64,000 bases of DNA from Pedobacter frigoris (GTDB taxonomy: Bacteria; Bacteroidota; Bacteroidia; Sphingobacteriales; Sphingobacteriaceae): the NCBI RefSeq assembly GCF_005116445.1, contig NZ_SWBQ01000007.1, positions 62,001 through 126,000 of the forward strand, given 5' to 3'. Below the pieces are notes generated by a model. The model was not told the DNA's origin and made no database searches. It saw nothing but the letters and a program-made list of their open reading frames with translations. The translations under genes and the position numbers were made by a program. This document shows, in pieces, positions 1 through 64,000 of the stretch (position 1 is the first letter of the stretch; each line of letters starts with the position of its first letter).

Positions 1-3000
1 ATAGTAGATGCTAAATCACTGAGAGCTGCAAAACCGGTTAGTATTAACGTAAAAAATGTAAGCCTTGAAGAGGCATTGAACATCTGCTTTTCCAATCAAC
101 CGCTTTCCTATAGCTTAGAAGAAATGACAGTTGTTATTAAGGACAAACCGAAGTCGATAATTCAACGCATTTCAGAGTACATCAATGCTGTAGATTTAAG
201 AGGAAGAGTCGTAGATGAAAAAGGAGCTCCGATAGCCGGAGTTAATGTCACCGAAAAAGGAACCAGCAACAAGGCCTCAACAGCGACTAACGGAGAATTT
301 ATTCTTAGAAACGTAAAAGAAAATGCCATTTTAGTCTACTCATATATCGGCTACAAGTCTAAAGAGGTACGAAGTGGAGGAAATGCATTCATTACGATCG
401 TTCTGGAACAGGAAGTAACCAGCCTGGAGGAAATGGTGGTCGTAGCCTATGGTACAGCCAAGGCCAAAGATGTTACCGGATCGGTAGCTCGTCTTGGAGA
501 AAAAGAGGTTAAAAACGCGCCTATGGGTGCTACTATACAAAGTTTAATTCAGGGACGTGCCTCAGGTGTCAACGTAGTTGTTCAATCGGCCTCTCCTACC
601 TCACCAATTAGCGTTGTGATCCGTGGTGCTTCTTCGCTCTCCGGGAATAACCAACCGCTATGGGTAATTGACGGTGTGCCTGATTATTCAACATCTACCT
701 CCGGAGACATCCAAAATTCACTGTATAACCTGAACCTGAATGACGTGGAAAGCATAGACATCCTTAAAGATGCTTCTGCGACTGCACTTTATGGTTCACG
801 TGCAGCTAACGGAGTGGTATTGGTTACCACAAAAAAAGGGATTGCCGGACAAAAACCAACGATAGAACTATCGAGCCGCTTAGGCTACATGCAACAGGAC
901 TTTAATGGCTATAAGTACATGGAAGCTCCTGAATATATACGTTTTGCTGATGCCGCAGCACGTGAAGAAGCATACAGAAGAGGGGCTTTTGATTATTTCA
1001 CCCGTCTATACCTGGATGAGCAGGCTTTCTTCAACTTAAATACCAGTGAATTCGACAGGTCCTCATTTAAAATACTTCCGGGTGCTTACTATGAAGGAAA
1101 TACGAACTGGCTCAAGGAAATGACACAAAATCCGCTGACGCAACAGTACGACCTCTCTCTGAGGGGCGGAACGGATAACATCTCTTATTATGTTTCACTA
1201 AACAATACCAATAACGAAGGTATCGTAAAGACCGGAAACAGTGAGGTTTTTGGGGGCAGAATAAACCTGGAAGCAAGAATCAGAACAGGTCTTAAATTTG
1301 GATTGAACCTGAGCGGATCATCCAGAAAAACGAACGATAAAGATTACATGCTCACAGTATTGAAACAGATTCGTCCTGATATCCCGCCTTACAATGCCGA
1401 TGGCTCGCTTTTTACCAGAGATGCCTATACTGAGAATCCCTACACTACCCTGTTAAATACTGTAACTGCGAATGGCCAGATCTTTAATGGCACCGGATTT
1501 CTTGAATATTCGATCATTAATGGTCTGGTTTTAAAAACCGCCTATACTACAAATTACAACAATTCGCAGGACCTGGAATACAGGAGAAAAGGAAGCACAT
1601 TCAATACCACCGGAAGCAGGACCTGGAGCAACCCAAAGATCACGACCAACGTGTGGGAAAACACACTTACTTATGCCAAAACATTCGGCAAACACGATGT
1701 GACGGGACTTGCCGGATATTCTATGGAGAAAAACAGCGCACTCGCTTACAGCATGAACGCGACTAACTTTCCTGACGATGATATACTGAATGACTTTACC
1801 TCAGGAGCAACCCGGGGCGCCATGACAGAAACATTTTCTGAAAATGCCCTGATCTCACAGTTCGCAAGAGCGTATTATAAGTACAACAACCGTTACATCA
1901 TCTCAGGTACCATCAGAAGAGACGGATCTTCCCGGTTTGGACCAGATAAAAGATGGGGTACTTTCCCTTCTGGTGCTGTGGCCTGGCTGATCACAGAAGA
2001 GAATTTCATGAAAGGCGCAGGAATCAGTAAAATTGTCAACTACCTGAAACTGCGTGCTTCAATCGGAAAAGCCGGATCTCAAAATTTGGGCAACTACGAC
2101 TGGATCACTCGTGTAGGATCAGCAAGGTATAATGAGAATCCTGCCATTGCGCCAAGTTCTATAGGAAACGATGGCTTGCAGTGGGAACAAACTACGATGA
2201 AAGATTTCGGACTTGATTTCGGCATGTGGGGAGACCGCATCAGAGGTACTTTTGGTTTATACGAAAAGAAAACCGATCAGATCATCTATAATTTACCATT
2301 GCCTCCAAGTTCATCTTTGTCGACCATCAATTCAAACGTAGCTTCGATGAAGAACAATGGTGTGGAGTTCGACATCAAAGTAGATGTGGTAAAAAGACAG
2401 GACTTTACTGTAACCGCAGATCTAAACATGTCCAATAACATCAACAGGGTGATGAAGATCAATGGAATTACCAAACAACTCAACTTCCCAAGTACTCAAA
2501 CAGTATACATGACTGTAAAGGAAGGTGAAAGAACTGGTCACTGGTATGGCTTCCAAACTGCCAACAGGCTGTTTGCCACTCCTGAGGAGATCATTGCGCT
2601 ACAAGGCACAACAGCAGCCGGTGCCAAAAGATTCTACCGTACTTCAACTGAAAACGTAGGTGACCTTTATTTCATAGATCAGAATGGCGACGGACAGATC
2701 ACCAATGACGATAAGGTTAACCTGGGTAGTTCTGACCCTAAACTTTACGGAGGTTTTGGTTTAACTGTTTATTACAAAAACTTCATGGTGAACGGTACGT
2801 TTACTTATTCTTACGGAAACCAACGCTTATGGAAACAACCAATGGACGATGTGGGTTATGTGGGTAATTACAACCATAGCAATTTAATTGCAGGCAGAAG
2901 CGCTACCCTGCTTAGTCCCTATGAAGCAGATATTCCGAGGATGACCCATTATGGTGACGGAGCAAATTCTACGTTCTCAGATTTCTTTTTGTATGATGCG

Positions 3001-3249
3001 TCGTACATTAGGTTAAACGCTCTAAACATCAATTACAGGCTGCCAGAGCACATTTTCAAAAACAAACTGATCCAGGGCGTAAACTTCACTTTCCAGGCAA
3101 CCAACCTGTTTACCATTACAAAATATCCTGGGTTTGATCCACAGGGAAACTGGTCGAGCAGCGCCATAGGAACTGGAATGGGTGTAGATAACAGTTACTA
3201 TCCATCGGCCAAAATCTACAATCTGGGAGTTAGGTTTACTTTTAAATAG
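1..3249 (+). CDS. SusC/RagA-type TonB-dependent receptor, 5' part outside window
   Basis: Outer-membrane beta-barrel that, with its SusD partner, imports a bulky ligand (usually a glycan) using TonB energy. The reading frame is open from base 1, so the start and signal peptide lie before the window. In view are the end of an STN (secretin/TonB short N-terminal) domain (about 1-140), a carboxypeptidase-regulatory-like sandwich (about 190-430), the plug (about 460-840, with LWVIDGVPDY and ATALYGSRAANGVVLVTT) and a barrel ending in the aromatic GVRFTFK. In this family an STN domain usually goes with a FecR/ECF-sigma pair, which would be expected just left of the window. The SusD gene follows after 6 bases, so the two are one operon. 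The substrate cannot be read from the sequence. Confidence 0.96.
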   Translation: MVDAKSLRAAKPVSINVKNVSLEEALNICFSNQPLSYSLEEMTVVIKDKPKSIIQRISEYINAVDLRGRVVDEKGAPIAGVNVTEKGTSNKASTATNGEFILRNVKENAILVYSYIGYKSKEVRSGGNAFITIVLEQEVTSLEEMVVVAYGTAKAKDVTGSVARLGEKEVKNAPMGATIQSLIQGRASGVNVVVQSASPTSPISVVIRGASSLSGNNQPLWVIDGVPDYSTSTSGDIQNSLYNLNLNDVESIDILKDASATALYGSRAANGVVLVTTKKGIAGQKPTIELSSRLGYMQQDFNGYKYMEAPEYIRFADAAAREEAYRRGAFDYFTRLYLDEQAFFNLNTSEFDRSSFKILPGAYYEGNTNWLKEMTQNPLTQQYDLSLRGGTDNISYYVSLNNTNNEGIVKTGNSEVFGGRINLEARIRTGLKFGLNLSGSSRKTNDKDYMLTVLKQIRPDIPPYNADGSLFTRDAYTENPYTTLLNTVTANGQIFNGTGFLEYSIINGLVLKTAYTTNYNNSQDLEYRRKGSTFNTTGSRTWSNPKITTNVWENTLTYAKTFGKHDVTGLAGYSMEKNSALAYSMNATNFPDDDILNDFTSGATRGAMTETFSENALISQFARAYYKYNNRYIISGTIRRDGSSRFGPDKRWGTFPSGAVAWLITEENFMKGAGISKIVNYLKLRASIGKAGSQNLGNYDWITRVGSARYNENPAIAPSSIGNDGLQWEQTTMKDFGLDFGMWGDRIRGTFGLYEKKTDQIIYNLPLPPSSSLSTINSNVASMKNNGVEFDIKVDVVKRQDFTVTADLNMSNNINRVMKINGITKQLNFPSTQTVYMTVKEGERTGHWYGFQTANRLFATPEEIIALQGTTAAGAKRFYRTSTENVGDLYFIDQNGDGQITNDDKVNLGSSDPKLYGGFGLTVYYKNFMVNGTFTYSYGNQRLWKQPMDDVGYVGNYNHSNLIAGRSATLLSPYEADIPRMTHYGDGANSTFSDFFLYDASYIRLNALNINYRLPEHIFKNKLIQGVNFTFQATNLFTITKYPGFDPQGNWSSSAIGTGMGVDNSYYPSAKIYNLGVRFTFK

Positions 3250-3255
3250 AAAATC

Positions 3256-4734
3256 ATGAAAAAGATATTTTATACATTACTCATATTCGCAGGTATAACC
3301 TCCTTTTCCTGCAAAAACTATCTGGACATACAGCCCATCCATTCGCTTACTGATGCAAATGCGATCAAAGATCTGGCTACGGCCAAAGCATCACTTGGCG
3401 GGGTATATGCCTCTTTTCAAAATGATGACTGGGCAGGTGCATTGTATTGCGGACTCGCTTCTAAAGCCGGGTTTGTACGGTTCAATGTGGTAGATTACGA
3501 CATGTCGTACAACCAGTTAACGGCAAGCAGCAGCTGGACCACCTTTTACAAAAGCTTAAACGCCGCAAATTTTGCGATTGCAGGAATTGGGAAACTATCT
3601 GATGCTGCGGTAAGTCAGGCCGATAGGACTGTCCTTATTGCAGAAGGAAGATGTTTAAGGGCATGGATCAATGCCAATCTGCTTTGGAATTACACACATT
3701 GGTGGGCAGATGATGCCGATGTCTATGGTCTGCTTTATCGCGATGAGGTCGTAAGCCTTTCTAACATGCGAAAAGCGCGCATTACAGTTGGTGAAAGCTA
3801 CCAGAAAATCTATGACGATCTGGATTTCGCTATCGCAAACCTGGGTGATCTGACGACTCCGCGCTATGTATCTAAACAGTTTGCCAAAGCGTTAAAAGCC
3901 AAATTGCTATTGTACAGAGGTGGCTATCGCAATACCCGTACTGATCTGGATGCTGCACTGGTTTTGGTAAATGATGTACTGACGAATCATCCGGCGACTT
4001 TCAGCATGGAGGCCAACCTTGCCGACGTGTATGCCAACTCATGGGATTCTAAAGAGAATCTGTTTGTGAAATACCTGGAAAATGACGGAACGAGAACTAC
4101 TAAAGGTGGCTATTATTATACTTATTACCTTTCTCAGATCGGCGGCAATACGCTTCCACTACCTGTTGGCGGTACGCTGACTGCGGGTTTGGTCTATGGC
4201 TTAGACTGGTTTAGCAATGATCCGCGCTGGCCGGTAGTGACCGGACCGGTGAGAGCAGCAGAGACCTGGGACAATGTGAATCGCTTTACCTTCAAAAAAG
4301 TAGCCCGACTGGGCAGTTATGCAGGTAAGCTGGCCAATCCAATTGATGAAAAATACGCGGCCTATTATTTCAGATATCCTGAGTTGTACCTGATGAAAGC
4401 AGAGCTGCTAGCCAGGACAGGTGCCACTCCGGCACAGGCCATCGCCCCTATCAATGAAATGCGCAGTAAAAGGGTTACTCCTGTATTGCCTGCATTGAAT
4501 CCGGCAAGCCAAACTGAAGTGATGGATATGATCTTCAAAGAAATATTCACAGAAACATTCCTTGAAAACGGAAGCGAATTCTATGCTGCCGTACGCTTTA
4601 TGAAAGATGGTAAACCATGGATCGTAACCATCAAAAATGGAACTGCATTGCAAGAAAACAAAATGTGCAGACCCATTCCTGATGCAGAGATCGTGAACAA
4701 CACATTAATGGAACAAAATCCTGAGTTAAAATAG
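3256..4734 (+). CDS. SusD/RagB-family surface lipoprotein
   Basis: Substrate-capturing lid of the SusC receptor encoded just upstream. The 492-residue protein begins with a lipoprotein signal peptide with a lipobox-like SFSC, putting the lipidated cysteine at about residue 20, followed by KNYLDIQP, the usual start of mature SusD proteins. The C-terminal part has YYFRYPELYLMKAELLAR and a PINEMRSKR helix, matching the conserved SusD helical-repeat core. Length is typical (450-600). It starts 6 bases after the SusC stop and is followed after 9 bases by a DUF4465-like lipoprotein gene, so all are probably co-transcribed. The family is clear; the ligand is unknown. Confidence 0.95.
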   Translation: MKKIFYTLLIFAGITSFSCKNYLDIQPIHSLTDANAIKDLATAKASLGGVYASFQNDDWAGALYCGLASKAGFVRFNVVDYDMSYNQLTASSSWTTFYKSLNAANFAIAGIGKLSDAAVSQADRTVLIAEGRCLRAWINANLLWNYTHWWADDADVYGLLYRDEVVSLSNMRKARITVGESYQKIYDDLDFAIANLGDLTTPRYVSKQFAKALKAKLLLYRGGYRNTRTDLDAALVLVNDVLTNHPATFSMEANLADVYANSWDSKENLFVKYLENDGTRTTKGGYYYTYYLSQIGGNTLPLPVGGTLTAGLVYGLDWFSNDPRWPVVTGPVRAAETWDNVNRFTFKKVARLGSYAGKLANPIDEKYAAYYFRYPELYLMKAELLARTGATPAQAIAPINEMRSKRVTPVLPALNPASQTEVMDMIFKEIFTETFLENGSEFYAAVRFMKDGKPWIVTIKNGTALQENKMCRPIPDAEIVNNTLMEQNPELK

Positions 4735-4743
4735 ATTATAGCT

Positions 4744-5712
4744 ATGAAACATAAACTGATCATCATGCTGGCTGTTATCTGCAGCATTGCGCTCTTCTCT
4801 TGCGAAAAAGAGAATAAAATACTGATACCGTACCCGGAAGACATTACTTTTGAAGACCAGACTTTAGGAACTTTTACGTTCAATATTCCCAATGCCCCAT
4901 TTAAATCAGGGACTGAGAAAACAGGTATTGTAACCATGAATGCAAAAAACAACGGAGATGGTACCTTTTCAGGGTTTGCTATTTCCAATAAGAACTGGAG
5001 ATCATTTCCATGGAGCCTGAGCCCCGACTTCCCCCCAGCTGGCGGGCTCACTCCTGCGAAAATCAAGTCTGCAATAGATTCATGTATTTTTAGTGTATAT
5101 ACGACTACCACCAATCAAACCAATAATTTTCTGGTGGCTTCTGTAAAAGATGAAGATGCTTCGTTTACCATAGATAAGCCTACTGTGGTAGAACACATAT
5201 TGGTAGCCAACACTACCTACAATTATCTTTTAGAAACTTACGGATCTATCTATTCCGGTACTTTAGATGCCAATACCCAGGCCTATACCATTGGCGGGAC
5301 TAAGGTTAAAAACATCAACATTGCCAATCCTTCTACACTGATGTACGGAAGGTTTACATTACCAGGTCCGGGCGGACAAAATGTAATCAGTTTAGCCGGA
5401 GATGAGGTGTTGGCGAGAAGAGCTTCAGGCAATGCGACACTTGCAAAAGGATTCGTTAAGCTTACTGTAAAAGGTTACAACGGAACGGCCGCAACAGGAA
5501 GTGTAGATTACTGGCTGGCTATACGTCCAAATGTAGACCCTGCAAACCCGACATTTAATTATGTCGCCGTAAACTGGTCTAAGGTAGACCTCACAGCACT
5601 GGGTGTAGTAAACAAGGTGGTGTTCAGTCTTTCATCATCTTATAAAGATGGCGCAGGGAACATGCTGGTTCCGCCTTACTTTTGTTTAGACGGCATAAGA
5701 CTTAGAAAATAA
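4744..5712 (+). CDS. DUF4465-like surface lipoprotein
   Basis: A 322-residue predicted lipoprotein: a signal peptide ends in ALFSC, with the lipidated Cys at about residue 20. The body is beta-rich, with ISNKNW near residue 80, TTYNYLLE in the middle, and a C-terminal block reading VNWSKVDLTALG, VVFSLSSS and PYFCLDGIRL. That order (W..VDL..LG, then F.l.SS, then P.YF.lD) is the pattern of DUF4465 proteins, which sit beside SusC/D-type transport genes in Bacteroidota and are thought to be surface ligand-binding proteins. It lies 9 bases after susD and 23 bases before a thioredoxin-like gene. I infer an auxiliary ligand-binding role for this receptor system. The assignment is from remembered motifs, not a search. 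Confidence 0.75.
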   Translation: MKHKLIIMLAVICSIALFSCEKENKILIPYPEDITFEDQTLGTFTFNIPNAPFKSGTEKTGIVTMNAKNNGDGTFSGFAISNKNWRSFPWSLSPDFPPAGGLTPAKIKSAIDSCIFSVYTTTTNQTNNFLVASVKDEDASFTIDKPTVVEHILVANTTYNYLLETYGSIYSGTLDANTQAYTIGGTKVKNINIANPSTLMYGRFTLPGPGGQNVISLAGDEVLARRASGNATLAKGFVKLTVKGYNGTAATGSVDYWLAIRPNVDPANPTFNYVAVNWSKVDLTALGVVNKVVFSLSSSYKDGAGNMLVPPYFCLDGIRLRK

Positions 5713-5735
5713 AGATTTCATTAAATTATATACAG

Positions 5736-6938
5736 ATGAAAAAGATTGCATTATTTTATTCATTGATCATCATGATCACCTATCAGGCGCAGAGCCAGAC
5801 CAAAGGGAATTATACCCTGAATGTTACTGTCCCAAAATCTGCCGATGGCAGAAAGGTATACCTGAAGTCGGAAGAAACTCCTGGGAAAGCTCTGGACAGC
5901 ACAACAGTAAAAAACGGTGCTTTTAGTTTTACAGGTTCTGTACCTTATCCGCAGTTTTTTACTTTGGTGTTTAACAAGCTGGAAAAGCAAAGATTTGCAT
6001 CTACCATCCCGGTGTTTGTAGAGAACAAAAAAATCAATGTATCGGCGGGTCTAGACAGCAATGCTACTGAACTTGAAGCTTTGTATACGGGAGGTTTTCC
6101 TTATGAAAAAATCAACGTAACTGGCTCCCCTGCTCATGACCTGTTCATGAAATATTCAGCTGGATACGAGCCTTTAAAAGCGCTCAACAGCAAAGCATTT
6201 GATGCCTACATCGCTTACCTGAATCCGGGAAAAGATAAAGAGAAAGGGCCTATATCAGAAGGAATTAAACTGGTAGAAAACATTGATGTTGCCAAAGCAA
6301 ACCTGCTGACTTATGTGAAAAGCTTTATCAAGAACAACAACACAAGTCCGGTTGCACTTTATGTTGCTAAAAAGAACATTGGTTCGCTTAGTGCAAAAGA
6401 AATCGATGAGGCTTTGGCCTCTCTTTCTCCGGCGTTAAAATCTTCAGTTGGGGGCCAGAGCCTATTGGAGAAAGCAGCTGTAATTAAAAAAACAGCAGTA
6501 GGATCTAAGTTTGTGGATTTTGCTTTCAATGATAAGGATGGCAAGCCGGTTAAACTTTCCGATCACGTAGGAAAAGGAAAATATACACTGCTTGAGTTCT
6601 GGGCTTCCTGGTGCGGCCCTTGCAGAGCAGACATCCCACACTTAAAAGAGGCCTATGCACTTTATCACCCGGCAGGATTTGAAGTAATCAGCATTTCTAT
6701 GGACGATGATAAGGATAAATGGCTTAAGGCAATCAATGAAGAAAACATGACCTGGTTACAGGTATCAGACCTGAAAGCCTTTAAAGGTGACTTTTCTAAA
6801 ATTTATAACTTCAATGGAATCCCTACCTGCGTATTGGTTGGCCCTGATGGCGAAATCATTACCCGGAATATGAGGGGTCTGTGGATGGATAAAAAGCTGA
6901 TTGACCTTTATGGCAATAAGTTTGGCGCCAAGTTCTAG
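5736..6938 (+). CDS. TlpA-like thioredoxin-fold protein with DUF4369-like N-terminus
   Basis: Exported thiol-disulfide oxidoreductase of 400 residues. A Sec signal peptide is followed by a beta-rich N-terminal domain (about 25-130) of the DUF4369 kind (YLKSEETPGKALDSTTVKNG), a helical linker, and a C-terminal AhpC/TSA-thioredoxin domain (about 260-400). The redox motif is WCGPC with cysteines at about residues 293 and 296, in the context EFWASWCGPCRADIPHL, and the cis-proline loop is NFNGIPTCVLV. Such proteins commonly close SusC/D operons in Pedobacter-like genomes, probably to maintain or reduce disulfides of exported proteins. It is the last gene of the operon: a strong bidirectional terminator follows 12 bases after the stop. 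Confidence 0.9.
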   Translation: MKKIALFYSLIIMITYQAQSQTKGNYTLNVTVPKSADGRKVYLKSEETPGKALDSTTVKNGAFSFTGSVPYPQFFTLVFNKLEKQRFASTIPVFVENKKINVSAGLDSNATELEALYTGGFPYEKINVTGSPAHDLFMKYSAGYEPLKALNSKAFDAYIAYLNPGKDKEKGPISEGIKLVENIDVAKANLLTYVKSFIKNNNTSPVALYVAKKNIGSLSAKEIDEALASLSPALKSSVGGQSLLEKAAVIKKTAVGSKFVDFAFNDKDGKPVKLSDHVGKGKYTLLEFWASWCGPCRADIPHLKEAYALYHPAGFEVISISMDDDKDKWLKAINEENMTWLQVSDLKAFKGDFSKIYNFNGIPTCVLVGPDGEIITRNMRGLWMDKKLIDLYGNKFGAKF

Positions 6939-6950
6939 CGCTTAAAAAAC

Positions 6951-6993
6951 AAACAGGCTGTCCGAAAAAGTACGTTTCGGACAGTCTGTTTTT
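6951..6993. terminator. Bidirectional rho-independent terminator
   Basis: A long stem pairs AGGCTGTCCGAAA with TTTCGGACAGTCT around a 6-base loop, with A-rich sequence on the left and T-rich on the right. It sits between two convergent genes and its right end touches the stop codon of the minus-strand gene at 6993. It should end both the SusCD operon and that gene. The CTGTCCGAAAA core recurs in the hairpin at 8822-8876. Confidence 0.85.
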
Positions 6994-7913
6994 TAATTAC
7001 CAGTTATGGTAGTAGTAGATTTGATCTCCATTGGAATGTTAAGACCATCCGGCAACTGCTCACTTTTTTTGACCTGAGCGCTACCTTTAATTTGCTGATT
7101 GAATGAGGCACTGGCCACCCAACCCGTTGCTTTATCCACATTAATTGTTGAAGTGTATGTCCCATTCATATCCATCATCATTGGAAATCCATTTTGAATA
7201 ACTTCCTTGTCTTTAGCGGTAGAGCTCATTTTTGCATCTCCGCTGATCACATATTGAGTAGCAGTTACATCATTCAACTTATAAATTGAATTCACAAGAA
7301 ACGGCATGCCCGCCTCTAATTGCGTAGAGATATTCCAGGTTTCTCCTTTTGCCACTGCTTTATCGGGAAAAATAGCCGACAACATTTCCATATTGCCCTT
7401 AAATGCTTTATCTCCGTAAGACTGATTGATCTGCGATTTGATCTGTTCTTTTTGCTCTTGACTGATGTTGGGAAATCCGTTTAAGATATTATCAAACAAT
7501 GTTCCGACGTTTTTCACTTCAAGGATCTTCCCCGTCCTTGTCATCTTTACCTGGAAAGGCTTATTCTTCATTTTGGAAAGTATGGTCGACATGATATCGG
7601 TCGTATCTTTCTTTTCAGAATCGAAGCTCATCCCGCCTCCTGGCATCTCCATTTTCATAGAAAGGCCTGTATAACTTACATCCATGTTGTAAACATCATT
7701 TTCAATGGATACCACATTATATTTTACTTTGCCATTGACTGTCATGTTGATATTCATTGCCTGTCCACTTACCGTCTGATTGATTGACATCACGGCGCTG
7801 GTAGTTTGTAAATAGTCCTTTCCCTTTACAAGATTAAAAGCAAGTTTATGGGTTTGTGCATCCGATGAATAGCACAAAACAAATGCGAAAAGAAAACCTA
7901 GTAAGTTTTTCAT
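6993..7913 (-). CDS. Secreted DUF6263-like protein of unknown function
   Basis: A 306-residue exported protein with an N-terminal signal peptide (MKNLLGFLFAFVLCYSSDAQ). The mature part is beta-rich and has the layout I associate with DUF6263: an opening LAFNLVKGKDYLQTT, repeated M-rich strands (INQTVSGQAMNINMTV), TRTGKILEVKNVG, AVAKGETWNIS and a closing MEIKSTTTITGN. No catalytic residues are recognisable. It is a single gene convergent with the SusCD operon and sharing its terminator. The domain name is tentative. Secretion is well supported by the leader. Confidence 0.8.
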   Translation of the reverse strand: MKNLLGFLFAFVLCYSSDAQTHKLAFNLVKGKDYLQTTSAVMSINQTVSGQAMNINMTVNGKVKYNVVSIENDVYNMDVSYTGLSMKMEMPGGGMSFDSEKKDTTDIMSTILSKMKNKPFQVKMTRTGKILEVKNVGTLFDNILNGFPNISQEQKEQIKSQINQSYGDKAFKGNMEMLSAIFPDKAVAKGETWNISTQLEAGMPFLVNSIYKLNDVTATQYVISGDAKMSSTAKDKEVIQNGFPMMMDMNGTYTSTINVDKATGWVASASFNQQIKGSAQVKKSEQLPDGLNIPMEIKSTTTITGN

Positions 7914-8037
7914 AAAGCGTTAATTGATTTTTTAAATAGATTGGTTGTTAAAATTGGTTCAAACTTACAGGAAACGTCCATCATATCAAAATATATCCAC
8001 CGGGCATTTTTGGAGGCCATATTTCTCTTATCAAAAA

Positions 8038-8067
8038 ACTAAATGTAAAATAAACATTACATTTAGT
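8038..8067. promoter_or_regulatory. Perfect 11-bp inverted repeat, candidate operator
   Basis: ACTAAATGTAA (8038-8048) and TTACATTTAGT (8057-8067) are exact reverse complements separated by 8 bases. The repeat ends 9 bases before the -33 element of the promoter for the membrane protein/XRE pair. Its place suggests a binding site for the XRE regulator encoded at 8611 or for another dimeric repressor or activator. There is no T-tract, so it is not a terminator. Confidence 0.6.
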
Positions 8068-8076
8068 AGATTTTAC

Positions 8077-8108
8077 TTGACATTAATGTCGGAAATACTT
8101 TACATTTG
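8077..8108 (+). promoter_or_regulatory. Bacteroidota-type promoter with palindrome in the spacer
   Basis: A -33 TTG (8077-8079) and a -7 box TACATTTG (8101-8108), an exact TAnnTTTG, are spaced 21 bases apart, the expected geometry for the Bacteroidota primary sigma factor. Transcription would start near 8115, giving a short leader to the ATG at 8128. Between the two elements lies the perfect 12-bp palindrome GACATTAATGTC (8079-8090), a good position for a repressor site. Confidence 0.7.
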
Positions 8109-8127
8109 ATCAAACAAAATTGACAAT

Positions 8128-8598
8128 ATGAAAAATAATCTTCTTCTTCCAAGCCGTTATAAGATAATTGGCTGGATTACCTTCCTGGTTTTTGCCATAC
8201 TTGGCTACTTTACACTATACAATGATTTCGAGATCCCGGGTTTTGCTATACACGCTTCAATTCAAACTGATAGTGGATTCGGGCAGCTATTTTCAGGGGG
8301 GCCTTTTAATAACAATTTCACCAATGAGCTTGCCATCCTTGGGACTGTGTCCGGTTTGTTAATGGTCTGCCTTGCCCGTCACAAAAATGAGGATGAGTAC
8401 ATTGCTCAACTTAGGTTAAAAGCATGGCAATGGTCGGTACTGATCAGCTATATATTGTTCATCATCATTAATTTTGCTTTCTATGGTATGGCGTACTACA
8501 TGATAGTATTTTATAACTCTTATACGATATTAATTATTTTTATCGCTAAGTTCCATTACAGCATGTACAAATTAAATAAGCAAACTGAAACTAATTAA
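8128..8598 (+). CDS. Four-span membrane protein paired with an XRE regulator
   Basis: A 156-residue integral membrane protein with hydrophobic segments at about 12-30, 68-84, 100-120 and 123-142, separated by short polar loops, and no recognisable enzymatic motif. It is followed after 12 bases by a small Cro/C1-type regulator gene and preceded by a promoter with two palindromes. Similar pairs of a small multi-span membrane protein and a 65-70 residue XRE protein are common in Firmicutes and Bacteroidota, and the membrane partner is usually uncharacterised. I do not recognise the family. An out-of-frame 64-residue ORF inside it (8168-8362) is a shadow. Confidence 0.85.
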   Translation: MKNNLLLPSRYKIIGWITFLVFAILGYFTLYNDFEIPGFAIHASIQTDSGFGQLFSGGPFNNNFTNELAILGTVSGLLMVCLARHKNEDEYIAQLRLKAWQWSVLISYILFIIINFAFYGMAYYMIVFYNSYTILIIFIAKFHYSMYKLNKQTETN

Positions 8599-8610
8599 AA
8601 CCTCAGAGAC

Positions 8611-8811
8611 ATGAAAAATACAATTAGGATCCAGCGCGCTATAAAAAACATTACCCAGGCAGAACTGGCAGAACTTATCGGTGTATCGAGGCAGACTATC
8701 AATACCATCGAATCCAGTAAATACGTTCCATCTACAGTACTTGCTTTAAAAATGGCAAGGGTATTCGGGATATCTGTTGATCAGATATTCGAATTAGAGG
8801 AAGGGGATTAA
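8611..8811 (+). CDS. Small XRE/Cro-C1-family transcriptional regulator
   Basis: A 66-residue protein made almost entirely of one helix-turn-helix domain: IRIQRAIKNITQAELAELIG, then the recognition helix SRQTINTIESSKYVPST, then LALKMARVFGISVDQIFE. This is the compact type of regulator with no effector domain. It starts 12 bases after the membrane-protein gene and shares its promoter. It probably autoregulates the pair through the palindromes at 8038-8090. A terminator hairpin follows. Confidence 0.93.
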   Translation: MKNTIRIQRAIKNITQAELAELIGVSRQTINTIESSKYVPSTVLALKMARVFGISVDQIFELEEGD

Positions 8812-8821
8812 ATTTTATAAA

Positions 8822-8876
8822 AGAAGCTGTCCGAAAAGATAATTTATTTTTGCCGCCATCTTTTCGAACAGCTTCT
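8822..8876 (+). terminator. Terminator-like hairpin after the XRE gene
   Basis: AGAAGCTGTCCGAAAAGAT (8822-8840) pairs with ATCTTTTCGAACAGCTTCT (8858-8876) with one unpaired base and a 17-base T-rich loop. It begins 10 bases after the stop codon. There is no clean T-run after the stem, so it could also act as an mRNA-stabilising end. The core CTGTCCGAAAA is shared with the terminator at 6951. Confidence 0.65.
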
Positions 8877-8881
8877 CATAA

Positions 8882-9350
8882 ACACTAGTTATTTAGCTGC
8901 TTTAATTTCTTCCAGCAGCACCATGAGTTCCCTCACTTTATCTTTCGAATAACCGGTTTCAATCCCAATAAGCTTACTAAAAGGATATTTTCACTCTGCT
9001 TTCATTCTGTGTTTGATATCCTTTTGTCTCTACAAAAGCGCTGCACAACCCTTGCATAGGGGCTGATCAAGGGTTGCAAGGGCGATACCCCTTTCAATGA
9101 TTACGCAGGGGCTTAGTTTCTGTTTCGTTTATATTGCAGTGTTACGACCAGACACCGAAAACATCACAAAGGCAGCCCGATTACTTCTATAAGTTATCTC
9201 AAACTGAATTTATGCCATTGGTAGCACGCATCATCTCGTTTTCTGCCAATAAGGAAGAAAACGGAAAATGGATAAAAGAACATGAACAACAGTTGAAAGA
9301 CTTTTCAAAATGGATGTCAACTGAGTCCATCCAGCGCTCTTAGTTTCAAA
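8882..9350. other. Gene debris between the XRE gene and the M60 peptidase gene
   Basis: No intact recognisable gene. On the minus strand, 8891-8992 is an open stretch without a start whose end reads GYSKDKVRELMVLLEEIKAAK then stop, like the C-terminus of a lost gene. Also on the minus strand, 8977-9057 encodes a 26-residue ORF beginning MQGLCSAFVETKGYQ. A 9-bp inverted repeat (CAACCCTTG 9046-9054, CAAGGGTTG 9068-9076) lies at its start. The plus-strand ORF at 9134-9343 is listed separately. Together these look like decayed insertion or gene remnants. Confidence 0.4.
9134..9343 (+). CDS. Possible small ORF or gene remnant, 69 residues
   Basis: An open frame starting at ATG with residues such as YFYKLSQTEFMPLVARI and KWIKEHEQQLKDFSKWM. 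The composition is protein-like (amphipathic, mixed charge), but the family is not recognised. No promoter or conserved start context is visible, and it lies among other fragments. It may be the tail of a lost gene or a genuine small helical protein. Confidence 0.3.
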   Translation: MQCYDQTPKTSQRQPDYFYKLSQTEFMPLVARIISFSANKEENGKWIKEHEQQLKDFSKWMSTESIQRS

Positions 9351-9359
9351 AGAATCTGC

Positions 9360-9405
9360 CACCAGTCTACTGTCTGCCTGCTACCATGCGTACAGTAGAC
9401 TGGTG
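9360..9405. repeat. Perfect 14-bp inverted repeat (long hairpin)
   Basis: CACCAGTCTACTGT (9360-9373) and ACAGTAGACTGGTG (9392-9405) are exact reverse complements around an 18-base loop. It lies 17 bases after the 9134-9343 ORF and about 100 bases before the M60 peptidase gene. No T-run follows on either strand, so it is not a classic terminator. It could be an RNA-stability or regulatory hairpin in the M60 leader, or a site left by a mobile element. Confidence 0.7.
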
Positions 9406-9503
9406 CTACCCTGCAAATCATTTAGTCTCCAGAATATTACACAGAGGCCATTTAGATCACGTTTTATTACCTTATTTTTAGGCTGATAACACAAAAAGAA
9501 ATT

Positions 9504-11105
9504 ATGAAAAAAAACTTTTACTTACTACTCTTATTTACCGCATGGTTAGGACATGCAAATGCACAGACTGCCAGCGAATTAAAACAAGCATATCAAGAGC
9601 TGAATGTATTTGAAGACCCTCTGGCTACTCAATTGAAAAAAGGCTTAAAGAAAGCTGATCTTAAAAAGATAAATGATGAGAAAATCAGGACTGCTGCAGA
9701 ACAAATGTATGCCGGTCAATACGATAAAAACTACAGGTTAGCCACTTATAAGGCAATCCTATCCCCTACTGCTTTGGGCGAACAACTGTCTATCGGTGAC
9801 GGCTATAGTAAATATGAAAACATTACCGGCATCTATCTGCCTATTGGAAAGCATGTTGTTTTAGTAGACGGTATACAACCTGGAAAAGACATAAAACTAA
9901 TGGTACCCAACTGGGACAGAAGAGCTCCTGAAGGTACAGACCCCACAAAAGATCCTAAGGGATGGGGCATTATAAAACAGGATTTTGAGCTTAGAAATGG
10001 AGTTAATATCATTGACGTAAAAGAATTTGGCGGATTGGCATATATCGGTTACTATTCGGATAAGCCTGCAGAGGAAAATCCGATCAAAGTTCACTTTTTA
10101 GGTTCAGCTGTAAACGGATATTTTGACATCGCTAAAAATAATGACAAAGACTGGAACAACTTAGTAGACCATGCGGTATATCCTGTCGTGGATGCTATCG
10201 GAAAACATATTCAGATCGCTTATCCGGTGGAGGCCATTAAAAAGTACGCTTATGGAAAGGGTGTAGAACTGATTAGCAACTACGATTCTCTAGTGTATCG
10301 TCAGCACCGTATTTTAGGTCTGATCAAATACAACAAGGTACCTAAGAACCGAGTACTCGCAAGGGTAAATTATAACTATTACATGTTTAGAGATGGAGAT
10401 GGTGTGGCTTATATGGGTGCGAAACAGGGCTATGCGATGGGCATGGTTGTAGATCCGGCGAGTGTAATTAAAGATGACCCATGCTGGGGCTTTAGTCATG
10501 AGGTGGGTCACGTACACCAAACGAGACCTTACCTGAGCTGGGGTGGCTTAGGAGAAGTAAGTAATAACATTTTCTCTTTATATGTGACCACATCTTTTGG
10601 CAACCGAAGCAGGCTTTCTGAACAGAAGGGTTATGCTAAGGCACGTGAGAGTATTTATGGAAAAGGCAAAAGCTATCTGCAGGATCCTGATGTATTCAGC
10701 AGATTGGTTCCGTTCTGGCAATTGCAATTGTATTTCACTGGCAAAGGCAACAATCCCGGATTTTACCCTGATCTTTTTGAAGCTTTCCGCAAGCAGGCTG
10801 CAGCGGCAAATGTAAACAGAGGCGGAGCTAGAAGAGGTCCTCGTCGTGGAGATTTTGGGTTGAATGCACAAAACCCGGCCGTACATCAGCTTAATTTTGT
10901 AAAAACGGTATGTGAAATTGGAAAAGTTGACCTTACTTCGTTCTTTGAAAACTATGGTTTCTTTTACGTAGGAGAATTTAAATATGATGACTACGGGAAC
11001 TACACTTATACCATGACACAGGATATGGTAAATGAATGTAAAGCGGCGATCAGCAAAATGAGTCTTCCTAAACCTGTAGTAGATCTTTCTACTTTAGAGG
11101 ATTAA
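9504..11105 (+). CDS. Secreted M60-family (enhancin-like) zinc metallopeptidase
   Basis: Gluzincin-type protease of the M60 family, which attacks mucin-like or other glycosylated proteins. The 533-residue protein has a Sec signal peptide ending ANAQ. The M60 domain starts at about residue 110 (TGIYLPIGKHVVLVDG). The zinc motif is H332-E333-V-G-H336, with Glu351 in GGLGEVSNNIF as the likely third ligand, fitting HExxH-(8-28)-E. Odd is a basic Gly/Arg loop at residues 439-450 (RGGARRGPRRGD) inside the C-terminal part. It is a single gene with its own terminator. Placement near mannosidase and SusCD genes fits glycoprotein use, by inference. Confidence 0.92.
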   Translation: MKKNFYLLLLFTAWLGHANAQTASELKQAYQELNVFEDPLATQLKKGLKKADLKKINDEKIRTAAEQMYAGQYDKNYRLATYKAILSPTALGEQLSIGDGYSKYENITGIYLPIGKHVVLVDGIQPGKDIKLMVPNWDRRAPEGTDPTKDPKGWGIIKQDFELRNGVNIIDVKEFGGLAYIGYYSDKPAEENPIKVHFLGSAVNGYFDIAKNNDKDWNNLVDHAVYPVVDAIGKHIQIAYPVEAIKKYAYGKGVELISNYDSLVYRQHRILGLIKYNKVPKNRVLARVNYNYYMFRDGDGVAYMGAKQGYAMGMVVDPASVIKDDPCWGFSHEVGHVHQTRPYLSWGGLGEVSNNIFSLYVTTSFGNRSRLSEQKGYAKARESIYGKGKSYLQDPDVFSRLVPFWQLQLYFTGKGNNPGFYPDLFEAFRKQAAAANVNRGGARRGPRRGDFGLNAQNPAVHQLNFVKTVCEIGKVDLTSFFENYGFFYVGEFKYDDYGNYTYTMTQDMVNECKAAISKMSLPKPVVDLSTLED

Positions 11106-11124
11106 GGCAAAAGAATATTTTTGT

Positions 11125-11154
11125 AAAAAGCCCTTCATTTCTGAAGGGCTTTTT
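11125..11154. terminator. Rho-independent terminator after the M60 gene
   Basis: AAAAAGCCCTTC pairs with GAAGGGCTTTTT around a 6-base loop, 19 bases after the M60 stop, followed by more T. Its symmetry lets it work for minus-strand transcripts coming from the LacI remnant too. Confidence 0.9.
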
Positions 11155-11236
11155 ATTTTAGATTCAAGTTTAAGTGGCCACTTTGCTAGCTCAAAATGCT
11201 ACGCTGCAAATTGCAGATTTTTAAAGGGAGAAAATA

Positions 11237-11488
11237 TTAGGAGGTTCCGGTACTGAACCTAAAATTTATATCGGCAACAACAAGACCAATCGCATGCGTC
11301 TTTTGAGTCTTTAAACTTCTGGCAATTTGATTTGTCTGGTAGTTAAATTTTTGTGCAGCTTTTATGATGCGTTCAGCTGTAGATTTATTGGCCTGCTTTT
11401 CCACTGCCTGACCATTGAGTACATAAGATACCAATGCCGTCGAAACGCCAACATATTCTGCAATGTCTTTAAGGTTTATCTTTTTCAT
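11237..11488 (-). pseudogene. Truncated LacI-family regulator (DNA-binding domain only)
   Basis: The first ~70 residues are a normal LacI N-terminus: HTH (INLKDIAEYVGVSTALVSYVLNG), hinge helix region (NYQTNQIARSLKT) and the first strand of the sugar-binding domain (HAIGLVVADI). After that only NFRFSTGTS and a stop remain, 83 residues against the usual ~335. The sugar-binding core is missing and I see no continuation downstream in any frame before the M60 terminator. It is probably a deletion remnant of a regulator once serving the neighbouring hydrolase locus. If still made, it would be a DNA-binding domain without its effector domain. Confidence 0.85.
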
Positions 11489-11536
11489 CTATTTGGTTAG
11501 TATAAAAAGCAAGTCAATATATGTATTTAGATTTTC

Positions 11537-13603
11537 TTAATTTTTAAGTGCCGCTATTTTGACATTTTTGATTCCGGTTTGATCCGCTCTGAACAGGAGT
11601 TTTTCAACCTTTAAGTCCGGGCGGAAAGCAATCATAGTACGCTGACCTGCAATTTCAGTGTCGATCTGTGAGCCGCCAAACTTATCTTCATATTTGACAA
11701 TCATCCGAACAGTAAACGGTTTATCTGTATCGGCCAAATTTTCAATAGCGTAATTACTCGCACCGGTTGGAGAACCTCCTTCACGTAATGATTTCTCCGC
11801 AGCTGAGAAATGCTGAAGTTGTCCTTTTCCATATTGTGCTTTTTTCGCTTTTGGGCTAATCTGGACTTCACAAGCATGGTTTTCACCGTCTGCACCCAGA
11901 AAAAGTGCGCCTAGTTTTCCAGTCAAATATGTACCCGGCTCTACATCAAATGTGAGCAGGAAAGAAGAAGATCCTGTGGCAAAGGAAGAAGTCTCTTTAA
12001 TTTCTTTCGCCAATGATTTTTCTTTTTGGATCGCAGGAATTATTTCCTCCATCCATTTTGTTCCAATTCTACCGTCAGGGGATTGTACCATTTCATGAAT
12101 AGTCAATGATCCGCCCCATCCAGCCATAGGAATCCAGCCCGCCAACAAGAAACGACCATCGTTTATTTCTGTCACAGCTGGCACGTTCATTCCATTGTAA
12201 AAGTCTAACCCGGCTTTAACACCATCTACAAATTTATCTTCGGATGCCTTTGCCGGCTTTGACCAAAAGCCGGTAAAGCCACCGATAACATAATCAAAAT
12301 TTCCCCAACGGAAAAAGAATGTGCAATCGCCTCCCGGAGGAAAATCAGGATTGATAGAGCGCCAACCTCCTTTGATGGAATCTGATCCCCAGGTTCCCTT
12401 CGCTCCATAGTTCGCTAACATGCGTAAGCGTCCTTCGGGGTCGGTATAAACACTTGGGTTTTCACAAGGATGAAACAATATTTTTGTTTTCTTGAAATTA
12501 CTGATCCCATCTTCACTGATGGAATAAGTAGATCCGGCTGGATAGCCAGGAATAGTATCATAGCGAAAGGAGCCCGTAACGCCGTGTTTATTGTAGTAAT
12601 CCCACTGTAAGGGCAATGTGGTTTGTTCCTTAGGATAGATTCTTGTAGTGTGCAAGCCGTAACTAATACTGAGTTTATTGTCAAAGATAAAAGGGGTGCC
12701 GGTTCCGAATGTTTCCCACTGTTCCTCTATCGGGGTCGCAGCATCATGTTCAGTCCAGGTTTTGAAGTCAGTTGTGGAGAGGTGTTCAAAGTAATGTGCT
12801 CCTTTTCCAAATTTGCTGGCATGCCCCCTGCGATCAAATAAATAAAATACATGATAACGTCCTTTATGATAGAAAGTAGCGACATCACCCACCCAGGTGT
12901 TATGCCCCGACGGCGTCCAATACTGAATCTCAGCCGAAGTGCGTGGTGTCTGCAATGCTACTTTTTGTGGCTCAATTCCCGGGAAGAAGATTTCTGCCTT
13001 AGATACAATTGAAGGATCTATTTCCCAGGTGCTTTGTTTTCCCCATTTTGGATAGCCTAAGGCGAAGTCGTTGTCAAGAAGCTCATTGTCTACATACAAA
13101 GTCCACCTAACCCCTGAAAAATGAAGCACCACTTCATGTTCTCCCTGTGGGTTTTTCAACATCGCCAGAGGAATACCTATAAGCATATCCCGCGGACCTT
13201 TAGCTTCCGTAGGGGAATGAAGTCGAAGGGCCGCTTCCAGTACAGGAATAGACCCATCAGGCATTGGAAAAGCAGGATAGTTTTGTTGTTTCCGATCCTT
13301 CGCATCATTTTTAAAAGTCTTTACAGTCAGTACATTTGGAATTTGAAGAAGATTCTTGATGGAGTTTTCCTCTTTTAGATTAACCAACATTTTGATGGTA
13401 AAACTGCTGCTGTCAGAAGGCACCACAAAAGTTCCTTTCGTATTTTTTGGCGAAAGTGTGCTTAGTGCTGAACCTTCCGAAAAATGCCATGGTGAGGAAT
13501 GCAACACAAGCTTAACAGCCTCTCGTTTCGGTGCGCAGCCATGAAAGAGCAGACTGCCGATGACCATCATTACCAAAGAAGTATTGATTAATTTCTTTTT
13601 CAT
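11537..13603 (-). CDS. GH32-like five-bladed propeller glycoside hydrolase, lipoprotein
   Basis: A 688-residue exported protein whose leader ends in LLFHGC, a lipobox, with Cys at about 23. An N-terminal beta-sandwich (about 30-215, with VVLHFSGVRWTLYVDNE) is followed by a propeller domain (about 225-520): TWVGDVATFYHKGRYHVFYL, LSTTDFKTWTEHD, ENPSVYTDPEGRLRML and GRFLLAGWIP. The order and phrasing resemble GH32 fructosidases, but the usual WMNDPNG is replaced by TWVGDV, whose Asp is the best candidate nucleophile. The substrate may differ from fructans. It lies 41 bases after a GntR regulator gene and is probably co-transcribed and controlled by it. The GH32-clan relation is likely; the exact family is uncertain. 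Confidence 0.8.
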   Translation of the reverse strand: MKKKLINTSLVMMVIGSLLFHGCAPKREAVKLVLHSSPWHFSEGSALSTLSPKNTKGTFVVPSDSSSFTIKMLVNLKEENSIKNLLQIPNVLTVKTFKNDAKDRKQQNYPAFPMPDGSIPVLEAALRLHSPTEAKGPRDMLIGIPLAMLKNPQGEHEVVLHFSGVRWTLYVDNELLDNDFALGYPKWGKQSTWEIDPSIVSKAEIFFPGIEPQKVALQTPRTSAEIQYWTPSGHNTWVGDVATFYHKGRYHVFYLFDRRGHASKFGKGAHYFEHLSTTDFKTWTEHDAATPIEEQWETFGTGTPFIFDNKLSISYGLHTTRIYPKEQTTLPLQWDYYNKHGVTGSFRYDTIPGYPAGSTYSISEDGISNFKKTKILFHPCENPSVYTDPEGRLRMLANYGAKGTWGSDSIKGGWRSINPDFPPGGDCTFFFRWGNFDYVIGGFTGFWSKPAKASEDKFVDGVKAGLDFYNGMNVPAVTEINDGRFLLAGWIPMAGWGGSLTIHEMVQSPDGRIGTKWMEEIIPAIQKEKSLAKEIKETSSFATGSSSFLLTFDVEPGTYLTGKLGALFLGADGENHACEVQISPKAKKAQYGKGQLQHFSAAEKSLREGGSPTGASNYAIENLADTDKPFTVRMIVKYEDKFGGSQIDTEIAGQRTMIAFRPDLKVEKLLFRADQTGIKNVKIAALKN

Positions 13604-13644
13604 TTATTTATCATTAAAGTGTAACAGTTGATCTAGTGAGAATT

Positions 13645-14739
13645 CTATCGTTGAAACTGACTGGACTCGCGAATGACGATTTCTCCGGATAAATTTACTG
13701 TAATCGGAATATGACTATTGTCTTTTAGCCTGCGCATCATCAGTTCAATGCTGATGTTGGCAATTTCCTCACAGGGTTGCCTCAAAGATGTTAATGAATG
13801 TTTGAGGTGTTTAGAATACTTCATGTCATCATATCCGCAAACTAAGACGTCTGAAGATATTTCCACTCCCTGAGCATCCAGCGATGACATTAAAACGGCA
13901 GCAGTGGAGTCATTTGCACAGATAATACCGGTCTTCCCTGGAGTTATCTTCATTTTCTTAACAAAGTCCAAATCCTCAGGATTGCCGCAAAACAAATTAT
14001 TAGTCGTAAAGGAATGTCCCTGCTTTTGAACCAAGTCGCGAACTCCGGAAATACGTAAATCAATAGAACTCGCAGAATCGGGGCGATAGAAAAAATGCAG
14101 TTCTTCACATCCCTGATCAAGTAGGTGTTTAGCCATCACAGAACCGGCATTGAAATTATCAATGGATACCACATCGAATGTACGGCGGTCCGGAGAAATC
14201 CGGATATTCCGGTCTATTAGAATTAACGGGATGTTGGCTTCTTGTATTGCCTCGCAAATCTTCAGGTTCAACTCATCTGCATCCGGCACTCTTTCCAAAG
14301 GCGAGAAGAAGATTCCATCTACTCTTTTGTTGATATAGCTTTCACAACAGCTTTCGATCAGCGATTCCCGGATTTCAGCACTGCCTGCTGTTGCGCCCTC
14401 CCATAGACAATTAAAACTTCCTGTTTCCGATCGGCCTAACAGCTGATCGTTAATAATGGAGAATATCTCCGATTCACCAGCTCCTGGCAACAGCAGGCCG
14501 AAAGTGTGGTTAGTATTTGCATGTTGATGGGTGACAACTGTTCCAAGCCCTTTGGTTTTCAGGACAAGACCTTCGTCTTGTAGCTGATTGTATACTTTCG
14601 CAATAGTGGGTCTAGAAACAAGATATTTTTGAGCCAGTGTTAGTTCGGCAGGCAGCATTGAGCCTGCAGGGAATCTATCCTTATGAATTTGATCTTTTAA
14701 TGTATCGTAAATTGTTTTGCTGCTAATTTTACCCTTCAT
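13645..14739 (-). CDS. GntR-family regulator with LacI-type sugar-binding domain
   Basis: AraR-like architecture: an N-terminal winged helix of the GntR type (IYDTLKDQIHKDRFPAGSMLPAE, LAQKYLVSRPTIAKVYNQLQDEGLV) followed by a periplasmic-binding-protein-like effector domain (THTFGLLLPG, IDRNIRI, DNFNAGSVMAKHLLDQGCEE, GIICANDSTA, VCGYDDMKYSKH, LTSLRQP). I chose the ATG at 14739, giving 364 residues. An upstream TTG at 14772 is in frame but lies inside the -7 box, so it cannot be transcribed from that promoter. It probably responds to a sugar and controls the GH32-like gene 41 bases downstream and itself. Confidence 0.9.
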   Translation of the reverse strand: MKGKISSKTIYDTLKDQIHKDRFPAGSMLPAELTLAQKYLVSRPTIAKVYNQLQDEGLVLKTKGLGTVVTHQHANTNHTFGLLLPGAGESEIFSIINDQLLGRSETGSFNCLWEGATAGSAEIRESLIESCCESYINKRVDGIFFSPLERVPDADELNLKICEAIQEANIPLILIDRNIRISPDRRTFDVVSIDNFNAGSVMAKHLLDQGCEELHFFYRPDSASSIDLRISGVRDLVQKQGHSFTTNNLFCGNPEDLDFVKKMKITPGKTGIICANDSTAAVLMSSLDAQGVEISSDVLVCGYDDMKYSKHLKHSLTSLRQPCEEIANISIELMMRRLKDNSHIPITVNLSGEIVIRESSQFQR

Positions 14740-14769
14740 ATCTGTAGGCAATTTATAATGGGTAGTTTT

Positions 14770-14810
14770 CAAATGTAATATTTATATTTAAAATACATTA
14801 CATTAATGTA
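14770..14810 (-). promoter_or_regulatory. Promoter and operator region of the GntR gene
   Basis: Reading leftward, the box TACATTTG (14777-14770) is an exact TAnnTTTG -7 element about 30 bases before the ATG at 14739. No good TTG -33 is present. Instead the perfect palindrome TACATTAATGTA (14799-14810) lies at about that position, and AATGTAAT (14772-14779) / ATTACATT (14797-14804) form a wider inverted repeat. This arrangement fits an autoregulatory GntR site overlapping its own promoter. The 10-base core ACATTAATGT also occurs in the promoter at 8080-8089. Confidence 0.6.
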
Positions 14811-15215
14811 GATAAAAAAACTAAAATGCATTTCACAACTCATGTATAGATTAAAAAAACCTCACAAACATGACGTTTATCCCATTAAAACTAACTATAC
14901 CTAAGCCATTATTTACATTCAGAGACAATATTGAAATCCTAAAATTGTTATCATCAACATCATTACAACACATAACATATTCTTTATTAGTGATTTATAT
15001 TTTTTTAATTTGTTTTAAAATCTTATTTCCTGACTTGTATTTTTCAAATCTTATCATGAATCGATTTAAATGTAAACATAATGTAAACAAAAAACACACA
15101 TTCAAGCTTGTTCGTGTTAAGTAAATTCATACAGTTGCTGACAGTATACTAGTTATAATATGCAATACAAAAGTATAAATATGCACTTTGTACTTAAGGA
15201 GGCAGGGCAAACGCA
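14811..15215. other. Gene-free AT-rich spacer
   Basis: About 400 bases of very AT-rich DNA. The 84-codon ORF at 14870-15124 has low-complexity content and no recognisable domain, so I do not call it. Bases 15166-15192 form an imperfect inverted repeat (TACAAAAGT / ACTTTGTA). The end of this spacer may contain the outer end of the insertion-sequence remnant that begins at 15216. Confidence 0.5.
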
Positions 15216-15500
15216 TTAAAATTTCATGAGTACAAGCAAACAATTGAGATCTAAAGCGGCAATGTTCATTTTCCTCCTTATACTGATATTCTTTGTTTGA
15301 TCATTTTTGAGAATATTTAGCGCTACTTTATTAGCTAAAGGGAAGTTTTGTACTGCATTTTTATTTCTTTTTCTGTCAGCGTCTTCCTGAAAATCAACAT
15401 CTAACGCCCAATGTAGCTTATTTTCTATTTCCCAATGTCTTCTGATATTCTGCTGATAAAATGAAGCATTATCTGGTTTGCTTCCAATATAATATCGTAT
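15216..15500 (-). pseudogene. ISAs1-family transposase, C-terminal remnant
   Basis: Translating the minus strand from 15500 to the stop at 15216-15218 gives 94 residues matching the C-terminus of ISAs1-type DDE transposases: YYIGSKPDNASFYQQNIRRH, then WEIENKLHWALDVDFQEDAD, then RKRNKNAVQNFPLANKVALN. The HW.IEN.LHW.LDV.F.ED.R signature contains the catalytic-site glutamate region. A TAA stop lies in frame immediately upstream at 15501-15503, and no N-terminal two-thirds is present, so this is a dead fragment. I did not find clear terminal inverted repeats. It marks past insertion next to the tRNA gene. Confidence 0.88.
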
Positions 15501-15534
15501 TTATCTAATGAAACTAAAAAAATGATGAAAAAAA

Positions 15535-15556
15535 ATGTTCGACCTATGTTCGACCT
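15535..15556. repeat. Tandem 11-bp direct repeat beside the tRNA
   Basis: ATGTTCGACCT occurs twice head to tail (15535-15545 and 15546-15556), directly before the tRNA terminator and after the IS remnant. A short exact duplication here could be a leftover of an integration or excision event. No second distant copy was noticed in the window. Confidence 0.6.
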
Positions 15557-15561
15557 AAAAC

Positions 15562-15593
15562 AAAAAGTCTTTTAGCTTTATAGCTAAAAGACT
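15562..15593 (-). terminator. Terminator of the tRNA-Ala gene
   Basis: AGTCTTTTAGCT (15566-15577) and AGCTAAAAGACT (15582-15593) are exact reverse complements with a 4-base loop. On the minus strand the stem is followed by TTTTTG, as expected for the end of the tRNA transcript reading leftward. Confidence 0.85.
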
Positions 15594-15604
15594 GATTATC
15601 AGGG

Positions 15605-15678
<74 letters not shown>

Positions 15679-15797
15679 GTTTTGGCTATAGGATGGCAAA
15701 AGTAACTAATTTTATAAGCCCTGCAAATTAAATGTGTAAATAGTGTGTATTTGCACATTCAATTATAAATCTCTATCTTGACGTATAGTAATAACCT

Positions 15798-15881
15798 ATG
15801 AAAGCTTGGAAACAGTCGATCGGCACAATTGATATCTTATATTGGATAGGTATCATTATCGCTATTATATTCTTTAGCTAA
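15798..15881 (+). CDS. Possible 27-residue single-span membrane peptide
   Basis: ATG to TAA encodes a peptide with a short polar start (MKAWKQSIGT) followed by a strongly hydrophobic run (LYWIGIIIAIIFF), the profile of a small membrane protein. There is no clear promoter or homologue I can name, and it lies in a region of decayed genes. It could be chance, a remnant, or a small membrane regulator or toxin-like peptide. Confidence 0.25.
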   Translation: MKAWKQSIGTIDILYWIGIIIAIIFFS

Positions 15882-15910
15882 TGTCTCCAGCTCCATACTG
15901 ATTAAAGCAG

Positions 15911-16039
15911 CTAGACTAGAGCCTCCTTAACCTTATCCCAGTTTAATTTGATGATAGGTATTTTGAAGCCGTCAACTAGTAGAAGATATCCACCATCTTT
16001 ACGTACCCAACTTTTAATAAAGAATGTGTTTATTCGATG
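15911..16039 (-). pseudogene. LytTR-type DNA-binding domain remnant
   Basis: The minus strand from 16039 to the stop at 15911-15913 reads HRINTFFIKSWVRKDGGYLL, then LVDGFKIPIIKLNWDKVKEA, then LV. This resembles the end of a LytTR domain (HRS..IN...I......GGY.L.L.DG..IP.s......v...L). There is no start. Upstream, an adjacent frame gives FANFIRS, suggesting a frameshift. Only about 43 residues remain, so it is a dead end of a response regulator. The family call is from motif resemblance. Confidence 0.55.
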
Positions 16040-16333
16040 TGATGATGACTCCTTATGAAATTGGCAAAGACGATCGAACTGCCCTGGGCTTCATTGGGTT
16101 TCCATCGTAGCTGGATATTACCTAGTTATTGCCTATTACATACCTCTTTTGCTAATAAGTACCGTTTTGCGAACCATGTAATACTCATGTACGAGCAAGG
16201 TACACAGCAGCTATAAAGGTGTCAGTATAAAGTATAAAAAGGAAAGTCGTTTAAAACAGCACGTTTATATTGCATTAAGACTCATTTAAAGAGATAAATA
16301 GACTACCTTTAACAGCTTATAGCAAAATTAATT

Positions 16334-16765
16334 ATGGATTATGAAGAGTATTACAATTCGCTTTTAGGTGAATTGACAAGGGCGACAGTAGTGTTAAAGG
16401 AATATAGTGACTTAGAAGATTTTTTCGCGAATTCTTCCAGGAATAAAGTGACTTACGAAGCTTATGTTTTAAGCTCAATGCCAATAGGTATTTCAGATAT
16501 TGTTTACATCATCACATCTGGAAATATCTCGTTAAAATTTGATACCATACTGCACAACACACTTAAGAACAACAACCGTCTAGCCTTTACGAAAGGTGTG
16601 CTTAATTTGTTCAAAAATGAAAAGACAAAAATTCTGAGTATTTTTAAATCACTGGTGGAAATTTCAAATGAAATGCAACTGAGAGATCTTTTAAATGACA
16701 TCGGTGACTCCCTAAACAAAAATGAATACAGGTTGACAAGACTGAAAGAATTAATGAGAAAATAA
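16334..16765 (+). CDS. Hypothetical helical protein, 143 residues
   Basis: No recognised domain, signal peptide or membrane span. The sequence is predicted largely helical with many Leu/Ile/Lys/Asn (for example TRATVVLKEYSDLEDFF, LFKNEKTKILSIFKSLVEI, LRDLLNDIGDSLNKNEYRLT), so likely a soluble cytoplasmic protein. It stands alone, is followed immediately by a strong terminator, and borders a region of gene remnants, so it may be a recent arrival. ATG start and codon pattern look genuine. Confidence 0.7.
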   Translation: MDYEEYYNSLLGELTRATVVLKEYSDLEDFFANSSRNKVTYEAYVLSSMPIGISDIVYIITSGNISLKFDTILHNTLKNNNRLAFTKGVLNLFKNEKTKILSIFKSLVEISNEMQLRDLLNDIGDSLNKNEYRLTRLKELMRK

Positions 16766-16793
16766 AAAAAGGCTACCAATTGGTAGCCTTTTC
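16765..16793. terminator. Bidirectional terminator
   Basis: AAAAGGCTACCAATTGGTAGCCTTTT is a perfect palindrome, flanked by A on the left and T on the right. It lies between the convergent hypothetical gene (ends 16765) and the PUL operon (ends 16821) and can stop both. Confidence 0.92.
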
Positions 16794-16820
16794 TCTTATT
16801 GATTTATTTGTTGTGTTTTA

Positions 16821-17807
16821 TTAGCGGCGTGTTACTCCTGGTATCTTAACCGTAACTTCATAAGTTCCAGGGACAAAAACCCTGAAAGAAAAACGAGCGT
16901 TACAAGAATACTGGCCATCAGGCAAGGCAGGATCATCAAAATGAACAAACTGTGTTGGAATACGATAGTAGTAATTGAATCCGTTACCCAATGAAGTCAA
17001 TGGAAAAGGAACCGTCCCGTAGATGAACTCCATTCTATCAGCGAAATTAGTTACGCTCAAACTATAAAGATCCATAGTTTGCAAAAAACCTGTAGATGTA
17101 CCTCCCACTGGTCTACGGCCTATTTCTCCTGCTGCTGCATTAAATGGGACCCCATTTTTGTCTGTAAGACGAACTATGATTTTATCAGGGGAATCAGATA
17201 GTTTTTTTACCGTGGTTATCGTTGGCGAGAGCACTTTTGTAGTGGTTTCTGCCCCAACTTTCATTGCAACCTGACTACCAGCGGCCGGTATTTCGAAAGG
17301 TGCTGCCGGATTTAGGTTAAATTTACCAATTTTCGGATACACTTTACTACCAGCCGAATTAGAAACTTCAAGATCAAAATCATATTGTCCTAAAGGAATA
17401 TTCAACGTAGCAAAATTAGCCTCAAGCTGACCGCTAAACTCATTGATGGAAATTGGATATACTAGAGAGTCTTTACGTTTGGCATCTATTTTTTCTAAAG
17501 TATTGTCAACTTTCGGATCATATAAACCTGTCCATACTTTAATAGAATACTTCTTTGCAAAGATATCGTCGACATTCTTGCCAGTAGCACGATCATAAAC
17601 ATGAAGTAACTTCACCTTTATTGGCATAGCTGAACCGTCAAGTGTCAGTGCAGTACTTACTTTCACAATTCCCTGTGGCACAAGAATCGGAGTCTCTTCA
17701 TAACGGATATTAGGACTTAGAAACCCATCTGGAACCTTTTTACAAGCTATAGCAATTGCAGATACAGTAAGTACAAGTGCGAGTGCTTTTATAATTAATT
17801 TTTTCAT
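16821..17807 (-). CDS. DUF5007-like lipoprotein of the SusCD operon
   Basis: A 328-residue predicted surface lipoprotein: leader ends AIAIAC, with Cys at about residue 22, followed by KKVPDGFLSPNIRYEETPI. The mature part is beta-rich with VKLLHVYDRATGKNVDDIF, YDPKVDNTL, YPISINEFSGQLEANF and GQYDFDLEVSN, a pattern I associate with DUF5007 proteins found next to SusC/D genes. It is the last gene of the operon, 41 bases after the fasciclin gene. A ligand-binding or surface-scaffold role is inferred from position only. Confidence 0.75.
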   Translation of the reverse strand: MKKLIIKALALVLTVSAIAIACKKVPDGFLSPNIRYEETPILVPQGIVKVSTALTLDGSAMPIKVKLLHVYDRATGKNVDDIFAKKYSIKVWTGLYDPKVDNTLEKIDAKRKDSLVYPISINEFSGQLEANFATLNIPLGQYDFDLEVSNSAGSKVYPKIGKFNLNPAAPFEIPAAGSQVAMKVGAETTTKVLSPTITTVKKLSDSPDKIIVRLTDKNGVPFNAAAGEIGRRPVGGTSTGFLQTMDLYSLSVTNFADRMEFIYGTVPFPLTSLGNGFNYYYRIPTQFVHFDDPALPDGQYSCNARFSFRVFVPGTYEVTVKIPGVTRR

Positions 17808-17848
17808 TTTTAATACTTTTTATACGTGAATAAATATTAAATACTCAG

Positions 17849-18547
17849 TTACCGTGCAAAAAACAGTCGATGACTATTGGAAAGTACATGAACTATTCCT
17901 GTAGTAGATTCAACTCCAGACGTTTGTACTAAAGTACGTGCGCCAGTAGTATTAGGAATTTCTTTTGCTACGAATGGCTCTGCTAAAGGTTTATACAAGT
18001 AGGTATAGTACATTACCTGAGGTAAAACGGTACTGTTTGAATTGTATCCTAAGTTAACATCATCTGTGGATTCGTAAGAAACAACAGCTTGAGCATTAGT
18101 TTTTTGCGTGCTGTAAATCTTTCCGTTTTCTGTAGACTGGGCGAAGCTTACTACAGAAGGCAACATATAAATGTTAAGAGAATCAGTAAAACGAGGCAAT
18201 TCATATTTAATGATTGAATCCACCGTCCATTTTTTGAACGGATCTACCTTTTGCACCAATATACTTCTGTATTCACAATAAGATCTGATTGCATAGTCAG
18301 TCGGGGCAAAGAATGTCATCCCCTGTTTATTTATCTGATCTTTAATTCCAGCTTTATCTACTATTAATAGCAGAGTATCAAACAGCCCTCTGTTGTTGCT
18401 CTTAAGAAAGTCGTAAGTGGACATATTGACTTTTGTATTGTGTATAGTACCCCCTACGAAATAGTCGTTCTTTTTACAGGCGGAGAAAAACAGTCCCGCG
18501 ATTATCAGAACAAATAATATGCTATATATTTTTTTCATTTTATTCAA
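17849..18547 (-). CDS. Fasciclin-domain lipoprotein
   Basis: A 232-residue lipoprotein (leader ends LFFSAC, Cys at about 24). The mature region carries a fasciclin (FAS1) fold: STYDFLKSNNRGLFDTLLLI, GMTFFAPTDYAI, a central helix-rich part with IIKYELPRF, and the end TGIVHVLSNSHRLFF. FAS1 domains mediate adhesion or ligand contact, and fasciclin lipoproteins are frequent accessory genes of Bacteroidota SusCD operons. It is encoded 18 bases after susD. Probably outer-membrane exposed; ligand unknown. Confidence 0.9.
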   Translation of the reverse strand: MNKMKKIYSILFVLIIAGLFFSACKKNDYFVGGTIHNTKVNMSTYDFLKSNNRGLFDTLLLIVDKAGIKDQINKQGMTFFAPTDYAIRSYCEYRSILVQKVDPFKKWTVDSIIKYELPRFTDSLNIYMLPSVVSFAQSTENGKIYSTQKTNAQAVVSYESTDDVNLGYNSNSTVLPQVMYYTYLYKPLAEPFVAKEIPNTTGARTLVQTSGVESTTGIVHVLSNSHRLFFAR

Positions 18548-18565
18548 TTTTAGATTCTCACCCTG

Positions 18566-20089
18566 TTAATTATTATTCCACCACTCATTCTGAGTTAGCA
18601 ATTCATCCTGCTTAAGCAATGTCCTCATATCTAATGGCCAGAAGTAGCCTTTCTTCGCTATGCGATCATTAGAATATTGAGTAGGGAATCTTTCTTGTAT
18701 CTGCTTTTGCTTTGTATCAGGATATTCTATTCTGATTAAATCGAACATATTGACACCTTCACCAATTAACTCACGAATTCTTTCATTCATTAGTTCAGTA
18801 AGGAAATTAGGTTCATTAACTTGAGGCGCTGGTAGCGGGGGTTGCACTATAGGATAAGTATTGCGACCAGCTCTAACTCTAATTACATTTAAATCAGACA
18901 AGGCATCACCTAATTTATTATTCATATATCTTGCTTCGGCACGTAATAAATAGACATCAGCTAAACGAATTAAAACAAGATTATTGCTAACGACATAAGT
19001 ATTTGCTGCGTTAGGATCATAATAATTTACGTTGGTATACTTTGTAAGCATTCTATTTGTACCGCCTCCCTGTGCCTGCTCGGTAACTGCGTCATACCTA
19101 TCATCTGTATGGTCTGCATCAAAGATATCTGTCAAAAGATCCGGATTAAGCAAGAAGGTACTATTTGCGTTCTTGTTATTGATATATGGAGAAGTAAGGA
19201 ACCTTCCGAAAAATGAAGAATTGGCTTCGTTGTTGACCGCATCGAATTTCATGTTCAATTCAAAGATGCTTTCCTGAGAATTGCCCATCCAGATATTCTT
19301 ATAGTCAGCCATGGCTTCTAAACTTACCGGGCTGTTATTAATCACGCTATCACAGTATTTTTCTGCGTTAACATAATCTTTTTGCCATGCATAAATTTGG
19401 GCAGTTAACGCGAGCACTGAAACCTTGTTAGCGCGTGTTTTATTAGCTAAATTGTCCAGCATAGAAGTAGCCGATTTCAAGTCGCTTAAACAGTAAGCAA
19501 GGGTTTCGCTTTCAGGACTTCTAGGCACTGGAGGCACATTTGTAGGATCTTTAATCGTTTCCTTTGTCAAGATCACATCACCCCATACCCTCTGAAGATA
19601 GAAATAAAGGTAAGCTCTTAAAAATTTAGCTTCGCCAATCATTCGTTTTTTCTGCGCCGCTCCTCCTGAATATTTGCTATCTGGAATCCCTGGAGCTTTT
19701 TCAACGATTTGATGGCATTGCGTAATTATTGCATAAAACCTGCTCCAGTTCTTTACGGATCCCTCTAAATAAGGAGCATAGTTAAAATTAAAGCCCCCAG
19801 TCTCTACAAATGTATTGTAGTTCCAAAAATCACCGCCGAGTTTGATATTATTTGCCGCTATATCTCCGAAAATAAAATAGCTGTTATCTGCTCTGAAGGC
19901 ATCACGCAACATACTATACGCTCCTGACAAGGCTTTGTTAACATTGGCCCCGTCTACCCAGAATACCTCATCATAGGTAGCGTTCTCGGGAGCAAGATTT
20001 ATCTGCTTTTTACATGATGGGAATACCATGGCTAGTGCCAATACAGCTATTCCTATGATCCATGTTTGTTTTATAATTTTTTTCATCAC
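18566..20089 (-). CDS. SusD/RagB-family lipoprotein of the mannosidase PUL
   Basis: A 507-residue partner lid of the SusC receptor upstream. The leader ends MVFPSC (Cys at about 26), followed by KKQINLAPENATYDEVFWVD. Typical SusD features are KFLRAYLYFYLQRVWGDVIL at about 150, a helical-repeat core, VLIRLADVYLLRAEARY at about 380 and the end YFWPLDMRTLLKQDELLTQN. It starts 21 bases after the SusC stop. With GH92 and GH125 genes nearby, alpha-mannosidic glycans are the best guess for ligand. Confidence 0.95.
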   Translation of the reverse strand: MMKKIIKQTWIIGIAVLALAMVFPSCKKQINLAPENATYDEVFWVDGANVNKALSGAYSMLRDAFRADNSYFIFGDIAANNIKLGGDFWNYNTFVETGGFNFNYAPYLEGSVKNWSRFYAIITQCHQIVEKAPGIPDSKYSGGAAQKKRMIGEAKFLRAYLYFYLQRVWGDVILTKETIKDPTNVPPVPRSPESETLAYCLSDLKSATSMLDNLANKTRANKVSVLALTAQIYAWQKDYVNAEKYCDSVINNSPVSLEAMADYKNIWMGNSQESIFELNMKFDAVNNEANSSFFGRFLTSPYINNKNANSTFLLNPDLLTDIFDADHTDDRYDAVTEQAQGGGTNRMLTKYTNVNYYDPNAANTYVVSNNLVLIRLADVYLLRAEARYMNNKLGDALSDLNVIRVRAGRNTYPIVQPPLPAPQVNEPNFLTELMNERIRELIGEGVNMFDLIRIEYPDTKQKQIQERFPTQYSNDRIAKKGYFWPLDMRTLLKQDELLTQNEWWNNN

Positions 20090-20110
20090 TTTCTCTGTTA
20101 AAGATTCGAT

Positions 20111-23100
20111 CTAAAATGTTACTTCTAATCCTAATGTTACTTTCCTAGGCAATGGATATGAACCTCCCGAGTATTCACCCTGAGGCGAAACTAACTCAGC
20201 GTCTGGAACACTTGAAGACTGGAATGTTAAGATGTTATCCATGATTCCATATACTCTAGCTCCTTTAATACCTAATTTACTTACCCATCTTGGCTCAAGT
20301 TGGTAACCAACAGTAATGGTCTTAATCTTGAAGTAATCGCCTTTTTCATTCCACATGGTACTGAAAGGCAAGAATTGATAAAAATTAGCTGAGTAAGGAC
20401 TCAACGATGGAAATCCTGCATTGTAATTAGGATCTAATGCTTTTGTTGGCGTCCAATAATCCACCTCACTTAAGTCAGGCAGGCGGCTGTTTGCAAAGTT
20501 TGCGATACCTCCAAAGTTAAATACATTGGCATACTGATTAGATTTAAAGGTATTGATGATATCACGTTTGAAAGTAAATATACCTAAAACACCTAAAGAG
20601 AATCTTTTCCAGGTGAACTCATTGTATAAACCACCTGTAAAGCGTGGATTTGGGTCTCCGGTTTGCACTAAATCCCCGTCCTGTGCTCCTTTATCTTCAT
20701 CACTCCATACATCATAATCTCCGTTGACGTCTTTCCAATTCGGATAGCCTGCCAGACCTGGGTAATTTCCTTTGAAGTAAGTAATCTGTTTACCCGTAAT
20801 TGGATTAACAGGAATGTCCTGTAACCTGTTATAAACTCCCTCGTACAACATCTGTGACCAGCCATAAATAGGACCACCCACCGTAAACAACAAGTTCTGG
20901 TTGTAATCTCTTGAACTCATAGAGAAACTACGGTTGCCATACGGTAATGATGCAATCCTATTTCTATTGTAACTGATATTCAAATTGGTAGTCCATTTTA
21001 ACGGACTCTCGTTTCCTAAGTTTCTTGTTTGAATGGAAAGATCCATACCTTCATTCAAAATCTTCATAGGTACGTTATATGACAACTTGGTGTAACCTGT
21101 ATAGAATGGGAAATCAAACTGGAAAATTGGATTTTTTGTCTCTTTACGGTAAACATCTGCTGTTATATTTACACGATTACCAAACAATGAGACATCTGCG
21201 CCAATATTGGTCTGGCTTGATTTATTCCATGTTAAGTTTGGTAGCGTAAGTGGCTTTGTAAACGAAGGCATTGCGATTGACTCTCCATCATAAGTAGTTT
21301 GCGGGGTAGCCCAAACGTTAAATGGCGCATAGAAATCGCTTGGCTGAGTACCAGACAAACCGTAGCTACCTCTGATTTTTAAATTAGAAAGCCATTTAAC
21401 ATCTTTTAAGAAAGATTCATCTGAAGCAATCCAACCCAACGATACAGCTGGAAAAGTTCCCCACTTACTGTCTTTACCGAATCTAGAAGAAGCGTCGGTA
21501 CGATAAGAAGCATTGAATAAGTAACGTCCAAGGTAGTCATATGAAAATTGCCCTGTGAAGGAAAGCATGGCAGATTTTCTCAGATCAGAAGATCCAAAAA
21601 TATTCTGTTGCGTTACACCTTGAACTACTTGTATATCATCTGTTGGGATATTTGTACCATAAGCATAGGTTCGTTTTACATTATTGTAATCGTACGATTG
21701 GATACCCACTAAACCGAAATTATGTTTACCGTCGGCAAATGACTTGTTGTAAGTTAAGATGTTTGCTAAATAATAGGAATTATTGATATTATGGTCACTT
21801 TCTGCAAATGACACTCCATTCGCGTCTAATTCTTTTGGCTGAAAACGATCGCGGTTATCTAAGATTGCACTAGCTGATGCCTGTAATGAATATTTGAATC
21901 CTTTAACGATATCAACATCTGTTTGTGAATACAAACTAATCTGATCAGTCTGGTTATCATCCCTCAACTTATCGTACTGACCATAATAAAAATCATAGTC
22001 AGACTCACCTAATCTCACAAAAGACGCAGGCATAGAACTTGCACTGATTGGCACGATCTGATTGATCCCTCTTCCCAATCCTCTTTTCCTATTCATTCTG
22101 GCAGCAGAAACAATTAAATTTGTTTTAGCTCTTGATGATAATTTAAAATCAAAATTACCGCGCAAACTATAACGGCTAAAACCTGTATTTCTTACGATTC
22201 CGTCTTCATCATAATAATTTAATGACAATCTGTAGTTCATAATGTCTGAACCTGCTGAGATATTCACATCGTAGTTACTTACTTGTCCGGATTTATAGAA
22301 CAAATCCTGCCAGTCTGTAGCATTGTTATAGCTTGGATTTAAACTATCAGTCAACATTTGAGGAATATTTGCCAATTGGTTATAAGTTCCGTACTCCTGC
22401 AACAAACCCATTTTCTGACGACGCTCTTCTGCTCCGGCAACTGTACGTTGTAGTTCAGGACGCTGCGTTAAACCTGTGTAATACGATAAACGTACAACTG
22501 GTTTTCCATCCAATCCTTTTTTTGTTTTGATAACGATAACACCGTTTGCACCACGTGAACCCCAAACTGCAGTAGCTGCAGCGTCTTTTTGGATTACGAT
22601 ACTTTCGATATCATTTACGTTGATACCTGCAATCGCATTACTTCCTGTGGCGTTAGAGCCTGCAAGATCCGCGATTGACAATGGTATACCATCTATAATA
22701 TATAATGGAGAACTCATGGTATTGGCCAGGTCGATCTCGCTATTAATGTCGGTAGAAATGGTTGTATTACCCCTTACAGTAAAAGTATTCCTTGCTCCCG
22801 GCTCACCAGTAAAGCTCTGGATGTTTACACCAGCTACCCTTCCTTGTAACAAGGACTCGAAACTAGGTGCAGGTAAATTCTCAATCTGTTTTCCGCTGAT
22901 AATCTGTACGGCACTGGTCGTTTTACGAACCGATTGTGTTTGGTAACCAATGATCACCGCTTCTTTCAGGTTATTCTGAGTCGGCTGTAGTTTGACACTA
23001 AAATTTTTCTGAGCGCCAACTTTGATGGTCTGTGCATCATAACCTATATAAGAAACAACTATAGATGATTCTGTGCTTGCCACAGTGATTGAAAAATCAC

Positions 23101-23611
23101 CATTGGCTTGTGTTTGGACTACATTGCCCTGCACGCCAACTTCTCTTACAGATGCTCCTGGTAATGGTTGTCCGGCTTCATCAACTACCTTTCCGGTAAT
23201 GACAACTGCGGCAAACTCAACCGCAGTTTGAAAGCTGGAAAGTAAGGACTTCCTTTTTTCCTGTACAATGATGGTCTTGGTATCCAATGAATACTCAAAA
23301 GGTTGATTTGCAAAGCACAACTTTAACGTTTGCTCCAATGTAGCATCTGTAACATTTATGTTAACAGGCTTTGCTTTTTTGATGTCGGTAGAATTAAATA
23401 TAAGGTCGTAACCTGTTTGCCTTGTGATTGATTTTAATACTCTCTCCAGAGAAATATTCTTTTCAGACAAGGTGACCTTGTTTTGTGCTAAGGTTGACGC
23501 ACTTACTTGTAAGATGGTCAACATAATTAATACTGCTGAAAGTTTCATGGTCAGTAAAATTTTCTTCTTCATATAGGTGGCCCTACACGAATTAAAATCG
23601 TATATTTTCAT
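20111..23611 (-). CDS. SusC-type TonB-dependent receptor with STN signalling domain
   Basis: A complete 1166-residue receptor. The N-terminus MKIYDFNSCRATYMKKKILL followed by a hydrophobic segment ending ASTLAQ is the long leader common in Sphingobacteriaceae SusC proteins, so I keep the first ATG. An internal Met14 is the alternative. Domains: STN (about 45-120, ISLERVLKSITRQTGYDLIF), carboxypeptidase-regulatory sandwich (about 140-215), plug with PLYIIDGIPL and AVWGSRGANGVIVIKTKKG, then barrel ending GLEVTF. The STN domain contacts an anti-sigma factor; the FecR and ECF sigma genes directly upstream complete that pathway. It imports the glycan captured by the SusD encoded next. Confidence 0.96.
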   Translation of the reverse strand: MKIYDFNSCRATYMKKKILLTMKLSAVLIMLTILQVSASTLAQNKVTLSEKNISLERVLKSITRQTGYDLIFNSTDIKKAKPVNINVTDATLEQTLKLCFANQPFEYSLDTKTIIVQEKRKSLLSSFQTAVEFAAVVITGKVVDEAGQPLPGASVREVGVQGNVVQTQANGDFSITVASTESSIVVSYIGYDAQTIKVGAQKNFSVKLQPTQNNLKEAVIIGYQTQSVRKTTSAVQIISGKQIENLPAPSFESLLQGRVAGVNIQSFTGEPGARNTFTVRGNTTISTDINSEIDLANTMSSPLYIIDGIPLSIADLAGSNATGSNAIAGINVNDIESIVIQKDAAATAVWGSRGANGVIVIKTKKGLDGKPVVRLSYYTGLTQRPELQRTVAGAEERRQKMGLLQEYGTYNQLANIPQMLTDSLNPSYNNATDWQDLFYKSGQVSNYDVNISAGSDIMNYRLSLNYYDEDGIVRNTGFSRYSLRGNFDFKLSSRAKTNLIVSAARMNRKRGLGRGINQIVPISASSMPASFVRLGESDYDFYYGQYDKLRDDNQTDQISLYSQTDVDIVKGFKYSLQASASAILDNRDRFQPKELDANGVSFAESDHNINNSYYLANILTYNKSFADGKHNFGLVGIQSYDYNNVKRTYAYGTNIPTDDIQVVQGVTQQNIFGSSDLRKSAMLSFTGQFSYDYLGRYLFNASYRTDASSRFGKDSKWGTFPAVSLGWIASDESFLKDVKWLSNLKIRGSYGLSGTQPSDFYAPFNVWATPQTTYDGESIAMPSFTKPLTLPNLTWNKSSQTNIGADVSLFGNRVNITADVYRKETKNPIFQFDFPFYTGYTKLSYNVPMKILNEGMDLSIQTRNLGNESPLKWTTNLNISYNRNRIASLPYGNRSFSMSSRDYNQNLLFTVGGPIYGWSQMLYEGVYNRLQDIPVNPITGKQITYFKGNYPGLAGYPNWKDVNGDYDVWSDEDKGAQDGDLVQTGDPNPRFTGGLYNEFTWKRFSLGVLGIFTFKRDIINTFKSNQYANVFNFGGIANFANSRLPDLSEVDYWTPTKALDPNYNAGFPSLSPYSANFYQFLPFSTMWNEKGDYFKIKTITVGYQLEPRWVSKLGIKGARVYGIMDNILTFQSSSVPDAELVSPQGEYSGGSYPLPRKVTLGLEVTF

Positions 23612-23784
23612 ACATTTGAAAAGTTTGGGTCAATGAAAATGAAAACAGATTCCACGCCGTTTCATATTCATATTTGGTTGATAGTTTTGTTTACTGCAAT
23701 ATATTAGAACCAATAATCCACACTTCATAACCGGTGGCGCAGCAAACGCTGCCGGTTTTTTAGTAAGATTATGCTAAGTAAATG

Positions 23785-24930
23785 TTATGGCATAGCTATA
23801 ATCCTCCTTCCCTGAACTTCAAAGTTTATTTTTCTTGTTAGTTGTAATATCCTTAATACGTCATAAAGGTTTTTAGATCTTGATATCTTTCCGCCTAATT
23901 TAATGTCGCGAAGTTTTTCATCGCAGACAAATTGTACATCATACCATCTCGCAAGTTTATTCAATAAAATACCTGCTTCTTCATTTTCAAAAACAAAGTC
24001 TCCATTCTTCCAGGCCACTACAGTCTCAACATCTACAGCTTTAACCTGAAACTTATTTTCTTTAAGTACCGCTTGCTCACCTGGCTTAATGAAGTTGCCC
24101 TTGTCGTTATTTAATAACCCCACCTTCACACTACCTTCTAAAAGCGTAGTGAGTACCTCTTTTTCATCACTATAAGCATTGACGTTAAAATGGGTTCCAA
24201 ATACCTCGATTTGTTGCTTATCTGTAATTACTTTAAAAGGTTTAGTCTTGTCTTTTGCGATTTCAAAATAAGCTTGCCCCGATAATTCTACCTTGCGCTC
24301 TTTAGCCACAAATTTTGTAGGATATCTTAACGACGACGCTGCGTCAAGCCAAACTTCACTACCATCCGGCAAAGTGATTTGATATTTACCACCCTTTGGT
24401 GTCTCAATTGTATTGTATGATATTCCTGCTTTTTTTGTTTTGTCAGTTTCTGTAACTGTATAGTGCAAGTGACCGTCCGCTGTTTTTTCAATTTTGATAC
24501 CGGACTGATTTGCAATCTGCCCATTCGCTTTATCATCCAGATCAATCTTAGTTCCATCGGCAAGTATAAGGATGGCTTTATCTGTCCCAGGAATGATCTG
24601 TTTAGCCTTAGAGAGACTATTAAGGTTATCTTTAGACTTCTGAGGTTTTCCACCATTAAAAGTAAAATACAACATGGCTGAAAGGGTAAACACAATTAAA
24701 GCAGCCACTGCTAGCTTTGACCATAAGATAATTCTTTTAGATCCGCCAGCCGACTTCTCGAGAGCACTCCATATTTCCAATATATCAGACTCAGTCTCCG
24801 CCTCAGAAAGTGTTTTAACCGTTGTAGCCCTGTATTTTAAATACCAACTTTCTACCAAAGCCTTTTCTGCCTCAGTGCATTCTCCTGATTCGTATTTCTT
24901 TAGTAAATATTTTACTTCTACTTCCTGCAT
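23785..24930 (-). CDS. FecR-family anti-sigma factor
   Basis: An inner-membrane signal relay between the STN domain of the SusC receptor and the ECF sigma factor. The 381-residue protein has a cytoplasmic N-terminus (about 1-80, EVKYLLKKYESGECTEAEKA), one membrane span (about 85-108, LAVAALIVFTLSAMLYF), a periplasmic FecR domain (about 170-290, GGKYQITLPDGSEVWLDAAS, GQAYFEIAKDKTKPFKV) and a C-terminal DUF4974-type STN-like domain (AGILLNKLARWYDVQFVCDE). It lies 94 bases after the sigma gene and 173 bases before susC. Order and domain make-up fit a PUL trans-envelope regulator. Confidence 0.95.
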   Translation of the reverse strand: MQEVEVKYLLKKYESGECTEAEKALVESWYLKYRATTVKTLSEAETESDILEIWSALEKSAGGSKRIILWSKLAVAALIVFTLSAMLYFTFNGGKPQKSKDNLNSLSKAKQIIPGTDKAILILADGTKIDLDDKANGQIANQSGIKIEKTADGHLHYTVTETDKTKKAGISYNTIETPKGGKYQITLPDGSEVWLDAASSLRYPTKFVAKERKVELSGQAYFEIAKDKTKPFKVITDKQQIEVFGTHFNVNAYSDEKEVLTTLLEGSVKVGLLNNDKGNFIKPGEQAVLKENKFQVKAVDVETVVAWKNGDFVFENEEAGILLNKLARWYDVQFVCDEKLRDIKLGGKISRSKNLYDVLRILQLTRKINFEVQGRRIIAMP

Positions 24931-25024
24931 GTTTTTCTTGATCCCGCTAATTATATACTAGACAGGTGAAGCACCCTCTAGGCCCAGATGAAATTAAAAA
25001 TATTTTAAAAAAAATTTAGAAAAT

Positions 25025-25603
25025 TTAATTGTAGAACAAAAAAATGAGAAAAAACAAGGAGCCTAGTTTTACTCTTAAAATTTTTAAAGCGTTATTAACC
25101 TGGTTTTTAACTGTTTTTTCCGAAAGATCGAGCTTCTGAGCGATTTCCCTGTGGGAGAGATTTGCCTTACGGCTTAATTCAAAAACTTCACGCATTTTAT
25201 CAGGCAAATTTGAAATTTCCTTTTCAATCAGGTTTGCAAGTTCGCGTTCTCGAACAAGGTGGTCTGTAATCGCTTCTTCTTTTCCGGCAAAATCCTGGAG
25301 GGAAACTATATAATCTGAGGCCACTTTTTTATGAGATATCGCATTCAATACCCGGTTTCGGATTGCAGAATACAAGTAACCTGAAAGTGTGGTACTGATA
25401 AAAATGTTGGTTCGTTTAGACCATAATACAGCAAAAAGCTCTTGGACTGCATCCTTAGCTTCCTCCCTATCATGCAGCTTAGAGAATGCATGTCTATACA
25501 ATACACCCGTATACCTTTTGTAGATTTCAGTATAGGCCATTCTATCCCCCACCTTCAATAAAGAAGTAAGTTCCCAGTCTGAAAATGTATTGTAATCTGA
25601 CAT
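25025..25603 (-). CDS. ECF-type RNA polymerase sigma factor
   Basis: A 192-residue sigma-70 family factor with region 2 (YTEIYKRYTGVLYRHAFSKL, EEAKDAVQELFAVLW) and region 4 (LPDKMREVFELSRKANLSHR, IAQKLDLSEKTVKNQVNNAL) and nothing between but a short linker, the ECF layout. Controlled by the FecR protein encoded next, it should activate the SusCD genes downstream and perhaps the mannosidase genes. The last residues (GSLFFLIFLFYN) are hydrophobic, slightly unusual but seen in Bacteroidota members. Confidence 0.95.
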   Translation of the reverse strand: MSDYNTFSDWELTSLLKVGDRMAYTEIYKRYTGVLYRHAFSKLHDREEAKDAVQELFAVLWSKRTNIFISTTLSGYLYSAIRNRVLNAISHKKVASDYIVSLQDFAGKEEAITDHLVRERELANLIEKEISNLPDKMREVFELSRKANLSHREIAQKLDLSEKTVKNQVNNALKILRVKLGSLFFLIFLFYN

Positions 25604-25677
25604 TTTAAGTATTCCCTTATACGAATGTAACGTTTATTTCACATAGATTTCATAATGTATCATTATTTTTAGCTCAC

Positions 25678-25719
25678 AAAAAACCTCCTTTACAACTGTG
25701 TTTAAGTCGTAAAGGAGGT
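25678..25719 (-). terminator. Terminator of the mannosidase operon
   Basis: ACCTCCTTTAC (25683-25693) and GTAAAGGAGGT (25709-25719) are exact reverse complements. On the minus strand the stem runs into TTTTTT. It separates the GH125 gene (ends 25751) from the sigma-factor gene (starts 25603), so the two units are transcribed independently. Confidence 0.9.
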
Positions 25720-25750
25720 ATATTAATTAGTATCGTCTAAATAATCAGTT

Positions 25751-27166
25751 TCAGGACAGTAAATGTGGCCTTTCTTTATAGACTTTCCATAAAAATTCTC
25801 CAAAAATTGTATTTGCCCATGCAAACCAGGATCTGGTAAAATCTTTAGGGCTATCTTTATGAAATGACTCATGCATAAATCCTGTACCTGCATGACAACC
25901 TTGCAATGTTTGCAAACATTGCTTAATCTCAGCATCACTACTGCTGGTCAGTCCACGCATTACCACGGCAATCGGCCATATCCTGTCGATACCAGTATGC
26001 GGACTTCCAATTCCTTTCCCTGCTTTTCCTTCAAAGAAAAACGGATTTTCTAATGAAAGGATCAATTTACGGGTATTTATATATACCGGGTCGTTTGGCT
26101 TTACCGCACCCAGATAAGGCAGAGCCAGCAAACTTGGCACATTGGCGTCGTCCATAATATTGAAACTTCCATATCCATTAACTTCAAATGCATATACTTT
26201 TCCAAACTGAGGATGGGTTACAATCGCATATTTTTGCAAAGCATTTTCTACTTCTACGGCCAGGGCACGGCATTCCGCTACTAATGCTGCATCTTTGTGA
26301 ACAGCCTGAAGTATCTCCGCAGCCTGTTTCAGACTGACTACTGCAAAAAAATTTGAAGGCACCAAAAAGTTATATATAGTTGCGTCATCACTGGGACGGA
26401 AGGAAGAACAGATCAAACCTACAGGCTTCACGGGATACCCATAGCCACTCAGAGGAACACCGTCTGTCGCCCAGGCAGTTTTACGCTGAAAATGATAAGG
26501 TCCTTGACCATTTTTTCTTTGCTGCTCTTTAAATGTTTTTACGATCAAAGCTATTGCATCTCTCCATTTTGCATCAAAAGGCGTCGTATCACCAGTAATT
26601 TTCCAGTATTGATAACTTAAACGAATAGGGTAACATAAAGAATCTATCTCCCATTTGCGTTCGTGAATACCAGGCTTCATATCCGTAATATCTGTCTTCC
26701 ACTCGCCTTCTTTGGTTTCATCACCATAAAATGCATTAGCATAGGGATCTTTGTGAATACATTTCACCTGGTGATTGATTACACCTGCAATTAAATCATG
26801 CAACTGCTTATCGCCTTTTACTAAAGGTAAATAGGGCGTGACCTGTGCTGTACTGTCGCGCAGCCACATAGCGTCTATATCACCTGTAATTACATAGGTA
26901 TCGGGTTTACCATTTTTTTCCGTATAGGTTACAGTGGTGTCCAACGTGTTTGGAAAACAATTTTCAAACAACCATCCAAGCTCCTTATTTTTAACATTCT
27001 TCTGGAATTCGGCAATGGCACTTTCTACTGCTTTGCTTTGAAAATGTCTTTTTGAGGCTGGCACCCTCACTACAGGGAAATCGGGTGCTGCTGCAAAAGA
27101 TAGTTTATTAGCCATCAATCCTGCAGCTAAAAGTCCTGTGTTTTGTAAAAAGATTCGTCTCTTCAT
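25751..27166 (-). CDS. GH125 exo-alpha-1,6-mannosidase
   Basis: A 471-residue exported glycoside hydrolase; GH125 enzymes remove alpha-1,6-linked mannose from N-glycans and mannan. The N-terminus MKRRIFLQNTGLLAAG is a Tat-like or Sec leader. Family marks are TGDIDAMWLRDSTAQVTPYL (about 95-115), HERKWEIDSLCYPIRLSYQY (about 165-185), SSFRPSDDATIYNFLVPSNF (about 250-270), HTGIDRIWPIAVVMRG and the tail FAWANTIFGEFLW. The length matches the family. It starts 4 bases after the GH92 stop, so the two mannosidases form an operon and probably act in sequence on alpha-mannosides. Confidence 0.94.
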   Translation of the reverse strand: MKRRIFLQNTGLLAAGLMANKLSFAAAPDFPVVRVPASKRHFQSKAVESAIAEFQKNVKNKELGWLFENCFPNTLDTTVTYTEKNGKPDTYVITGDIDAMWLRDSTAQVTPYLPLVKGDKQLHDLIAGVINHQVKCIHKDPYANAFYGDETKEGEWKTDITDMKPGIHERKWEIDSLCYPIRLSYQYWKITGDTTPFDAKWRDAIALIVKTFKEQQRKNGQGPYHFQRKTAWATDGVPLSGYGYPVKPVGLICSSFRPSDDATIYNFLVPSNFFAVVSLKQAAEILQAVHKDAALVAECRALAVEVENALQKYAIVTHPQFGKVYAFEVNGYGSFNIMDDANVPSLLALPYLGAVKPNDPVYINTRKLILSLENPFFFEGKAGKGIGSPHTGIDRIWPIAVVMRGLTSSSDAEIKQCLQTLQGCHAGTGFMHESFHKDSPKDFTRSWFAWANTIFGEFLWKVYKERPHLLS

Positions 27167-27170
27167 AATG

Positions 27171-29435
27171 CTATTTGGTTAAAGAAAAAGGTCTGTCTTC
27201 AATACCAGTACCTCTTTGTAAATTAGGTTTATTACTCATTTCAAATTTCAAAATACCACCATTAACGATATCGCTATGAGTGATAAAATTCTTTGTATAT
27301 GTCTTACCATTTAAGGTTGCTGCACTAATGTAATAGTTTTCCCTGCTATTGTTGGGTGCCTCTATGATAAACTTTTTGTTGTTTTCCAACGAAATGGTAA
27401 TCTTGCTAAACATTGGGCTTCCAATTACATATTGGTCGGTTCCAGGGCAAACACTATAAAATCCTAGTGCGCTCAGCACATACCAGGATGAAGTCTGTCC
27501 TTGATCCTCATCACCTGGATAACCATTTTCTGTAGCATCATATAATTTATACATTACTTCTCTGGCCCGGTATTGGGACTTCCAGGGCTGCCCGGCATAA
27601 TTGTATAAATAAATCATATGCTGAATAGGTTGATTGCCATGCGCATACTGGCCCATATTTGCCATTACCATTTCTGTCATTTCATGTATAAGCCCTCCAT
27701 ATGTACCAACTTTCACTTTGTTGGGAACGGAAAATACGGAATCCAGTTTAGCAGTGAAGTTCTGCTCTCCATGCATCAGTTCTATCAGACCTTTTGGATC
27801 TTGAAATACAGACCATTGATAGTGCCAGGCATTCCCCTCTGTAAAAGGCCCGCCCCATTCTATCGGGTCAAAATTTGGAACCCAGCTACCATCTTTCTGT
27901 CTGCCTCGCATAAAACGACTTGAGCTATCATATACATTTTTGTAGTTGTACATCTGCTTACCAAAGATGTCTGCATAGAAACCATTATTAGTCATCTTTG
28001 CAAGATTATATCCACAAAAATCATCATAGGCGTATTCCAGTGTTTTAGCTGTCGCCTCCCTGTATTCGGGATAAGGCACATATCCCAACTGATAATATTC
28101 TTTCCAGCCATGCCTTCCATTTGCCGGACCCCATGGACCTTTATTTGTTGCTTCATGCAGGTATGCTTTCAATGCCTCTTTTGGATCAAAGGTTCTAATT
28201 CCCTTAGCCCAGGCATCTGCGAGCACTGAAATGGCATGATTACCAATCATACTTCCTCCTTCACCCGGAAAAGACCAGGAAGGCAACCAGCCACATTGCT
28301 CATAGGCCGCCAATAAAGCCTGCATATAACGCCCGTGCATTGTTGGCTGCATGATGGTATTTAGTGGAAATTGTGCGCGAAAAGTATCCCAGAAACCTGT
28401 ATCAGTAAACATGAAACCATCATGAATCTTACCATCATAAGGACTGAAATAGTATGGTTGCCCTTCTTTATTGTATTCAAAAAATTGTCTGGAGAATAAG
28501 CTTGCGCGGAAATAGCATGAGTAAAAAGTCGCCTTATCTGCTTCGGTTCCGCCCTCGACAAGTATTTTACCCAGATGTGCATTCCATATTTTTGCTGCTG
28601 CAGACTTCGATTGCTCCAAAGTTTTGTGATTGCCCAACTCAGTCTTGAGATTCAATGCAGCTTGCTCCTGACTAATGTATGAAGATGCTGTTTTAACCTG
28701 AATAGTTTCTCCTTTTCTAAATTCCAGGTATGCACCTTTACCTTTACCTTCAGCATTCGTTTGATCACTTAGAATGCTATTATTGGTATTGTCCCAAATG
28801 CCATGTGCGATAAATGGTTTGTCAAATACAATTTCAAAATAACTTTTTAGATTGTCGGTAAGTCCTCTCCCGTTATGCACGTAACCCGTAATTTTCCTTT
28901 CCTTTGTATTTATAGACACCCCACTCATCCCCGTATACCCATCAAGTACAAGAAAACTACGTTCGCCTTTAGGGAAAGTAAAGCGTAAGTGAGCCCCCCG
29001 TTCTGAGGGTGAAATCTCAGTGATTACATTATTATCGAGTTTTACTTTATAATAATGAGGCTTGGCAATTTCGTTCTTATGATCAAAGCCTACTTCTCTA
29101 TCATTTTCATTAACTGTCAGTTTCCCTATTCCGGGCATCAATGAAAAAACGCAATAGTCGTTTGTCCAGGAACTGCATTGATGGGCCTGCTGAAAGCCTC
29201 TGATTGTTTTCCTGAAGTACTGGTATTTCCAACCATCCCCATTTCTACCGGTTTGAGGGGTCCAGGTATGCATTCCAAAAGGCAAAGCCGTGGTAGGATA
29301 AGTATTGCCTCTTGTAAGTTCATGTTTAGAATTGGTTCCTTGTAAAGTATTTACATATTGAACAAGATCTTTTTCCTGTGCAAGTGCCGTACTCATCAAA
29401 AAGGAAAGCAAAATCGGGATTAATTTAAGTTTCAT
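27171..29435 (-). CDS. GH92 alpha-mannosidase (alpha-1,2-type likely)
   Basis: A 754-residue exported exo-alpha-mannosidase; GH92 enzymes are calcium-dependent and invert configuration. A signal peptide (ending STALAQ) is followed by an N-terminal beta-sandwich (QYVNTLQGTNSKHELTRGNT, YPTTALPFGMHTWTP) and an (alpha/alpha)6 catalytic domain. Conserved catalytic-region motifs are GPFTEGNAWHYQWSVFQD, with Glu533 the likely acid, and GYPGDEDQGQTSSWYVLSAL, with Asp642 and Asp644 the likely base pair. The tail GTDQYVIGSPMF is also typical. It is the first gene of the two-mannosidase operon. Linkage specificity cannot be fixed from sequence alone. Confidence 0.95.
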   Translation of the reverse strand: MKLKLIPILLSFLMSTALAQEKDLVQYVNTLQGTNSKHELTRGNTYPTTALPFGMHTWTPQTGRNGDGWKYQYFRKTIRGFQQAHQCSSWTNDYCVFSLMPGIGKLTVNENDREVGFDHKNEIAKPHYYKVKLDNNVITEISPSERGAHLRFTFPKGERSFLVLDGYTGMSGVSINTKERKITGYVHNGRGLTDNLKSYFEIVFDKPFIAHGIWDNTNNSILSDQTNAEGKGKGAYLEFRKGETIQVKTASSYISQEQAALNLKTELGNHKTLEQSKSAAAKIWNAHLGKILVEGGTEADKATFYSCYFRASLFSRQFFEYNKEGQPYYFSPYDGKIHDGFMFTDTGFWDTFRAQFPLNTIMQPTMHGRYMQALLAAYEQCGWLPSWSFPGEGGSMIGNHAISVLADAWAKGIRTFDPKEALKAYLHEATNKGPWGPANGRHGWKEYYQLGYVPYPEYREATAKTLEYAYDDFCGYNLAKMTNNGFYADIFGKQMYNYKNVYDSSSRFMRGRQKDGSWVPNFDPIEWGGPFTEGNAWHYQWSVFQDPKGLIELMHGEQNFTAKLDSVFSVPNKVKVGTYGGLIHEMTEMVMANMGQYAHGNQPIQHMIYLYNYAGQPWKSQYRAREVMYKLYDATENGYPGDEDQGQTSSWYVLSALGFYSVCPGTDQYVIGSPMFSKITISLENNKKFIIEAPNNSRENYYISAATLNGKTYTKNFITHSDIVNGGILKFEMSNKPNLQRGTGIEDRPFSLTK

Positions 29436-29535
29436 TCGTTTGTGTGGTTACTCCTTATTTACCTAAATATAAGGATTAGGTTTGTTATAAAACGTTTTAG
29501 TATACCAATAATATGAAATTAAAATAACTTATAAA

Positions 29536-29573
29536 AACAGAAAGGTGATTGTATTTTAAACAATCACCTTTTT
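29536..29573 (-). terminator. Terminator after lpxB
   Basis: AAGGTGATTGT (29542-29552) and ACAATCACCTT (29560-29570) are exact reverse complements around 7 bases. A T-rich tail (TCTGTTTTTA) follows on the minus strand, and TTTTT on the plus strand. It lies about 45 bases beyond the lpxB stop. Confidence 0.8.
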
Positions 29574-29613
29574 CCACTAATAGGGAACAATCTTATTTAT
29601 CGTAGTGTACGAA

Positions 29614-30729
29614 TCAGTTGGAATCTTCTCCGAGATAGGATACTATTAAGTTGGCAGTCCTTTCGGAAGCACCTGCGGCACCCATCTTCTCTGATAAGAG
29701 TTGATAATCGGCTAACATTTTGGCTCTGTCCGGACCATCGAGGATCGACTTTAAGTGTGAGCTAATATTTTGCGTATTGCAATCTTCTTGAATTAACTCC
29801 TTTACAACCTCATGATCCATAATCAAATTTACCAATGAGATAAACCGAATTTTGACCAGCATCCTTGCAATAGCTACTGAAATCTTCCCGCCACGATATA
29901 CAACAACCTGAGGAACATGAAATAGGGCTGTTTCTAAAGTCGCGGTTCCTGACGCAACAACTGCGACCTTTGCGATGTTTAATAGATTGTAAGTTTGGCC
30001 GAAAACCAGGGTAACATCACTTGATTTAATAAACTGCTGGTAGTAACTTTCATTAAAACTCGGCGCCGCAGCCACCACAAAATGATAATCCGGAAATGCA
30101 TTTCTTATGCTGAGCATATCTGGCAACAAGCGTTCAATCTCCTGTTTACGGCTTCCGGGAAGTAAAGCCACTACTTCCTTATTCTTTAAATTGTATCTTT
30201 CTTTGAATGAAGGATCAGGTTCAAATAATGCAATCTCATCTAATAAAGGATTTCCAACGTAGTCAACATCCATCCCCCATTCTTTATAGAAGTCGACCTC
30301 AAATGGCAAAATGCAAAATAAACGATCTACAACTCTTTTTATCTTCAAAACTCGCTTTTGATTCCATGCCCAGACCTTTGGTGAGATGTAATAACACACC
30401 TTTATACCATTCTCCTTTGCAAATTCTGCAATTTTAAGATTGAAGCCAGGAAAATCGATAAGGATCAATACATCGGGCCGATATGCAAGTATATCCACTT
30501 TGCAGGTTTTTAAATTCTTTAATATGGTCGGCAGATTAAGAATTACCTCTGTAAAACCCATAAAAGCCATTTCTGCATAATGTTTTTTTAGAACACCTCC
30601 TTCAGCAAGCATTTTATCTCCACCATAATACTGAAATTCAGCATTGTGATCCTTCGTTTTTAATGCTTTCATCAGATTTGCACCATGTAAATCTCCAGAC
30701 GCCTCTCCTGCAACAAGATAGTATCTCAT
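29614..30729 (-). CDS. lpxB: Lipid-A-disaccharide synthase
   Basis: Condenses UDP-2,3-diacylglucosamine with 2,3-diacylglucosamine-1-phosphate (lipid X) to form lipid A disaccharide at the inner membrane. The 371 residues contain the family marks YYLVAGEASGDLHGANLMKA at the start, YISPKVWAWNQKRVLKIKRV (about 125-145), DYVGNPLLDEI, LLPGSRKQEIERLLP (about 190-205) and VASGTATLETALF (about 255-270). Length is normal. It overlaps the upstream small membrane gene by 4 bases (start within stop), showing translational coupling, and follows surE in the same operon. Housekeeping gene. Confidence 0.97.
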   Translation of the reverse strand: MRYYLVAGEASGDLHGANLMKALKTKDHNAEFQYYGGDKMLAEGGVLKKHYAEMAFMGFTEVILNLPTILKNLKTCKVDILAYRPDVLILIDFPGFNLKIAEFAKENGIKVCYYISPKVWAWNQKRVLKIKRVVDRLFCILPFEVDFYKEWGMDVDYVGNPLLDEIALFEPDPSFKERYNLKNKEVVALLPGSRKQEIERLLPDMLSIRNAFPDYHFVVAAAPSFNESYYQQFIKSSDVTLVFGQTYNLLNIAKVAVVASGTATLETALFHVPQVVVYRGGKISVAIARMLVKIRFISLVNLIMDHEVVKELIQEDCNTQNISSHLKSILDGPDRAKMLADYQLLSEKMGAAGASERTANLIVSYLGEDSN

Positions 30730-30983
30730 AATTGATTGATCTTATAAAAAAAGAAAATGAAAGCCCATAAGAAAGTCGCACTGATGATTCCGCGACCAAG
30801 CTGATCTTTATCCTGGTTAAAAAAATAATGCATGAAAAAGGCATTTACCGCAATACAACCAATTAATAATAGATCGGCTTTAGCTAAGAAAGCATACTTA
30901 TTCATGAAGTACCAAACAACGGCCACTAATACTCCGGGAATTACAATCCCTATTCCCAAACCGATCCAAACGGAATTCTTCAT
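30726..30983 (-). CDS. Small membrane protein between surE and lpxB
   Basis: An 85-residue protein with three hydrophobic segments (about 6-26 WIGLGIGIVIPGVLVAVVW, 35-52 AKADLLLIGCIAVNAFFM, 65-82 IISATFLWAFIFFFY) and the loop FNQDKDQLGRG. No known domain. It overlaps lpxB by 4 bases and follows surE after 17 bases. From general recollection, a small membrane protein at this place is common in Bacteroidota, which suggests a link with lipid A or envelope work, but the function is unknown. Confidence 0.88.
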   Translation of the reverse strand: MKNSVWIGLGIGIVIPGVLVAVVWYFMNKYAFLAKADLLLIGCIAVNAFFMHYFFNQDKDQLGRGIISATFLWAFIFFFYKINQL

Positions 30984-31000
30984 ATCAAACTTATTAAGCG

Positions 31001-31849
31001 CTATCCCAATGAAGAACCACCTGGGGTTAGGTGTTTATTGATTTTGGAAACAGGCTTCTGTTCCATTCCCTCAACATCAAATGTCCAGGTATTTAAAACT
31101 GGAATTGCGTGATGTGCTGTCAAGTCAAATTGTACCGGAACGACAGATACAAAGCCATTTTCCAATGCCCATACATCTGTATCCTCGCCCTTGTCATAGT
31201 TCTGAAAAACCCCGGTAAGCCAATAGTAAGGACGTTCGTAAGGATCTTTGCGTTCGTCAAATTCCTCTGCCCATTTTGCATTGGCCTGCCTACATATTTT
31301 TATTCCTTTTAGTCCATCTCCATTAGGAAAATTAACATTAAGTAAAGTCGCTTGTGGTAATCCGTGCTCTAAAACCTGTGAAGCAATAGATTTAATGAAT
31401 TTTTTACAATGACTGAAGTCTGCTTGTTGAGAGAAATCATCCAGCGAAAATCCAATAGACGGAATTCCTTCAATGGCTCCTTCAACTGCTGCAGACATTG
31501 TTCCCGAATAAATGACATTAATAGAGTTATTTAATCCGTGATTAATACCCGAAACACATAAATCAGGTTTCTTACCCTTAAATATCTTATTTACGGCCAA
31601 TTTTACACAGTCGACCGGTGTACCGGAACACTTATACATTTCAACAGCTGGATATAAATCTACACGATCAAAACGTAAAGGCTTTCCAATAGTAATGGCG
31701 TGTCCCATACCCGACTGAGGACCATCTGGTGCGACAACAACGACATTGCCTAATTCTTTCATTACATCAATCAGGTTTTTAATTCCCGGTGCAGTAATGC
31801 CATCATCATTTACAACTAGAATATTTGGTTTTGAATATTGTTTCTTCAT
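31001..31849 (-). CDS. surE: 5'/3'-nucleotidase SurE
   Basis: Metal-dependent survival-protein nucleotidase that removes phosphate from nucleoside monophosphates. The N-terminus ILVVNDDGITAPGIKNLID carries the metal-binding Asp pair (NDDG). Further marks are VVVAPDGPQSGMGHAIT, CSGTPVDCVKLAVN, PDLCVSGINHGLNNSINVIY and SGTMSAAVEGAI. At 282 residues it is slightly longer than the usual 250-260, with an extra basic tail (QKPVSKINKHLTPGG). First gene of the surE-small membrane-lpxB operon. Confidence 0.96.
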   Translation of the reverse strand: MKKQYSKPNILVVNDDGITAPGIKNLIDVMKELGNVVVVAPDGPQSGMGHAITIGKPLRFDRVDLYPAVEMYKCSGTPVDCVKLAVNKIFKGKKPDLCVSGINHGLNNSINVIYSGTMSAAVEGAIEGIPSIGFSLDDFSQQADFSHCKKFIKSIASQVLEHGLPQATLLNVNFPNGDGLKGIKICRQANAKWAEEFDERKDPYERPYYWLTGVFQNYDKGEDTDVWALENGFVSVVPVQFDLTAHHAIPVLNTWTFDVEGMEQKPVSKINKHLTPGGSSLG

Positions 31850-31958
31850 CTGTATAGTTCTTTAGTAGTGTAACTATCATGACTTCATAAGCCGCTATGT
31901 CTCCTGCATTTTTAAACAAAAAAGTTAAAGAAACGCATACTGTGCAGTTTAAAAAACC

Positions 31959-32055
31959 ATGACAGTTTCATATCTGTAAAAATACAAGAATTCAGTTAGA
32001 ATTTTCTGCTTTCCGACTATATTTGACAGTAACTTATTGAACTTTAAACTGTCAT
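31959..32055. promoter_or_regulatory. M16 peptidase promoter flanked by inverted repeat
   Basis: A -7 box TATATTTG (32018-32025) is an exact TAnnTTTG. A TTA at 31996-31998, 19 bases upstream, stands in for the -33 TTG. The box is bracketed by ATGACAGTTT (31959-31968) and AAACTGTCAT (32046-32055), exact reverse complements 77 bases apart, so a dimeric regulator could bind both sides of the promoter. The leader to the ATG at 32092 is about 60 bases. Confidence 0.5.
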
Positions 32056-32091
32056 ATATCTATAACAGCTTAATAACATAAAAAACTTATA

Positions 32092-35025
32092 ATGAAAAGC
32101 AAATTTTTACTCCTGGCCTGTTTTCTAATTACAGGATCAGGCTTGATGGCTCAAAACACATATCAGTGGAAAACAGCCACATCAGCTGGTTACTCTTACA
32201 AATATGTAACCAATGATCCGACAAAATTAAGGTTTTACACTTTGAAAAATGGCTTAACGGTAGTTCTTTCACAAAATGTTAAAGAACCAATTATTGAATT
32301 CCGATTGGCTGTTCGAGCCGGCAGTAATACTGATCCACGGACAGCTACGGGACTGGCCCATTATCTTGAACATCTACTATTTAAAGGCACAGATAAGTTC
32401 GGCACCATGGATTTTACTAAAGAAAAACCATTGCTTGACAAAATAGATGCGTTGTATGAAAAATACAATAAAGCAACAGATCCAATCAAAAGAAAGGAAA
32501 TATATTCCGAAATAGATAAAACATCAGGGTTGGCGTCTAATTATTCTATAGCGAATGAATATGATAAAATGATGAAAGCCATCGGGGGACAATCTACCAA
32601 CGCCCATACATGGTATGAAGAAACCGTTTACAATGAGGATTTCCCATCAAATGCTACGGATAAATTCCTTGCCCTACAGGCTGAACGGTTTCGAAATCCG
32701 ATCTTTCGAATTTTCCATACAGAGCTTGAAGCTGTTTATGAAGAAAAAAACCGTGGCTTAGATGAGGACTCCTGGAAAATCAATGAAAAAACTTCTGCAC
32801 TTTTATTCCCAACGCATAACTATGGCCAGCAGACTACGATAGGAACTATCGAACATCTGAAGAACCCGTCATTGATTGACATAAGAAAATATTACAACAA
32901 GTATTATGTGCCCAATAATATGATCATTGCTATGGCGGGAGACTTAAATCCCGATGAAATGATTAAAAAGGTCGACAAATCATTCTCTTATATGCAACCT
33001 AAACCTGTAGAATTGTACAATCCCACTCCTGAAAGGCCTTTGACACAAATTCAAAAAGTGGACATTTATGGCCCCAGCGCAGAGAGTGTAAACGTAGCCT
33101 ACAGGGGATATGCAGAAAACAGCAGACAAAGTATGCTCCTTGACCTCATATCAAGCATCTTAAATAATGGAAAAGCGGGTTTGTTCGACATTAATTTAAA
33201 CAAACAGCAAAAGGTATTGCGGGCCAGTGCAAGCTACCAACAGATGAAAGATTATGGTATTTTTGAATTGACTGCACAGCCTAAGCAAGGGCAGTCATTG
33301 CAGGAAGCTCAGCAATTGCTGATGGATCAATTAGAGATCCTAAAGAAAGGAGAATTTGATGAAAGCCTGATAAAGGCAACGGTTGCCAATAGTAAATTGG
33401 GATTGCTGCAGGCTTTCGATAGTAATGGCTATCGTGTGGAGAGTATTACAAATGAATTTATATTGAATCGCGGCACAAAATGGGACAAATCATTGAGTGG
33501 GCCGGATGAGATGGCAAAGATCACTAAACAACAGATCGTAAGTTTTGCCAAAGAGTTTTTTATAGATAATTATGTAATTGCGTATAAACACAAGGGAGAA
33601 GATAAGACCATTGTCAAGGTCGAAAAACCAATCATCACTCCGATAAATACAAATGCATCTTCAACATCTGACTTTACTAAGGCTCTTCTATCAGCACCTA
33701 GTAAGCCTATCGCGCCTAAATTTCTGGACTATAAAAAAGACCTCAACCTCGGTAAAACAGGTATAGCTGATGTGATCACTATACAAAACACAGAAAATAG
33801 CATTTTCCGTTTGTCTTACCGGTTTGATATAGGTTCATGGAACTACAAGCTACAACCATATGCAGCACAATACCTTGCATTTTTAGGCACAGATAAATAT
33901 ACTGCTGAAGAAATCAGTAAGGAGTTTTACAATATTGCCTGCAATTATAGCTTCAATGTAGGGACAGAAACTACTACGATTAACATCAGCGGGCTGCAGG
34001 AAAATTTTGAAAAAGCCATGTCTCTAGTAGAACATATTTTCGCCAATTGCAAACCCAATGAGAAAGCGCTCGAAGAACTTAAGAGTCGCATTCTTAAATC
34101 AAGAGAGAATAATAAATTAAATAAAAACGCCATCCTTGGAGGCCTGATGGCTTATGCTCAATTCGGATCAGATAACCCTGTAAACTTTACTTTAAGTAAT
34201 GAGGAGATTAAGAATATTACCTCAGAGCAATTATTAGATATTCTGCACCATGTTAACAACTATAAGCATACAGTTACTTATTACGGACCTAAAACACTAG
34301 CCGAACTTAGTGCAAGCATAAGTAAATTGCATACATTACCTAAAGAGTTTGAAATAGCCGCTCCAACAAAAAAATTCAATTATACCAATACCACAACGAA
34401 TAATGTATATTTTGCCGACTATGACATGGTTCAATCTGAAATACGCTGGGTAAGGAATGGAGGTCTCTACAATCCGGACCTCGCTTCAAAAATCACCTTA
34501 TTTAATAGCTATTTTGGTGGAGGAATGGGTTCTATTGTCTTTCAGACTATCCGCGAATCTAAAGCTCTTGCGTACTCAACTTTCGCAGTTTATTCTTCTC
34601 CAGACAGCAAAACTAAAGACTATGCAATGATTGCTTATGTAGGCAGTCAGGCAGACAAAATGAATGATGCAGTCAAAGGAATGAATGAGTTGTTAAATGA
34701 CCTGCCTGAATCTGATAAATCGTTTGAAGCGTCGAAATATAATGCTTTAAATGCTATTGAAACCAGTCGAATCACTAAGGACGATATTATTCAGCGTTAT
34801 TTTTCAGACAAAAAATTAGGATTGGATCAGGATTCCAGAATTAAGGAATATAATGGTTTAAAACCCCTGACTTTTGCTGACATAAAATCCTTTCACTTGA
34901 GTAATGTGGCAAATAAACCATACAATTATTGCATAGTGGCATCAGAGAAGAGCGTAAAGCCTGATGAATTGCAAAAATTCGGCAATGTAAAAAAATTAAC
35001 TTTAGAAAATATCTTTGGATATTAA
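32092..35025 (+). CDS. Exported M16-family zinc peptidase (two-unit, insulinase-like)
   Basis: A 977-residue periplasmic or surface protease with a Sec signal peptide (ending GLMAQ). The N-terminal M16 unit has the inverted zinc motif H90-Y-L-E93-H94 (ATGLAHYLEHLLFKG), with the third ligand among the glutamates of TELEAVYEEKNR (about 211-219). The second, inactive M16 unit (about 560-960) has FGGGMGSIVFQTIRESKALA, the usual substrate-contact region. Both halves in one chain correspond to the pitrilysin-type arrangement. Single gene with its own promoter and terminator. Physiological substrate unknown, probably peptides. Confidence 0.94.
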   Translation: MKSKFLLLACFLITGSGLMAQNTYQWKTATSAGYSYKYVTNDPTKLRFYTLKNGLTVVLSQNVKEPIIEFRLAVRAGSNTDPRTATGLAHYLEHLLFKGTDKFGTMDFTKEKPLLDKIDALYEKYNKATDPIKRKEIYSEIDKTSGLASNYSIANEYDKMMKAIGGQSTNAHTWYEETVYNEDFPSNATDKFLALQAERFRNPIFRIFHTELEAVYEEKNRGLDEDSWKINEKTSALLFPTHNYGQQTTIGTIEHLKNPSLIDIRKYYNKYYVPNNMIIAMAGDLNPDEMIKKVDKSFSYMQPKPVELYNPTPERPLTQIQKVDIYGPSAESVNVAYRGYAENSRQSMLLDLISSILNNGKAGLFDINLNKQQKVLRASASYQQMKDYGIFELTAQPKQGQSLQEAQQLLMDQLEILKKGEFDESLIKATVANSKLGLLQAFDSNGYRVESITNEFILNRGTKWDKSLSGPDEMAKITKQQIVSFAKEFFIDNYVIAYKHKGEDKTIVKVEKPIITPINTNASSTSDFTKALLSAPSKPIAPKFLDYKKDLNLGKTGIADVITIQNTENSIFRLSYRFDIGSWNYKLQPYAAQYLAFLGTDKYTAEEISKEFYNIACNYSFNVGTETTTINISGLQENFEKAMSLVEHIFANCKPNEKALEELKSRILKSRENNKLNKNAILGGLMAYAQFGSDNPVNFTLSNEEIKNITSEQLLDILHHVNNYKHTVTYYGPKTLAELSASISKLHTLPKEFEIAAPTKKFNYTNTTTNNVYFADYDMVQSEIRWVRNGGLYNPDLASKITLFNSYFGGGMGSIVFQTIRESKALAYSTFAVYSSPDSKTKDYAMIAYVGSQADKMNDAVKGMNELLNDLPESDKSFEASKYNALNAIETSRITKDDIIQRYFSDKKLGLDQDSRIKEYNGLKPLTFADIKSFHLSNVANKPYNYCIVASEKSVKPDELQKFGNVKKLTLENIFGY

Positions 35026-35028
35026 ACA

Positions 35029-35067
35029 AAAAAAAGGCCTGATGTTTTAAGCATCAGGCCTTTTTTT
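35029..35067. terminator. Bidirectional terminator
   Basis: AAAAAAAGGCCTGATG and CATCAGGCCTTTTTTT pair perfectly around 7 bases, with the A-run on the left and the T-run on the right. It lies between the convergent M16 gene (ends 35025) and HTH gene (ends 35080) and serves both. Confidence 0.93.
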
Positions 35068-35079
35068 CGAAACTATTTA

Positions 35080-35475
35080 TCACCACTCTTGTTCATTGGG
35101 TCTGTTCATTCGACCAAAATCTTCACTTCTGGTGGTTTGTAAAAGACGTTTATAATCTTCCAATAGTGCTATGTATTTTTCCATCCAGTAATATATCGAT
35201 TCCTGAGAAATATGCTGATGGCCTCCTCGCGTATTTAAATCGTTTTCTGCAAGCTTAATTCCTGAATTATAAAACTCTTCCTCAAATTCTTTTGAAAAAT
35301 CGTAGTTAATTACCTGGCCGATGGCACAAATTACATCCAGGTGCAATTTTTTTTGTTGAAACCAATTATACAATGTTCTTCTGTTTACCTTCATCCGCCT
35401 TGATAATTCGCTGATGTTAATGTTTTGACGACGAACCGCATGTTCAACTATTTCTCCAGCATTGATTACTTCCAT
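35080..35475 (-). CDS. Small HTH (XRE-like) DNA-binding protein
   Basis: 131 residues. The N-terminal half is a helix-turn-helix (about 5-55) with SELSRRMKVNRRTLYNWFQQ as the turn and recognition helix, followed by KLHLDVICAIGQVINYDFSK. The C-terminal half is helical (YYWMEKYIALLEDYKRLLQT) and may mediate dimerisation. Similar short regulators with a Fis/XRE-type HTH are frequent in Sphingobacteriaceae. Single gene, sharing a terminator with the M16 gene. Target unknown. Confidence 0.85.
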   Translation of the reverse strand: MEVINAGEIVEHAVRRQNINISELSRRMKVNRRTLYNWFQQKKLHLDVICAIGQVINYDFSKEFEEEFYNSGIKLAENDLNTRGGHQHISQESIYYWMEKYIALLEDYKRLLQTTRSEDFGRMNRPNEQEW

Positions 35476-35670
35476 AGCTTTGCAACTAAAAATTAATACA
35501 CTATTGATAAAAAAAATGTTAAACGCTAGGGACGTTCTTTTAGATACTAATTTAAAATCAGGAAAGAGCTAACACATTAGGTAGATGCGGAACCTTTAGT
35601 AAAACTAATTATTAAAAGGAAACTAATAAACCTACTGATGCTCAAAATTTTGCTGTAGGTGCTCAGAAGT

Positions 35671-36777
35671 TTATATAGAATAAACAATCAGACCACCAAG
35701 ATCTCCTGCTTCAGTATACCATTGTCTGATAATGCACTTAAGCACCCGATTGTCCGCAACCCCATGAATATAGTATTCACCGCCACAAAGGGTAATACCA
35801 CCATTGAGATATTTGGTTCTAACCTTTTCCATATCATCTGCCGTACCTGGAAAAAAATTAAAAATGCTTTGCCCGATTAATTCAACATTTGTAAACCTAA
35901 AATCAAAAGCCCATTGCTTTGAGACAACCAAATAATTCATATGTTTGTCTAGCATAGCAACAGCCAGTGGAAACTGCGTTATTAGAATTTTATTCTTTTC
36001 ATTGATGTCCTTAGCAAAATCAGAATTAAACTTTTCTACTGTACGGTCATTAATATACCTCTTAAAACAAGAAGTAAAATTTGCCGGATTAGAAAATCCC
36101 AGCATCATGGAAATTTGCTTTTTACTACACCCTGTTTTCTCAATATACTGTTCAGCAAATTCCATTTGAAGTTTGCGATAATACAAATAAGGACTTGTAT
36201 GAAACGCGTGCTTAAAGTCACGCATCAATTTTGAAACAGATATGAAGTGCAAATCAGCTAATTGTTCGATGGACGGGAAATTCGATAAAATTTGAGATTT
36301 TAGATATCCTGCAACCTCATAAATCTTATTATTTTGAATGATCATGTTCTGAACACTCTTGGATTCACCATTCAAATATGGAATTCTCAACTCCGTATCT
36401 TGGTTCTGCGCTGTGAACTGCTTAAAGTTTGTAATATGAGCAAAAAAACCAACTACTTGACCATCCTCTATATCCGGATAATAAGTAGCTATGATACTGT
36501 ATCGCTCACCAGATTGCAAGTAAATTTCTGATTCATAGTTTTGTGAATGACCATTTAAAACACTTTTGATATATGGATAATGCAGGTCATAGGCTATGCC
36601 TAACAGCGTTTTCAGGTCTGTTTTCCCTATTAGTTCTTCAGAAGGCTTGTCGATTAGTTTGAAGAATTCTTTATTTGCAAACCTGCAAATTAAATTCTTA
36701 TCCCAATAAGATAGCAAGTTAACCTTATCGGTTTCTAGTACACTTGAAAACATATTAAATCTGGATGCCATTTTCAA
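35671..36777 (-). CDS. PAS-AraC HTH-PAS sensor/regulator
   Basis: A 368-residue cytoplasmic regulator. An N-terminal PAS domain (about 20-125: LLSYWDKNLICRFANKEFFK, LIGKTDLKTLLG, GQVVGFFAHITNFKQF) is followed by an AraC-type double HTH (about 165-245: SIEQLADLHFISVSKLMRDF, QISMMLGFSNPANFTSCFKR), then a second PAS-like domain (about 265-368: AVAMLDKHMNYLVVSKQWAF, ELIGQSIFNFFPG, LGGLIVYSI). AraC proteins usually end with their HTH, so the middle position is unusual. No transmembrane segment, so the signal is cytoplasmic. Its target could be the adjacent polysaccharide cluster, but nothing in the sequence shows this. Confidence 0.88.
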   Translation of the reverse strand: MKMASRFNMFSSVLETDKVNLLSYWDKNLICRFANKEFFKLIDKPSEELIGKTDLKTLLGIAYDLHYPYIKSVLNGHSQNYESEIYLQSGERYSIIATYYPDIEDGQVVGFFAHITNFKQFTAQNQDTELRIPYLNGESKSVQNMIIQNNKIYEVAGYLKSQILSNFPSIEQLADLHFISVSKLMRDFKHAFHTSPYLYYRKLQMEFAEQYIEKTGCSKKQISMMLGFSNPANFTSCFKRYINDRTVEKFNSDFAKDINEKNKILITQFPLAVAMLDKHMNYLVVSKQWAFDFRFTNVELIGQSIFNFFPGTADDMEKVRTKYLNGGITLCGGEYYIHGVADNRVLKCIIRQWYTEAGDLGGLIVYSI

Positions 36778-36916
36778 AAAGTTATACTATCCATGCAATA
36801 TTGAGATTTACATTTCAACAATATAACTAAAAATATTAAAAATCAAGTACGAATTAAAGTACAACATACAACTGCAATAAAATTTATGTAAAACTTAACC
36901 CAATTAACCCAGAGTG

Positions 36917-38821
36917 TCAGCACACGACATCTAATTCATTATAATGAGAATTATTGCTTACATAATCGGGAATAATCTCCTTCATTTTCTTAACTACAGC
37001 TCTTTCATCACTTACGCAGTTGATGGCCAATAGTTCCTCTATTAACCGATGCACATACACATAGGGATAGTATATTACCTTGGATATTTTAATTTTCTCA
37101 TTATAAGTTGGGACGACGAGTTCTGTTTGATTTAATAGCTCTTCATAAAGTTTTTCGCCAGGCCTTAAACCTGTAAATGCAATCTTTATATCCGTATGTG
37201 GCGTAAAACCGGCCAACTTAATCATGTTCAGCGCAAGATCAACTATTTTAACTGGCTCTCCCATATCGAAAATAAAGATCTCCCCCCCTTTGCCCATAAT
37301 CGATGCTTCCAGCACTAATTGCACAGCCTCCGGTATCGTCATGAAGTACCGTGTGATTTCAGGGTGCGTTACCGTAACCGGACCTCCACTTTCTATTTGA
37401 GATTTAAATCTGGGCACCACCGAGCCATTAGAGCCGAGAACATTACCGAATCGAGTTGTAATGAATATTGTATGATTTACAAAATCTGTTTGATAATTGT
37501 GCAAAGCTTGAATATACATTTCTGCAATTCTTTTAGATGCGCCCATCACGTTGGTGGGCCTCACAGCCTTATCCGTTGATATCATCACAAATTTCTCCAC
37601 ATTGCACTCAATAGAAAGATCTGCGAGATGCTTTGTTCCTAACACATTTGTAAAAACTGCTTCAGAAGGATTATTTTCCATCATGGGCACGTGCTTAAGC
37701 GCCGCAGCATGAAAAACAACCTGGGGTCTATAAGTTTCAAAAAGACTTTTTAAGCGATCGTAATTTCTAATATTAGCCATGAATACTTTACATTGAACAG
37801 AAGGGAAATGATCTTCTACTTCTAATTGCATTTCATGCAGGGGGCTTTCTGCCTGGTCACATAAAACGACTAACTCAGGGTTGCATTTTAGCACTTGCCT
37901 TACAATCTCAGAACCGATAGAACCAGCAGCTCCTGTTACCAATATTCTTTTCCCTCTAAGTTCACTGAGGATATTTTCTGAATCAAGCAATATAGGTTCT
38001 CTCTGCAGCAGATCTTCTATTTTAAGATCTGGAAGCTGGCTCAATCTCAATTTGCCTTTTAACCAGTGATTGGAGGCTGGAACAGAAATTACACGAATTC
38101 CGCACTCCAGACATTTTTCTATTGCTTTTTTTCTCCCCTCTATATCCAGACAATCTTCCATTACAATCATTTTTTCAACTGAGCACTTTGATTTGAGCAA
38201 CGGAATAGACGATGAGTGATATACTTTTTTCTGTTCAATATGTTTATTGATCCGGTCTCTGTTGTCATCAATAAAGCCAAGAATGTTAAAATTTCTTTCA
38301 GGAGATGAGTCCAACCCTTGCTTTATGAGCAAAGAAGCCGCATCTGCACCATAGATCAACAACACTTCCTTAGTATTATTTTGAAGTTCCTCCAACTGAT
38401 GAAATAATAATTTCACTCCAATCCTCAAAACAATTAATATAGTTGCAGAAATAAAAAAGTTAATGACCAGCATAGCAGCGAACCAGCGCCAACCAAGCCC
38501 CAGATAAGAACTGGCTCCAAAAAATGTAACCACGCCAAATAAAGCATCGGCCAGCAACACAGCTTTAAATACCCTAAACACGTCCTCTATATTGGAATAT
38601 CTGATTATTCCTGTATGGATACGCATAGCAATGAATACCAGCATTGTAACCAAATTGTATGCAAAAAGATATAGCAATAAATCACTGTCAAAAAACCAAT
38701 CATATTTAGCATTGTTAACAATCATTAGGGACATCACAAGAGCAAAAGTCACTATTAACTGATCAATTAATAGGATGAGCCATCTTGAATAGACTTTTTT
38801 ACAAAAAAGAATCTGTTTCAT
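36917..38821 (-). CDS. FlaA1/CapD-type UDP-sugar 4,6-dehydratase (membrane-bound)
   Basis: 634 residues. Four N-terminal membrane helices (about 14-135) and a CoA-binding-like region (KEVLLIYGADAASLLI) precede a short-chain dehydrogenase domain with the NAD motif LVTGAAGSIGSEIVRQ. The catalytic area reads STDKAVRPTNVMGASKR, where Met replaces the usual Tyr of YxxxK, a normal feature of inverting or non-inverting UDP-GlcNAc 4,6-dehydratases such as PglF, WbpM and CapD. It makes the 4-keto-6-deoxy precursor for deoxy-aminosugars such as bacillosamine, QuiNAc or FucNAc. Last gene of the polysaccharide cluster, 26 bases after a FemAB-like gene. Confidence 0.94.
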   Translation of the reverse strand: MKQILFCKKVYSRWLILLIDQLIVTFALVMSLMIVNNAKYDWFFDSDLLLYLFAYNLVTMLVFIAMRIHTGIIRYSNIEDVFRVFKAVLLADALFGVVTFFGASSYLGLGWRWFAAMLVINFFISATILIVLRIGVKLLFHQLEELQNNTKEVLLIYGADAASLLIKQGLDSSPERNFNILGFIDDNRDRINKHIEQKKVYHSSSIPLLKSKCSVEKMIVMEDCLDIEGRKKAIEKCLECGIRVISVPASNHWLKGKLRLSQLPDLKIEDLLQREPILLDSENILSELRGKRILVTGAAGSIGSEIVRQVLKCNPELVVLCDQAESPLHEMQLEVEDHFPSVQCKVFMANIRNYDRLKSLFETYRPQVVFHAAALKHVPMMENNPSEAVFTNVLGTKHLADLSIECNVEKFVMISTDKAVRPTNVMGASKRIAEMYIQALHNYQTDFVNHTIFITTRFGNVLGSNGSVVPRFKSQIESGGPVTVTHPEITRYFMTIPEAVQLVLEASIMGKGGEIFIFDMGEPVKIVDLALNMIKLAGFTPHTDIKIAFTGLRPGEKLYEELLNQTELVVPTYNEKIKISKVIYYPYVYVHRLIEELLAINCVSDERAVVKKMKEIIPDYVSNNSHYNELDVVC

Positions 38822-38847
38822 AACATTGGCAATTAAAGAGGAAATGT

Positions 38848-39891
38848 TTATACTTTTTGAGGCTGACTACGGTATAAGGGAAAAAAATCTATAGTTGATT
38901 CTTTGTCAATTCCAGTCTCGGATAAAATAGCATTGTATCTATCCCGGCTAACAATAAAGCGCCAGCTTTGGTAATTAAATGTTAAATGAGAAAAACTCTT
39001 TTTCCATTCATAAAGGGAATCTTCTTTAAAACTCAGTCCTCCACCAAGATTGTAATACTTCATTCCAAGTTCACGTCCTAAAAGGGTAATCTCATCAATC
39101 AGAAGTTTAGCGGGAGAATCTGAAAGATATTCTTTCCTTGTACCTAGCAAATGCGCCTGTATAATTTGATTAGTTAATACGATAATTGCCCCACAAATCG
39201 GGTATCCAGTATCATCATATACAAATAACAACCTTGCATCATACTCATCTGATTTAAGCAGTTGGGTAAAATACTCTTCATTAAACATATAATAATCTGA
39301 TGCGCCCAGGCGAATCATATTTGAGGTATAAATAGCTAAAAATGTTTGAATATCTTCTGAAGCCGACGCCTCTTTGACATAATACCCCCTCTTTCTCAAT
39401 TGTTTGATTTTTCTATGCGCCCTTTCCTGATACTGCTTTCTCTGTTCATCAAGTGAAATCGTAAGATCCAAAGCAACCACTTTTCCATTTTCTACTACGC
39501 CCTCAAAATTTTCCATCAATGGTTCCTGGTTAAAGAAGGGATGTAGTCTTGAAAAAACAGATACTATTCCTTGTTCCTGAAAAAATTCAAGCAACGCATT
39601 CTTGAAATCTAAGATGAATTCTAAGCTCAACGCCGCAAATTCCCGGCTGGATATAGGCCCGCTGTATCCATATACGGAACTCATGTCAAAGAAATCAGAG
39701 CAGGGAATTCTTCTTTTCAATAATGGGAATGCGATAAAATCCAATCCTTTCTCATACACGAACAATAATGCATCTCCTTCTGCGGAATGTAAGACGTGAT
39801 AGGTCCAGGTATGGTAAAAATCAAAATTTACCGACCTTTCGACATACGCCATCCATGTGTCTTTTTGAGTTAAAGTAATTACATGTTTCAT
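38848..39891 (-). CDS. FemAB/GNAT-like (Acetyltransf_6) transferase, copy 1
   Basis: 347 residues with the double GNAT-like layout of FemAB proteins: an N-terminal half with FDFYHTWTYHVLHSAEGDAL, FIAFPLLKRRIP and VYGYSGPIS, a middle HRKIKQLRKRGYYVKEASAS, and a C-terminal half with YPICGAIIVLTNQIIQAHLL, YLSDSPAKLLIDEITLLGRE and YYNLGGGLSFKEDSLYEWKK. FemAB proteins transfer aminoacyl groups from aminoacyl-tRNA; polysaccharide-locus relatives probably transfer aminoacyl or acyl groups to sugars. A paralogue lies at 42220. It overlaps the upstream GNAT gene by 4 bases. Exact chemistry unknown. Confidence 0.85.
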   Translation of the reverse strand: MKHVITLTQKDTWMAYVERSVNFDFYHTWTYHVLHSAEGDALLFVYEKGLDFIAFPLLKRRIPCSDFFDMSSVYGYSGPISSREFAALSLEFILDFKNALLEFFQEQGIVSVFSRLHPFFNQEPLMENFEGVVENGKVVALDLTISLDEQRKQYQERAHRKIKQLRKRGYYVKEASASEDIQTFLAIYTSNMIRLGASDYYMFNEEYFTQLLKSDEYDARLLFVYDDTGYPICGAIIVLTNQIIQAHLLGTRKEYLSDSPAKLLIDEITLLGRELGMKYYNLGGGLSFKEDSLYEWKKSFSHLTFNYQSWRFIVSRDRYNAILSETGIDKESTIDFFPLYRSQPQKV

Positions 39892-40397
39892 ACTAAATAA
39901 TTTGAGTGGTTATTTAAATAATTTTCTCTTATAACACGCATCACGTTGCGCTGATTTTCAATCTCTACTTCTACAAATCCATGCTTTTTATAAATGGCTA
40001 TTGCCGCAAGATTTTCTTTATCTACCTGAAGAATTACGTGTTCTAAGCCCAATTCGAGGAAGGCAAAGTCCATCATCAATCGCGTTGCCTCTTTCCCTAT
40101 TCCTCTACCCCAATATTCAGATTCACCTATGAAAAGATGAAATTCCGCACTTCTCCTTGTGATTTTAAGTAACTGAACATTTCCAATGTACTTTCCCGTT
40201 TCAATTAAGCAAATCGCAAAACGTTTTTGATCTGTTTTTTTAAGCACATCAGTTATCCACTTCTGTTCAATATCTTTTGTAATCGGCACATCAGGCACAA
40301 AACCGGTAAACTTCCAGATTTCAGGATTATTGCGCCACTGACATGACACATTTGCATCTTCCAATACAAGCGGCCTTAGAAATACAGTTGAACTCAT
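39888..40397 (-). CDS. GNAT N-acetyltransferase (RimJ/RimL-like)
   Basis: 169-residue single-domain acyl-CoA transferase: LRPLVLEDANVSCQWRNNPE at the start, then YIGNVQLLKITRRSAEFHLF, the acetyl-CoA loop GESEYWGRGIGKEATRLMMD and HVILQVDKENLAAIAIYKKH, the standard GNAT order. It overlaps the upstream DegT-like gene and the downstream FemAB-like gene by 4 bases each, so translation is coupled. In this setting it most likely N-acylates an amino sugar, as PglD- or WecD-type enzymes do. Confidence 0.9.
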   Translation of the reverse strand: MSSTVFLRPLVLEDANVSCQWRNNPEIWKFTGFVPDVPITKDIEQKWITDVLKKTDQKRFAICLIETGKYIGNVQLLKITRRSAEFHLFIGESEYWGRGIGKEATRLMMDFAFLELGLEHVILQVDKENLAAIAIYKKHGFVEVEIENQRNVMRVIRENYLNNHSNYLV

Positions 40398-41368
40398 AAT
40401 AATTGTTTTAATACATTAAGGATTCGTTTCATATCTGCATGCGTATACCGATGATCTATTGGAAGTGCGAGCAAATGTGTAGTAAGATAATTTTCATACA
40501 TTTTCTTTGTAGTCCAGTCTAATACATTAGGCCAATAAGTAGCTACATAAATTCTCTTCTCTAACAATTTCTTTCTGACCAGAGTAGATGATATCAATAA
40601 TGGATACGCCATGGGTCCATTTACAGATGATGCATCAAATGCGTAATCATTATAATTCACCAGAAAATCGTGGAGATACATAAAATTCGAGTTTCTGCGA
40701 TACTTACATTCTTTATAATCAATACCTGATAAAATCCGATGGGAAAGCGCGGACATTTTCTTGATAGGATTATTCGAAAGCACAATATTATTTTCAATAT
40801 AGTCCTGGTAACCGTTTTCAATACCAACATCTATATTTTTTATCAGGTGAGAAAAACGATCACAGGACAAATCTCTTTCCAGCTTTAATCGTACCAGACT
40901 GTCTGTATTTAAATACGCTCCATCCGGAACACCAAAAAACTTCCTGCATGAGTAAAATGTATCGAGCCCATCAACAGGCTCAGAAAAAAAAGCTTGAGAA
41001 TTATCTACAATTAAATTTTTGAACTGTTTACTCAGCCTCAAAATAGTATCTTGTTTAAGCCCAAAATAGTTGGTATACAAAAAACATTCTGTAGGCCCAA
41101 CTTCAAAATCAAGCACCGGATCCATTTTTTCGTTAATTGTATAGAATTGATATTGAATACCAAGTTTTCTTAAGGGTTCCAATAAAACCTCGCAGGTAAA
41201 ATAAGGCAGGTAGATCGACGTATAACGTTTCACTTTTAAAATGTATTCAAATGCATTACGTCCAGTATTTAGCTTTAATAATAAAGGATAATAATCTTGA
41301 CCTTTTTCCAATTGCAATTCCAGGTAACCTCCTAGTGGCTTCATTTTACTTGAGTAAATTTGTTTCAT
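40394..41368 (-). CDS. Divergent DegT/DnrJ-like PLP aminotransferase
   Basis: 324 residues, shorter than the usual 370-400. The fold-type I pattern is visible: NTGRNAFEYILKV, TSIYLPYFTCEVLLEPLRKL, FLYTNYFGLKQDTI, LIVDNSQAFFSE with the conserved Asp-x-x-x-Ala-like turn, and FYSCRKFFGVPDGAYLN, in which Lys143 aligns with the PLP lysine of SFYPxKxLG in DegT proteins. The C-terminal YPLLISSTLVRKKLLEKRIY and LLALPIDHRYTHADMKRIL also fit. It may transaminate a keto-sugar or have lost activity. It lies 5 bases after the PhyH gene and overlaps the GNAT gene by 4. Confidence 0.72.
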   Translation of the reverse strand: MKQIYSSKMKPLGGYLELQLEKGQDYYPLLLKLNTGRNAFEYILKVKRYTSIYLPYFTCEVLLEPLRKLGIQYQFYTINEKMDPVLDFEVGPTECFLYTNYFGLKQDTILRLSKQFKNLIVDNSQAFFSEPVDGLDTFYSCRKFFGVPDGAYLNTDSLVRLKLERDLSCDRFSHLIKNIDVGIENGYQDYIENNIVLSNNPIKKMSALSHRILSGIDYKECKYRRNSNFMYLHDFLVNYNDYAFDASSVNGPMAYPLLISSTLVRKKLLEKRIYVATYWPNVLDWTTKKMYENYLTTHLLALPIDHRYTHADMKRILNVLKQLL

Positions 41369-41373
41369 GTCTA

Positions 41374-42180
41374 CTATCCTTGTCCAGGTTGATACATTCT
41401 TCTTTCAACAGGCTGATAATATTCCTCGAGATCAGCCGGAACCCTCGAATTGTAACCAAGAACCTGCCTTAAATCTTTACTTAAGCCCTCTCCAAATTCG
41501 TAACCCAACATGCGTGGATAGTCTAGTTGCTGCTTAAAAAACGGCTTGGTAAAAGCCATTGTAAGTGCCCTTCTCGGGAAATCTGTATTATTTTTACCCG
41601 CAGCATGCCATAGGTTGGCATCAAACAAAACAACACTTCCCTTTTTTGCTAATGCACGATCTGCGTGCCCATAGAAATAGACATTATCGGGTTTCACATC
41701 TCCTAAATGGGACTTAGAAAGCATATATGTTGCTCCGTTGTCCAAGGTGAAATCATCCAGGATAACCATCATCTGAACCATCAATTTTAAATCACCCGTA
41801 AAACTTCTAATATCTCTATGAACATTCTGAACATACGGTTGCGCATTTTTCAAATTAATTACTGCGCCCATTGAATTGAGAATGTAGTTTCCTCCTAAGA
41901 AATGCTTCATTTGTTCATCGCAACATTGCTGTTCCAGGAACCTCAGTGAAAAATTCTCAGACTCTACAAGATGATGGAGTGTTCCATCCATATTGCCAGC
42001 AATCCCATTCGCTACCTGAATCTGTCTCCTAACGTTGTATGCGGACACCAAATCATGGTTAATTTGTTCAACAATATCAGCCGGCAGCGCATTTTCATAA
42101 ATTATCCAACCGTATTCCCGCATGGTTTGGTCAAACAAAACCAAATCTGATTTAGAATAATCAAATTTATTTTTCATCAC
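41374..42180 (-). CDS. Phytanoyl-CoA dioxygenase (PhyH)-family oxygenase
   Basis: A 268-residue Fe(II)/2-oxoglutarate dioxygenase-like protein. The iron triad is visible: His121 and Asp123 in VQNVHRDIRSF, and His192 in VLFDANLWHAAGKNN. Further family marks are WIIYENALPADIVEQI near the start, LDDFTLDNGATYMLSKSH and ALTMAFTKPFF. PhyH enzymes hydroxylate diverse small molecules; in polysaccharide loci the substrate may be an acyl chain, amino acid or sugar. It sits between the FemAB-like copy 2 gene and the divergent DegT gene, separated by 39 and 5 bases. Confidence 0.9.
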   Translation of the reverse strand: MMKNKFDYSKSDLVLFDQTMREYGWIIYENALPADIVEQINHDLVSAYNVRRQIQVANGIAGNMDGTLHHLVESENFSLRFLEQQCCDEQMKHFLGGNYILNSMGAVINLKNAQPYVQNVHRDIRSFTGDLKLMVQMMVILDDFTLDNGATYMLSKSHLGDVKPDNVYFYGHADRALAKKGSVVLFDANLWHAAGKNNTDFPRRALTMAFTKPFFKQQLDYPRMLGYEFGEGLSKDLRQVLGYNSRVPADLEEYYQPVERRMYQPGQG

Positions 42181-42219
42181 TTAATTTATTAGATTTTTAA
42201 AATCTGCTTAAGATTAAAG

Positions 42220-43275
42220 CTATACAGATTTGATAACCTCTTTAGCTGTGCTTCTTCGATAAGCAGGGAAGAAATTCGGAGAAGAATCTACGCCACCTTT
42301 AACTTGAAAAGTAAGTTCATTATAAACGTGTTGATTATTAACGTAACACCAAATGCAATCCTGCTTTCTCTGTTCCGAAAAATAGCTTTTAAACTGAAAT
42401 AAACTATCTTCTTTTCCACCAACCCCGCCACCTAAATGAAAGATTCCCGCATCGGTTGATCTACCCATACAACTGATTTCATCAGTAAGCAGTTTACTCG
42501 GAGAATCTCCTAGATATTCAGTTGCGGTCGCAGAGAGGTGATTTCTTATGATATGCTCAGATAAGAAAATAATCGCTCCAGATGTGATTTCAATTCCTTT
42601 ATAGATAAGAATTAATTTCGCAGAAAATTCAGTGGAATTAAGTAGTCCTTCAAAATAATCTTCCGTGAAATAATAATTGGAAGAAGCATGCAGCCTGCTC
42701 ATATTCTCATTGTACATGTCGGTAAATATTCCGATTTCTGTTTTATCGGAAGCTTCCTTGATCACCAAGCCTGCATGACGTAAATGCCTGATCTGACGAG
42801 CCAATCTGGGATGATAATTTGCAATTTGTTCATCTACAGACCGCTTAAGGTCCATGTAAATTGTATTTCCATTATCCCGAACTCCTCCAATAGGTCCTAA
42901 AAGGACTTGTTGGTTGAGGAAAGGATGTAGACGTGAAAAAACACATACACACTTTTCTTCGTTCATAAAGTCAATAAATTCTGACTTAAACCTTTCAACG
43001 GTTAATGCATCAAGCTGTGAAAGGTCTACATTAGAAACAGGTCCTGCATAACCGTATACGGAAGTTAGGTCAAAATAATTTGTATCTGGAATGCCTCTTT
43101 TGATCAGCGGTAGCGCGACAAAAACATGTGCCAACTCAAATACAAAGAGTAACGGTTCTCCTTCTGTATTTAAAGAATGGTAATGCCAGGTGTGGTAAGC
43201 TTCGTACATAAGTGCTCTTTCGATATAACGAATCCACTCCATTTTATTCCTAACTATGCGACTGCGATAAGACAT
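42220..43275 (-). CDS. FemAB/GNAT-like (Acetyltransf_6) transferase, copy 2
   Basis: 351 residues, clearly paralogous to the protein at 38848: shared blocks include YEAYHTWHYHSLNTEGEPLL, FVALPLIKRGIP, VYGYAGPVS, VFSRLHPFLNQQ, LGDSPSKLLTDEISCMGRST and HLGGGVGGKEDSLFQFKSYF. Both keep the LGGG-x-x-x-KEDSL motif in the C-terminal half, so both are probably active but on different groups. First gene of the five-gene block 38848-43275, 25 bases after a glycosyltransferase gene. I infer an aminoacyl or acyl decoration of the polysaccharide. Confidence 0.85.
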   Translation of the reverse strand: MSYRSRIVRNKMEWIRYIERALMYEAYHTWHYHSLNTEGEPLLFVFELAHVFVALPLIKRGIPDTNYFDLTSVYGYAGPVSNVDLSQLDALTVERFKSEFIDFMNEEKCVCVFSRLHPFLNQQVLLGPIGGVRDNGNTIYMDLKRSVDEQIANYHPRLARQIRHLRHAGLVIKEASDKTEIGIFTDMYNENMSRLHASSNYYFTEDYFEGLLNSTEFSAKLILIYKGIEITSGAIIFLSEHIIRNHLSATATEYLGDSPSKLLTDEISCMGRSTDAGIFHLGGGVGGKEDSLFQFKSYFSEQRKQDCIWCYVNNQHVYNELTFQVKGGVDSSPNFFPAYRRSTAKEVIKSV

Positions 43276-43300
43276 GTGTTTTTCGTTAAGTTGAACTATA

Positions 43301-44452
43301 CTATATACTTCCCTCCAGTATTTGAACCATTTGCTTGTTTACTTTATTCACATCAAATTTTTCTTCAGCGTACTTTCTGCCATTTACACCAAACCGGATG
43401 ATATCGTCAACGTGTCTGACATAGTATTCCATTTTGGCGGTTAATTCGTTCACATTCTTAATTGACACCAAAAAACCATTGATGGCCTTTATTGAAGGAT
43501 TAACAGTCTCTTTGCAGCCAACTGAATTACTCGTTATTACGGCCCTGCCCATTGCCATGCCTTCCAGAATACACCTTGGCACACCCTCGCCATAATAAGA
43601 AGGCAGCACTACAATCGATGAATCGGTAATGTAAGGTCTAACGTCCTGCACTAGCCCCAAATATTCTATAGTCCCATCTGATTTTATTTTGGAATATAAT
43701 TCATTATTAATAGCATCGATATTGTCATCATAAGGACCAATTAATCTAAATCTAACCTCTGGAAACTTCTGCTTTAAGATTTTGGCAGACTCATAATACT
43801 CTTTAATCCCCTTAGCATTAATTAAACGGGCGATCATCAAAAAGCTAATTACTTTCAGATCAGGCTTAGAGTAATCATAATGGGAAAGATCAACACCAGA
43901 TCCATTAACAACATATGCCCTGTTTTTAGCTGTGAGGATTTTTGCTGAAACCAGTGTATGATAGTCATCTTTATTCTGAAAAATCACTCTCAGATTATTG
44001 CTTGCTTTCAAACTAAATTTCAGAAGTATCCTTGTTATTTTTTGAATTAAAGTTCTCTTTTTATCAAGATCCAAAAAGTTATAACCCAACCCGGTCAGCA
44101 TAGGTGTAATACATTTTATGCCACAAAATTTCGCTACAATAACACCGTAGATTACAGGTTTAAAAGTATAGGGAAAAAATATGTCGGGCTGGATCTTCGA
44201 TAATAAACTACGAAGGTTTGAAATGTATTTTAAATCTGATAGGATAGAAACATTGCTGGGCTTAAGTTCATTTTCATAAACAGTAACACCCATCTCGTCT
44301 AATTTATGCCTTATCCTTGATTGATCAATTTTCGGAGTATAAATACTCACATCATGATTTCTAATCAGCTCTTCAATTAGTTTGCCCCGGAAGTCGAGCA
44401 GTGAGCGCGAGGAATCACAGGAGATCAGGATCTTCTTTCTATTAATTTCCAT
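43301..44452 (-). CDS. GT4-family glycosyltransferase
   Basis: 383-residue retaining glycosyltransferase of GT-B fold. N-terminal domain: KILISCDSSRSLLDFRGKLI and PDIFFPYTFKPVIYGVIVAK. C-terminal donor domain: ISFLMIARLINAKGIKEYYE, RFRLIGPYDDNIDAINNELY and the E-x7-E region VLPSYYGEGVPRCILEGMAM. Similar to WbpT/CapM-type enzymes using UDP-sugars with a lipid-linked acceptor at the cytoplasmic membrane face. It lies between the pectate lyase and FemAB-like genes. Donor and linkage unknown. Confidence 0.93.
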   Translation of the reverse strand: MEINRKKILISCDSSRSLLDFRGKLIEELIRNHDVSIYTPKIDQSRIRHKLDEMGVTVYENELKPSNVSILSDLKYISNLRSLLSKIQPDIFFPYTFKPVIYGVIVAKFCGIKCITPMLTGLGYNFLDLDKKRTLIQKITRILLKFSLKASNNLRVIFQNKDDYHTLVSAKILTAKNRAYVVNGSGVDLSHYDYSKPDLKVISFLMIARLINAKGIKEYYESAKILKQKFPEVRFRLIGPYDDNIDAINNELYSKIKSDGTIEYLGLVQDVRPYITDSSIVVLPSYYGEGVPRCILEGMAMGRAVITSNSVGCKETVNPSIKAINGFLVSIKNVNELTAKMEYYVRHVDDIIRFGVNGRKYAEEKFDVNKVNKQMVQILEGSI

Positions 44453-44568
44453 TAGTATAAAATTCTTAGTTACGAATTTGGAAAGACCAGCCTGGTCTAT
44501 ATGAGGCCAGACTGGTCAGCAACTTTTAATACTGAAGGTCAGAAAGTCAATCCTGCAAAAGGAGCCTA

Positions 44569-45972
44569 TTATATGCTCAGTGTAGCACCCGCACCTGCTG
44601 ATACAACAGCTGGCACATTAGCCGCAGGAATTAGCACAGATTTATACTCATATGATGGTACCCAATCTGATGCCGATGTTGATATTCTGTTTGCTCCAGA
44701 ACCTTTATAAATATTTGTATTCGCTCCGCTAACATAGCCAGGCTTAGCATTGTATTCTGTATAGATAGGAACTGACTGGTTTTCAAAGTAGTTGTTATCA
44801 GTACGAACCGTAGCTCCCATTGTTACTCCAATACCATAACCGCTTCCATTAGATAGGTAGTTGTTAAAGCAATGCATATAACCAAATCTGGTACTTGGCT
44901 GACGTTCTGAAACATTGTAAAAATAATTATTATAAACAGTAGTACGCAGGTGACCAGTATCATCTGTATTTTGATCCCCAAAACCGATTAACATTGGAAT
45001 GTGACTATCATGTAGTCTATTCCATGATAGAGAAATATAATCTGCTCTTTTCCCTACATCCAACAATCCGTCATAATAATCCCAACCATGATTTCGGTCA
45101 GAAGAAAGATCACAATGGTCAACCCAAATATGATGTGCTCCTTCTTTTATAATGATGTTAGAATAAGTAACTACATTTTTAATAGTCATATTCTGGATAA
45201 TGATATTACTTGTGCCGTAAATCATCAGACTAACACCCTCCATGCTCGAACCACTAAGTCCCAATATCGTTTTATTAGATTTTACGTTGATGAAGCCCGT
45301 ACCGGTAATTTTTCCTGATACTTTTATAATCAGTGGAGAATTTGATTCAGTAGCTGATTTCAGTTGCGCAAGTGTCGTCGCAATTATAGTATTTCCACCC
45401 AGACCACCTGTTGTCTTCCCGTCTACAGAGGCATACCCTATAATTGCAGAACTGGATGACGATGGTGGAGTCACAGGTACAACAGGATCCGCAACCTGAG
45501 GGGGTTTTACAACACTAGAAGTTCCATCTATAGTGTAGGTATAGGTTCTTCCGTTTGTCCTTGGATCACTATTATCTGATGTTGAAAAATACAAACTACC
45601 AGACCAGTGACTAAATCGACCTTTACCCAAAGTCCTTATATCCGAATGCAATGAATGGGCAGGACCAATTTCAACTCCATTTTCAAATATTTTAACTGTT
45701 GATGCTGTTGGCTGCGATTGGGTATCACTTGAAGTCCCCAAATCAGCGTAGACTTTATAAGAAAATCCTTCATCTTTTGCTGCTTTAGTTACTGTCAAAG
45801 TCCGCGATGATCCAGACGCAGCAACTGCACTAATTTCAGATTCAATTGCATTGGAAGAGCTGTTAATTTTTGCCACATCCGAATCTTTTTTGCATTTACT
45901 AAAAGTTAATAAAACCAGAAGTAACAGAAGGCTCATGGGCAAGTGATTTGTTAATTTGTTTTTTCTTTCCAT
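44569..45972 (-). CDS. PL1-family pectate lyase lipoprotein within the EPS cluster
   Basis: A 467-residue exported lipoprotein (leader ends LLTFSKC, Cys at about 27) with a Ser/Thr-rich linker and a disulfide-poor N-terminal sandwich (about 55-165), then a right-handed beta-helix of polysaccharide lyase family 1 (about 170-467). Diagnostic motifs are HHIWVDHCDLSSDRNHGWDY, LSWNRLHDSHIPMLIG, HLRTTVYNNYF with the catalytic Arg region, and RQPSTRFGYMHCFNNYL (RxPxxR). PL1 cleaves alpha-1,4-linked galacturonan. Inside a polysaccharide gene cluster beside a UDP-glucuronate 4-epimerase it may trim the cell's own polymer. A 451-base spacer upstream suggests its own promoter. Confidence 0.94.
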   Translation of the reverse strand: MERKNKLTNHLPMSLLLLLVLLTFSKCKKDSDVAKINSSSNAIESEISAVAASGSSRTLTVTKAAKDEGFSYKVYADLGTSSDTQSQPTASTVKIFENGVEIGPAHSLHSDIRTLGKGRFSHWSGSLYFSTSDNSDPRTNGRTYTYTIDGTSSVVKPPQVADPVVPVTPPSSSSSAIIGYASVDGKTTGGLGGNTIIATTLAQLKSATESNSPLIIKVSGKITGTGFINVKSNKTILGLSGSSMEGVSLMIYGTSNIIIQNMTIKNVVTYSNIIIKEGAHHIWVDHCDLSSDRNHGWDYYDGLLDVGKRADYISLSWNRLHDSHIPMLIGFGDQNTDDTGHLRTTVYNNYFYNVSERQPSTRFGYMHCFNNYLSNGSGYGIGVTMGATVRTDNNYFENQSVPIYTEYNAKPGYVSGANTNIYKGSGANRISTSASDWVPSYEYKSVLIPAANVPAVVSAGAGATLSI

Positions 45973-46039
45973 ATTATTTTTTTAAAGTATACAATGGTAA
46001 CGCTTAAAAAGCAAGCATTATACACTCTAAAAATTATGG

Positions 46040-46423
46040 AAACATACTGATTTTCAGTAAAGAAAGACTCTAAACAAAGGGCGACCGTAATTAGGTGATC
46101 TGAAACATTTAATCGTTTATGTTTGATATTTTTTCAGCATTAACAAGAATTTACAAAACATTAATCAAAGAAAACAAAGATGATCCTGGTGAAACAAATA
46201 AGAAAAAAATTTTCATCAATAAGTTTTGACAGAAAATGAAAAAAAGATTATTTTTTACTTAAAAAAAAAAAATGAAGGTCGAGAAAAGATGTTACAACAC
46301 ATATACATTTGTAATTTTTACGTCATAAACCAGAGTTAATTTATGACAATTGGTAAAATTGTCGTGGTTTTCTTCTGAAATATCAATATTTTTCAGTATC
46401 GTTCTATATAGGAAATACCATGG
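46040..46423. other. AT-rich non-coding spacer upstream of the pectate lyase gene
   Basis: About 390 bases without any plausible ORF, notable for runs of A (including about twelve A near 46260-46272). It ends with two nested exact inverted repeats (46322-46363). It is the only long gap in the polysaccharide cluster and probably holds the lyase promoter (read leftward), though no good TTG/TAnnTTTG pair stands out. Confidence 0.55.
46322..46363. repeat. Two adjacent inverted repeats sharing GAC
   Basis: GTCATAAA (46322-46329) pairs with TTTATGAC (46340-46347) and GACAATT (46345-46351) pairs with AATTGTC (46357-46363). The first repeat's right arm and the second repeat's left arm share GAC, so only one hairpin can form at a time. 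No T-tract follows. A regulatory switch or a pair of operator half-sites is possible. Confidence 0.55.
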
Positions 46424-47518
46424 TTAGGAGATTAAAACCAGCTCCTTCATTTTATTAAGAATTCCTGAATCTGTATAAAAATTCTTATACCAGGAAACAA
46501 AGTTTCTAACTCCCTCTTCTACTGAAACTTTAGGATCATAATTCATGAGTTGCCTCATATCTGATATATCAGCCCACGTTTCGGTCACATCTCCACTCTG
46601 AAGTGGCAAGTAATTTTTCTGAGCTACGCTATCCGTATTCTTTTCAATTTCCGTGATGAAATCCATAAGCCCAACAGACTGCCCTCTACCTATATTAAAG
46701 ATGCGATATGGTGCGTTTGATGTCGCAGGCTTTGGTTTAAGCGCATTCCATTTTGCATCACGTTTGGCTGGAGCATCTATCACCCGGACAATACCATCAA
46801 CAATATCATCTATATATGTAAAATCACGCTTCATCTTACCTTCGTTGAATACATCAATTGGCTTATTTTCCAAGATGCCTTTAGTAAAAATAAATAAAGC
46901 CATATCTGGTCGGCCCCATGGACCATAAACTGTAAAAAACCGCAATCCTGTCGTAGGCAGACCAAATAAATGACTGTATGCATGCGCCATTAATTCATTG
47001 CTTTTTTTAGATGCAGCATAAAGTGAAACAGGATGGTCTACATGATGATCAGTTGAGAATGGCATATGCTCATTCAACCCGTATACACTTGATGAACTTG
47101 CATATACCAGGTGCTTAATATTGTGTACCCTGCAACATTCCAGAATGTTCAGAAAACCTATAATATTGGAGTCAAGATAAGCCTTAGGATTCGTCAAACT
47201 ATATCTCACGCCAGCTTGCGCTGCCAGATTACAAACTGCATCAAAATGACAATCTTTAAATACCTTTTTTAACTTACCATGATCAGTGATGTCAAGCTTG
47301 ATAAATTTATACTTTGCATACCTGGTACTTTGCACCATTTCCCCATAGTGTATACTATCCTCAGGAATACCTGTTTCCGCAAGCCTCCGATACTTTAAAT
47401 TAATATCATAATAGTCATTGATACAATCAATGCCTATCACTTCATCTCCTCTTTCAAGCAGATATTTCGCCAAATGAAAACCAATAAACCCAGCTGTACC
47501 GGTAACTAATACTTTCAT
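46424..47518 (-). CDS. NAD-dependent epimerase, UDP-glucuronate 4-epimerase type
   Basis: 364 residues from the ATG at 47518; an upstream in-frame start at 47593 would add 25 residues before the canonical MKVLVTGTAGFIGFHLAKYL and overlap asnB, so I reject it. Extended SDR: Rossmann GTAGFIG, DCINDYYDINLKYRRL (the insertion typical of UDP-GlcA 4-epimerases), CNLAAQAGVRYSLTNPKAYL, YASSSSVYGLN and YAASKKSNELMAHAY (YxxxK), then GLRFFTVYGPWGRPDMALFI. It converts UDP-GlcA to UDP-GalA. Next to the PL1 lyase this points to galacturonic acid in the polymer. Confidence 0.93.
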   Translation of the reverse strand: MKVLVTGTAGFIGFHLAKYLLERGDEVIGIDCINDYYDINLKYRRLAETGIPEDSIHYGEMVQSTRYAKYKFIKLDITDHGKLKKVFKDCHFDAVCNLAAQAGVRYSLTNPKAYLDSNIIGFLNILECCRVHNIKHLVYASSSSVYGLNEHMPFSTDHHVDHPVSLYAASKKSNELMAHAYSHLFGLPTTGLRFFTVYGPWGRPDMALFIFTKGILENKPIDVFNEGKMKRDFTYIDDIVDGIVRVIDAPAKRDAKWNALKPKPATSNAPYRIFNIGRGQSVGLMDFITEIEKNTDSVAQKNYLPLQSGDVTETWADISDMRQLMNYDPKVSVEEGVRNFVSWYKNFYTDSGILNKMKELVLIS

Positions 47519-47561
47519 AATATATAAGTTTAAAGTGTTAAATCGGATAAGAAAGCCGACG

Positions 47562-49397
47562 CTATAAATTCTTATACCAAACTTCAAGGCCAAAAACGCA
47601 AAACAGTATTTTGGCTCTTTTTTCTACTGATATTCTAACCTTATTAGTAATCAATTCTTCAATAAATTTCCTCTTGATTATACTCGGGTATAAAGCATCT
47701 GAAGCAAGAAGATAAACATCCATAATTTCCTTGAGCTCGCCGTCCACCCATTTGCTCAAGGGGATTTCAAATCCCCTCTTAGGCTGAGTGATCAATTCGG
47801 CAGGTAGGTATCTCTTTGAGAGATCTCTTAAAATTGCCTTAGTCCGTATCCCTTTTATTTTGAAATCATCAGCAAGTCCTGGTGCAAATTCCAATACTTC
47901 TTTGGAAAGAAATGGACTACGCCCCTCGAGTGAATGGGCCATGGTAGCAATGTCCATTTTTGGAAGTAATCTTCCAAACAGCATGGATTCAAAGTCCATC
48001 AGCAACAACTTCTTTAAAGATGAAATGGGATAACTGTTAAGCCTATTCAAGTCTTCCGTAATACCTTTCATTAAGGGCTTCACTAAAAACTGATCTTCAT
48101 ATCCGACAAACAGGTCTGAAGAAGCCGAACAATACATCTTAACGATATCTGAGTAGCTCGCAAACTTTAGCAACCGGTATATATAAGTGTAATTACTTTG
48201 CTTTTTATGAGCTACGGGTAAAATCCCGGTGAGTATTTTTGAACTGATCTTTGTAAAATGTCCTGTATTAAAGAAATCTATATTTTTAAAGGGTACATAT
48301 CGCCTATAACCACCGAAAAGTTCATCAGCACCATCACCATTTAGCACTACCGTGATGTGCTTCTTCGCTTCTTTTGCTACATAATAACTTGGAATCGCAG
48401 AATTATCTGAATTTGGCTCTCCATGATTAACAAGTATTTTTTCTACATCGTCTTTAAGATTTGAAAAATCAATCTCGACAACCGTATGACTTGTATTGTA
48501 TTTGTCTGCTACTTTTTGCGCCAATGCAGATTCATCAAATGCACCTTCCATTTTTACAGTAAATGTTTTCAGCTTAGGTGAACATTGTGCTCCCATTGCT
48601 GTTACCAATCCACTGTCAATACCCCCACTTAAAAAAGAACCTACATCCAGGTCACTACTTTCAATCCTGCGTTTCACCGACGTTAGTAACAATTCGTCCA
48701 GACATTCAATCGAATCTTCATACCCCAGTTCTTTTTCTGCCATATAATGATCTTCCATTCTAAACCACGCTGTCTTATCAGCTACCCCGGTAAGCGTATC
48801 AATTTTCAAAAAATGGCCATTCTCGAGCTCCTCAACAAACAAATAAGGAGTAGACTTACGGTAGTGATGTCCAAGATACAAGTAGTCGGAAAGCGAAGCA
48901 TGATCTACTTCTGGGCGAACCACCTGATATAAAGCATTGAGCTCTGAAGAAAATACGTATGACCCTCCTCTAGCATAGATATACAAAGGTTTTTTACCAG
49001 CTCTGTCTCTTGCAAGATATACTCTCCTATTGTGCGTATCATAAATGGCAAAAGCAAACATTCCATCAAACTCATTCAGCATCTTCATACCCATTAATTC
49101 AAACATCATCAAAATGGTTAATGTGTCCGAATTAGAATTGGCTTTTAGACCATACTTGATCCGCAGATCCATATGATTGTAAATCTCTCCATTGAATACA
49201 ATAACTAATCCATTATATTCCATTGGCTGCTGTCCGGAAATGCTCAAATCCTGAATAGCTAGCCTCGTATGGTAAAGTTTTACATTATTTACATTTATTT
49301 GTCCTTGCTGATCTGGCCCACGATGCCACAAACCTTCAAAAATGCGTTCATCAGGTACCTTTACGCTGTAATTAATTGCTCCGAATATTCCACACAT
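47562..49397 (-). CDS. asnB: Asparagine synthase-type glutamine amidotransferase
   Basis: 611 residues. Begins MCGIFGAINY with the catalytic Cys2 of class II glutamine amidotransferases. Further marks are WHRGPDQQG, NGEIYNHMDLR, FAIYDTHNRRVYLARDRAGK, the synthetase PP-loop SFLSGGIDSGLVTAMGA and NGDGADELFGGYRRY. In a surface-polysaccharide cluster such proteins usually amidate a uronic acid to a uronamide or modify an amino acid substituent rather than make free asparagine. It lies 13 bases before the adjacent GT4 gene in map order. The name refers to the family, not a proven reaction. Confidence 0.92.
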   Translation of the reverse strand: MCGIFGAINYSVKVPDERIFEGLWHRGPDQQGQINVNNVKLYHTRLAIQDLSISGQQPMEYNGLVIVFNGEIYNHMDLRIKYGLKANSNSDTLTILMMFELMGMKMLNEFDGMFAFAIYDTHNRRVYLARDRAGKKPLYIYARGGSYVFSSELNALYQVVRPEVDHASLSDYLYLGHHYRKSTPYLFVEELENGHFLKIDTLTGVADKTAWFRMEDHYMAEKELGYEDSIECLDELLLTSVKRRIESSDLDVGSFLSGGIDSGLVTAMGAQCSPKLKTFTVKMEGAFDESALAQKVADKYNTSHTVVEIDFSNLKDDVEKILVNHGEPNSDNSAIPSYYVAKEAKKHITVVLNGDGADELFGGYRRYVPFKNIDFFNTGHFTKISSKILTGILPVAHKKQSNYTYIYRLLKFASYSDIVKMYCSASSDLFVGYEDQFLVKPLMKGITEDLNRLNSYPISSLKKLLLMDFESMLFGRLLPKMDIATMAHSLEGRSPFLSKEVLEFAPGLADDFKIKGIRTKAILRDLSKRYLPAELITQPKRGFEIPLSKWVDGELKEIMDVYLLASDALYPSIIKRKFIEELITNKVRISVEKRAKILFCVFGLEVWYKNL

Positions 49398-49409
49398 AGT
49401 TTCTGATTT

Positions 49410-50480
49410 TTAACTGGTAAGCTGCTCAATCAATTGCATCCATTCATTCATTACTTTCTCTTCGCCAAAACTCTTTTCTATATGCATTTTGCCTTTCGCA
49501 CCCAATTTATTTCTCTCAAGAGGATGCATATCCATTATCTTCAGCATATTTGCAGCCATTGAGTATTCATTTTGCCGCTCACATAGAAAACCACACCCAG
49601 CCTGTTGTACCAACTCACGGTTGCCGTCAATATCTGTCACCACGACTGGCCGACCGTAAGCCATTGCTTCGAGGATGGCGTTAGGCATTCCTTCAGAAAA
49701 AGAAGAAAGTACAAATGCATCTGATCGCTCTAAATAATAAGATGCATTCGGTTTAAACCCCAGAATACGTACATGCTCACTAATCCCCATTTCTTTTATA
49801 ATTTCATAAGGCCATATTTCACTATTTAATTCGCCTATAATATCTAATCTGAACTTTCTTTCTTTAATCAAGGTAACGGCTTTAAATAAAGTGAGATAAT
49901 CTTTATTCCATCTGAAATGTGCAACACACACCCATGTAAACAGATTCTCTTCTTCTCGCACTTCATTTGAGCAGATATTGATAGAAATGCCATTATTAAT
50001 CACCAATCCATTCTTTAATCCAAAATTCTGAACCTCAAAATTATTTTTAGATGCTACAGAATTATAAACTACTGCATCATCAAGTCCTGAAGTAAGTTTA
50101 AAAAGCAAATACCACTTTTTAGGAATTACAGATATTCTTATCGTAGAAATCAGTCGAAACTTAAGTCGTAATTTAAGAAGCCGGGCAAATATGATAGCTA
50201 TAAACATAAATGCGACAATAACATCTGGCCGAAATATTTTAACAGCATTCCACAACATGCTCAAATTAGAAAATGTATTTCTACCCCATTTTCCTAAAAA
50301 AACAAGGCTTATACCCGATTTCTCAAGCACACCATTAAATTCATCAATGGGCTTAAGAGAAATAATCAGTACTTTATGACCATTATCCCTTAAGAAAAGC
50401 GCAACTTTAAGAAGTTGAGTTTCCGCACCACCCTTACTCATAGATGGTGTCATCAAAATCACTCGTTTACCGGATTTCAT
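49410..50480 (-). CDS. GT4-family glycosyltransferase
   Basis: 356 residues, GT-B fold. Starts KRVILMTPSMSKGGAETQLL (glycine-rich acceptor loop with AET). The donor domain has FTWVCVAHFRWNKDYLTLFK, LDIIGELNSEIWPYEIIKEM, VRILGFKPNASYYLERSDAF and the SSFSEGMPNAILEAMAYGRP region with the E-x7-E pair. Family GT4 (WcaL/PimB-like). Lies 2 bases from the ATP-grasp gene and 12 bases from asnB. Sugar specificity unknown. Confidence 0.93.
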   Translation of the reverse strand: MKSGKRVILMTPSMSKGGAETQLLKVALFLRDNGHKVLIISLKPIDEFNGVLEKSGISLVFLGKWGRNTFSNLSMLWNAVKIFRPDVIVAFMFIAIIFARLLKLRLKFRLISTIRISVIPKKWYLLFKLTSGLDDAVVYNSVASKNNFEVQNFGLKNGLVINNGISINICSNEVREEENLFTWVCVAHFRWNKDYLTLFKAVTLIKERKFRLDIIGELNSEIWPYEIIKEMGISEHVRILGFKPNASYYLERSDAFVLSSFSEGMPNAILEAMAYGRPVVVTDIDGNRELVQQAGCGFLCERQNEYSMAANMLKIMDMHPLERNKLGAKGKMHIEKSFGEEKVMNEWMQLIEQLTS

Positions 50481-50482
50481 AT

Positions 50483-51541
50483 TTACGCTGTTATCAAGTC
50501 TTGCAGATACGCCTTAACCTGCTTTTGTTTGATTTTAAAAACAACATCTACATATTTCGCATCCCAAGAGTTAAACAAACTAAAATGTTGTTTATAAAAT
50601 GCATATGCCTTTTTTGTAATCTTCATCTTCGGATTAGGCTGGTAAAAAGGACTTACTTCCAAATAAATTGGCTCTGTATTTAAGTCGTCATTCTGCCAGG
50701 TGATATCAAAAGCACCTGTTGTCAATTTTAAAGATTTAAAAGTTTGGATGATATGCTGTCTCCATTGCTCGGGAAAGAAATCAAAATCAACCTTGCTTCC
50801 GTAGCTTGTCGACGTAGGTTTCCACTCTTCCGATTGATTTATCCTCCAGTAATGCAGTACAATATCATCTTTAACCAAAATCACCCTTAAATCTTTTCGC
50901 ATATTGATCAATTCCTGTACAATGATGTTCTTATTTTCTCTCACGAATTTCTCATTAGAAATCAGATCAGCCAGATCGGACCAGGAAGAAATTTTATACA
51001 ACCCTTCTGAGGAACACGAATGCTCTGCTTTAATTAAAAAGGGAAAATTAATTCTTGTATTCAAAAGTGCTTCAAAATCATTAAAAATCGTTGTTTTTGG
51101 TTCATTTACCTTGGCATCATTAAAAGCGCCATGCATATATGATTTATTCTCCCAAAAAATAGTCTCACTATGCTTAGGAAAAACGGCATTACCCTGAAAT
51201 TCAAGTTGTTTTGTAACGTGCTGCAGAATGTCGGTATAGTCATCAAACCTGTAAACATTATAATGGCTGCTTATTGAAAAGAAAATCTTCTTATGATGAT
51301 ACTTCCCAATTGATTTTCCATATACAATTTTAAAATTTTTACCTTCTTCCAAAAGGCCGGCTAAAGTGGCCATATCCCAGATAAAGGCATCTGACCCAAA
51401 ATACTTTAATGACCCACCTGGGATCCAAAGTATAATAACAGCATTTGAATCATAGCTACTCCACAATTTAAGCCATTTCACCGTCACAATAATTCTAAAG
51501 ACACGTGCTAACCTTTTAAGTACTTTTGTCATTTCCTTCAT
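50483..51541 (-). CDS. ATP-grasp-like ligase
   Basis: 352 residues resembling ATP-grasp carboxylate-amine or carboxylate-thiol ligases. FPFLIKAEHSCSSEGLYKIS is the strand-glycine loop that grips ATP, IIVQELINMRKDLRVILVKD is the adenine-hinge stretch (QEl...DlRvi), and IYLEVSPFYQPNP stands for the metal-binding E-x-N (here E-x-S). The central region VDFDFFPEQWRQHIIQTFKS and TGAFDITWQND also fit. It likely activates a carboxyl group and joins it to an amine. It overlaps the HAD gene upstream by 26 bases. Substrates unknown. Confidence 0.75.
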   Translation of the reverse strand: MKEMTKVLKRLARVFRIIVTVKWLKLWSSYDSNAVIILWIPGGSLKYFGSDAFIWDMATLAGLLEEGKNFKIVYGKSIGKYHHKKIFFSISSHYNVYRFDDYTDILQHVTKQLEFQGNAVFPKHSETIFWENKSYMHGAFNDAKVNEPKTTIFNDFEALLNTRINFPFLIKAEHSCSSEGLYKISSWSDLADLISNEKFVRENKNIIVQELINMRKDLRVILVKDDIVLHYWRINQSEEWKPTSTSYGSKVDFDFFPEQWRQHIIQTFKSLKLTTGAFDITWQNDDLNTEPIYLEVSPFYQPNPKMKITKKAYAFYKQHFSLFNSWDAKYVDVVFKIKQKQVKAYLQDLITA

Positions 51542-52082
51542 AAGCTGAGTTAATTAATTCTATTTCATCAATTCCTAAATATTCTATTGGCAATTCCTTT
51601 ACATCTAAAATCAACTCACCATATAACTTGACCGACCCGTACTCATGGCTATGACTTAAATCGTCTATATAAACCACGTTAATACTTCTATAGAGCAACT
51701 CACTGATGTACTCTAATTTATCATCAGGATTTGCTACAAGAATTACCTGATCTCCGGGCAGACCGTTACTTTTTAACCAGTCACATGTAGTCCGAAAATT
51801 AAAATAGCTTCTGGCCGAAATAAAAATTACCTTTTCGTTGTTTCTAATTTTATCAATGATGAATTTTCGCATACCCAGGAATATAGAAAGTGAGCGATAC
51901 CTGTGATTTTCACCGCGGTAAACATAATCTTTCAATGATGGCCAGGTATGAGCAAGTGTATTGTCAATATCAATCAGATAAATTCTGGAGCTTTTTGACA
52001 CACCTTTGATCAGCTTTCTAAACTTCCTTTTAAAGTACAAGCCGAATACCGAGAATAAAATGACTTTAACCCGTTGTTTCAT
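51516..52082 (-). CDS. HAD-superfamily phosphatase-like protein
   Basis: 188 residues. HAD motif I is LIDIDNTLAHTWPSL with Asp38 and Asp40 as nucleophile and acid. Motif II is VIFISARSYFNFRTTCDWLK, a lysine lies in NPDDKLEY, and motif IV is NVVYIDDLSHSHEYG. This resembles small 'swivelling phosphatase' or nucleotidase HADs. The N-terminal 30 residues are basic and partly hydrophobic (VILFSVFGLYFKRKFRKLIK). It overlaps both neighbours (17 bases upstream, 26 downstream), so it is translationally coupled with the aminotransferase and ATP-grasp genes and probably acts in the same pathway. Confidence 0.85.
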   Translation of the reverse strand: MKQRVKVILFSVFGLYFKRKFRKLIKGVSKSSRIYLIDIDNTLAHTWPSLKDYVYRGENHRYRSLSIFLGMRKFIIDKIRNNEKVIFISARSYFNFRTTCDWLKSNGLPGDQVILVANPDDKLEYISELLYRSINVVYIDDLSHSHEYGSVKLYGELILDVKELPIEYLGIDEIELINSAYEGNDKST

Positions 52083-53271
52083 TGACCAGATCCAAAATCA
52101 CATTCATTTCAATACAAGCCTTTAGGCTTTGAATGATATAATCATTCTCCATCTTAGATCGGGATGCCAGTCGGATGAACTGCCCTTTCAACCCTATTTT
52201 GTCATCGCAGGTTCTAATGTAAATGCCATAGGTAATTAATAGTTTAGATACAAAATCAGTAGATTTAATTCCATCCATCAATTCTATCAGTACAAAATTA
52301 GCCATGCTTGGATATACTTTTATACCTGGAAGTTGTTTTAATTCATGAATGAATTCAAGCGTCTCAACGATATATTTGATTCTTACTTTATCATACTTTA
52401 CAGCAAAATCTTTCTGAGTATATAATCTGAAAAAGTACTCTGCAAAACCATTTGAGTTCCACAAGTACCCACTATCCAATAAAGATTTCACATAAGACTC
52501 TTTCATAATTCCATAACCCGCTCTTATTCCTGCAATTCCAAAGTCTTTAGACATACTTTTGAGGACAATAAGGTTTGGGTATTTTTCTACCAAATGAGCC
52601 AAAGACACCAATTGATAGTTTTCCGTTTCATAAGCAAAATGAATAAAACTCTCATCAATGATCACATTATCTACAAAAGAAAGCTCATCCAATATTCTTT
52701 GTACGTCTTTAATCCTTGTATAAGCCCCGTTTGGATTGTTCGGATTAATTAATACAATCGTATCGGGCCGGTGAAGTTTAACCAGTTCTATATAACTGTC
52801 TACATCAAGGCCATAATCATTATCCTTAGAAAGCTCATTATAAACTACCTCTACCCCCTCTTTTACGTATTCATAGTAAGAAGAAAAAGTAGGAATATTG
52901 ATCATAATTTTTCGACGGGTAAAATTATGTATTACAGCCTGAATGATTTCAATGGCTCCATTTCCTATAAAAATATTTTTTGCATTGATCTGAAGAAACT
53001 CTGCCAGAATCTCAGCTATTACACCATTTTGAGACGGATAGCATTCCAAAAGATCCCTGATTTTACCGCTCTTCAAAATCTCTTCATCAAAATACTCCAG
53101 AAACAGATCAGTAGCATATGGATTAGAAAGAAAACAGGCATCTACTTTAATCTCCACCTCAGGCAGTTTCTGTCTGAATGTGATAATACTTGGAGAGTGT
53201 GAACCAGCCTCATTTTTCAAAATTTCCAGCTTTTTTACAATCTGTAGTTCATCATTAGTAAACTTTATCAT
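52066..53271 (-). CDS. Class I/II PLP aminotransferase (histidinol-phosphate/threonine-phosphate type)
   Basis: 401 residues from the ATG at 53271. An earlier in-frame ATG at 53331 adds a Cys-rich stretch overlapping the neighbour by 77 bases and is unlikely. Fold-type I marks are YPSQNGVIAEILAEFLQI, FIGNGAIEIIQAVIHNF, NPNNPNGAYT, VIIDESFIHFA and the PLP lysine Lys242 in LKSMSKDFGIAGIRAGYGI, followed by FIRLASRSKMENDYII with the substrate-carboxylate Arg. This is the HisC/CobD branch. It overlaps the HAD gene by 17 bases. Likely supplies an amino-phosphate or amino-alcohol substituent, by inference only. Confidence 0.88.
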   Translation of the reverse strand: MIKFTNDELQIVKKLEILKNEAGSHSPSIITFRQKLPEVEIKVDACFLSNPYATDLFLEYFDEEILKSGKIRDLLECYPSQNGVIAEILAEFLQINAKNIFIGNGAIEIIQAVIHNFTRRKIMINIPTFSSYYEYVKEGVEVVYNELSKDNDYGLDVDSYIELVKLHRPDTIVLINPNNPNGAYTRIKDVQRILDELSFVDNVIIDESFIHFAYETENYQLVSLAHLVEKYPNLIVLKSMSKDFGIAGIRAGYGIMKESYVKSLLDSGYLWNSNGFAEYFFRLYTQKDFAVKYDKVRIKYIVETLEFIHELKQLPGIKVYPSMANFVLIELMDGIKSTDFVSKLLITYGIYIRTCDDKIGLKGQFIRLASRSKMENDYIIQSLKACIEMNVILDLVNETTG

Positions 53272-54448
53272 TTCTTTTAAATTTTGACGGGTACAACAAT
53301 AACACAGAAGCATCTTCTTTACGCTCGGCATGACTAAGCATGCTTATATAAGTTTTTAAATGTCTCTTCGCTGAAATCTCTATATGGTATTTATTTTGAA
53401 ATTCAGTGATGGCATTTTGCTTTATCATTTTTCTATCCCGACTATAAACTGCTCTTTTGATCGCATCACAATAGCTCCTTACACTAAGATCTTCGCTTAA
53501 AAAGCCCGTCACCCCATCTTCAATCATCAGCGTTAAAGCTCCAATAGGCGTACATATTGGAATGCATCCCAAAGACAGGCTTTCAATAATGGTGATTGGC
53601 ATACCTTCAAAAACACTTGGCAAGCAAAATCCATCCGCTATACTCAAATAATCTGCTACATTACTCCTTCCACCTAGAAATTCAACAAGGTCGTCCCCAT
53701 CTGCCTGAATTTTTAAATGCCTGAACAATTTTTCATCATGTACCTCACCAATGATGAGCAATCTGCACTTTTTATCTTCTTTAGCATTAAATGCTTGCAC
53801 AGCACGGATTAGCATCAGCTGGTTCTTTTCTGCTGAGATTCGCCCAACATGAACCAGCAAAAACTCTTTGTCTGTAGATTTATATTGATGAAAAATATCC
53901 TGATAAGACTCTGTAATTTTCAATGGGGGTCTCCCATTTTCGATCAGCACGTCATTGCTGAGGTTGTAATATTCTTTGTAAGTCCTGCTGGCGTTCTTAG
54001 ATATCGTCACAGGAATTACTCTGTTCATCCAATAATGTAATTTTCTAAAGTGCTTTAGAAAATAACCGGTACATTCCACCTCCGCGACATTATGAATCGT
54101 ATGGTAAAAAACAGTTTGATTATTAAAGAGCCTATATAATGTTAAATACTCCGAACTATTTAAATGACTGTGCACCGCATGCGGGCGATACATCTTCAAC
54201 CAATTAGTGAGCTTTAACAGAACTGCCAAGCTAAATCCCTTTTTTTTATTAAAAGATAAATAGTTAACATTTGGAGCGATGTCCTTCACAAAAGAATTCT
54301 TATCCTGATTCTCACATAAAGAAATAATAGACAATTCATAGCGCTCATTTCTCGCTATTTCATTACAAAGATCTATTACAAAACGTTCTGCACCACCTAA
54401 CCCCAGGTTACCAATAATGTGCACAATTTTTAGTTTAAGCATATGCAT
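53255..54448 (-). CDS. GT4-family glycosyltransferase
   Basis: 397 residues, GT-B fold: acceptor loop IVHIIGNLGLGGAERFVIDL, then AVHSHLNSSEYLTLYRLFN, donor domain EFLLVHVGRISAEKNQLMLI, CRLLIIGEVHDEKLFRHLKI and LPSVFEGMPITIIESLSLGC with the E-x7-E pair. First two codons (Met1, Met3) are alternative starts. It overlaps the Wzy-like gene upstream by 14 bases and the aminotransferase downstream by 17, so it belongs to the same tight operon. Donor sugar unknown. Confidence 0.94.
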   Translation of the reverse strand: MHMLKLKIVHIIGNLGLGGAERFVIDLCNEIARNERYELSIISLCENQDKNSFVKDIAPNVNYLSFNKKKGFSLAVLLKLTNWLKMYRPHAVHSHLNSSEYLTLYRLFNNQTVFYHTIHNVAEVECTGYFLKHFRKLHYWMNRVIPVTISKNASRTYKEYYNLSNDVLIENGRPPLKITESYQDIFHQYKSTDKEFLLVHVGRISAEKNQLMLIRAVQAFNAKEDKKCRLLIIGEVHDEKLFRHLKIQADGDDLVEFLGGRSNVADYLSIADGFCLPSVFEGMPITIIESLSLGCIPICTPIGALTLMIEDGVTGFLSEDLSVRSYCDAIKRAVYSRDRKMIKQNAITEFQNKYHIEISAKRHLKTYISMLSHAERKEDASVLLLYPSKFKRNDKVY

Positions 54449-55661
54449 GAGATTGCTCAGGTACTATTGAATCCGCAGCCTGATATTTTTGCTGCCAATA
54501 CAGATGAAGTATCCCGAAATACAAAAAAATAGTTGGGCCATCAGCTCCGATCAACCAGGGATTATGTGATAAAGCATTTATTGAAACTCCCATAAAGGAA
54601 AAACACAAACAAACCAACATCGCATTTTCCTTCAATCTTATAAATTCCATAACACGGATACAGATTGCGCCTACTTTGTAATAAATCCCAACTAACAACC
54701 CTAATCCTAAAAAAGGACCGAGATAGGTAAAAAACATTAGATAGGCATTATGAGAAGTTATTCCTGAAGAAAACACAGAGTCTCTGTAAATGACGTCACC
54801 CCAGCTTTTACCGTAAAAAATCAATCCGAAAGGATAGTCAATATAAATCCTTAGGTTTTCTTCTACCAGTCCCCCTCTGTTATAGGCAGCATCGTTATGA
54901 ACATTCTTTGTAATGATGTTCTCTACACTATCCAGATTATCTTTAAGAACATAATTATAAACACCTGCACAAACGAGCGCCATCAGGGTAAGCGAAATGA
55001 CCGCCCTGCCTCTGTAATAAAGCAGCATAAACAGAACTACGCAAAAAATAAAAGCGACAAATGCAGAACGTTGCATACATAGGAACAAGAATCCAAGACA
55101 TATGGCAAGCACAACTCCTTTTGCCAGTAAAGACTTATTAAATACGCAGGTATAAATAAATGCAAACGGCGTTAATGCCGCTACTTGATAACCAAAATTA
55201 AATTGATAAACAGCAATACCTGAAGGACTTTGCATCACTCTTTCACCCATCAGCATCGCCCTCCATTGACTGATCTCATAAAAGTGATCGAATACAAGAA
55301 CAATACACGAGATGGTTAGTAAACCAAAAAATACTACTACGACATAATTAAACCGTTCCTTACTGGTTCCTACAAAATGATTAAAGAATAAGGCACAGAC
55401 GATGATACAAATGATATTAGCCGCAAAACCATTAAGAACTGATAAACCAACTACATAATAAAGGAAACCAGCTGCAGCAAGTAGCAATAGAATTTTCCAG
55501 TAGATGAACTCTGTATTGTCTTTCTCTTTAAAAAATACTATCAAAGGAATACAAAAGATCAGTGGAGCAGGAATTCTAAACAGATCCGTCATAAAAATTC
55601 CAAAAGCGAGAGCATACAGATACAACACCAGAAAAATGGCAGCTATTATTTTCATTTCCAA
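54435..55661 (-). CDS. Wzy-like O-antigen/EPS polymerase
   Basis: 408-residue polytopic membrane protein with about ten to twelve hydrophobic segments and a large periplasmic-type loop at about 250-295 (YNRGGLVEENLRIYIDYPFG, SSGITSHNAYLMFFTYLGPF). The loop with SHNAYL, followed by transmembrane segments, is the O-antigen ligase/polymerase (Wzy_C) pattern. A second block LCMQRSAFVAFIFCVVLFML is also typical. It polymerises lipid-linked repeat units after Wzx export (flippase at 61750). Sequence conservation in this family is poor, so the call rests on topology, the HN motif and context. Confidence 0.85.
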   Translation of the reverse strand: MEMKIIAAIFLVLYLYALAFGIFMTDLFRIPAPLIFCIPLIVFFKEKDNTEFIYWKILLLLAAAGFLYYVVGLSVLNGFAANIICIIVCALFFNHFVGTSKERFNYVVVVFFGLLTISCIVLVFDHFYEISQWRAMLMGERVMQSPSGIAVYQFNFGYQVAALTPFAFIYTCVFNKSLLAKGVVLAICLGFLFLCMQRSAFVAFIFCVVLFMLLYYRGRAVISLTLMALVCAGVYNYVLKDNLDSVENIITKNVHNDAAYNRGGLVEENLRIYIDYPFGLIFYGKSWGDVIYRDSVFSSGITSHNAYLMFFTYLGPFLGLGLLVGIYYKVGAICIRVMEFIRLKENAMLVCLCFSFMGVSINALSHNPWLIGADGPTIFLYFGILHLYWQQKYQAADSIVPEQSHAYA

Positions 55662-55676
55662 ATCAATTAGTAATTC

Positions 55677-56762
55677 TTAATCGGTTACATTTTGTTTTAA
55701 AACATCTATGAACCCTTGTGCATCATTCATAGCATGCCTGTAGGTATCCTGACCATTCTGAGCGATATACCTTACTTCTTTGTAATTGACGATCAATTGC
55801 TCCAATAGTTCTTGTGTACCAATCATATTCCAGGCCACAGGAACATAGGTTTTATCAGGAATATACACATCAGGAAAAGTCACCATGTGGCTCATTAAAG
55901 GCTTTACCAATAGAGAGCCAGAAATAAATGTTTCAAAATCACGGTAACAGATCTCTCCCCAGCCAAAGGGACTAACACTCAACTTTGAGTTTCGCAGCTC
56001 TTTCCAATATCTGGACTTGCTTACATTACAGCCCTTGGCAATATTAAAATTCAGGTGATCAAAAAGCCCGATGATATGATTTCTTTGATAGGAGATCCTA
56101 TTCATCTCATGATTATCCTGATGAATTGTCCCCCTAAAAGTCAAGTCATATTTTCTTTGTTTATCTGATCCTGAAAAACGAAGCGGATAGATATTGTAAT
56201 TTAAAAAATTACTCAATCTGCTCATCTTATAGCCAAAATACCTATAGTCATTCAATCCAAGATTCCAACCAAGCTTTATTTTTTTAACATGCTCTTCAGG
56301 ACAGGGGACAAATGCTGTTTTTGGATTTTTAGGATCATTAGAATTCAACCATATTCTTAAGTCCTTTATACCGTTCTCTGCACTATAATATTCCTTATTC
56401 TTTAGTATCTGCTTTTTGAGGAATACATCTACAAAAGGTATAATGGCAAAGTCGCCCGAACCGGTAGAGTCTGCAGCATCAAACCAGATCAATTTGCCTG
56501 AGCTGTGCCTCATTTCCAAAAGAAAAGCTAAGAGTTCCTGCTCGTTCTGTTCAGATCTGGTATTTAAATTTTGCCAACCAGCAAAGTACCTGGAATGGAT
56601 CAACACGCAGTCCGCATCTTTCAACGCTTTATCCTGGTGATCATAGTAAAATTGCACTTTAACGTCATTAGCTCTTAATTGGTTGGCCCATCTATAAAAC
56701 GGATGTGTTTCACCATAGTATCTTTTTTCGGGCCAATCAAGTACCTTTAATGTTTTCATCAC
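55677..56762 (-). CDS. Exostosin-like/GT-B glycosyltransferase
   Basis: 361 residues, not of the GT4 type. Near the start it has VLDWPEKRYYGETHPFYRWA and DCVLIHSRYFAGW; the middle has LTFRGTIHQDNHEMNRISYQ and the C-terminal half SKLSVSPFGWGEICYRDFET, FISGSLLVKPLMSHMVTFPD and VYIPDKTYVPVAW. That stretch (SPfGwGeicyRdfEt...G.l.v.p) is the donor-binding end of exostosin-like/CAP10-like glycosyltransferases. The start overlaps the sugar phosphotransferase stop by 4 bases. The acceptor is unknown. Confidence 0.8.
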   Translation of the reverse strand: MMKTLKVLDWPEKRYYGETHPFYRWANQLRANDVKVQFYYDHQDKALKDADCVLIHSRYFAGWQNLNTRSEQNEQELLAFLLEMRHSSGKLIWFDAADSTGSGDFAIIPFVDVFLKKQILKNKEYYSAENGIKDLRIWLNSNDPKNPKTAFVPCPEEHVKKIKLGWNLGLNDYRYFGYKMSRLSNFLNYNIYPLRFSGSDKQRKYDLTFRGTIHQDNHEMNRISYQRNHIIGLFDHLNFNIAKGCNVSKSRYWKELRNSKLSVSPFGWGEICYRDFETFISGSLLVKPLMSHMVTFPDVYIPDKTYVPVAWNMIGTQELLEQLIVNYKEVRYIAQNGQDTYRHAMNDAQGFIDVLKQNVTD

Positions 56763-57355
56763 CTGACAAGAATACTTTTTAAAGTATAAGAGATAATTTT
56801 CAGATCAATCCAAATACTGTGATGATCGATATATTTTAAATTCTGATCGATCTTTAATGGAATGATCGTGTTGATGTAAAAGCTTTCAGGATCCTCTGCA
56901 TTAGCAAGCAAACGATTTTCATCTATAAATTCAATGGATGCCCAATCCGTTATTCCTGGTTTTACAGTAAGCACCCTTTTTTGAAAGCTGTTATATAATT
57001 CTACGTATTTACATACTTCCGGTCTCGGTCCTACAAAACTCATATCTCCGTTTAAGACATTGATCAGCTGTGGCAATTCATCAATTTTATACTTCCTTAG
57101 CCAGTAACCTATCTTCGTTATCCTCATGTCGTGATCACCAACAGTAAGTAATCCGTCCTGATCTGCATTAGCACACATCGTCCTGAATTTCACCAACTTA
57201 AAAGTCTTCTGATTCAGACCAACACGTACCTGTTTGTAGAAAATGCCACCTTTTGACCCTGCTTTTATTAGAAAAGCCACAGTAATGAAAACTGGGAATA
57301 ACACCAACATACCCGCTAGAGCGAAAAACACATCGAATAATCTCTTCACTAACAT
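56759..57355 (-). CDS. Initiating polyprenyl sugar phosphotransferase (PglC/WcaJ type)
   Basis: 198 residues, the minimal catalytic form without the N-terminal membrane bundle. One re-entrant helix (about 5-28, LFDVFFALAGMLVLFPVFI) is followed by FYKQVRVGLNQKTFKLVKFR, the RKYKIDELPQLINVLNGDMS core and FVGPRPEVCKYVELY, then RVLTVKPGITDWASIEF. It transfers a sugar-1-phosphate from a UDP-sugar to undecaprenyl phosphate, starting the repeat unit. Small PglC-like forms often use UDP-diNAc-bacillosamine or other 6-deoxy-HexNAc, consistent with the 4,6-dehydratase and DegT genes here. Overlaps the next gene by 4 bases. Confidence 0.94.
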   Translation of the reverse strand: MLVKRLFDVFFALAGMLVLFPVFITVAFLIKAGSKGGIFYKQVRVGLNQKTFKLVKFRTMCANADQDGLLTVGDHDMRITKIGYWLRKYKIDELPQLINVLNGDMSFVGPRPEVCKYVELYNSFQKRVLTVKPGITDWASIEFIDENRLLANAEDPESFYINTIIPLKIDQNLKYIDHHSIWIDLKIISYTLKSILVR

Positions 57356-57365
57356 ACTATAATGG

Positions 57366-58607
57366 CTAAGATGAAACTTTAACTAATTCTTTTATTCCTA
57401 CTACCAGTCTCACGCTTGCTATAACAGATTCAATGATAAAATCAATCTCCAGATTTGACAGCTGAGGATATATAGGCAATGAAATCTCACAGGCGTATTG
57501 CTTATAACTATTTGGATAATTGTCTATGTCATAACCAATGCTCTTAAAATAAGTCAGCATTGGCATAGGGATAAAGTGAACATTCACTACTACACCTCTA
57601 TTTACCATTTCTTCTATAATCTGATCTCTTTGGGCTTCTGTTATGCCTTTTATCCGCAGAGGGAACAAGTGATATGAAGATTCCCGGTGATCGTCTTTCA
57701 TAACCGGTTTTATAAACCAATTATAGCCATCAAAGGAATTACAATACTTCAAATACACAATCTTTCTTAAAGGAAGTAACGTGTTTTTATATTTTCTCAG
57801 CTGAGCCAATCCAATCGCAGCGCAGATATCGGGCATATTCATTTTAAACCCTTTAAATAAAATATCATACTTCCAGTTTGCTCCCTTAGATTTTGCGAAG
57901 GCATCTCTATTCTGCCCATTCATGGAGAAAAGTTTCAAAAACTTGTATTCCTCCTGATTGTCAAAACAAGCAGGAAGATTCAGACAAATACACCCTCCTT
58001 CAGCTGTAGTAATATTTTTTACTGCATGAAATGAGAATATAGTGACATCACTTTTTCTGGCAGCAGGCACATCATCATAATATGAACCAATTGAATGTGC
58101 GGCATCCGCGATCAATAAAATTCTTCCTAGCAATGCTTGTCTTCCTGATCCAGGTACAAACTGTGCTTTAACATCAGGGTCGTTCACAAGTGCATTCAAC
58201 TCATTGTACATGCACGGCAATCCTGCAATGTCCACAGCAATAATTGCCTTCGTCTTTTCAGTAATCTTACTTTTCACCTTTTCAGGATCTATGGTACAAT
58301 CATCCAGAATATCCACCATAACAGGATTTGCACCGCAATGCAAAACGCACAATGCAGTTGCACAGTAAGAATATGCAGGAACTATCACTTCATCGCCTTC
58401 TCCTATGCCATACCACTTCAACATCATAATGGCACCAGAGGTCCAGGAATTAACACATACTGCGGCTTCCGACCCGGTTAAAGTTAATATTTCGGATTCC
58501 AGAGCCTTAACTTTTGGCCCAGAAGTGATCCAATTGGTTTGAAGTGTGTCTACCACTTCATCTATAACTGCCTGATCAATAAACGGAGGTGAGAAAGGAA
58601 TATTCAT
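57366..58607 (-). CDS. DegT/DnrJ/EryC1/StrS aminotransferase
   Basis: 413 residues from the ATG at 58607 (MNIPFSPPFIDQAVIDEVVD); the earlier ATG at 58646 would add 13 residues overlapping the glycosyltransferase gene. PLP sugar aminotransferase marks: LQTNWITSGPKVKALE, EGDEVIVPAYSYCATALCVL, LLIADAAHSIGSYY and the PLP-binding Lys197 in FSFHAVKNITTAEGGCI. The FIPMPMLTYF stretch before the C-terminus contacts substrate. It makes a 4-amino sugar from a UDP-4-keto sugar, likely the product of the FlaA1-type dehydratase at 36917. An insertion near residue 150-165 (NDPDVKAQFVPGSGRQALLG) is slightly unusual. Confidence 0.92.
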   Translation of the reverse strand: MNIPFSPPFIDQAVIDEVVDTLQTNWITSGPKVKALESEILTLTGSEAAVCVNSWTSGAIMMLKWYGIGEGDEVIVPAYSYCATALCVLHCGANPVMVDILDDCTIDPEKVKSKITEKTKAIIAVDIAGLPCMYNELNALVNDPDVKAQFVPGSGRQALLGRILLIADAAHSIGSYYDDVPAARKSDVTIFSFHAVKNITTAEGGCICLNLPACFDNQEEYKFLKLFSMNGQNRDAFAKSKGANWKYDILFKGFKMNMPDICAAIGLAQLRKYKNTLLPLRKIVYLKYCNSFDGYNWFIKPVMKDDHRESSYHLFPLRIKGITEAQRDQIIEEMVNRGVVVNVHFIPMPMLTYFKSIGYDIDNYPNSYKQYACEISLPIYPQLSNLEIDFIIESVIASVRLVVGIKELVKVSS

Positions 58608-58618
58608 AGTCTTAAGTT

Positions 58619-59719
58619 TTATTTTGCAAGTATCAGTTCTTCCCACATGTCAGAAATGACATCCAGAGAATTTGTTTTATTTATTGCCCTGGCATTGTCG
58701 CCCAGGCGATGTTTAAGCCCAACGTTAAACAGGATATTAAAAATGGACTTGGTCAGCATATTTATATTCCCGTTTTCAACCAGAATGCCATTTATGCCGT
58801 GTTCAATAATCTCAGAAGGACCAAATTCACAATCCATAGCAACGCATGCACACCCGGCGCTCATTGCTTCAATAAGCGCATTCGGATAGCCCTCATTTCT
58901 TGACGGCAGAACAAATAATTCGGCCTGATTATAATAATGCTGCAGATCATCCTTTGCCCCAGCAAGTATAATTCGGTCATCAAGCCTCAGCTTATGGATT
59001 TGGTATTCTAAATTTTGCTTTTCTATTCCCTGGCCAACGATCACCAGGTCGATATTCTTTATTCTAACTTTACTAAAAGCCTCGATTAATCTGTCAAATC
59101 CCTTTTCGTAAGAAAGTCTGCCTACAGCAAGAATAAATTTCCTATGATGCACAATCTTGTGCGAAGATGATTTAAATACATATACCGGATTCTTAATGAT
59201 ATTGTAATTATTCAAATGACTAAAAGCTTCATTTCTTTTCAGACAGTCTTCAATCCCCTTTGCAGGTATTACTATGGCTTTCGACTTTCTATAGATTACG
59301 TAGGACAACCACTTTAAAAAGTAATTAAACCTATTGATTGTATGATTCGGAGTGGTACGTTCAGAAACGATATAGGGTATATTAAGTAAATTACAAGTGA
59401 TACCTGTCCACAAATTAGCACTTGTCATAAATGAAATTACACAATGAGGCTTTTCCTTCATCAATATCTTCACCATCCTCAAACAGGTGATTATCCCATA
59501 TTTAATCCGGCGAAACAAATGCTCATTACGTTTTCTGTTAAGCAGCGAAACCACGCGGATATTTTCGGATAGTGGATATCCCTGTGCAGCATCATTCATA
59601 CAAATGATGACTACATCATATGCGCGTTCGCTAAAGCTATTACTAAGTGTAGACAGAACTCTTTCTGCCCCTCCCTTTTGGAGCGTATAGATTACAAATA
59701 CCAGTTTCAATCCAGGCAT
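58619..59719 (-). CDS. GT4-family glycosyltransferase
   Basis: 366 residues, GT-B fold: LVFVIYTLQKGGAERVLSTL, then PHCVISFMTSANLWTGITCN, donor domain KFILAVGRLSYEKGFDRLIE, IDLVIVGQGIEKQNLEYQIH, RIILAGAKDDLQHYYNQAEL and LPSRNEGYPNALIEAMSAGC with the E-x7-E pair. Strongly typical of GT4 (similar to WbpI/GalNAc transferase-like PglH/PglA proteins). It ends 12 bases before the DegT start and begins 8 bases after the GT2 gene. Confidence 0.95.
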   Translation of the reverse strand: MPGLKLVFVIYTLQKGGAERVLSTLSNSFSERAYDVVIICMNDAAQGYPLSENIRVVSLLNRKRNEHLFRRIKYGIITCLRMVKILMKEKPHCVISFMTSANLWTGITCNLLNIPYIVSERTTPNHTINRFNYFLKWLSYVIYRKSKAIVIPAKGIEDCLKRNEAFSHLNNYNIIKNPVYVFKSSSHKIVHHRKFILAVGRLSYEKGFDRLIEAFSKVRIKNIDLVIVGQGIEKQNLEYQIHKLRLDDRIILAGAKDDLQHYYNQAELFVLPSRNEGYPNALIEAMSAGCACVAMDCEFGPSEIIEHGINGILVENGNINMLTKSIFNILFNVGLKHRLGDNARAINKTNSLDVISDMWEELILAK

Positions 59720-59726
59720 AATTCAT

Positions 59727-60593
59727 TTATAATAAATTCATAATTGTTGTGAGTGCCCCGTTTAACCTAAGATTCCTTATGTCAAAAAGGAAGTACTGAC
59801 GGAGATAAAATTTGAGCAATTCCCTTTTTAAACCGGCTGAATAGGTAAAGTTTTCTACCATCAAATTAAAATCACTTACCATTCTTTTTTTTCTTACTCT
59901 GGAATCAATCATACTCCATACTCCCCCTGTATGTAGCCGATAACAAGCCATTACCTGGGGAAGAACATAGATCTTTTTCCCTGTACTTGCCATTGCATAT
60001 AGTTTCAGCAATGTATCTGAACCGTGCGTTTTAAAATACCAGCCTTGTTTACCTATTTCTTTGACTTCATCAAGGTTGCGCATCATAAGTGAGCAGATCC
60101 GGGTTTCTTCTCTTTTTCCAAGCAAAACATCCCCATAATTAAACTCCAGTGCTTCTGGCTTTTCCTTCAGGTAAATTGTCTCATCCCTATCGTTGATCAC
60201 CTCTGTATGATGACAGCAAATGACATAATCCGGATGGCTCTCCAAAAAGTCAACCTGTTTCTGAAGTTTCAAAGGATCAGTCCAAAAATCATCACCATCA
60301 CACATGGCAATGTATTTCCCCTTTGCTGCTTCCAAAACAGAAAGCTGGTTTTTTATTGCACCTACATTCTGTGAATGACTAACTAACTTAATGACATCAA
60401 TATATTTTGATGCATATTTTTGAATGATTGCTCTTGTCTCATCTGTGGAATGATCTTCTCCGATTATAATTTCATATCTAAAATCTGTATCCTGCATTAA
60501 AAAGCCTTCCAATGCCTGGGAAATATATTTTTGATGATTGTAGGTAATACAACATACGCTCACCAGGATTTCATCTTGTTGTACTTTATTCAT
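59727..60593 (-). CDS. GT2-family glycosyltransferase
   Basis: 288 residues, GT-A fold. ILVSVCCITYNHQKYISQAL, YEIIIGEDHSTDETRAIIQK (ED.S.D nucleotide binding), GKYIAMCDGDDFWTDPLKLQ with the DxD-type D-G-D-D, and HPDYVICCHHTEVI are the usual family-2 sequence. The C-terminal part (MACYRLHTGGVWS) fits this clade, which often adds a deoxy- or amino sugar. Inverting transferase, membrane-associated on the cytosolic side. Lies 11 bases after the DegT gene at 60605. Confidence 0.94.
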   Translation of the reverse strand: MNKVQQDEILVSVCCITYNHQKYISQALEGFLMQDTDFRYEIIIGEDHSTDETRAIIQKYASKYIDVIKLVSHSQNVGAIKNQLSVLEAAKGKYIAMCDGDDFWTDPLKLQKQVDFLESHPDYVICCHHTEVINDRDETIYLKEKPEALEFNYGDVLLGKREETRICSLMMRNLDEVKEIGKQGWYFKTHGSDTLLKLYAMASTGKKIYVLPQVMACYRLHTGGVWSMIDSRVRKKRMVSDFNLMVENFTYSAGLKRELLKFYLRQYFLFDIRNLRLNGALTTIMNLL

Positions 60594-60604
60594 ATTTATT
60601 AGGA

Positions 60605-61753
60605 TTAATAAGCGGTGTCTAACTGTCCGTTCTGTTTCACTGTCAAACTAGATGGTAGCATTTCATTTTGCATATCATAATTCTGAACCCTCAACATGAT
60701 TCTTGTAATCAGATCAAGATCACTGCTTGTTAAGGTATGATACAACGGGAGACAAAGAATTCTCTTTGCAACTGATTCACACACCGGCATAAATGCAGGA
60801 TTTAAAAATGGCAATGCAGAAAGTGCGGGATAGAAATATCGCCGACAATAGATTTTTTCATTTTCAAGCGCTTTCATGCATTTGAGCATGAGCTGCTCAT
60901 CATCAAACAGAACAGGAAAATACGCATAGTTATAATCCAGATCTGCATTAAGCTTTGGATAAGTCGCTTTTAATGTACTCAGGGCTCTCCAGTAATAGAA
61001 TGAAAGCAATCTTCGTTTATCCAATATTTCATCTATCTGTTTCAGATTACATAAACCCATAGCGGCATGAAACTCACAGTTTTTACCATTAATCCCCAAT
61101 TCAGAAAATTCATCTGGCCCATTGTGACCAAAATTTCTCATAGATGCCATTTTCTTTAAAAGTTCGGGGCATTGAGTAAATACAGCACCACCTTCTATTG
61201 TATGAAAAAGTTTTGTTGCGTGAAAACTTGTAGTACTGATATCGCCGTATTCAAAAACAGATTTGTTTTTATATTTAGTACCAAAACAATGTGCCGCATC
61301 ATAAATAACCTTCAAAGAGTACCGCTGTGCTATCCCTTGTATGGCATCAATATCGCAAGGGTTTCCATAAACATGAGTAGCCAATATTGCTGATGTTTGA
61401 GGAGTAATCGCTTCCTCTATCTTTTTAGGATCAATATTAAAGGTCTCCCCGTCAATATCTACAAAAACAGGTTTACAGCCTTCCCAAACTAAACTGTTTG
61501 AAGTAGCTACGAAAGAAAATGGCGTAGTAATTACTTCTCCCTTTAATTCAAGCGCGTTGATAGCAAGCTGAAGTGCCATAGTCCCATTCGAAACATATAA
61601 CAGGTGCTTAATCCCCAGATAATTCTTAAGCTTCAATTCCAGTTCATTGACCAATGGTCCATTATTAGTAAGCCACTGGCGTTCCCATATGCTATTTACA
61701 TAAGATTCAAATTCCTGAATCTTTGGAAGAAAAGGTTTGGTTACAGGTATCAT
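60605..61753 (-). CDS. DegT/DnrJ aminotransferase (VioA/FdtB-like)
   Basis: 382 residues. MIPVTKPFLPKIQEFESYVN, RQWLTNNGPLVNELELKLKN, LYVSNGTMALQLAINALELK, VITTPFSFVATSNSLVWEGC, VIYDAAHCFGTKYKNKSVF and the PLP Lys181 in STTSFHATKLFHTIEGGAVF are all present. This form resembles sugar aminotransferases such as VioA and FdtB acting on dTDP-4-keto-6-deoxy or UDP-3-keto sugars. It overlaps the flippase gene upstream by 4 bases. With the UDP-sugar dehydrogenase at the right edge it could also serve as a WbpE-type 3-amino transferase. The exact substrate is unresolved. Confidence 0.93.
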   Translation of the reverse strand: MIPVTKPFLPKIQEFESYVNSIWERQWLTNNGPLVNELELKLKNYLGIKHLLYVSNGTMALQLAINALELKGEVITTPFSFVATSNSLVWEGCKPVFVDIDGETFNIDPKKIEEAITPQTSAILATHVYGNPCDIDAIQGIAQRYSLKVIYDAAHCFGTKYKNKSVFEYGDISTTSFHATKLFHTIEGGAVFTQCPELLKKMASMRNFGHNGPDEFSELGINGKNCEFHAAMGLCNLKQIDEILDKRRLLSFYYWRALSTLKATYPKLNADLDYNYAYFPVLFDDEQLMLKCMKALENEKIYCRRYFYPALSALPFLNPAFMPVCESVAKRILCLPLYHTLTSSDLDLITRIMLRVQNYDMQNEMLPSSLTVKQNGQLDTAY

Positions 61754-63192
61754 CTTTTTAGAATTAGTTGTTTGAAATCATTAATTGCTGTAAGTCTCAA
61801 CACAGTACTGCTTCCCATATAAATCAGGAAGAAAAACAATGCGTCTATAATTATTCTGGTAATATCCAGTAGTGGAAAGGGCTTTAAACACAAAGTATCT
61901 ACGACATAACACAGTGTTCCGGCAAACGCTGATGTTGCTATAATTGGAGTAATGTCTTGCAATTGTTCTTTGATGGAGTAGTCAATCAGCTTACCGCTAT
62001 AGATAGAATTAATGTAATAGCCCAAAAAATTAAACATCAGCTGAAAATAAAGCAGCCCGTATATTCCGAATGGAATCACGCATACGATCCCTACTACACA
62101 TATTGCCTTTTTAATAAACTCGAGTTTAAGAATCAAGTCGCTTCTTCCTTTTACTTTAAGGATGTTAAGATTATATGCATGTAGCGGATACATGATCCCA
62201 GCAAAACATAAGATCTGAAAATAAGGTGCAGCAGGCAGCCATTTATCTGTCAACAAAAACCTAAATAGTGGCTCTGCGATTACCGCCAGCAATATCAGCA
62301 CTGGTGCATTCCAAAAAAGCACCTGCTGCATTAGCTTTTTATAAACCATTTTCAGCTTCACATCATCATCCACTATAGAGGCAAACATGGGATAAGTAAC
62401 CTTATTGATTACGGCTGCAATATTGCCGATTGGCAACTGACTCACCGATTCTGCGCGAGAATAAAAACCCAGCTGTGCCGCAGAATAGCCTTTACCAATA
62501 ATCAATACATATATATTCTTGTAAAGAATTTCGAGTAAACCTGTCAATGTCATTTTGTAGCCAAAATGAAAATGCCTCTTAAAGCACCTACGGCTAAAAA
62601 CGAAATCAGGTAGCCATCCTGAATATACCCAATGCATTACCGTCGACAGGAAGGACTGAAATAATCCCATCCAAACTAAACTCCAAACTCCATAACCACG
62701 CAGCGCTAAAAAAACACCCAGTAAGCCGCCAATAAACACAGAAGGTATCTGAATCTTCATCTGAATTTTAAAATTCATCTCTTTCGTTAACCTTGCATTC
62801 TGTACACCGAAAAACGCATTGAGGATAAAGTCAAGGGCGTAAACCCTAAGTATCAGGGTCAGTACTTCCTGATGATAAAAAAGCGCCACATAAGGAGCCA
62901 AAAGGTATACAATTCCATAAATTACTATGCTTCCACCCAGATTGAAAAAAAATACTGTCGAATAATCTTCTTGTGTCAGTTCCGAAGACCGGATCAATGA
63001 AGATGCAAGCCCGCTCTCTAATAGAGAATTACCAATAGCAATAAATAAACTCAGCATTGCTATCAATCCAAATTCTGAAGGCAATAATATCCTGGCCAGA
63101 ATAATTGTAATCCCAAAGCCGATAAATTGGACACTAAACTGCTGAACAAAAGTCCAGACCAGTCCGGACATTGTCTTTTTTCGTAAACTCAT
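61750..63192 (-). CDS. Wzx-type polysaccharide flippase (MOP superfamily)
   Basis: 480-residue membrane protein with about twelve to fourteen hydrophobic segments. Begins MSLRKKTMSGLVWTFVQQFS and GFGITIILARILLPSEFGLI, the usual MOP/PST opening (gARlLxPxdfGl), followed by LLESGLASSLIRSSELTQED and YSRAESVSQLPIGNIAAVIN. Translocates lipid-linked repeat units across the inner membrane for Wzy polymerisation (54435). It starts 26 bases after the UDP-sugar dehydrogenase and overlaps the DegT gene by 4 bases. Confidence 0.95.
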   Translation of the reverse strand: MSLRKKTMSGLVWTFVQQFSVQFIGFGITIILARILLPSEFGLIAMLSLFIAIGNSLLESGLASSLIRSSELTQEDYSTVFFFNLGGSIVIYGIVYLLAPYVALFYHQEVLTLILRVYALDFILNAFFGVQNARLTKEMNFKIQMKIQIPSVFIGGLLGVFLALRGYGVWSLVWMGLFQSFLSTVMHWVYSGWLPDFVFSRRCFKRHFHFGYKMTLTGLLEILYKNIYVLIIGKGYSAAQLGFYSRAESVSQLPIGNIAAVINKVTYPMFASIVDDDVKLKMVYKKLMQQVLFWNAPVLILLAVIAEPLFRFLLTDKWLPAAPYFQILCFAGIMYPLHAYNLNILKVKGRSDLILKLEFIKKAICVVGIVCVIPFGIYGLLYFQLMFNFLGYYINSIYSGKLIDYSIKEQLQDITPIIATSAFAGTLCYVVDTLCLKPFPLLDITRIIIDALFFFLIYMGSSTVLRLTAINDFKQLILKR

Positions 63193-63218
63193 AATTGAAA
63201 GCTAAAGCCGCAAAGTGC

Positions 63219-64000
63219 TCAGAGGCGCATATTTACTACCATGTCTGGAAGCATTGATTTGATGTCATATACCACAGTTTCAGAATGACACATACTGGAA
63301 ATATCTATATCTTTAAATTTCTGATGCGCCACAGCAAGTATAATTGCATCGTATTTCCTTGTTTTTGATTCGCCATTTTGGCAAATAACACCATATTCTT
63401 TTTCCACCTGGACAGCGTCTGCCCAGGGATCATGAATCACGACATTAATGTTGTATTCACGTAATCTCCTCACGATATCAATAACCTTTGTATTCCTTAC
63501 ATCAGGACAATTTTCCTTAAATGTAAAACCAAGGATCAAAACCTCACTGTTATGAACATTCTTTTTAGAAACAATTCTGCGCACAAGTTCATCAGCGATA
63601 TAAGTACCCATTCGGTCATTTATTCTGCGACCAGCAAGAATAATTTCCGGATAATAACCCATTTCCTGTGCCTTCTGAGCGAGGTAATAAGGATCAACAC
63701 CAATACAATGTCCTCCCACCAACCCTGGCTGAAATTTAAGGAAATTCCATTTTGTCCCGGCAGCTTTTAAAACCTCTCCTGTGTCAATACCTAATCTATT
63801 GAATATCATTGCCAGTTCATTTACAAAAGCAATGTTGATATCGCGCTGAGCATTTTCTATTACTTTTGCTGCCTCTGCAACCCTGATAGATGAGGCTTTG
63901 TATGTCCCGGCAGTAATCACCGAGCGGTAGAGACCGTCAATAAACTCTGCTGATTCTTGCGTAGAACCGGAAGTAATTTTTAGGATATTAGCAACTGTAT
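63219..64000 (-). CDS. UDP-HexNAc/UDP-sugar 6-dehydrogenase (WbpA/TviB type), N-terminal part outside window
   Basis: Oxidises C6 of a UDP-HexNAc to the uronic acid with two NAD+. The frame is open to base 64000, so the NAD-binding N-terminus lies beyond the right edge; about 259 residues are in view. They include [58 protein letters not shown], the catalytic cysteine in [15 protein letters not shown] and the C-terminal domain [19 protein letters not shown] and [10 protein letters not shown]. The [19 protein letters not shown] type groups with TviB/WbpA/WbpO. A GTG at 63920 is an internal Val, not a start. Confidence 0.94.

Follow-up and report, generated by a model that had tools for sequence, protein, structure and literature searches.

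For decades, NMR has shown amino acid substituents on the amino sugars of O-antigens and capsules. To our knowledge, most of the enzymes responsible for attaching them have not been assigned. Escherichia coli O121 carries an N-acetylglycyl group on Qui4N, a 4-amino sugar (PMC3210612 refs 146-147), and the DegT-WbqC-GNAT gene content of its O-antigen cluster matches this group. E. coli O116 has VioA without WbqC and carries an N-acetyl group. The FemABX enzymes (FemX of Weissella and FemA of S. aureus) act on peptidoglycan. Their relative Orf11, from the BD-12 pathway, aminoacylates an amino sugar by transferring glycine from Gly-tRNA onto streptothrisamine (PMC12945691). Orf11 and Sba18/Sbb17 are streptothricin-type, aminoacyl-tRNA-dependent synthases that serve a Streptomyces antibiotic pathway.

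The window analyzed here is a stretch of 64,000 nucleotides from Pedobacter frigoris. On balance, it probably contains a gene cassette that decorates a 4-amino-4,6-dideoxy sugar with an aminoacyl group, the sugar being part of a Wzx/Wzy exopolysaccharide (EPS).

Gene order and conservation

The first-pass annotation described five genes in a row, overlapping or closely spaced. All five ORFs were found on the minus strand where it had placed them (Table 1). Overlaps of 4 bases occur at PLP/GNAT and GNAT/FemA2. The gaps are 5 bases at PLP-PhyH and 39 bases at PhyH-FemA1. The flanking genes are separated by 26 bases (CapD-FemA2) and 25 bases (FemA1-GT).

Table 1. Features of the decoration locus and associated genes in the window.
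Feature	Position	Strand	Evidence
FemA1, FemABX-like double-GNAT aminoacyltransferase candidate, PhyH partner	42220..43275	-	42% identity to FemA2, PhyH-adjacent clade, F-K pair
PhyH-family Fe(II)/2-oxoglutarate oxygenase	41374..42180	-	PF05721 E 3e-24
PLP protein, short divergent DegT fold (predicted)	40394..41368	-	AF2 model and Foldseek; without curated family match
GNAT N-acetyltransferase, RimJ/PseH-like	39888..40397	-	PF13302 E 1e-26, CoA loop
FemA2, FemABX-like double-GNAT aminoacyltransferase candidate	38848..39891	-	AF2, Foldseek, invariant K297
CapD/PglF-like membrane nucleotide-sugar 4,6-dehydratase, downstream end of conserved block	36917..38821	-	PF02719 E 3e-119
GT4-type glycosyltransferase (GT), upstream end of conserved block	43301..44452	-	PF13692 and PF00534
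DegT60, VioA/DesI-like sugar 4-aminotransferase, proposed maker of acceptor amino sugar	60605..61753	-	PF01041 E 5e-93
GT59, family-2 glycosyltransferase, proposed user of decorated sugar	59727..60593	-	Co-occurrence, DegT60 adjacency
Small HTH protein, possible regulator, conserved downstream of CapD	35080..35475	-	R-R/K-S/T-x-YNWF motif ORF

Operon conservation exceeds the five genes. It includes AsnB, an epimerase, a pectate lyase, and the GT upstream and CapD and the small HTH protein downstream. The order in Sphingobacteriaceae EPS operons is uronate-type epimerase, pectate lyase, GT, FemA1 (where present), PhyH, PLP, GNAT, FemA2, and CapD. Most FemA-type loci have a GT directly upstream of the block. 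CapD is also present in most of them and is a more frequent member of the block than FemA1. PLP, PhyH, and FemA co-occur across 301 Sphingobacteriaceae genomes (p about 1e-34 to 1e-37, ignoring phylogeny). Dozens of genomes share this gene order, so the arrangement is far beyond chance. The proposal that these genes form a decoration cassette within a polysaccharide operon is supported.

The first-pass annotation suggested a search for the same five-gene set in other genomes. Among 72 distinct FemA-type loci, all five genes were present in 26, and PhyH-PLP-GNAT-FemA2 was kept in 64. The five are not a fixed set but fall into two natural units, FemA1-PhyH and PLP-GNAT-FemA2. FemA1-PhyH is a movable pair that also occurs alone behind a glycosyltransferase, and PLP(-GNAT)-FemA2 is a second unit that moves separately. 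The PhyH-adjacent FemA1 sequences form a single clade with support of 100/100, isolated GT-FemA1-PhyH islands included.

PLP protein and amino sugar genes

The PLP protein had no match to a curated family, and PF01041 gave none up to E 1. PDB searches with the single sequence and with a profile returned chance matches only, and the fold was therefore used to assign its family. The AF2 model had a pLDDT of 91.4. Foldseek matched it to GDP-perosamine synthase and WecE (E 8e-12). A profile-profile comparison matched DegT (E 8e-7) and placed the lysine no more than one column away. K143, the lysine noted in the first-pass annotation, is invariant in 30/30 sequences, as are D122 and Q125. The model thus predicts a DegT-like fold with the PLP-binding lysine and aspartate. 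The protein may not transaminate a nucleotide keto-sugar, since some PLP loci hold a second, complete DegT.

DegT60 was found in 42/42 genomes with the module and in 4/20 without it. It is 43-47% identical to E. coli O121 DegT and VioA. GT59 was found in 42/42 genomes with the module and 0/20 without it, and it adjoins DegT60 in 38/40. A GT59 relative comes after WbqC-PLP-GNAT in other Bacteroidota. The genome encodes rmlA and rmlB. The sugar gene that adjoins the block is CapD rather than DegT60, which counts against an aminoacyl cassette.

Outside Sphingobacteriaceae, the PLP protein comes after a VioA-like aminotransferase, and WbqC or an ATP-grasp ligase replaces FemA. In Cupriavidus metallidurans CH34 the order is DegT-WbqC-PLP-PhyH. 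Relatives of the window PLP (36%) and PhyH (43%) proteins are adjacent there, after a VioA-like DegT, but WbqC stands where the window has FemA, and no homologue of the window GNAT was found nearby. The E. coli O121 cluster has a VioA-like DegT, a GNAT, AsnB, and an epimerase in common with the window. It differs in having WbqC instead of FemA and in lacking PLP and PhyH. Its GNAT is weakly similar to the window GNAT (27%) and not clearly orthologous. The first-pass annotation knew of no pathway with this gene content; these two clusters carry an analogous DegT-WbqC-(PLP-PhyH or GNAT) set. In the window, FemA occupies the WbqC position, and the one WbqC of the genome is on another contig. A sequence search found no solved relative of WbqC.

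The presence of CapD at the end of the block in most FemA-type loci raises an unlikely but possible bacillosamine-type pathway. CapD would form UDP-4-keto-6-deoxy-GlcNAc, the PLP protein would aminate C4, and the PseH-like GNAT would acylate it. The FemA proteins would act elsewhere on the repeat unit. The sugar-aminotransferase fold of the PLP protein is consistent with this. The GNAT matches the PseH model at E 1e-13, below the cut-off, and related clusters such as L088 have FemA inside a PglD-PglC-FemA-DegT-CapD set. Several arrangements argue against it. The WbqC and ATP-grasp loci have a complete DegT before PLP and no CapD homologue within 4.5 kb. The window cluster holds two complete DegT aminotransferases in addition to the PLP protein, and one of them, DegT57, adjoins PGT56. 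CapD may thus be partnered already. PLP is absent from two loci (L073 and L074) that keep FemA, PhyH, GNAT, and CapD.

FemA1 and FemA2

FemA1 and FemA2 were correctly described as FemAB-like paralogues. They are 42% identical over 339 aa (E 6e-95) and contain the HTWxYH, VYGY(S/A)GP, and LGGG-x3-KEDSL motifs quoted for them. They are the only FemA-type proteins in the genome. Their only Pfam match is PF13480 (Acetyltransf_6), a broad family. The FemAB model PF02388 had no match anywhere in the genome, and we therefore term them FemABX-like rather than PF02388 members. The XrtA/PEP-CTERM FemAB model (TIGR03019) scored 26.5 bits, far below its curated cut-off of 260.35.

The AF2 model of FemA2 had a pLDDT of 95.5 and contains two GNAT-like domains. 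Its best 11 Foldseek matches were FemX, FemA, and Sba18/Sbb17, with Sba18/Sbb17 at positions 2, 3, and 5. FemX and FemA matched at E of about 1e-13 to 1e-12 and TM of about 0.7. The FemA profile also matches FemX, FemA, and the streptothrisamine-binding Sba18/Sbb17. By these models, FemA1 and FemA2 fold like FemABX aminoacyl-tRNA transferases. K297 is invariant in 39/39 FemA sequences, with W or F just before it, and aligns with the catalytic K305 of FemX. FemA1 has an F-K pair like F304-K305 of FemX. The most basic stretch is the helix that aligns with the FemX tRNA helix. The CoA loop was found in 0/93 FemA sequences versus 55/62 GNATs. The double-GNAT fold, catalytic lysine, basic helix, and missing CoA loop are all common to FemABX, but identity is about 15%, and FemA1 and FemA2 lie in an EPS operon. 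A peptidoglycan role was set aside because the genes are nearly always within EPS-type clusters. Orf11 and Sba18/Sbb17 have the FemABX fold in common with FemA2; in Pedobacter the acceptor would be a polymer sugar.

The donor for FemA2 would most likely be aminoacyl-tRNA, to which the basic helix and the lack of a CoA loop lend indirect support. The cluster showed neither a dedicated tRNA nor a gene for an aminoacyl-tRNA synthetase, and the sole tRNA in the window is tRNA-Ala at 15603. The Acetyltransf_6 name would also fit acyl-CoA or acyl-ACP N-acyltransferases that transfer a hydroxy-acyl group to the sugar. In the Caulobacter holdfast, the FemX-modeled GNAT protein HfsK modifies an EPS adhesin and is proposed to acylate it (PMC5362036). 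HfsK is under c-di-GMP control, with no PLP or PhyH partners described, and is likened to FemA here by its published description. Hydroxyacyl groups also occur on bacillosamine in Bacteroidota O-antigens (PMC3210612). We consider this function improbable given the absent CoA loop. The nearest folds are tRNA dependent, the FemA proteins retain the catalytic lysine and the basic helix, and the conserved block contains no acyl-carrier or acyl-synthesis gene.

Proposed pathway

PhyH was recognized earlier as an iron oxygenase. It keeps H121-x-D123...H192...R203, invariant in 18/18 sequences, with the PF05721 match and the 2-oxoglutarate arginine. An Fe(II) halogenase identity was rejected, as the aspartate of H-x-D is invariant. 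The CoA loop of the GNAT is GRGIG. Literature searches found no Pedobacter EPS structure and no relevant paper on FemAB with Pedobacter EPS, on WbqC, or on PhyH with O-antigen.

We favor the aminoacyl cassette because of the FemX-like fold, K297, the basic helix, the missing CoA loop, and the Orf11 precedent. Co-occurrence, replacement of FemA by WbqC or ATP-grasp around PLP, the O121/O116 match, and rmlA/rmlB also point to it. The O121 analogy for the window may hold, and it draws on two serotypes. Computation shows how the proteins fold, which catalytic residues they keep, and how their genes are ordered, co-occur, and exchange partners, whereas the donor, acceptor, step order, and product are inferred. 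RmlA/RmlB and the VioA-like DegT60 would make a dTDP-4-amino-4,6-dideoxyhexose. FemA2 would put an amino acid on its 4-amine, most likely out of aminoacyl-tRNA. The GNAT would acetylate the free alpha-amine of the attached amino acid, and GT59 would build the completed sugar into the repeat unit. FemA1 and PhyH may add or modify another aminoacyl group, this one hydroxylated, on that sugar or a different one. The PLP protein may work on the same substituent or sugar. A hydroxylated amino acid or acylamino substituent had been suggested for the five genes together. The best-fitting reading is a hydroxylated and/or N-acetylated aminoacyl group; the single five-gene unit does not stand. It is very improbable that the genes act on different residues without a common product: GT-FemA1-PhyH islands and PLP-FemA2 pairs do travel separately, but GNAT-FemA2 fusions exist in several relatives, PLP adjoins PhyH in Cupriavidus, and all 38 genomes with PhyH also carry FemA.

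The cassette names a candidate enzyme class for amino acid attachment, FemABX-like and possibly tRNA dependent. In the latter case, it would couple surface polysaccharide to the translation machinery. We tentatively suggest that WbqC, the ATP-grasp ligase, and the FemABX-like proteins are three interchangeable amide-forming enzymes around one conserved DegT-fold PLP enzyme. They would attach amino acids to the amino sugars of polysaccharides, and the Sphingobacteriaceae version would use aminoacyl-tRNA. From this replacement of partners, WbqC (PF08889) is predicted to do the job of FemA, and the partner swap would give it a first function.

The small HTH ORF was found within 3 ORFs of CapD in 85/98 loci.

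Gene content and order

We confirmed the five-gene row proposed in the first-pass annotation. It spans positions 38848 to 43275, and its ORFs all lie on the minus strand with 4-base overlaps or short gaps. The outer proteins, FemA1 and FemA2, are paralogues as claimed (42% identity), and the genome (4.69 Mb searched) encodes no further copy.

Coordinates of the locus, its neighbors, and loci in other genomes
Feature	Coordinates	Strand	Description
HTH protein	35080-35475		small; YNWF motif
PAS-AraC-type regulator	35671-36777		listed ORF starts TTG
CapD	36917-38821		CapD/PglF-like membrane nucleotide-sugar 4,6-dehydratase
FemA2	38848-39891	minus	FemAB-like
GNAT	39888-40397	minus	acetyltransferase
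PLP	40394-41368	minus	short PLP protein
PhyH	41374-42180	minus	oxygenase
FemA1	42220-43275	minus	FemAB-like
GT	43301-44452		upstream block end
Pectate lyase	44569-45972		putative lipoprotein
GT to CobD/HisC-like set	49410-53331		GT, ATP-grasp, HAD, CobD/HisC-like
ATP-grasp	50483-51541		same set
HAD	51516-52082		same set
CobD/HisC-like	52066-53331		PLP enzyme, same set
GT59	59727-60593	minus	family-2 glycosyltransferase
DegT60	60605-61753	minus	VioA/DesI-like sugar 4-aminotransferase
WbqC, E. coli O121 (L172)	10084-10800		PF08889
ATP-grasp-HAD fusion, Cupriavidus (L175)	10522-11811		near PLP-PhyH
PglD-PglC-FemA-DegT-CapD (L088)	5866-11515		full set with FemA relative

Among 301 family genomes searched, PLP was found in 44, PhyH in 38, and FemA in 52. 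All 38 PhyH genomes contain FemA, and 36 contain PLP. FemA is present in 40 of the 44 PLP genomes; the remaining four are of the WbqC type. Fisher tests of their co-occurrence give p ~1e-34 to 1e-37, with shared ancestry ignored.

Gene order was surveyed in the neighborhoods of 40 loci plus 80 named loci. The common order is epimerase-pectate lyase-GT-(FemA1)-PhyH-PLP-GNAT-FemA2-(FemA)-CapD, found in Pedobacter, Mucilaginibacter, Sphingobacterium, Arcticibacter, Desertivirga, and Daejeonella. FemA occurs in 72 of 96 distinct PLP loci. With GNAT-FemA fusions counted, PhyH-PLP-GNAT-FemA2 is retained in 64 of these 72 and the full set of five in 26. The five therefore recur together, but they are one variant of a larger block and not a fixed unit.

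The five genes fall into two units, FemA1-PhyH and PLP-GNAT-FemA2. PhyH-adjacent FemA1 proteins form a single clade (100/100 support), which includes four islands of GT-FemA1-PhyH only (L075, L076, L078, and L079). PLP-FemA2 pairs stand alone in L045/L146, L149, and L151, and GNAT-FemA2 fusions occur in several Pedobacter.

Of 98 loci, 85 have the HTH protein 3' of CapD; it is likely an operon-linked regulator. The PAS-AraC-type regulator is present in some relatives only. The pectate lyase lies within the EPS operon, adjoins a uronate-type epimerase and AsnB, and is kept in most relatives. A polymer containing galacturonate may be trimmed by it while being exported.

FemA proteins

The FemA proteins match only the broad Pfam family Acetyltransf_6, and the FemAB model PF02388 has no match anywhere in this genome. 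The AF2 model (pLDDT 95.5) first matches FemX, FemA, and Sba18/Sbb17; the last are aminoacyl-tRNA-dependent synthases. The FemA profile matches FemX at E 5e-5. F304-K305 of FemX (PMC12945691) aligns with W/F296-K297, and K297 is invariant (39/39). The most basic stretch is the helix aligned with the proposed tRNA-binding helix of FemX (PMC12945691). The acyl-CoA loop is absent from 93/93 FemA sequences and found in 55/62 neighboring GNATs. From the FemX-type fold, K297, the basic helix, and the missing loop, we infer that the donor is more likely aminoacyl-tRNA than acyl-CoA. Of the FemX-like proteins studied so far, HfsK of Caulobacter comes closest as a modifier of exopolysaccharide (PMC5362036).

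Partner replacement

In other Bacteroidota, PLP is preceded by a DegT aminotransferase and WbqC, or by an ATP-grasp protein; GNAT and a GT59-like glycosyltransferase often come after it. Cupriavidus metallidurans CH34 has the order DegT-WbqC-PLP-PhyH, and its PhyH is 43% identical to that of the window. In the tree of PLP proteins, the FemA-linked members make up a single group (87/97) that is nested within the WbqC-linked members. The ATP-grasp label requires at least three changes on this tree. Pedobacter-type genomes carry a DegT60-GT59 pair about 18 kb from the module in the same cluster (adjacent in 38/40). DegT60 is present in 42/42 genomes with the module versus 4/20 without it, and GT59 in 42/42 versus 0/20. 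The nesting, the partner orders, and this tracking fit FemA having taken the place of WbqC in an older DegT-WbqC-PLP-GNAT-GT set.

Proposed function

In the best-supported reading, FemA2 would aminoacylate a 4-amino-4,6-dideoxy sugar, GNAT would N-acetylate, and FemA1-PhyH would give a hydroxylated aminoacyl group. The PhyH residues H121-x-D123, H192, and R203 are kept in 18/18 aligned members. RmlA and RmlB are encoded in the genome.

In E. coli O121, the complete O-antigen cluster contains DegT-WbqC-GNAT but lacks PLP, PhyH, and FemA. Its GNAT is only 27% similar to that of the window. A review reports N-acetylglycyl on 4-amino-4,6-dideoxyglucose in O121 (PMC3210612 ref 147) and N-acetyl in O116 (PMC3210612 ref 146). 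In the O116-type cluster that we examined, VioA is present and WbqC is absent. The presence of WbqC and GNAT thus accompanies an aminoacyl substituent, a correlation of two serotypes only. For the glycyl-transfer step of the O121 antigen, a good candidate is the WbqC of its cluster.

In the main rival reading, PLP and CapD would make a bacillosamine-type sugar. PLP matches no curated family, but its AF2 model resembles DegT-type sugar aminotransferases (E 8e-12, TM 0.64), its profile matches that of DegT proteins (E 8e-7), and K143 and D122 are invariant. PLP travels with every partner type, though O121 makes its glycyl group without it.

The L088 set points to bacillosamine-type initiating sugars as further targets for decoration by FemABX-like enzymes. 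The GT-ATP-grasp-HAD-CobD/HisC-like set of the window looks like a second amide-type decoration set.
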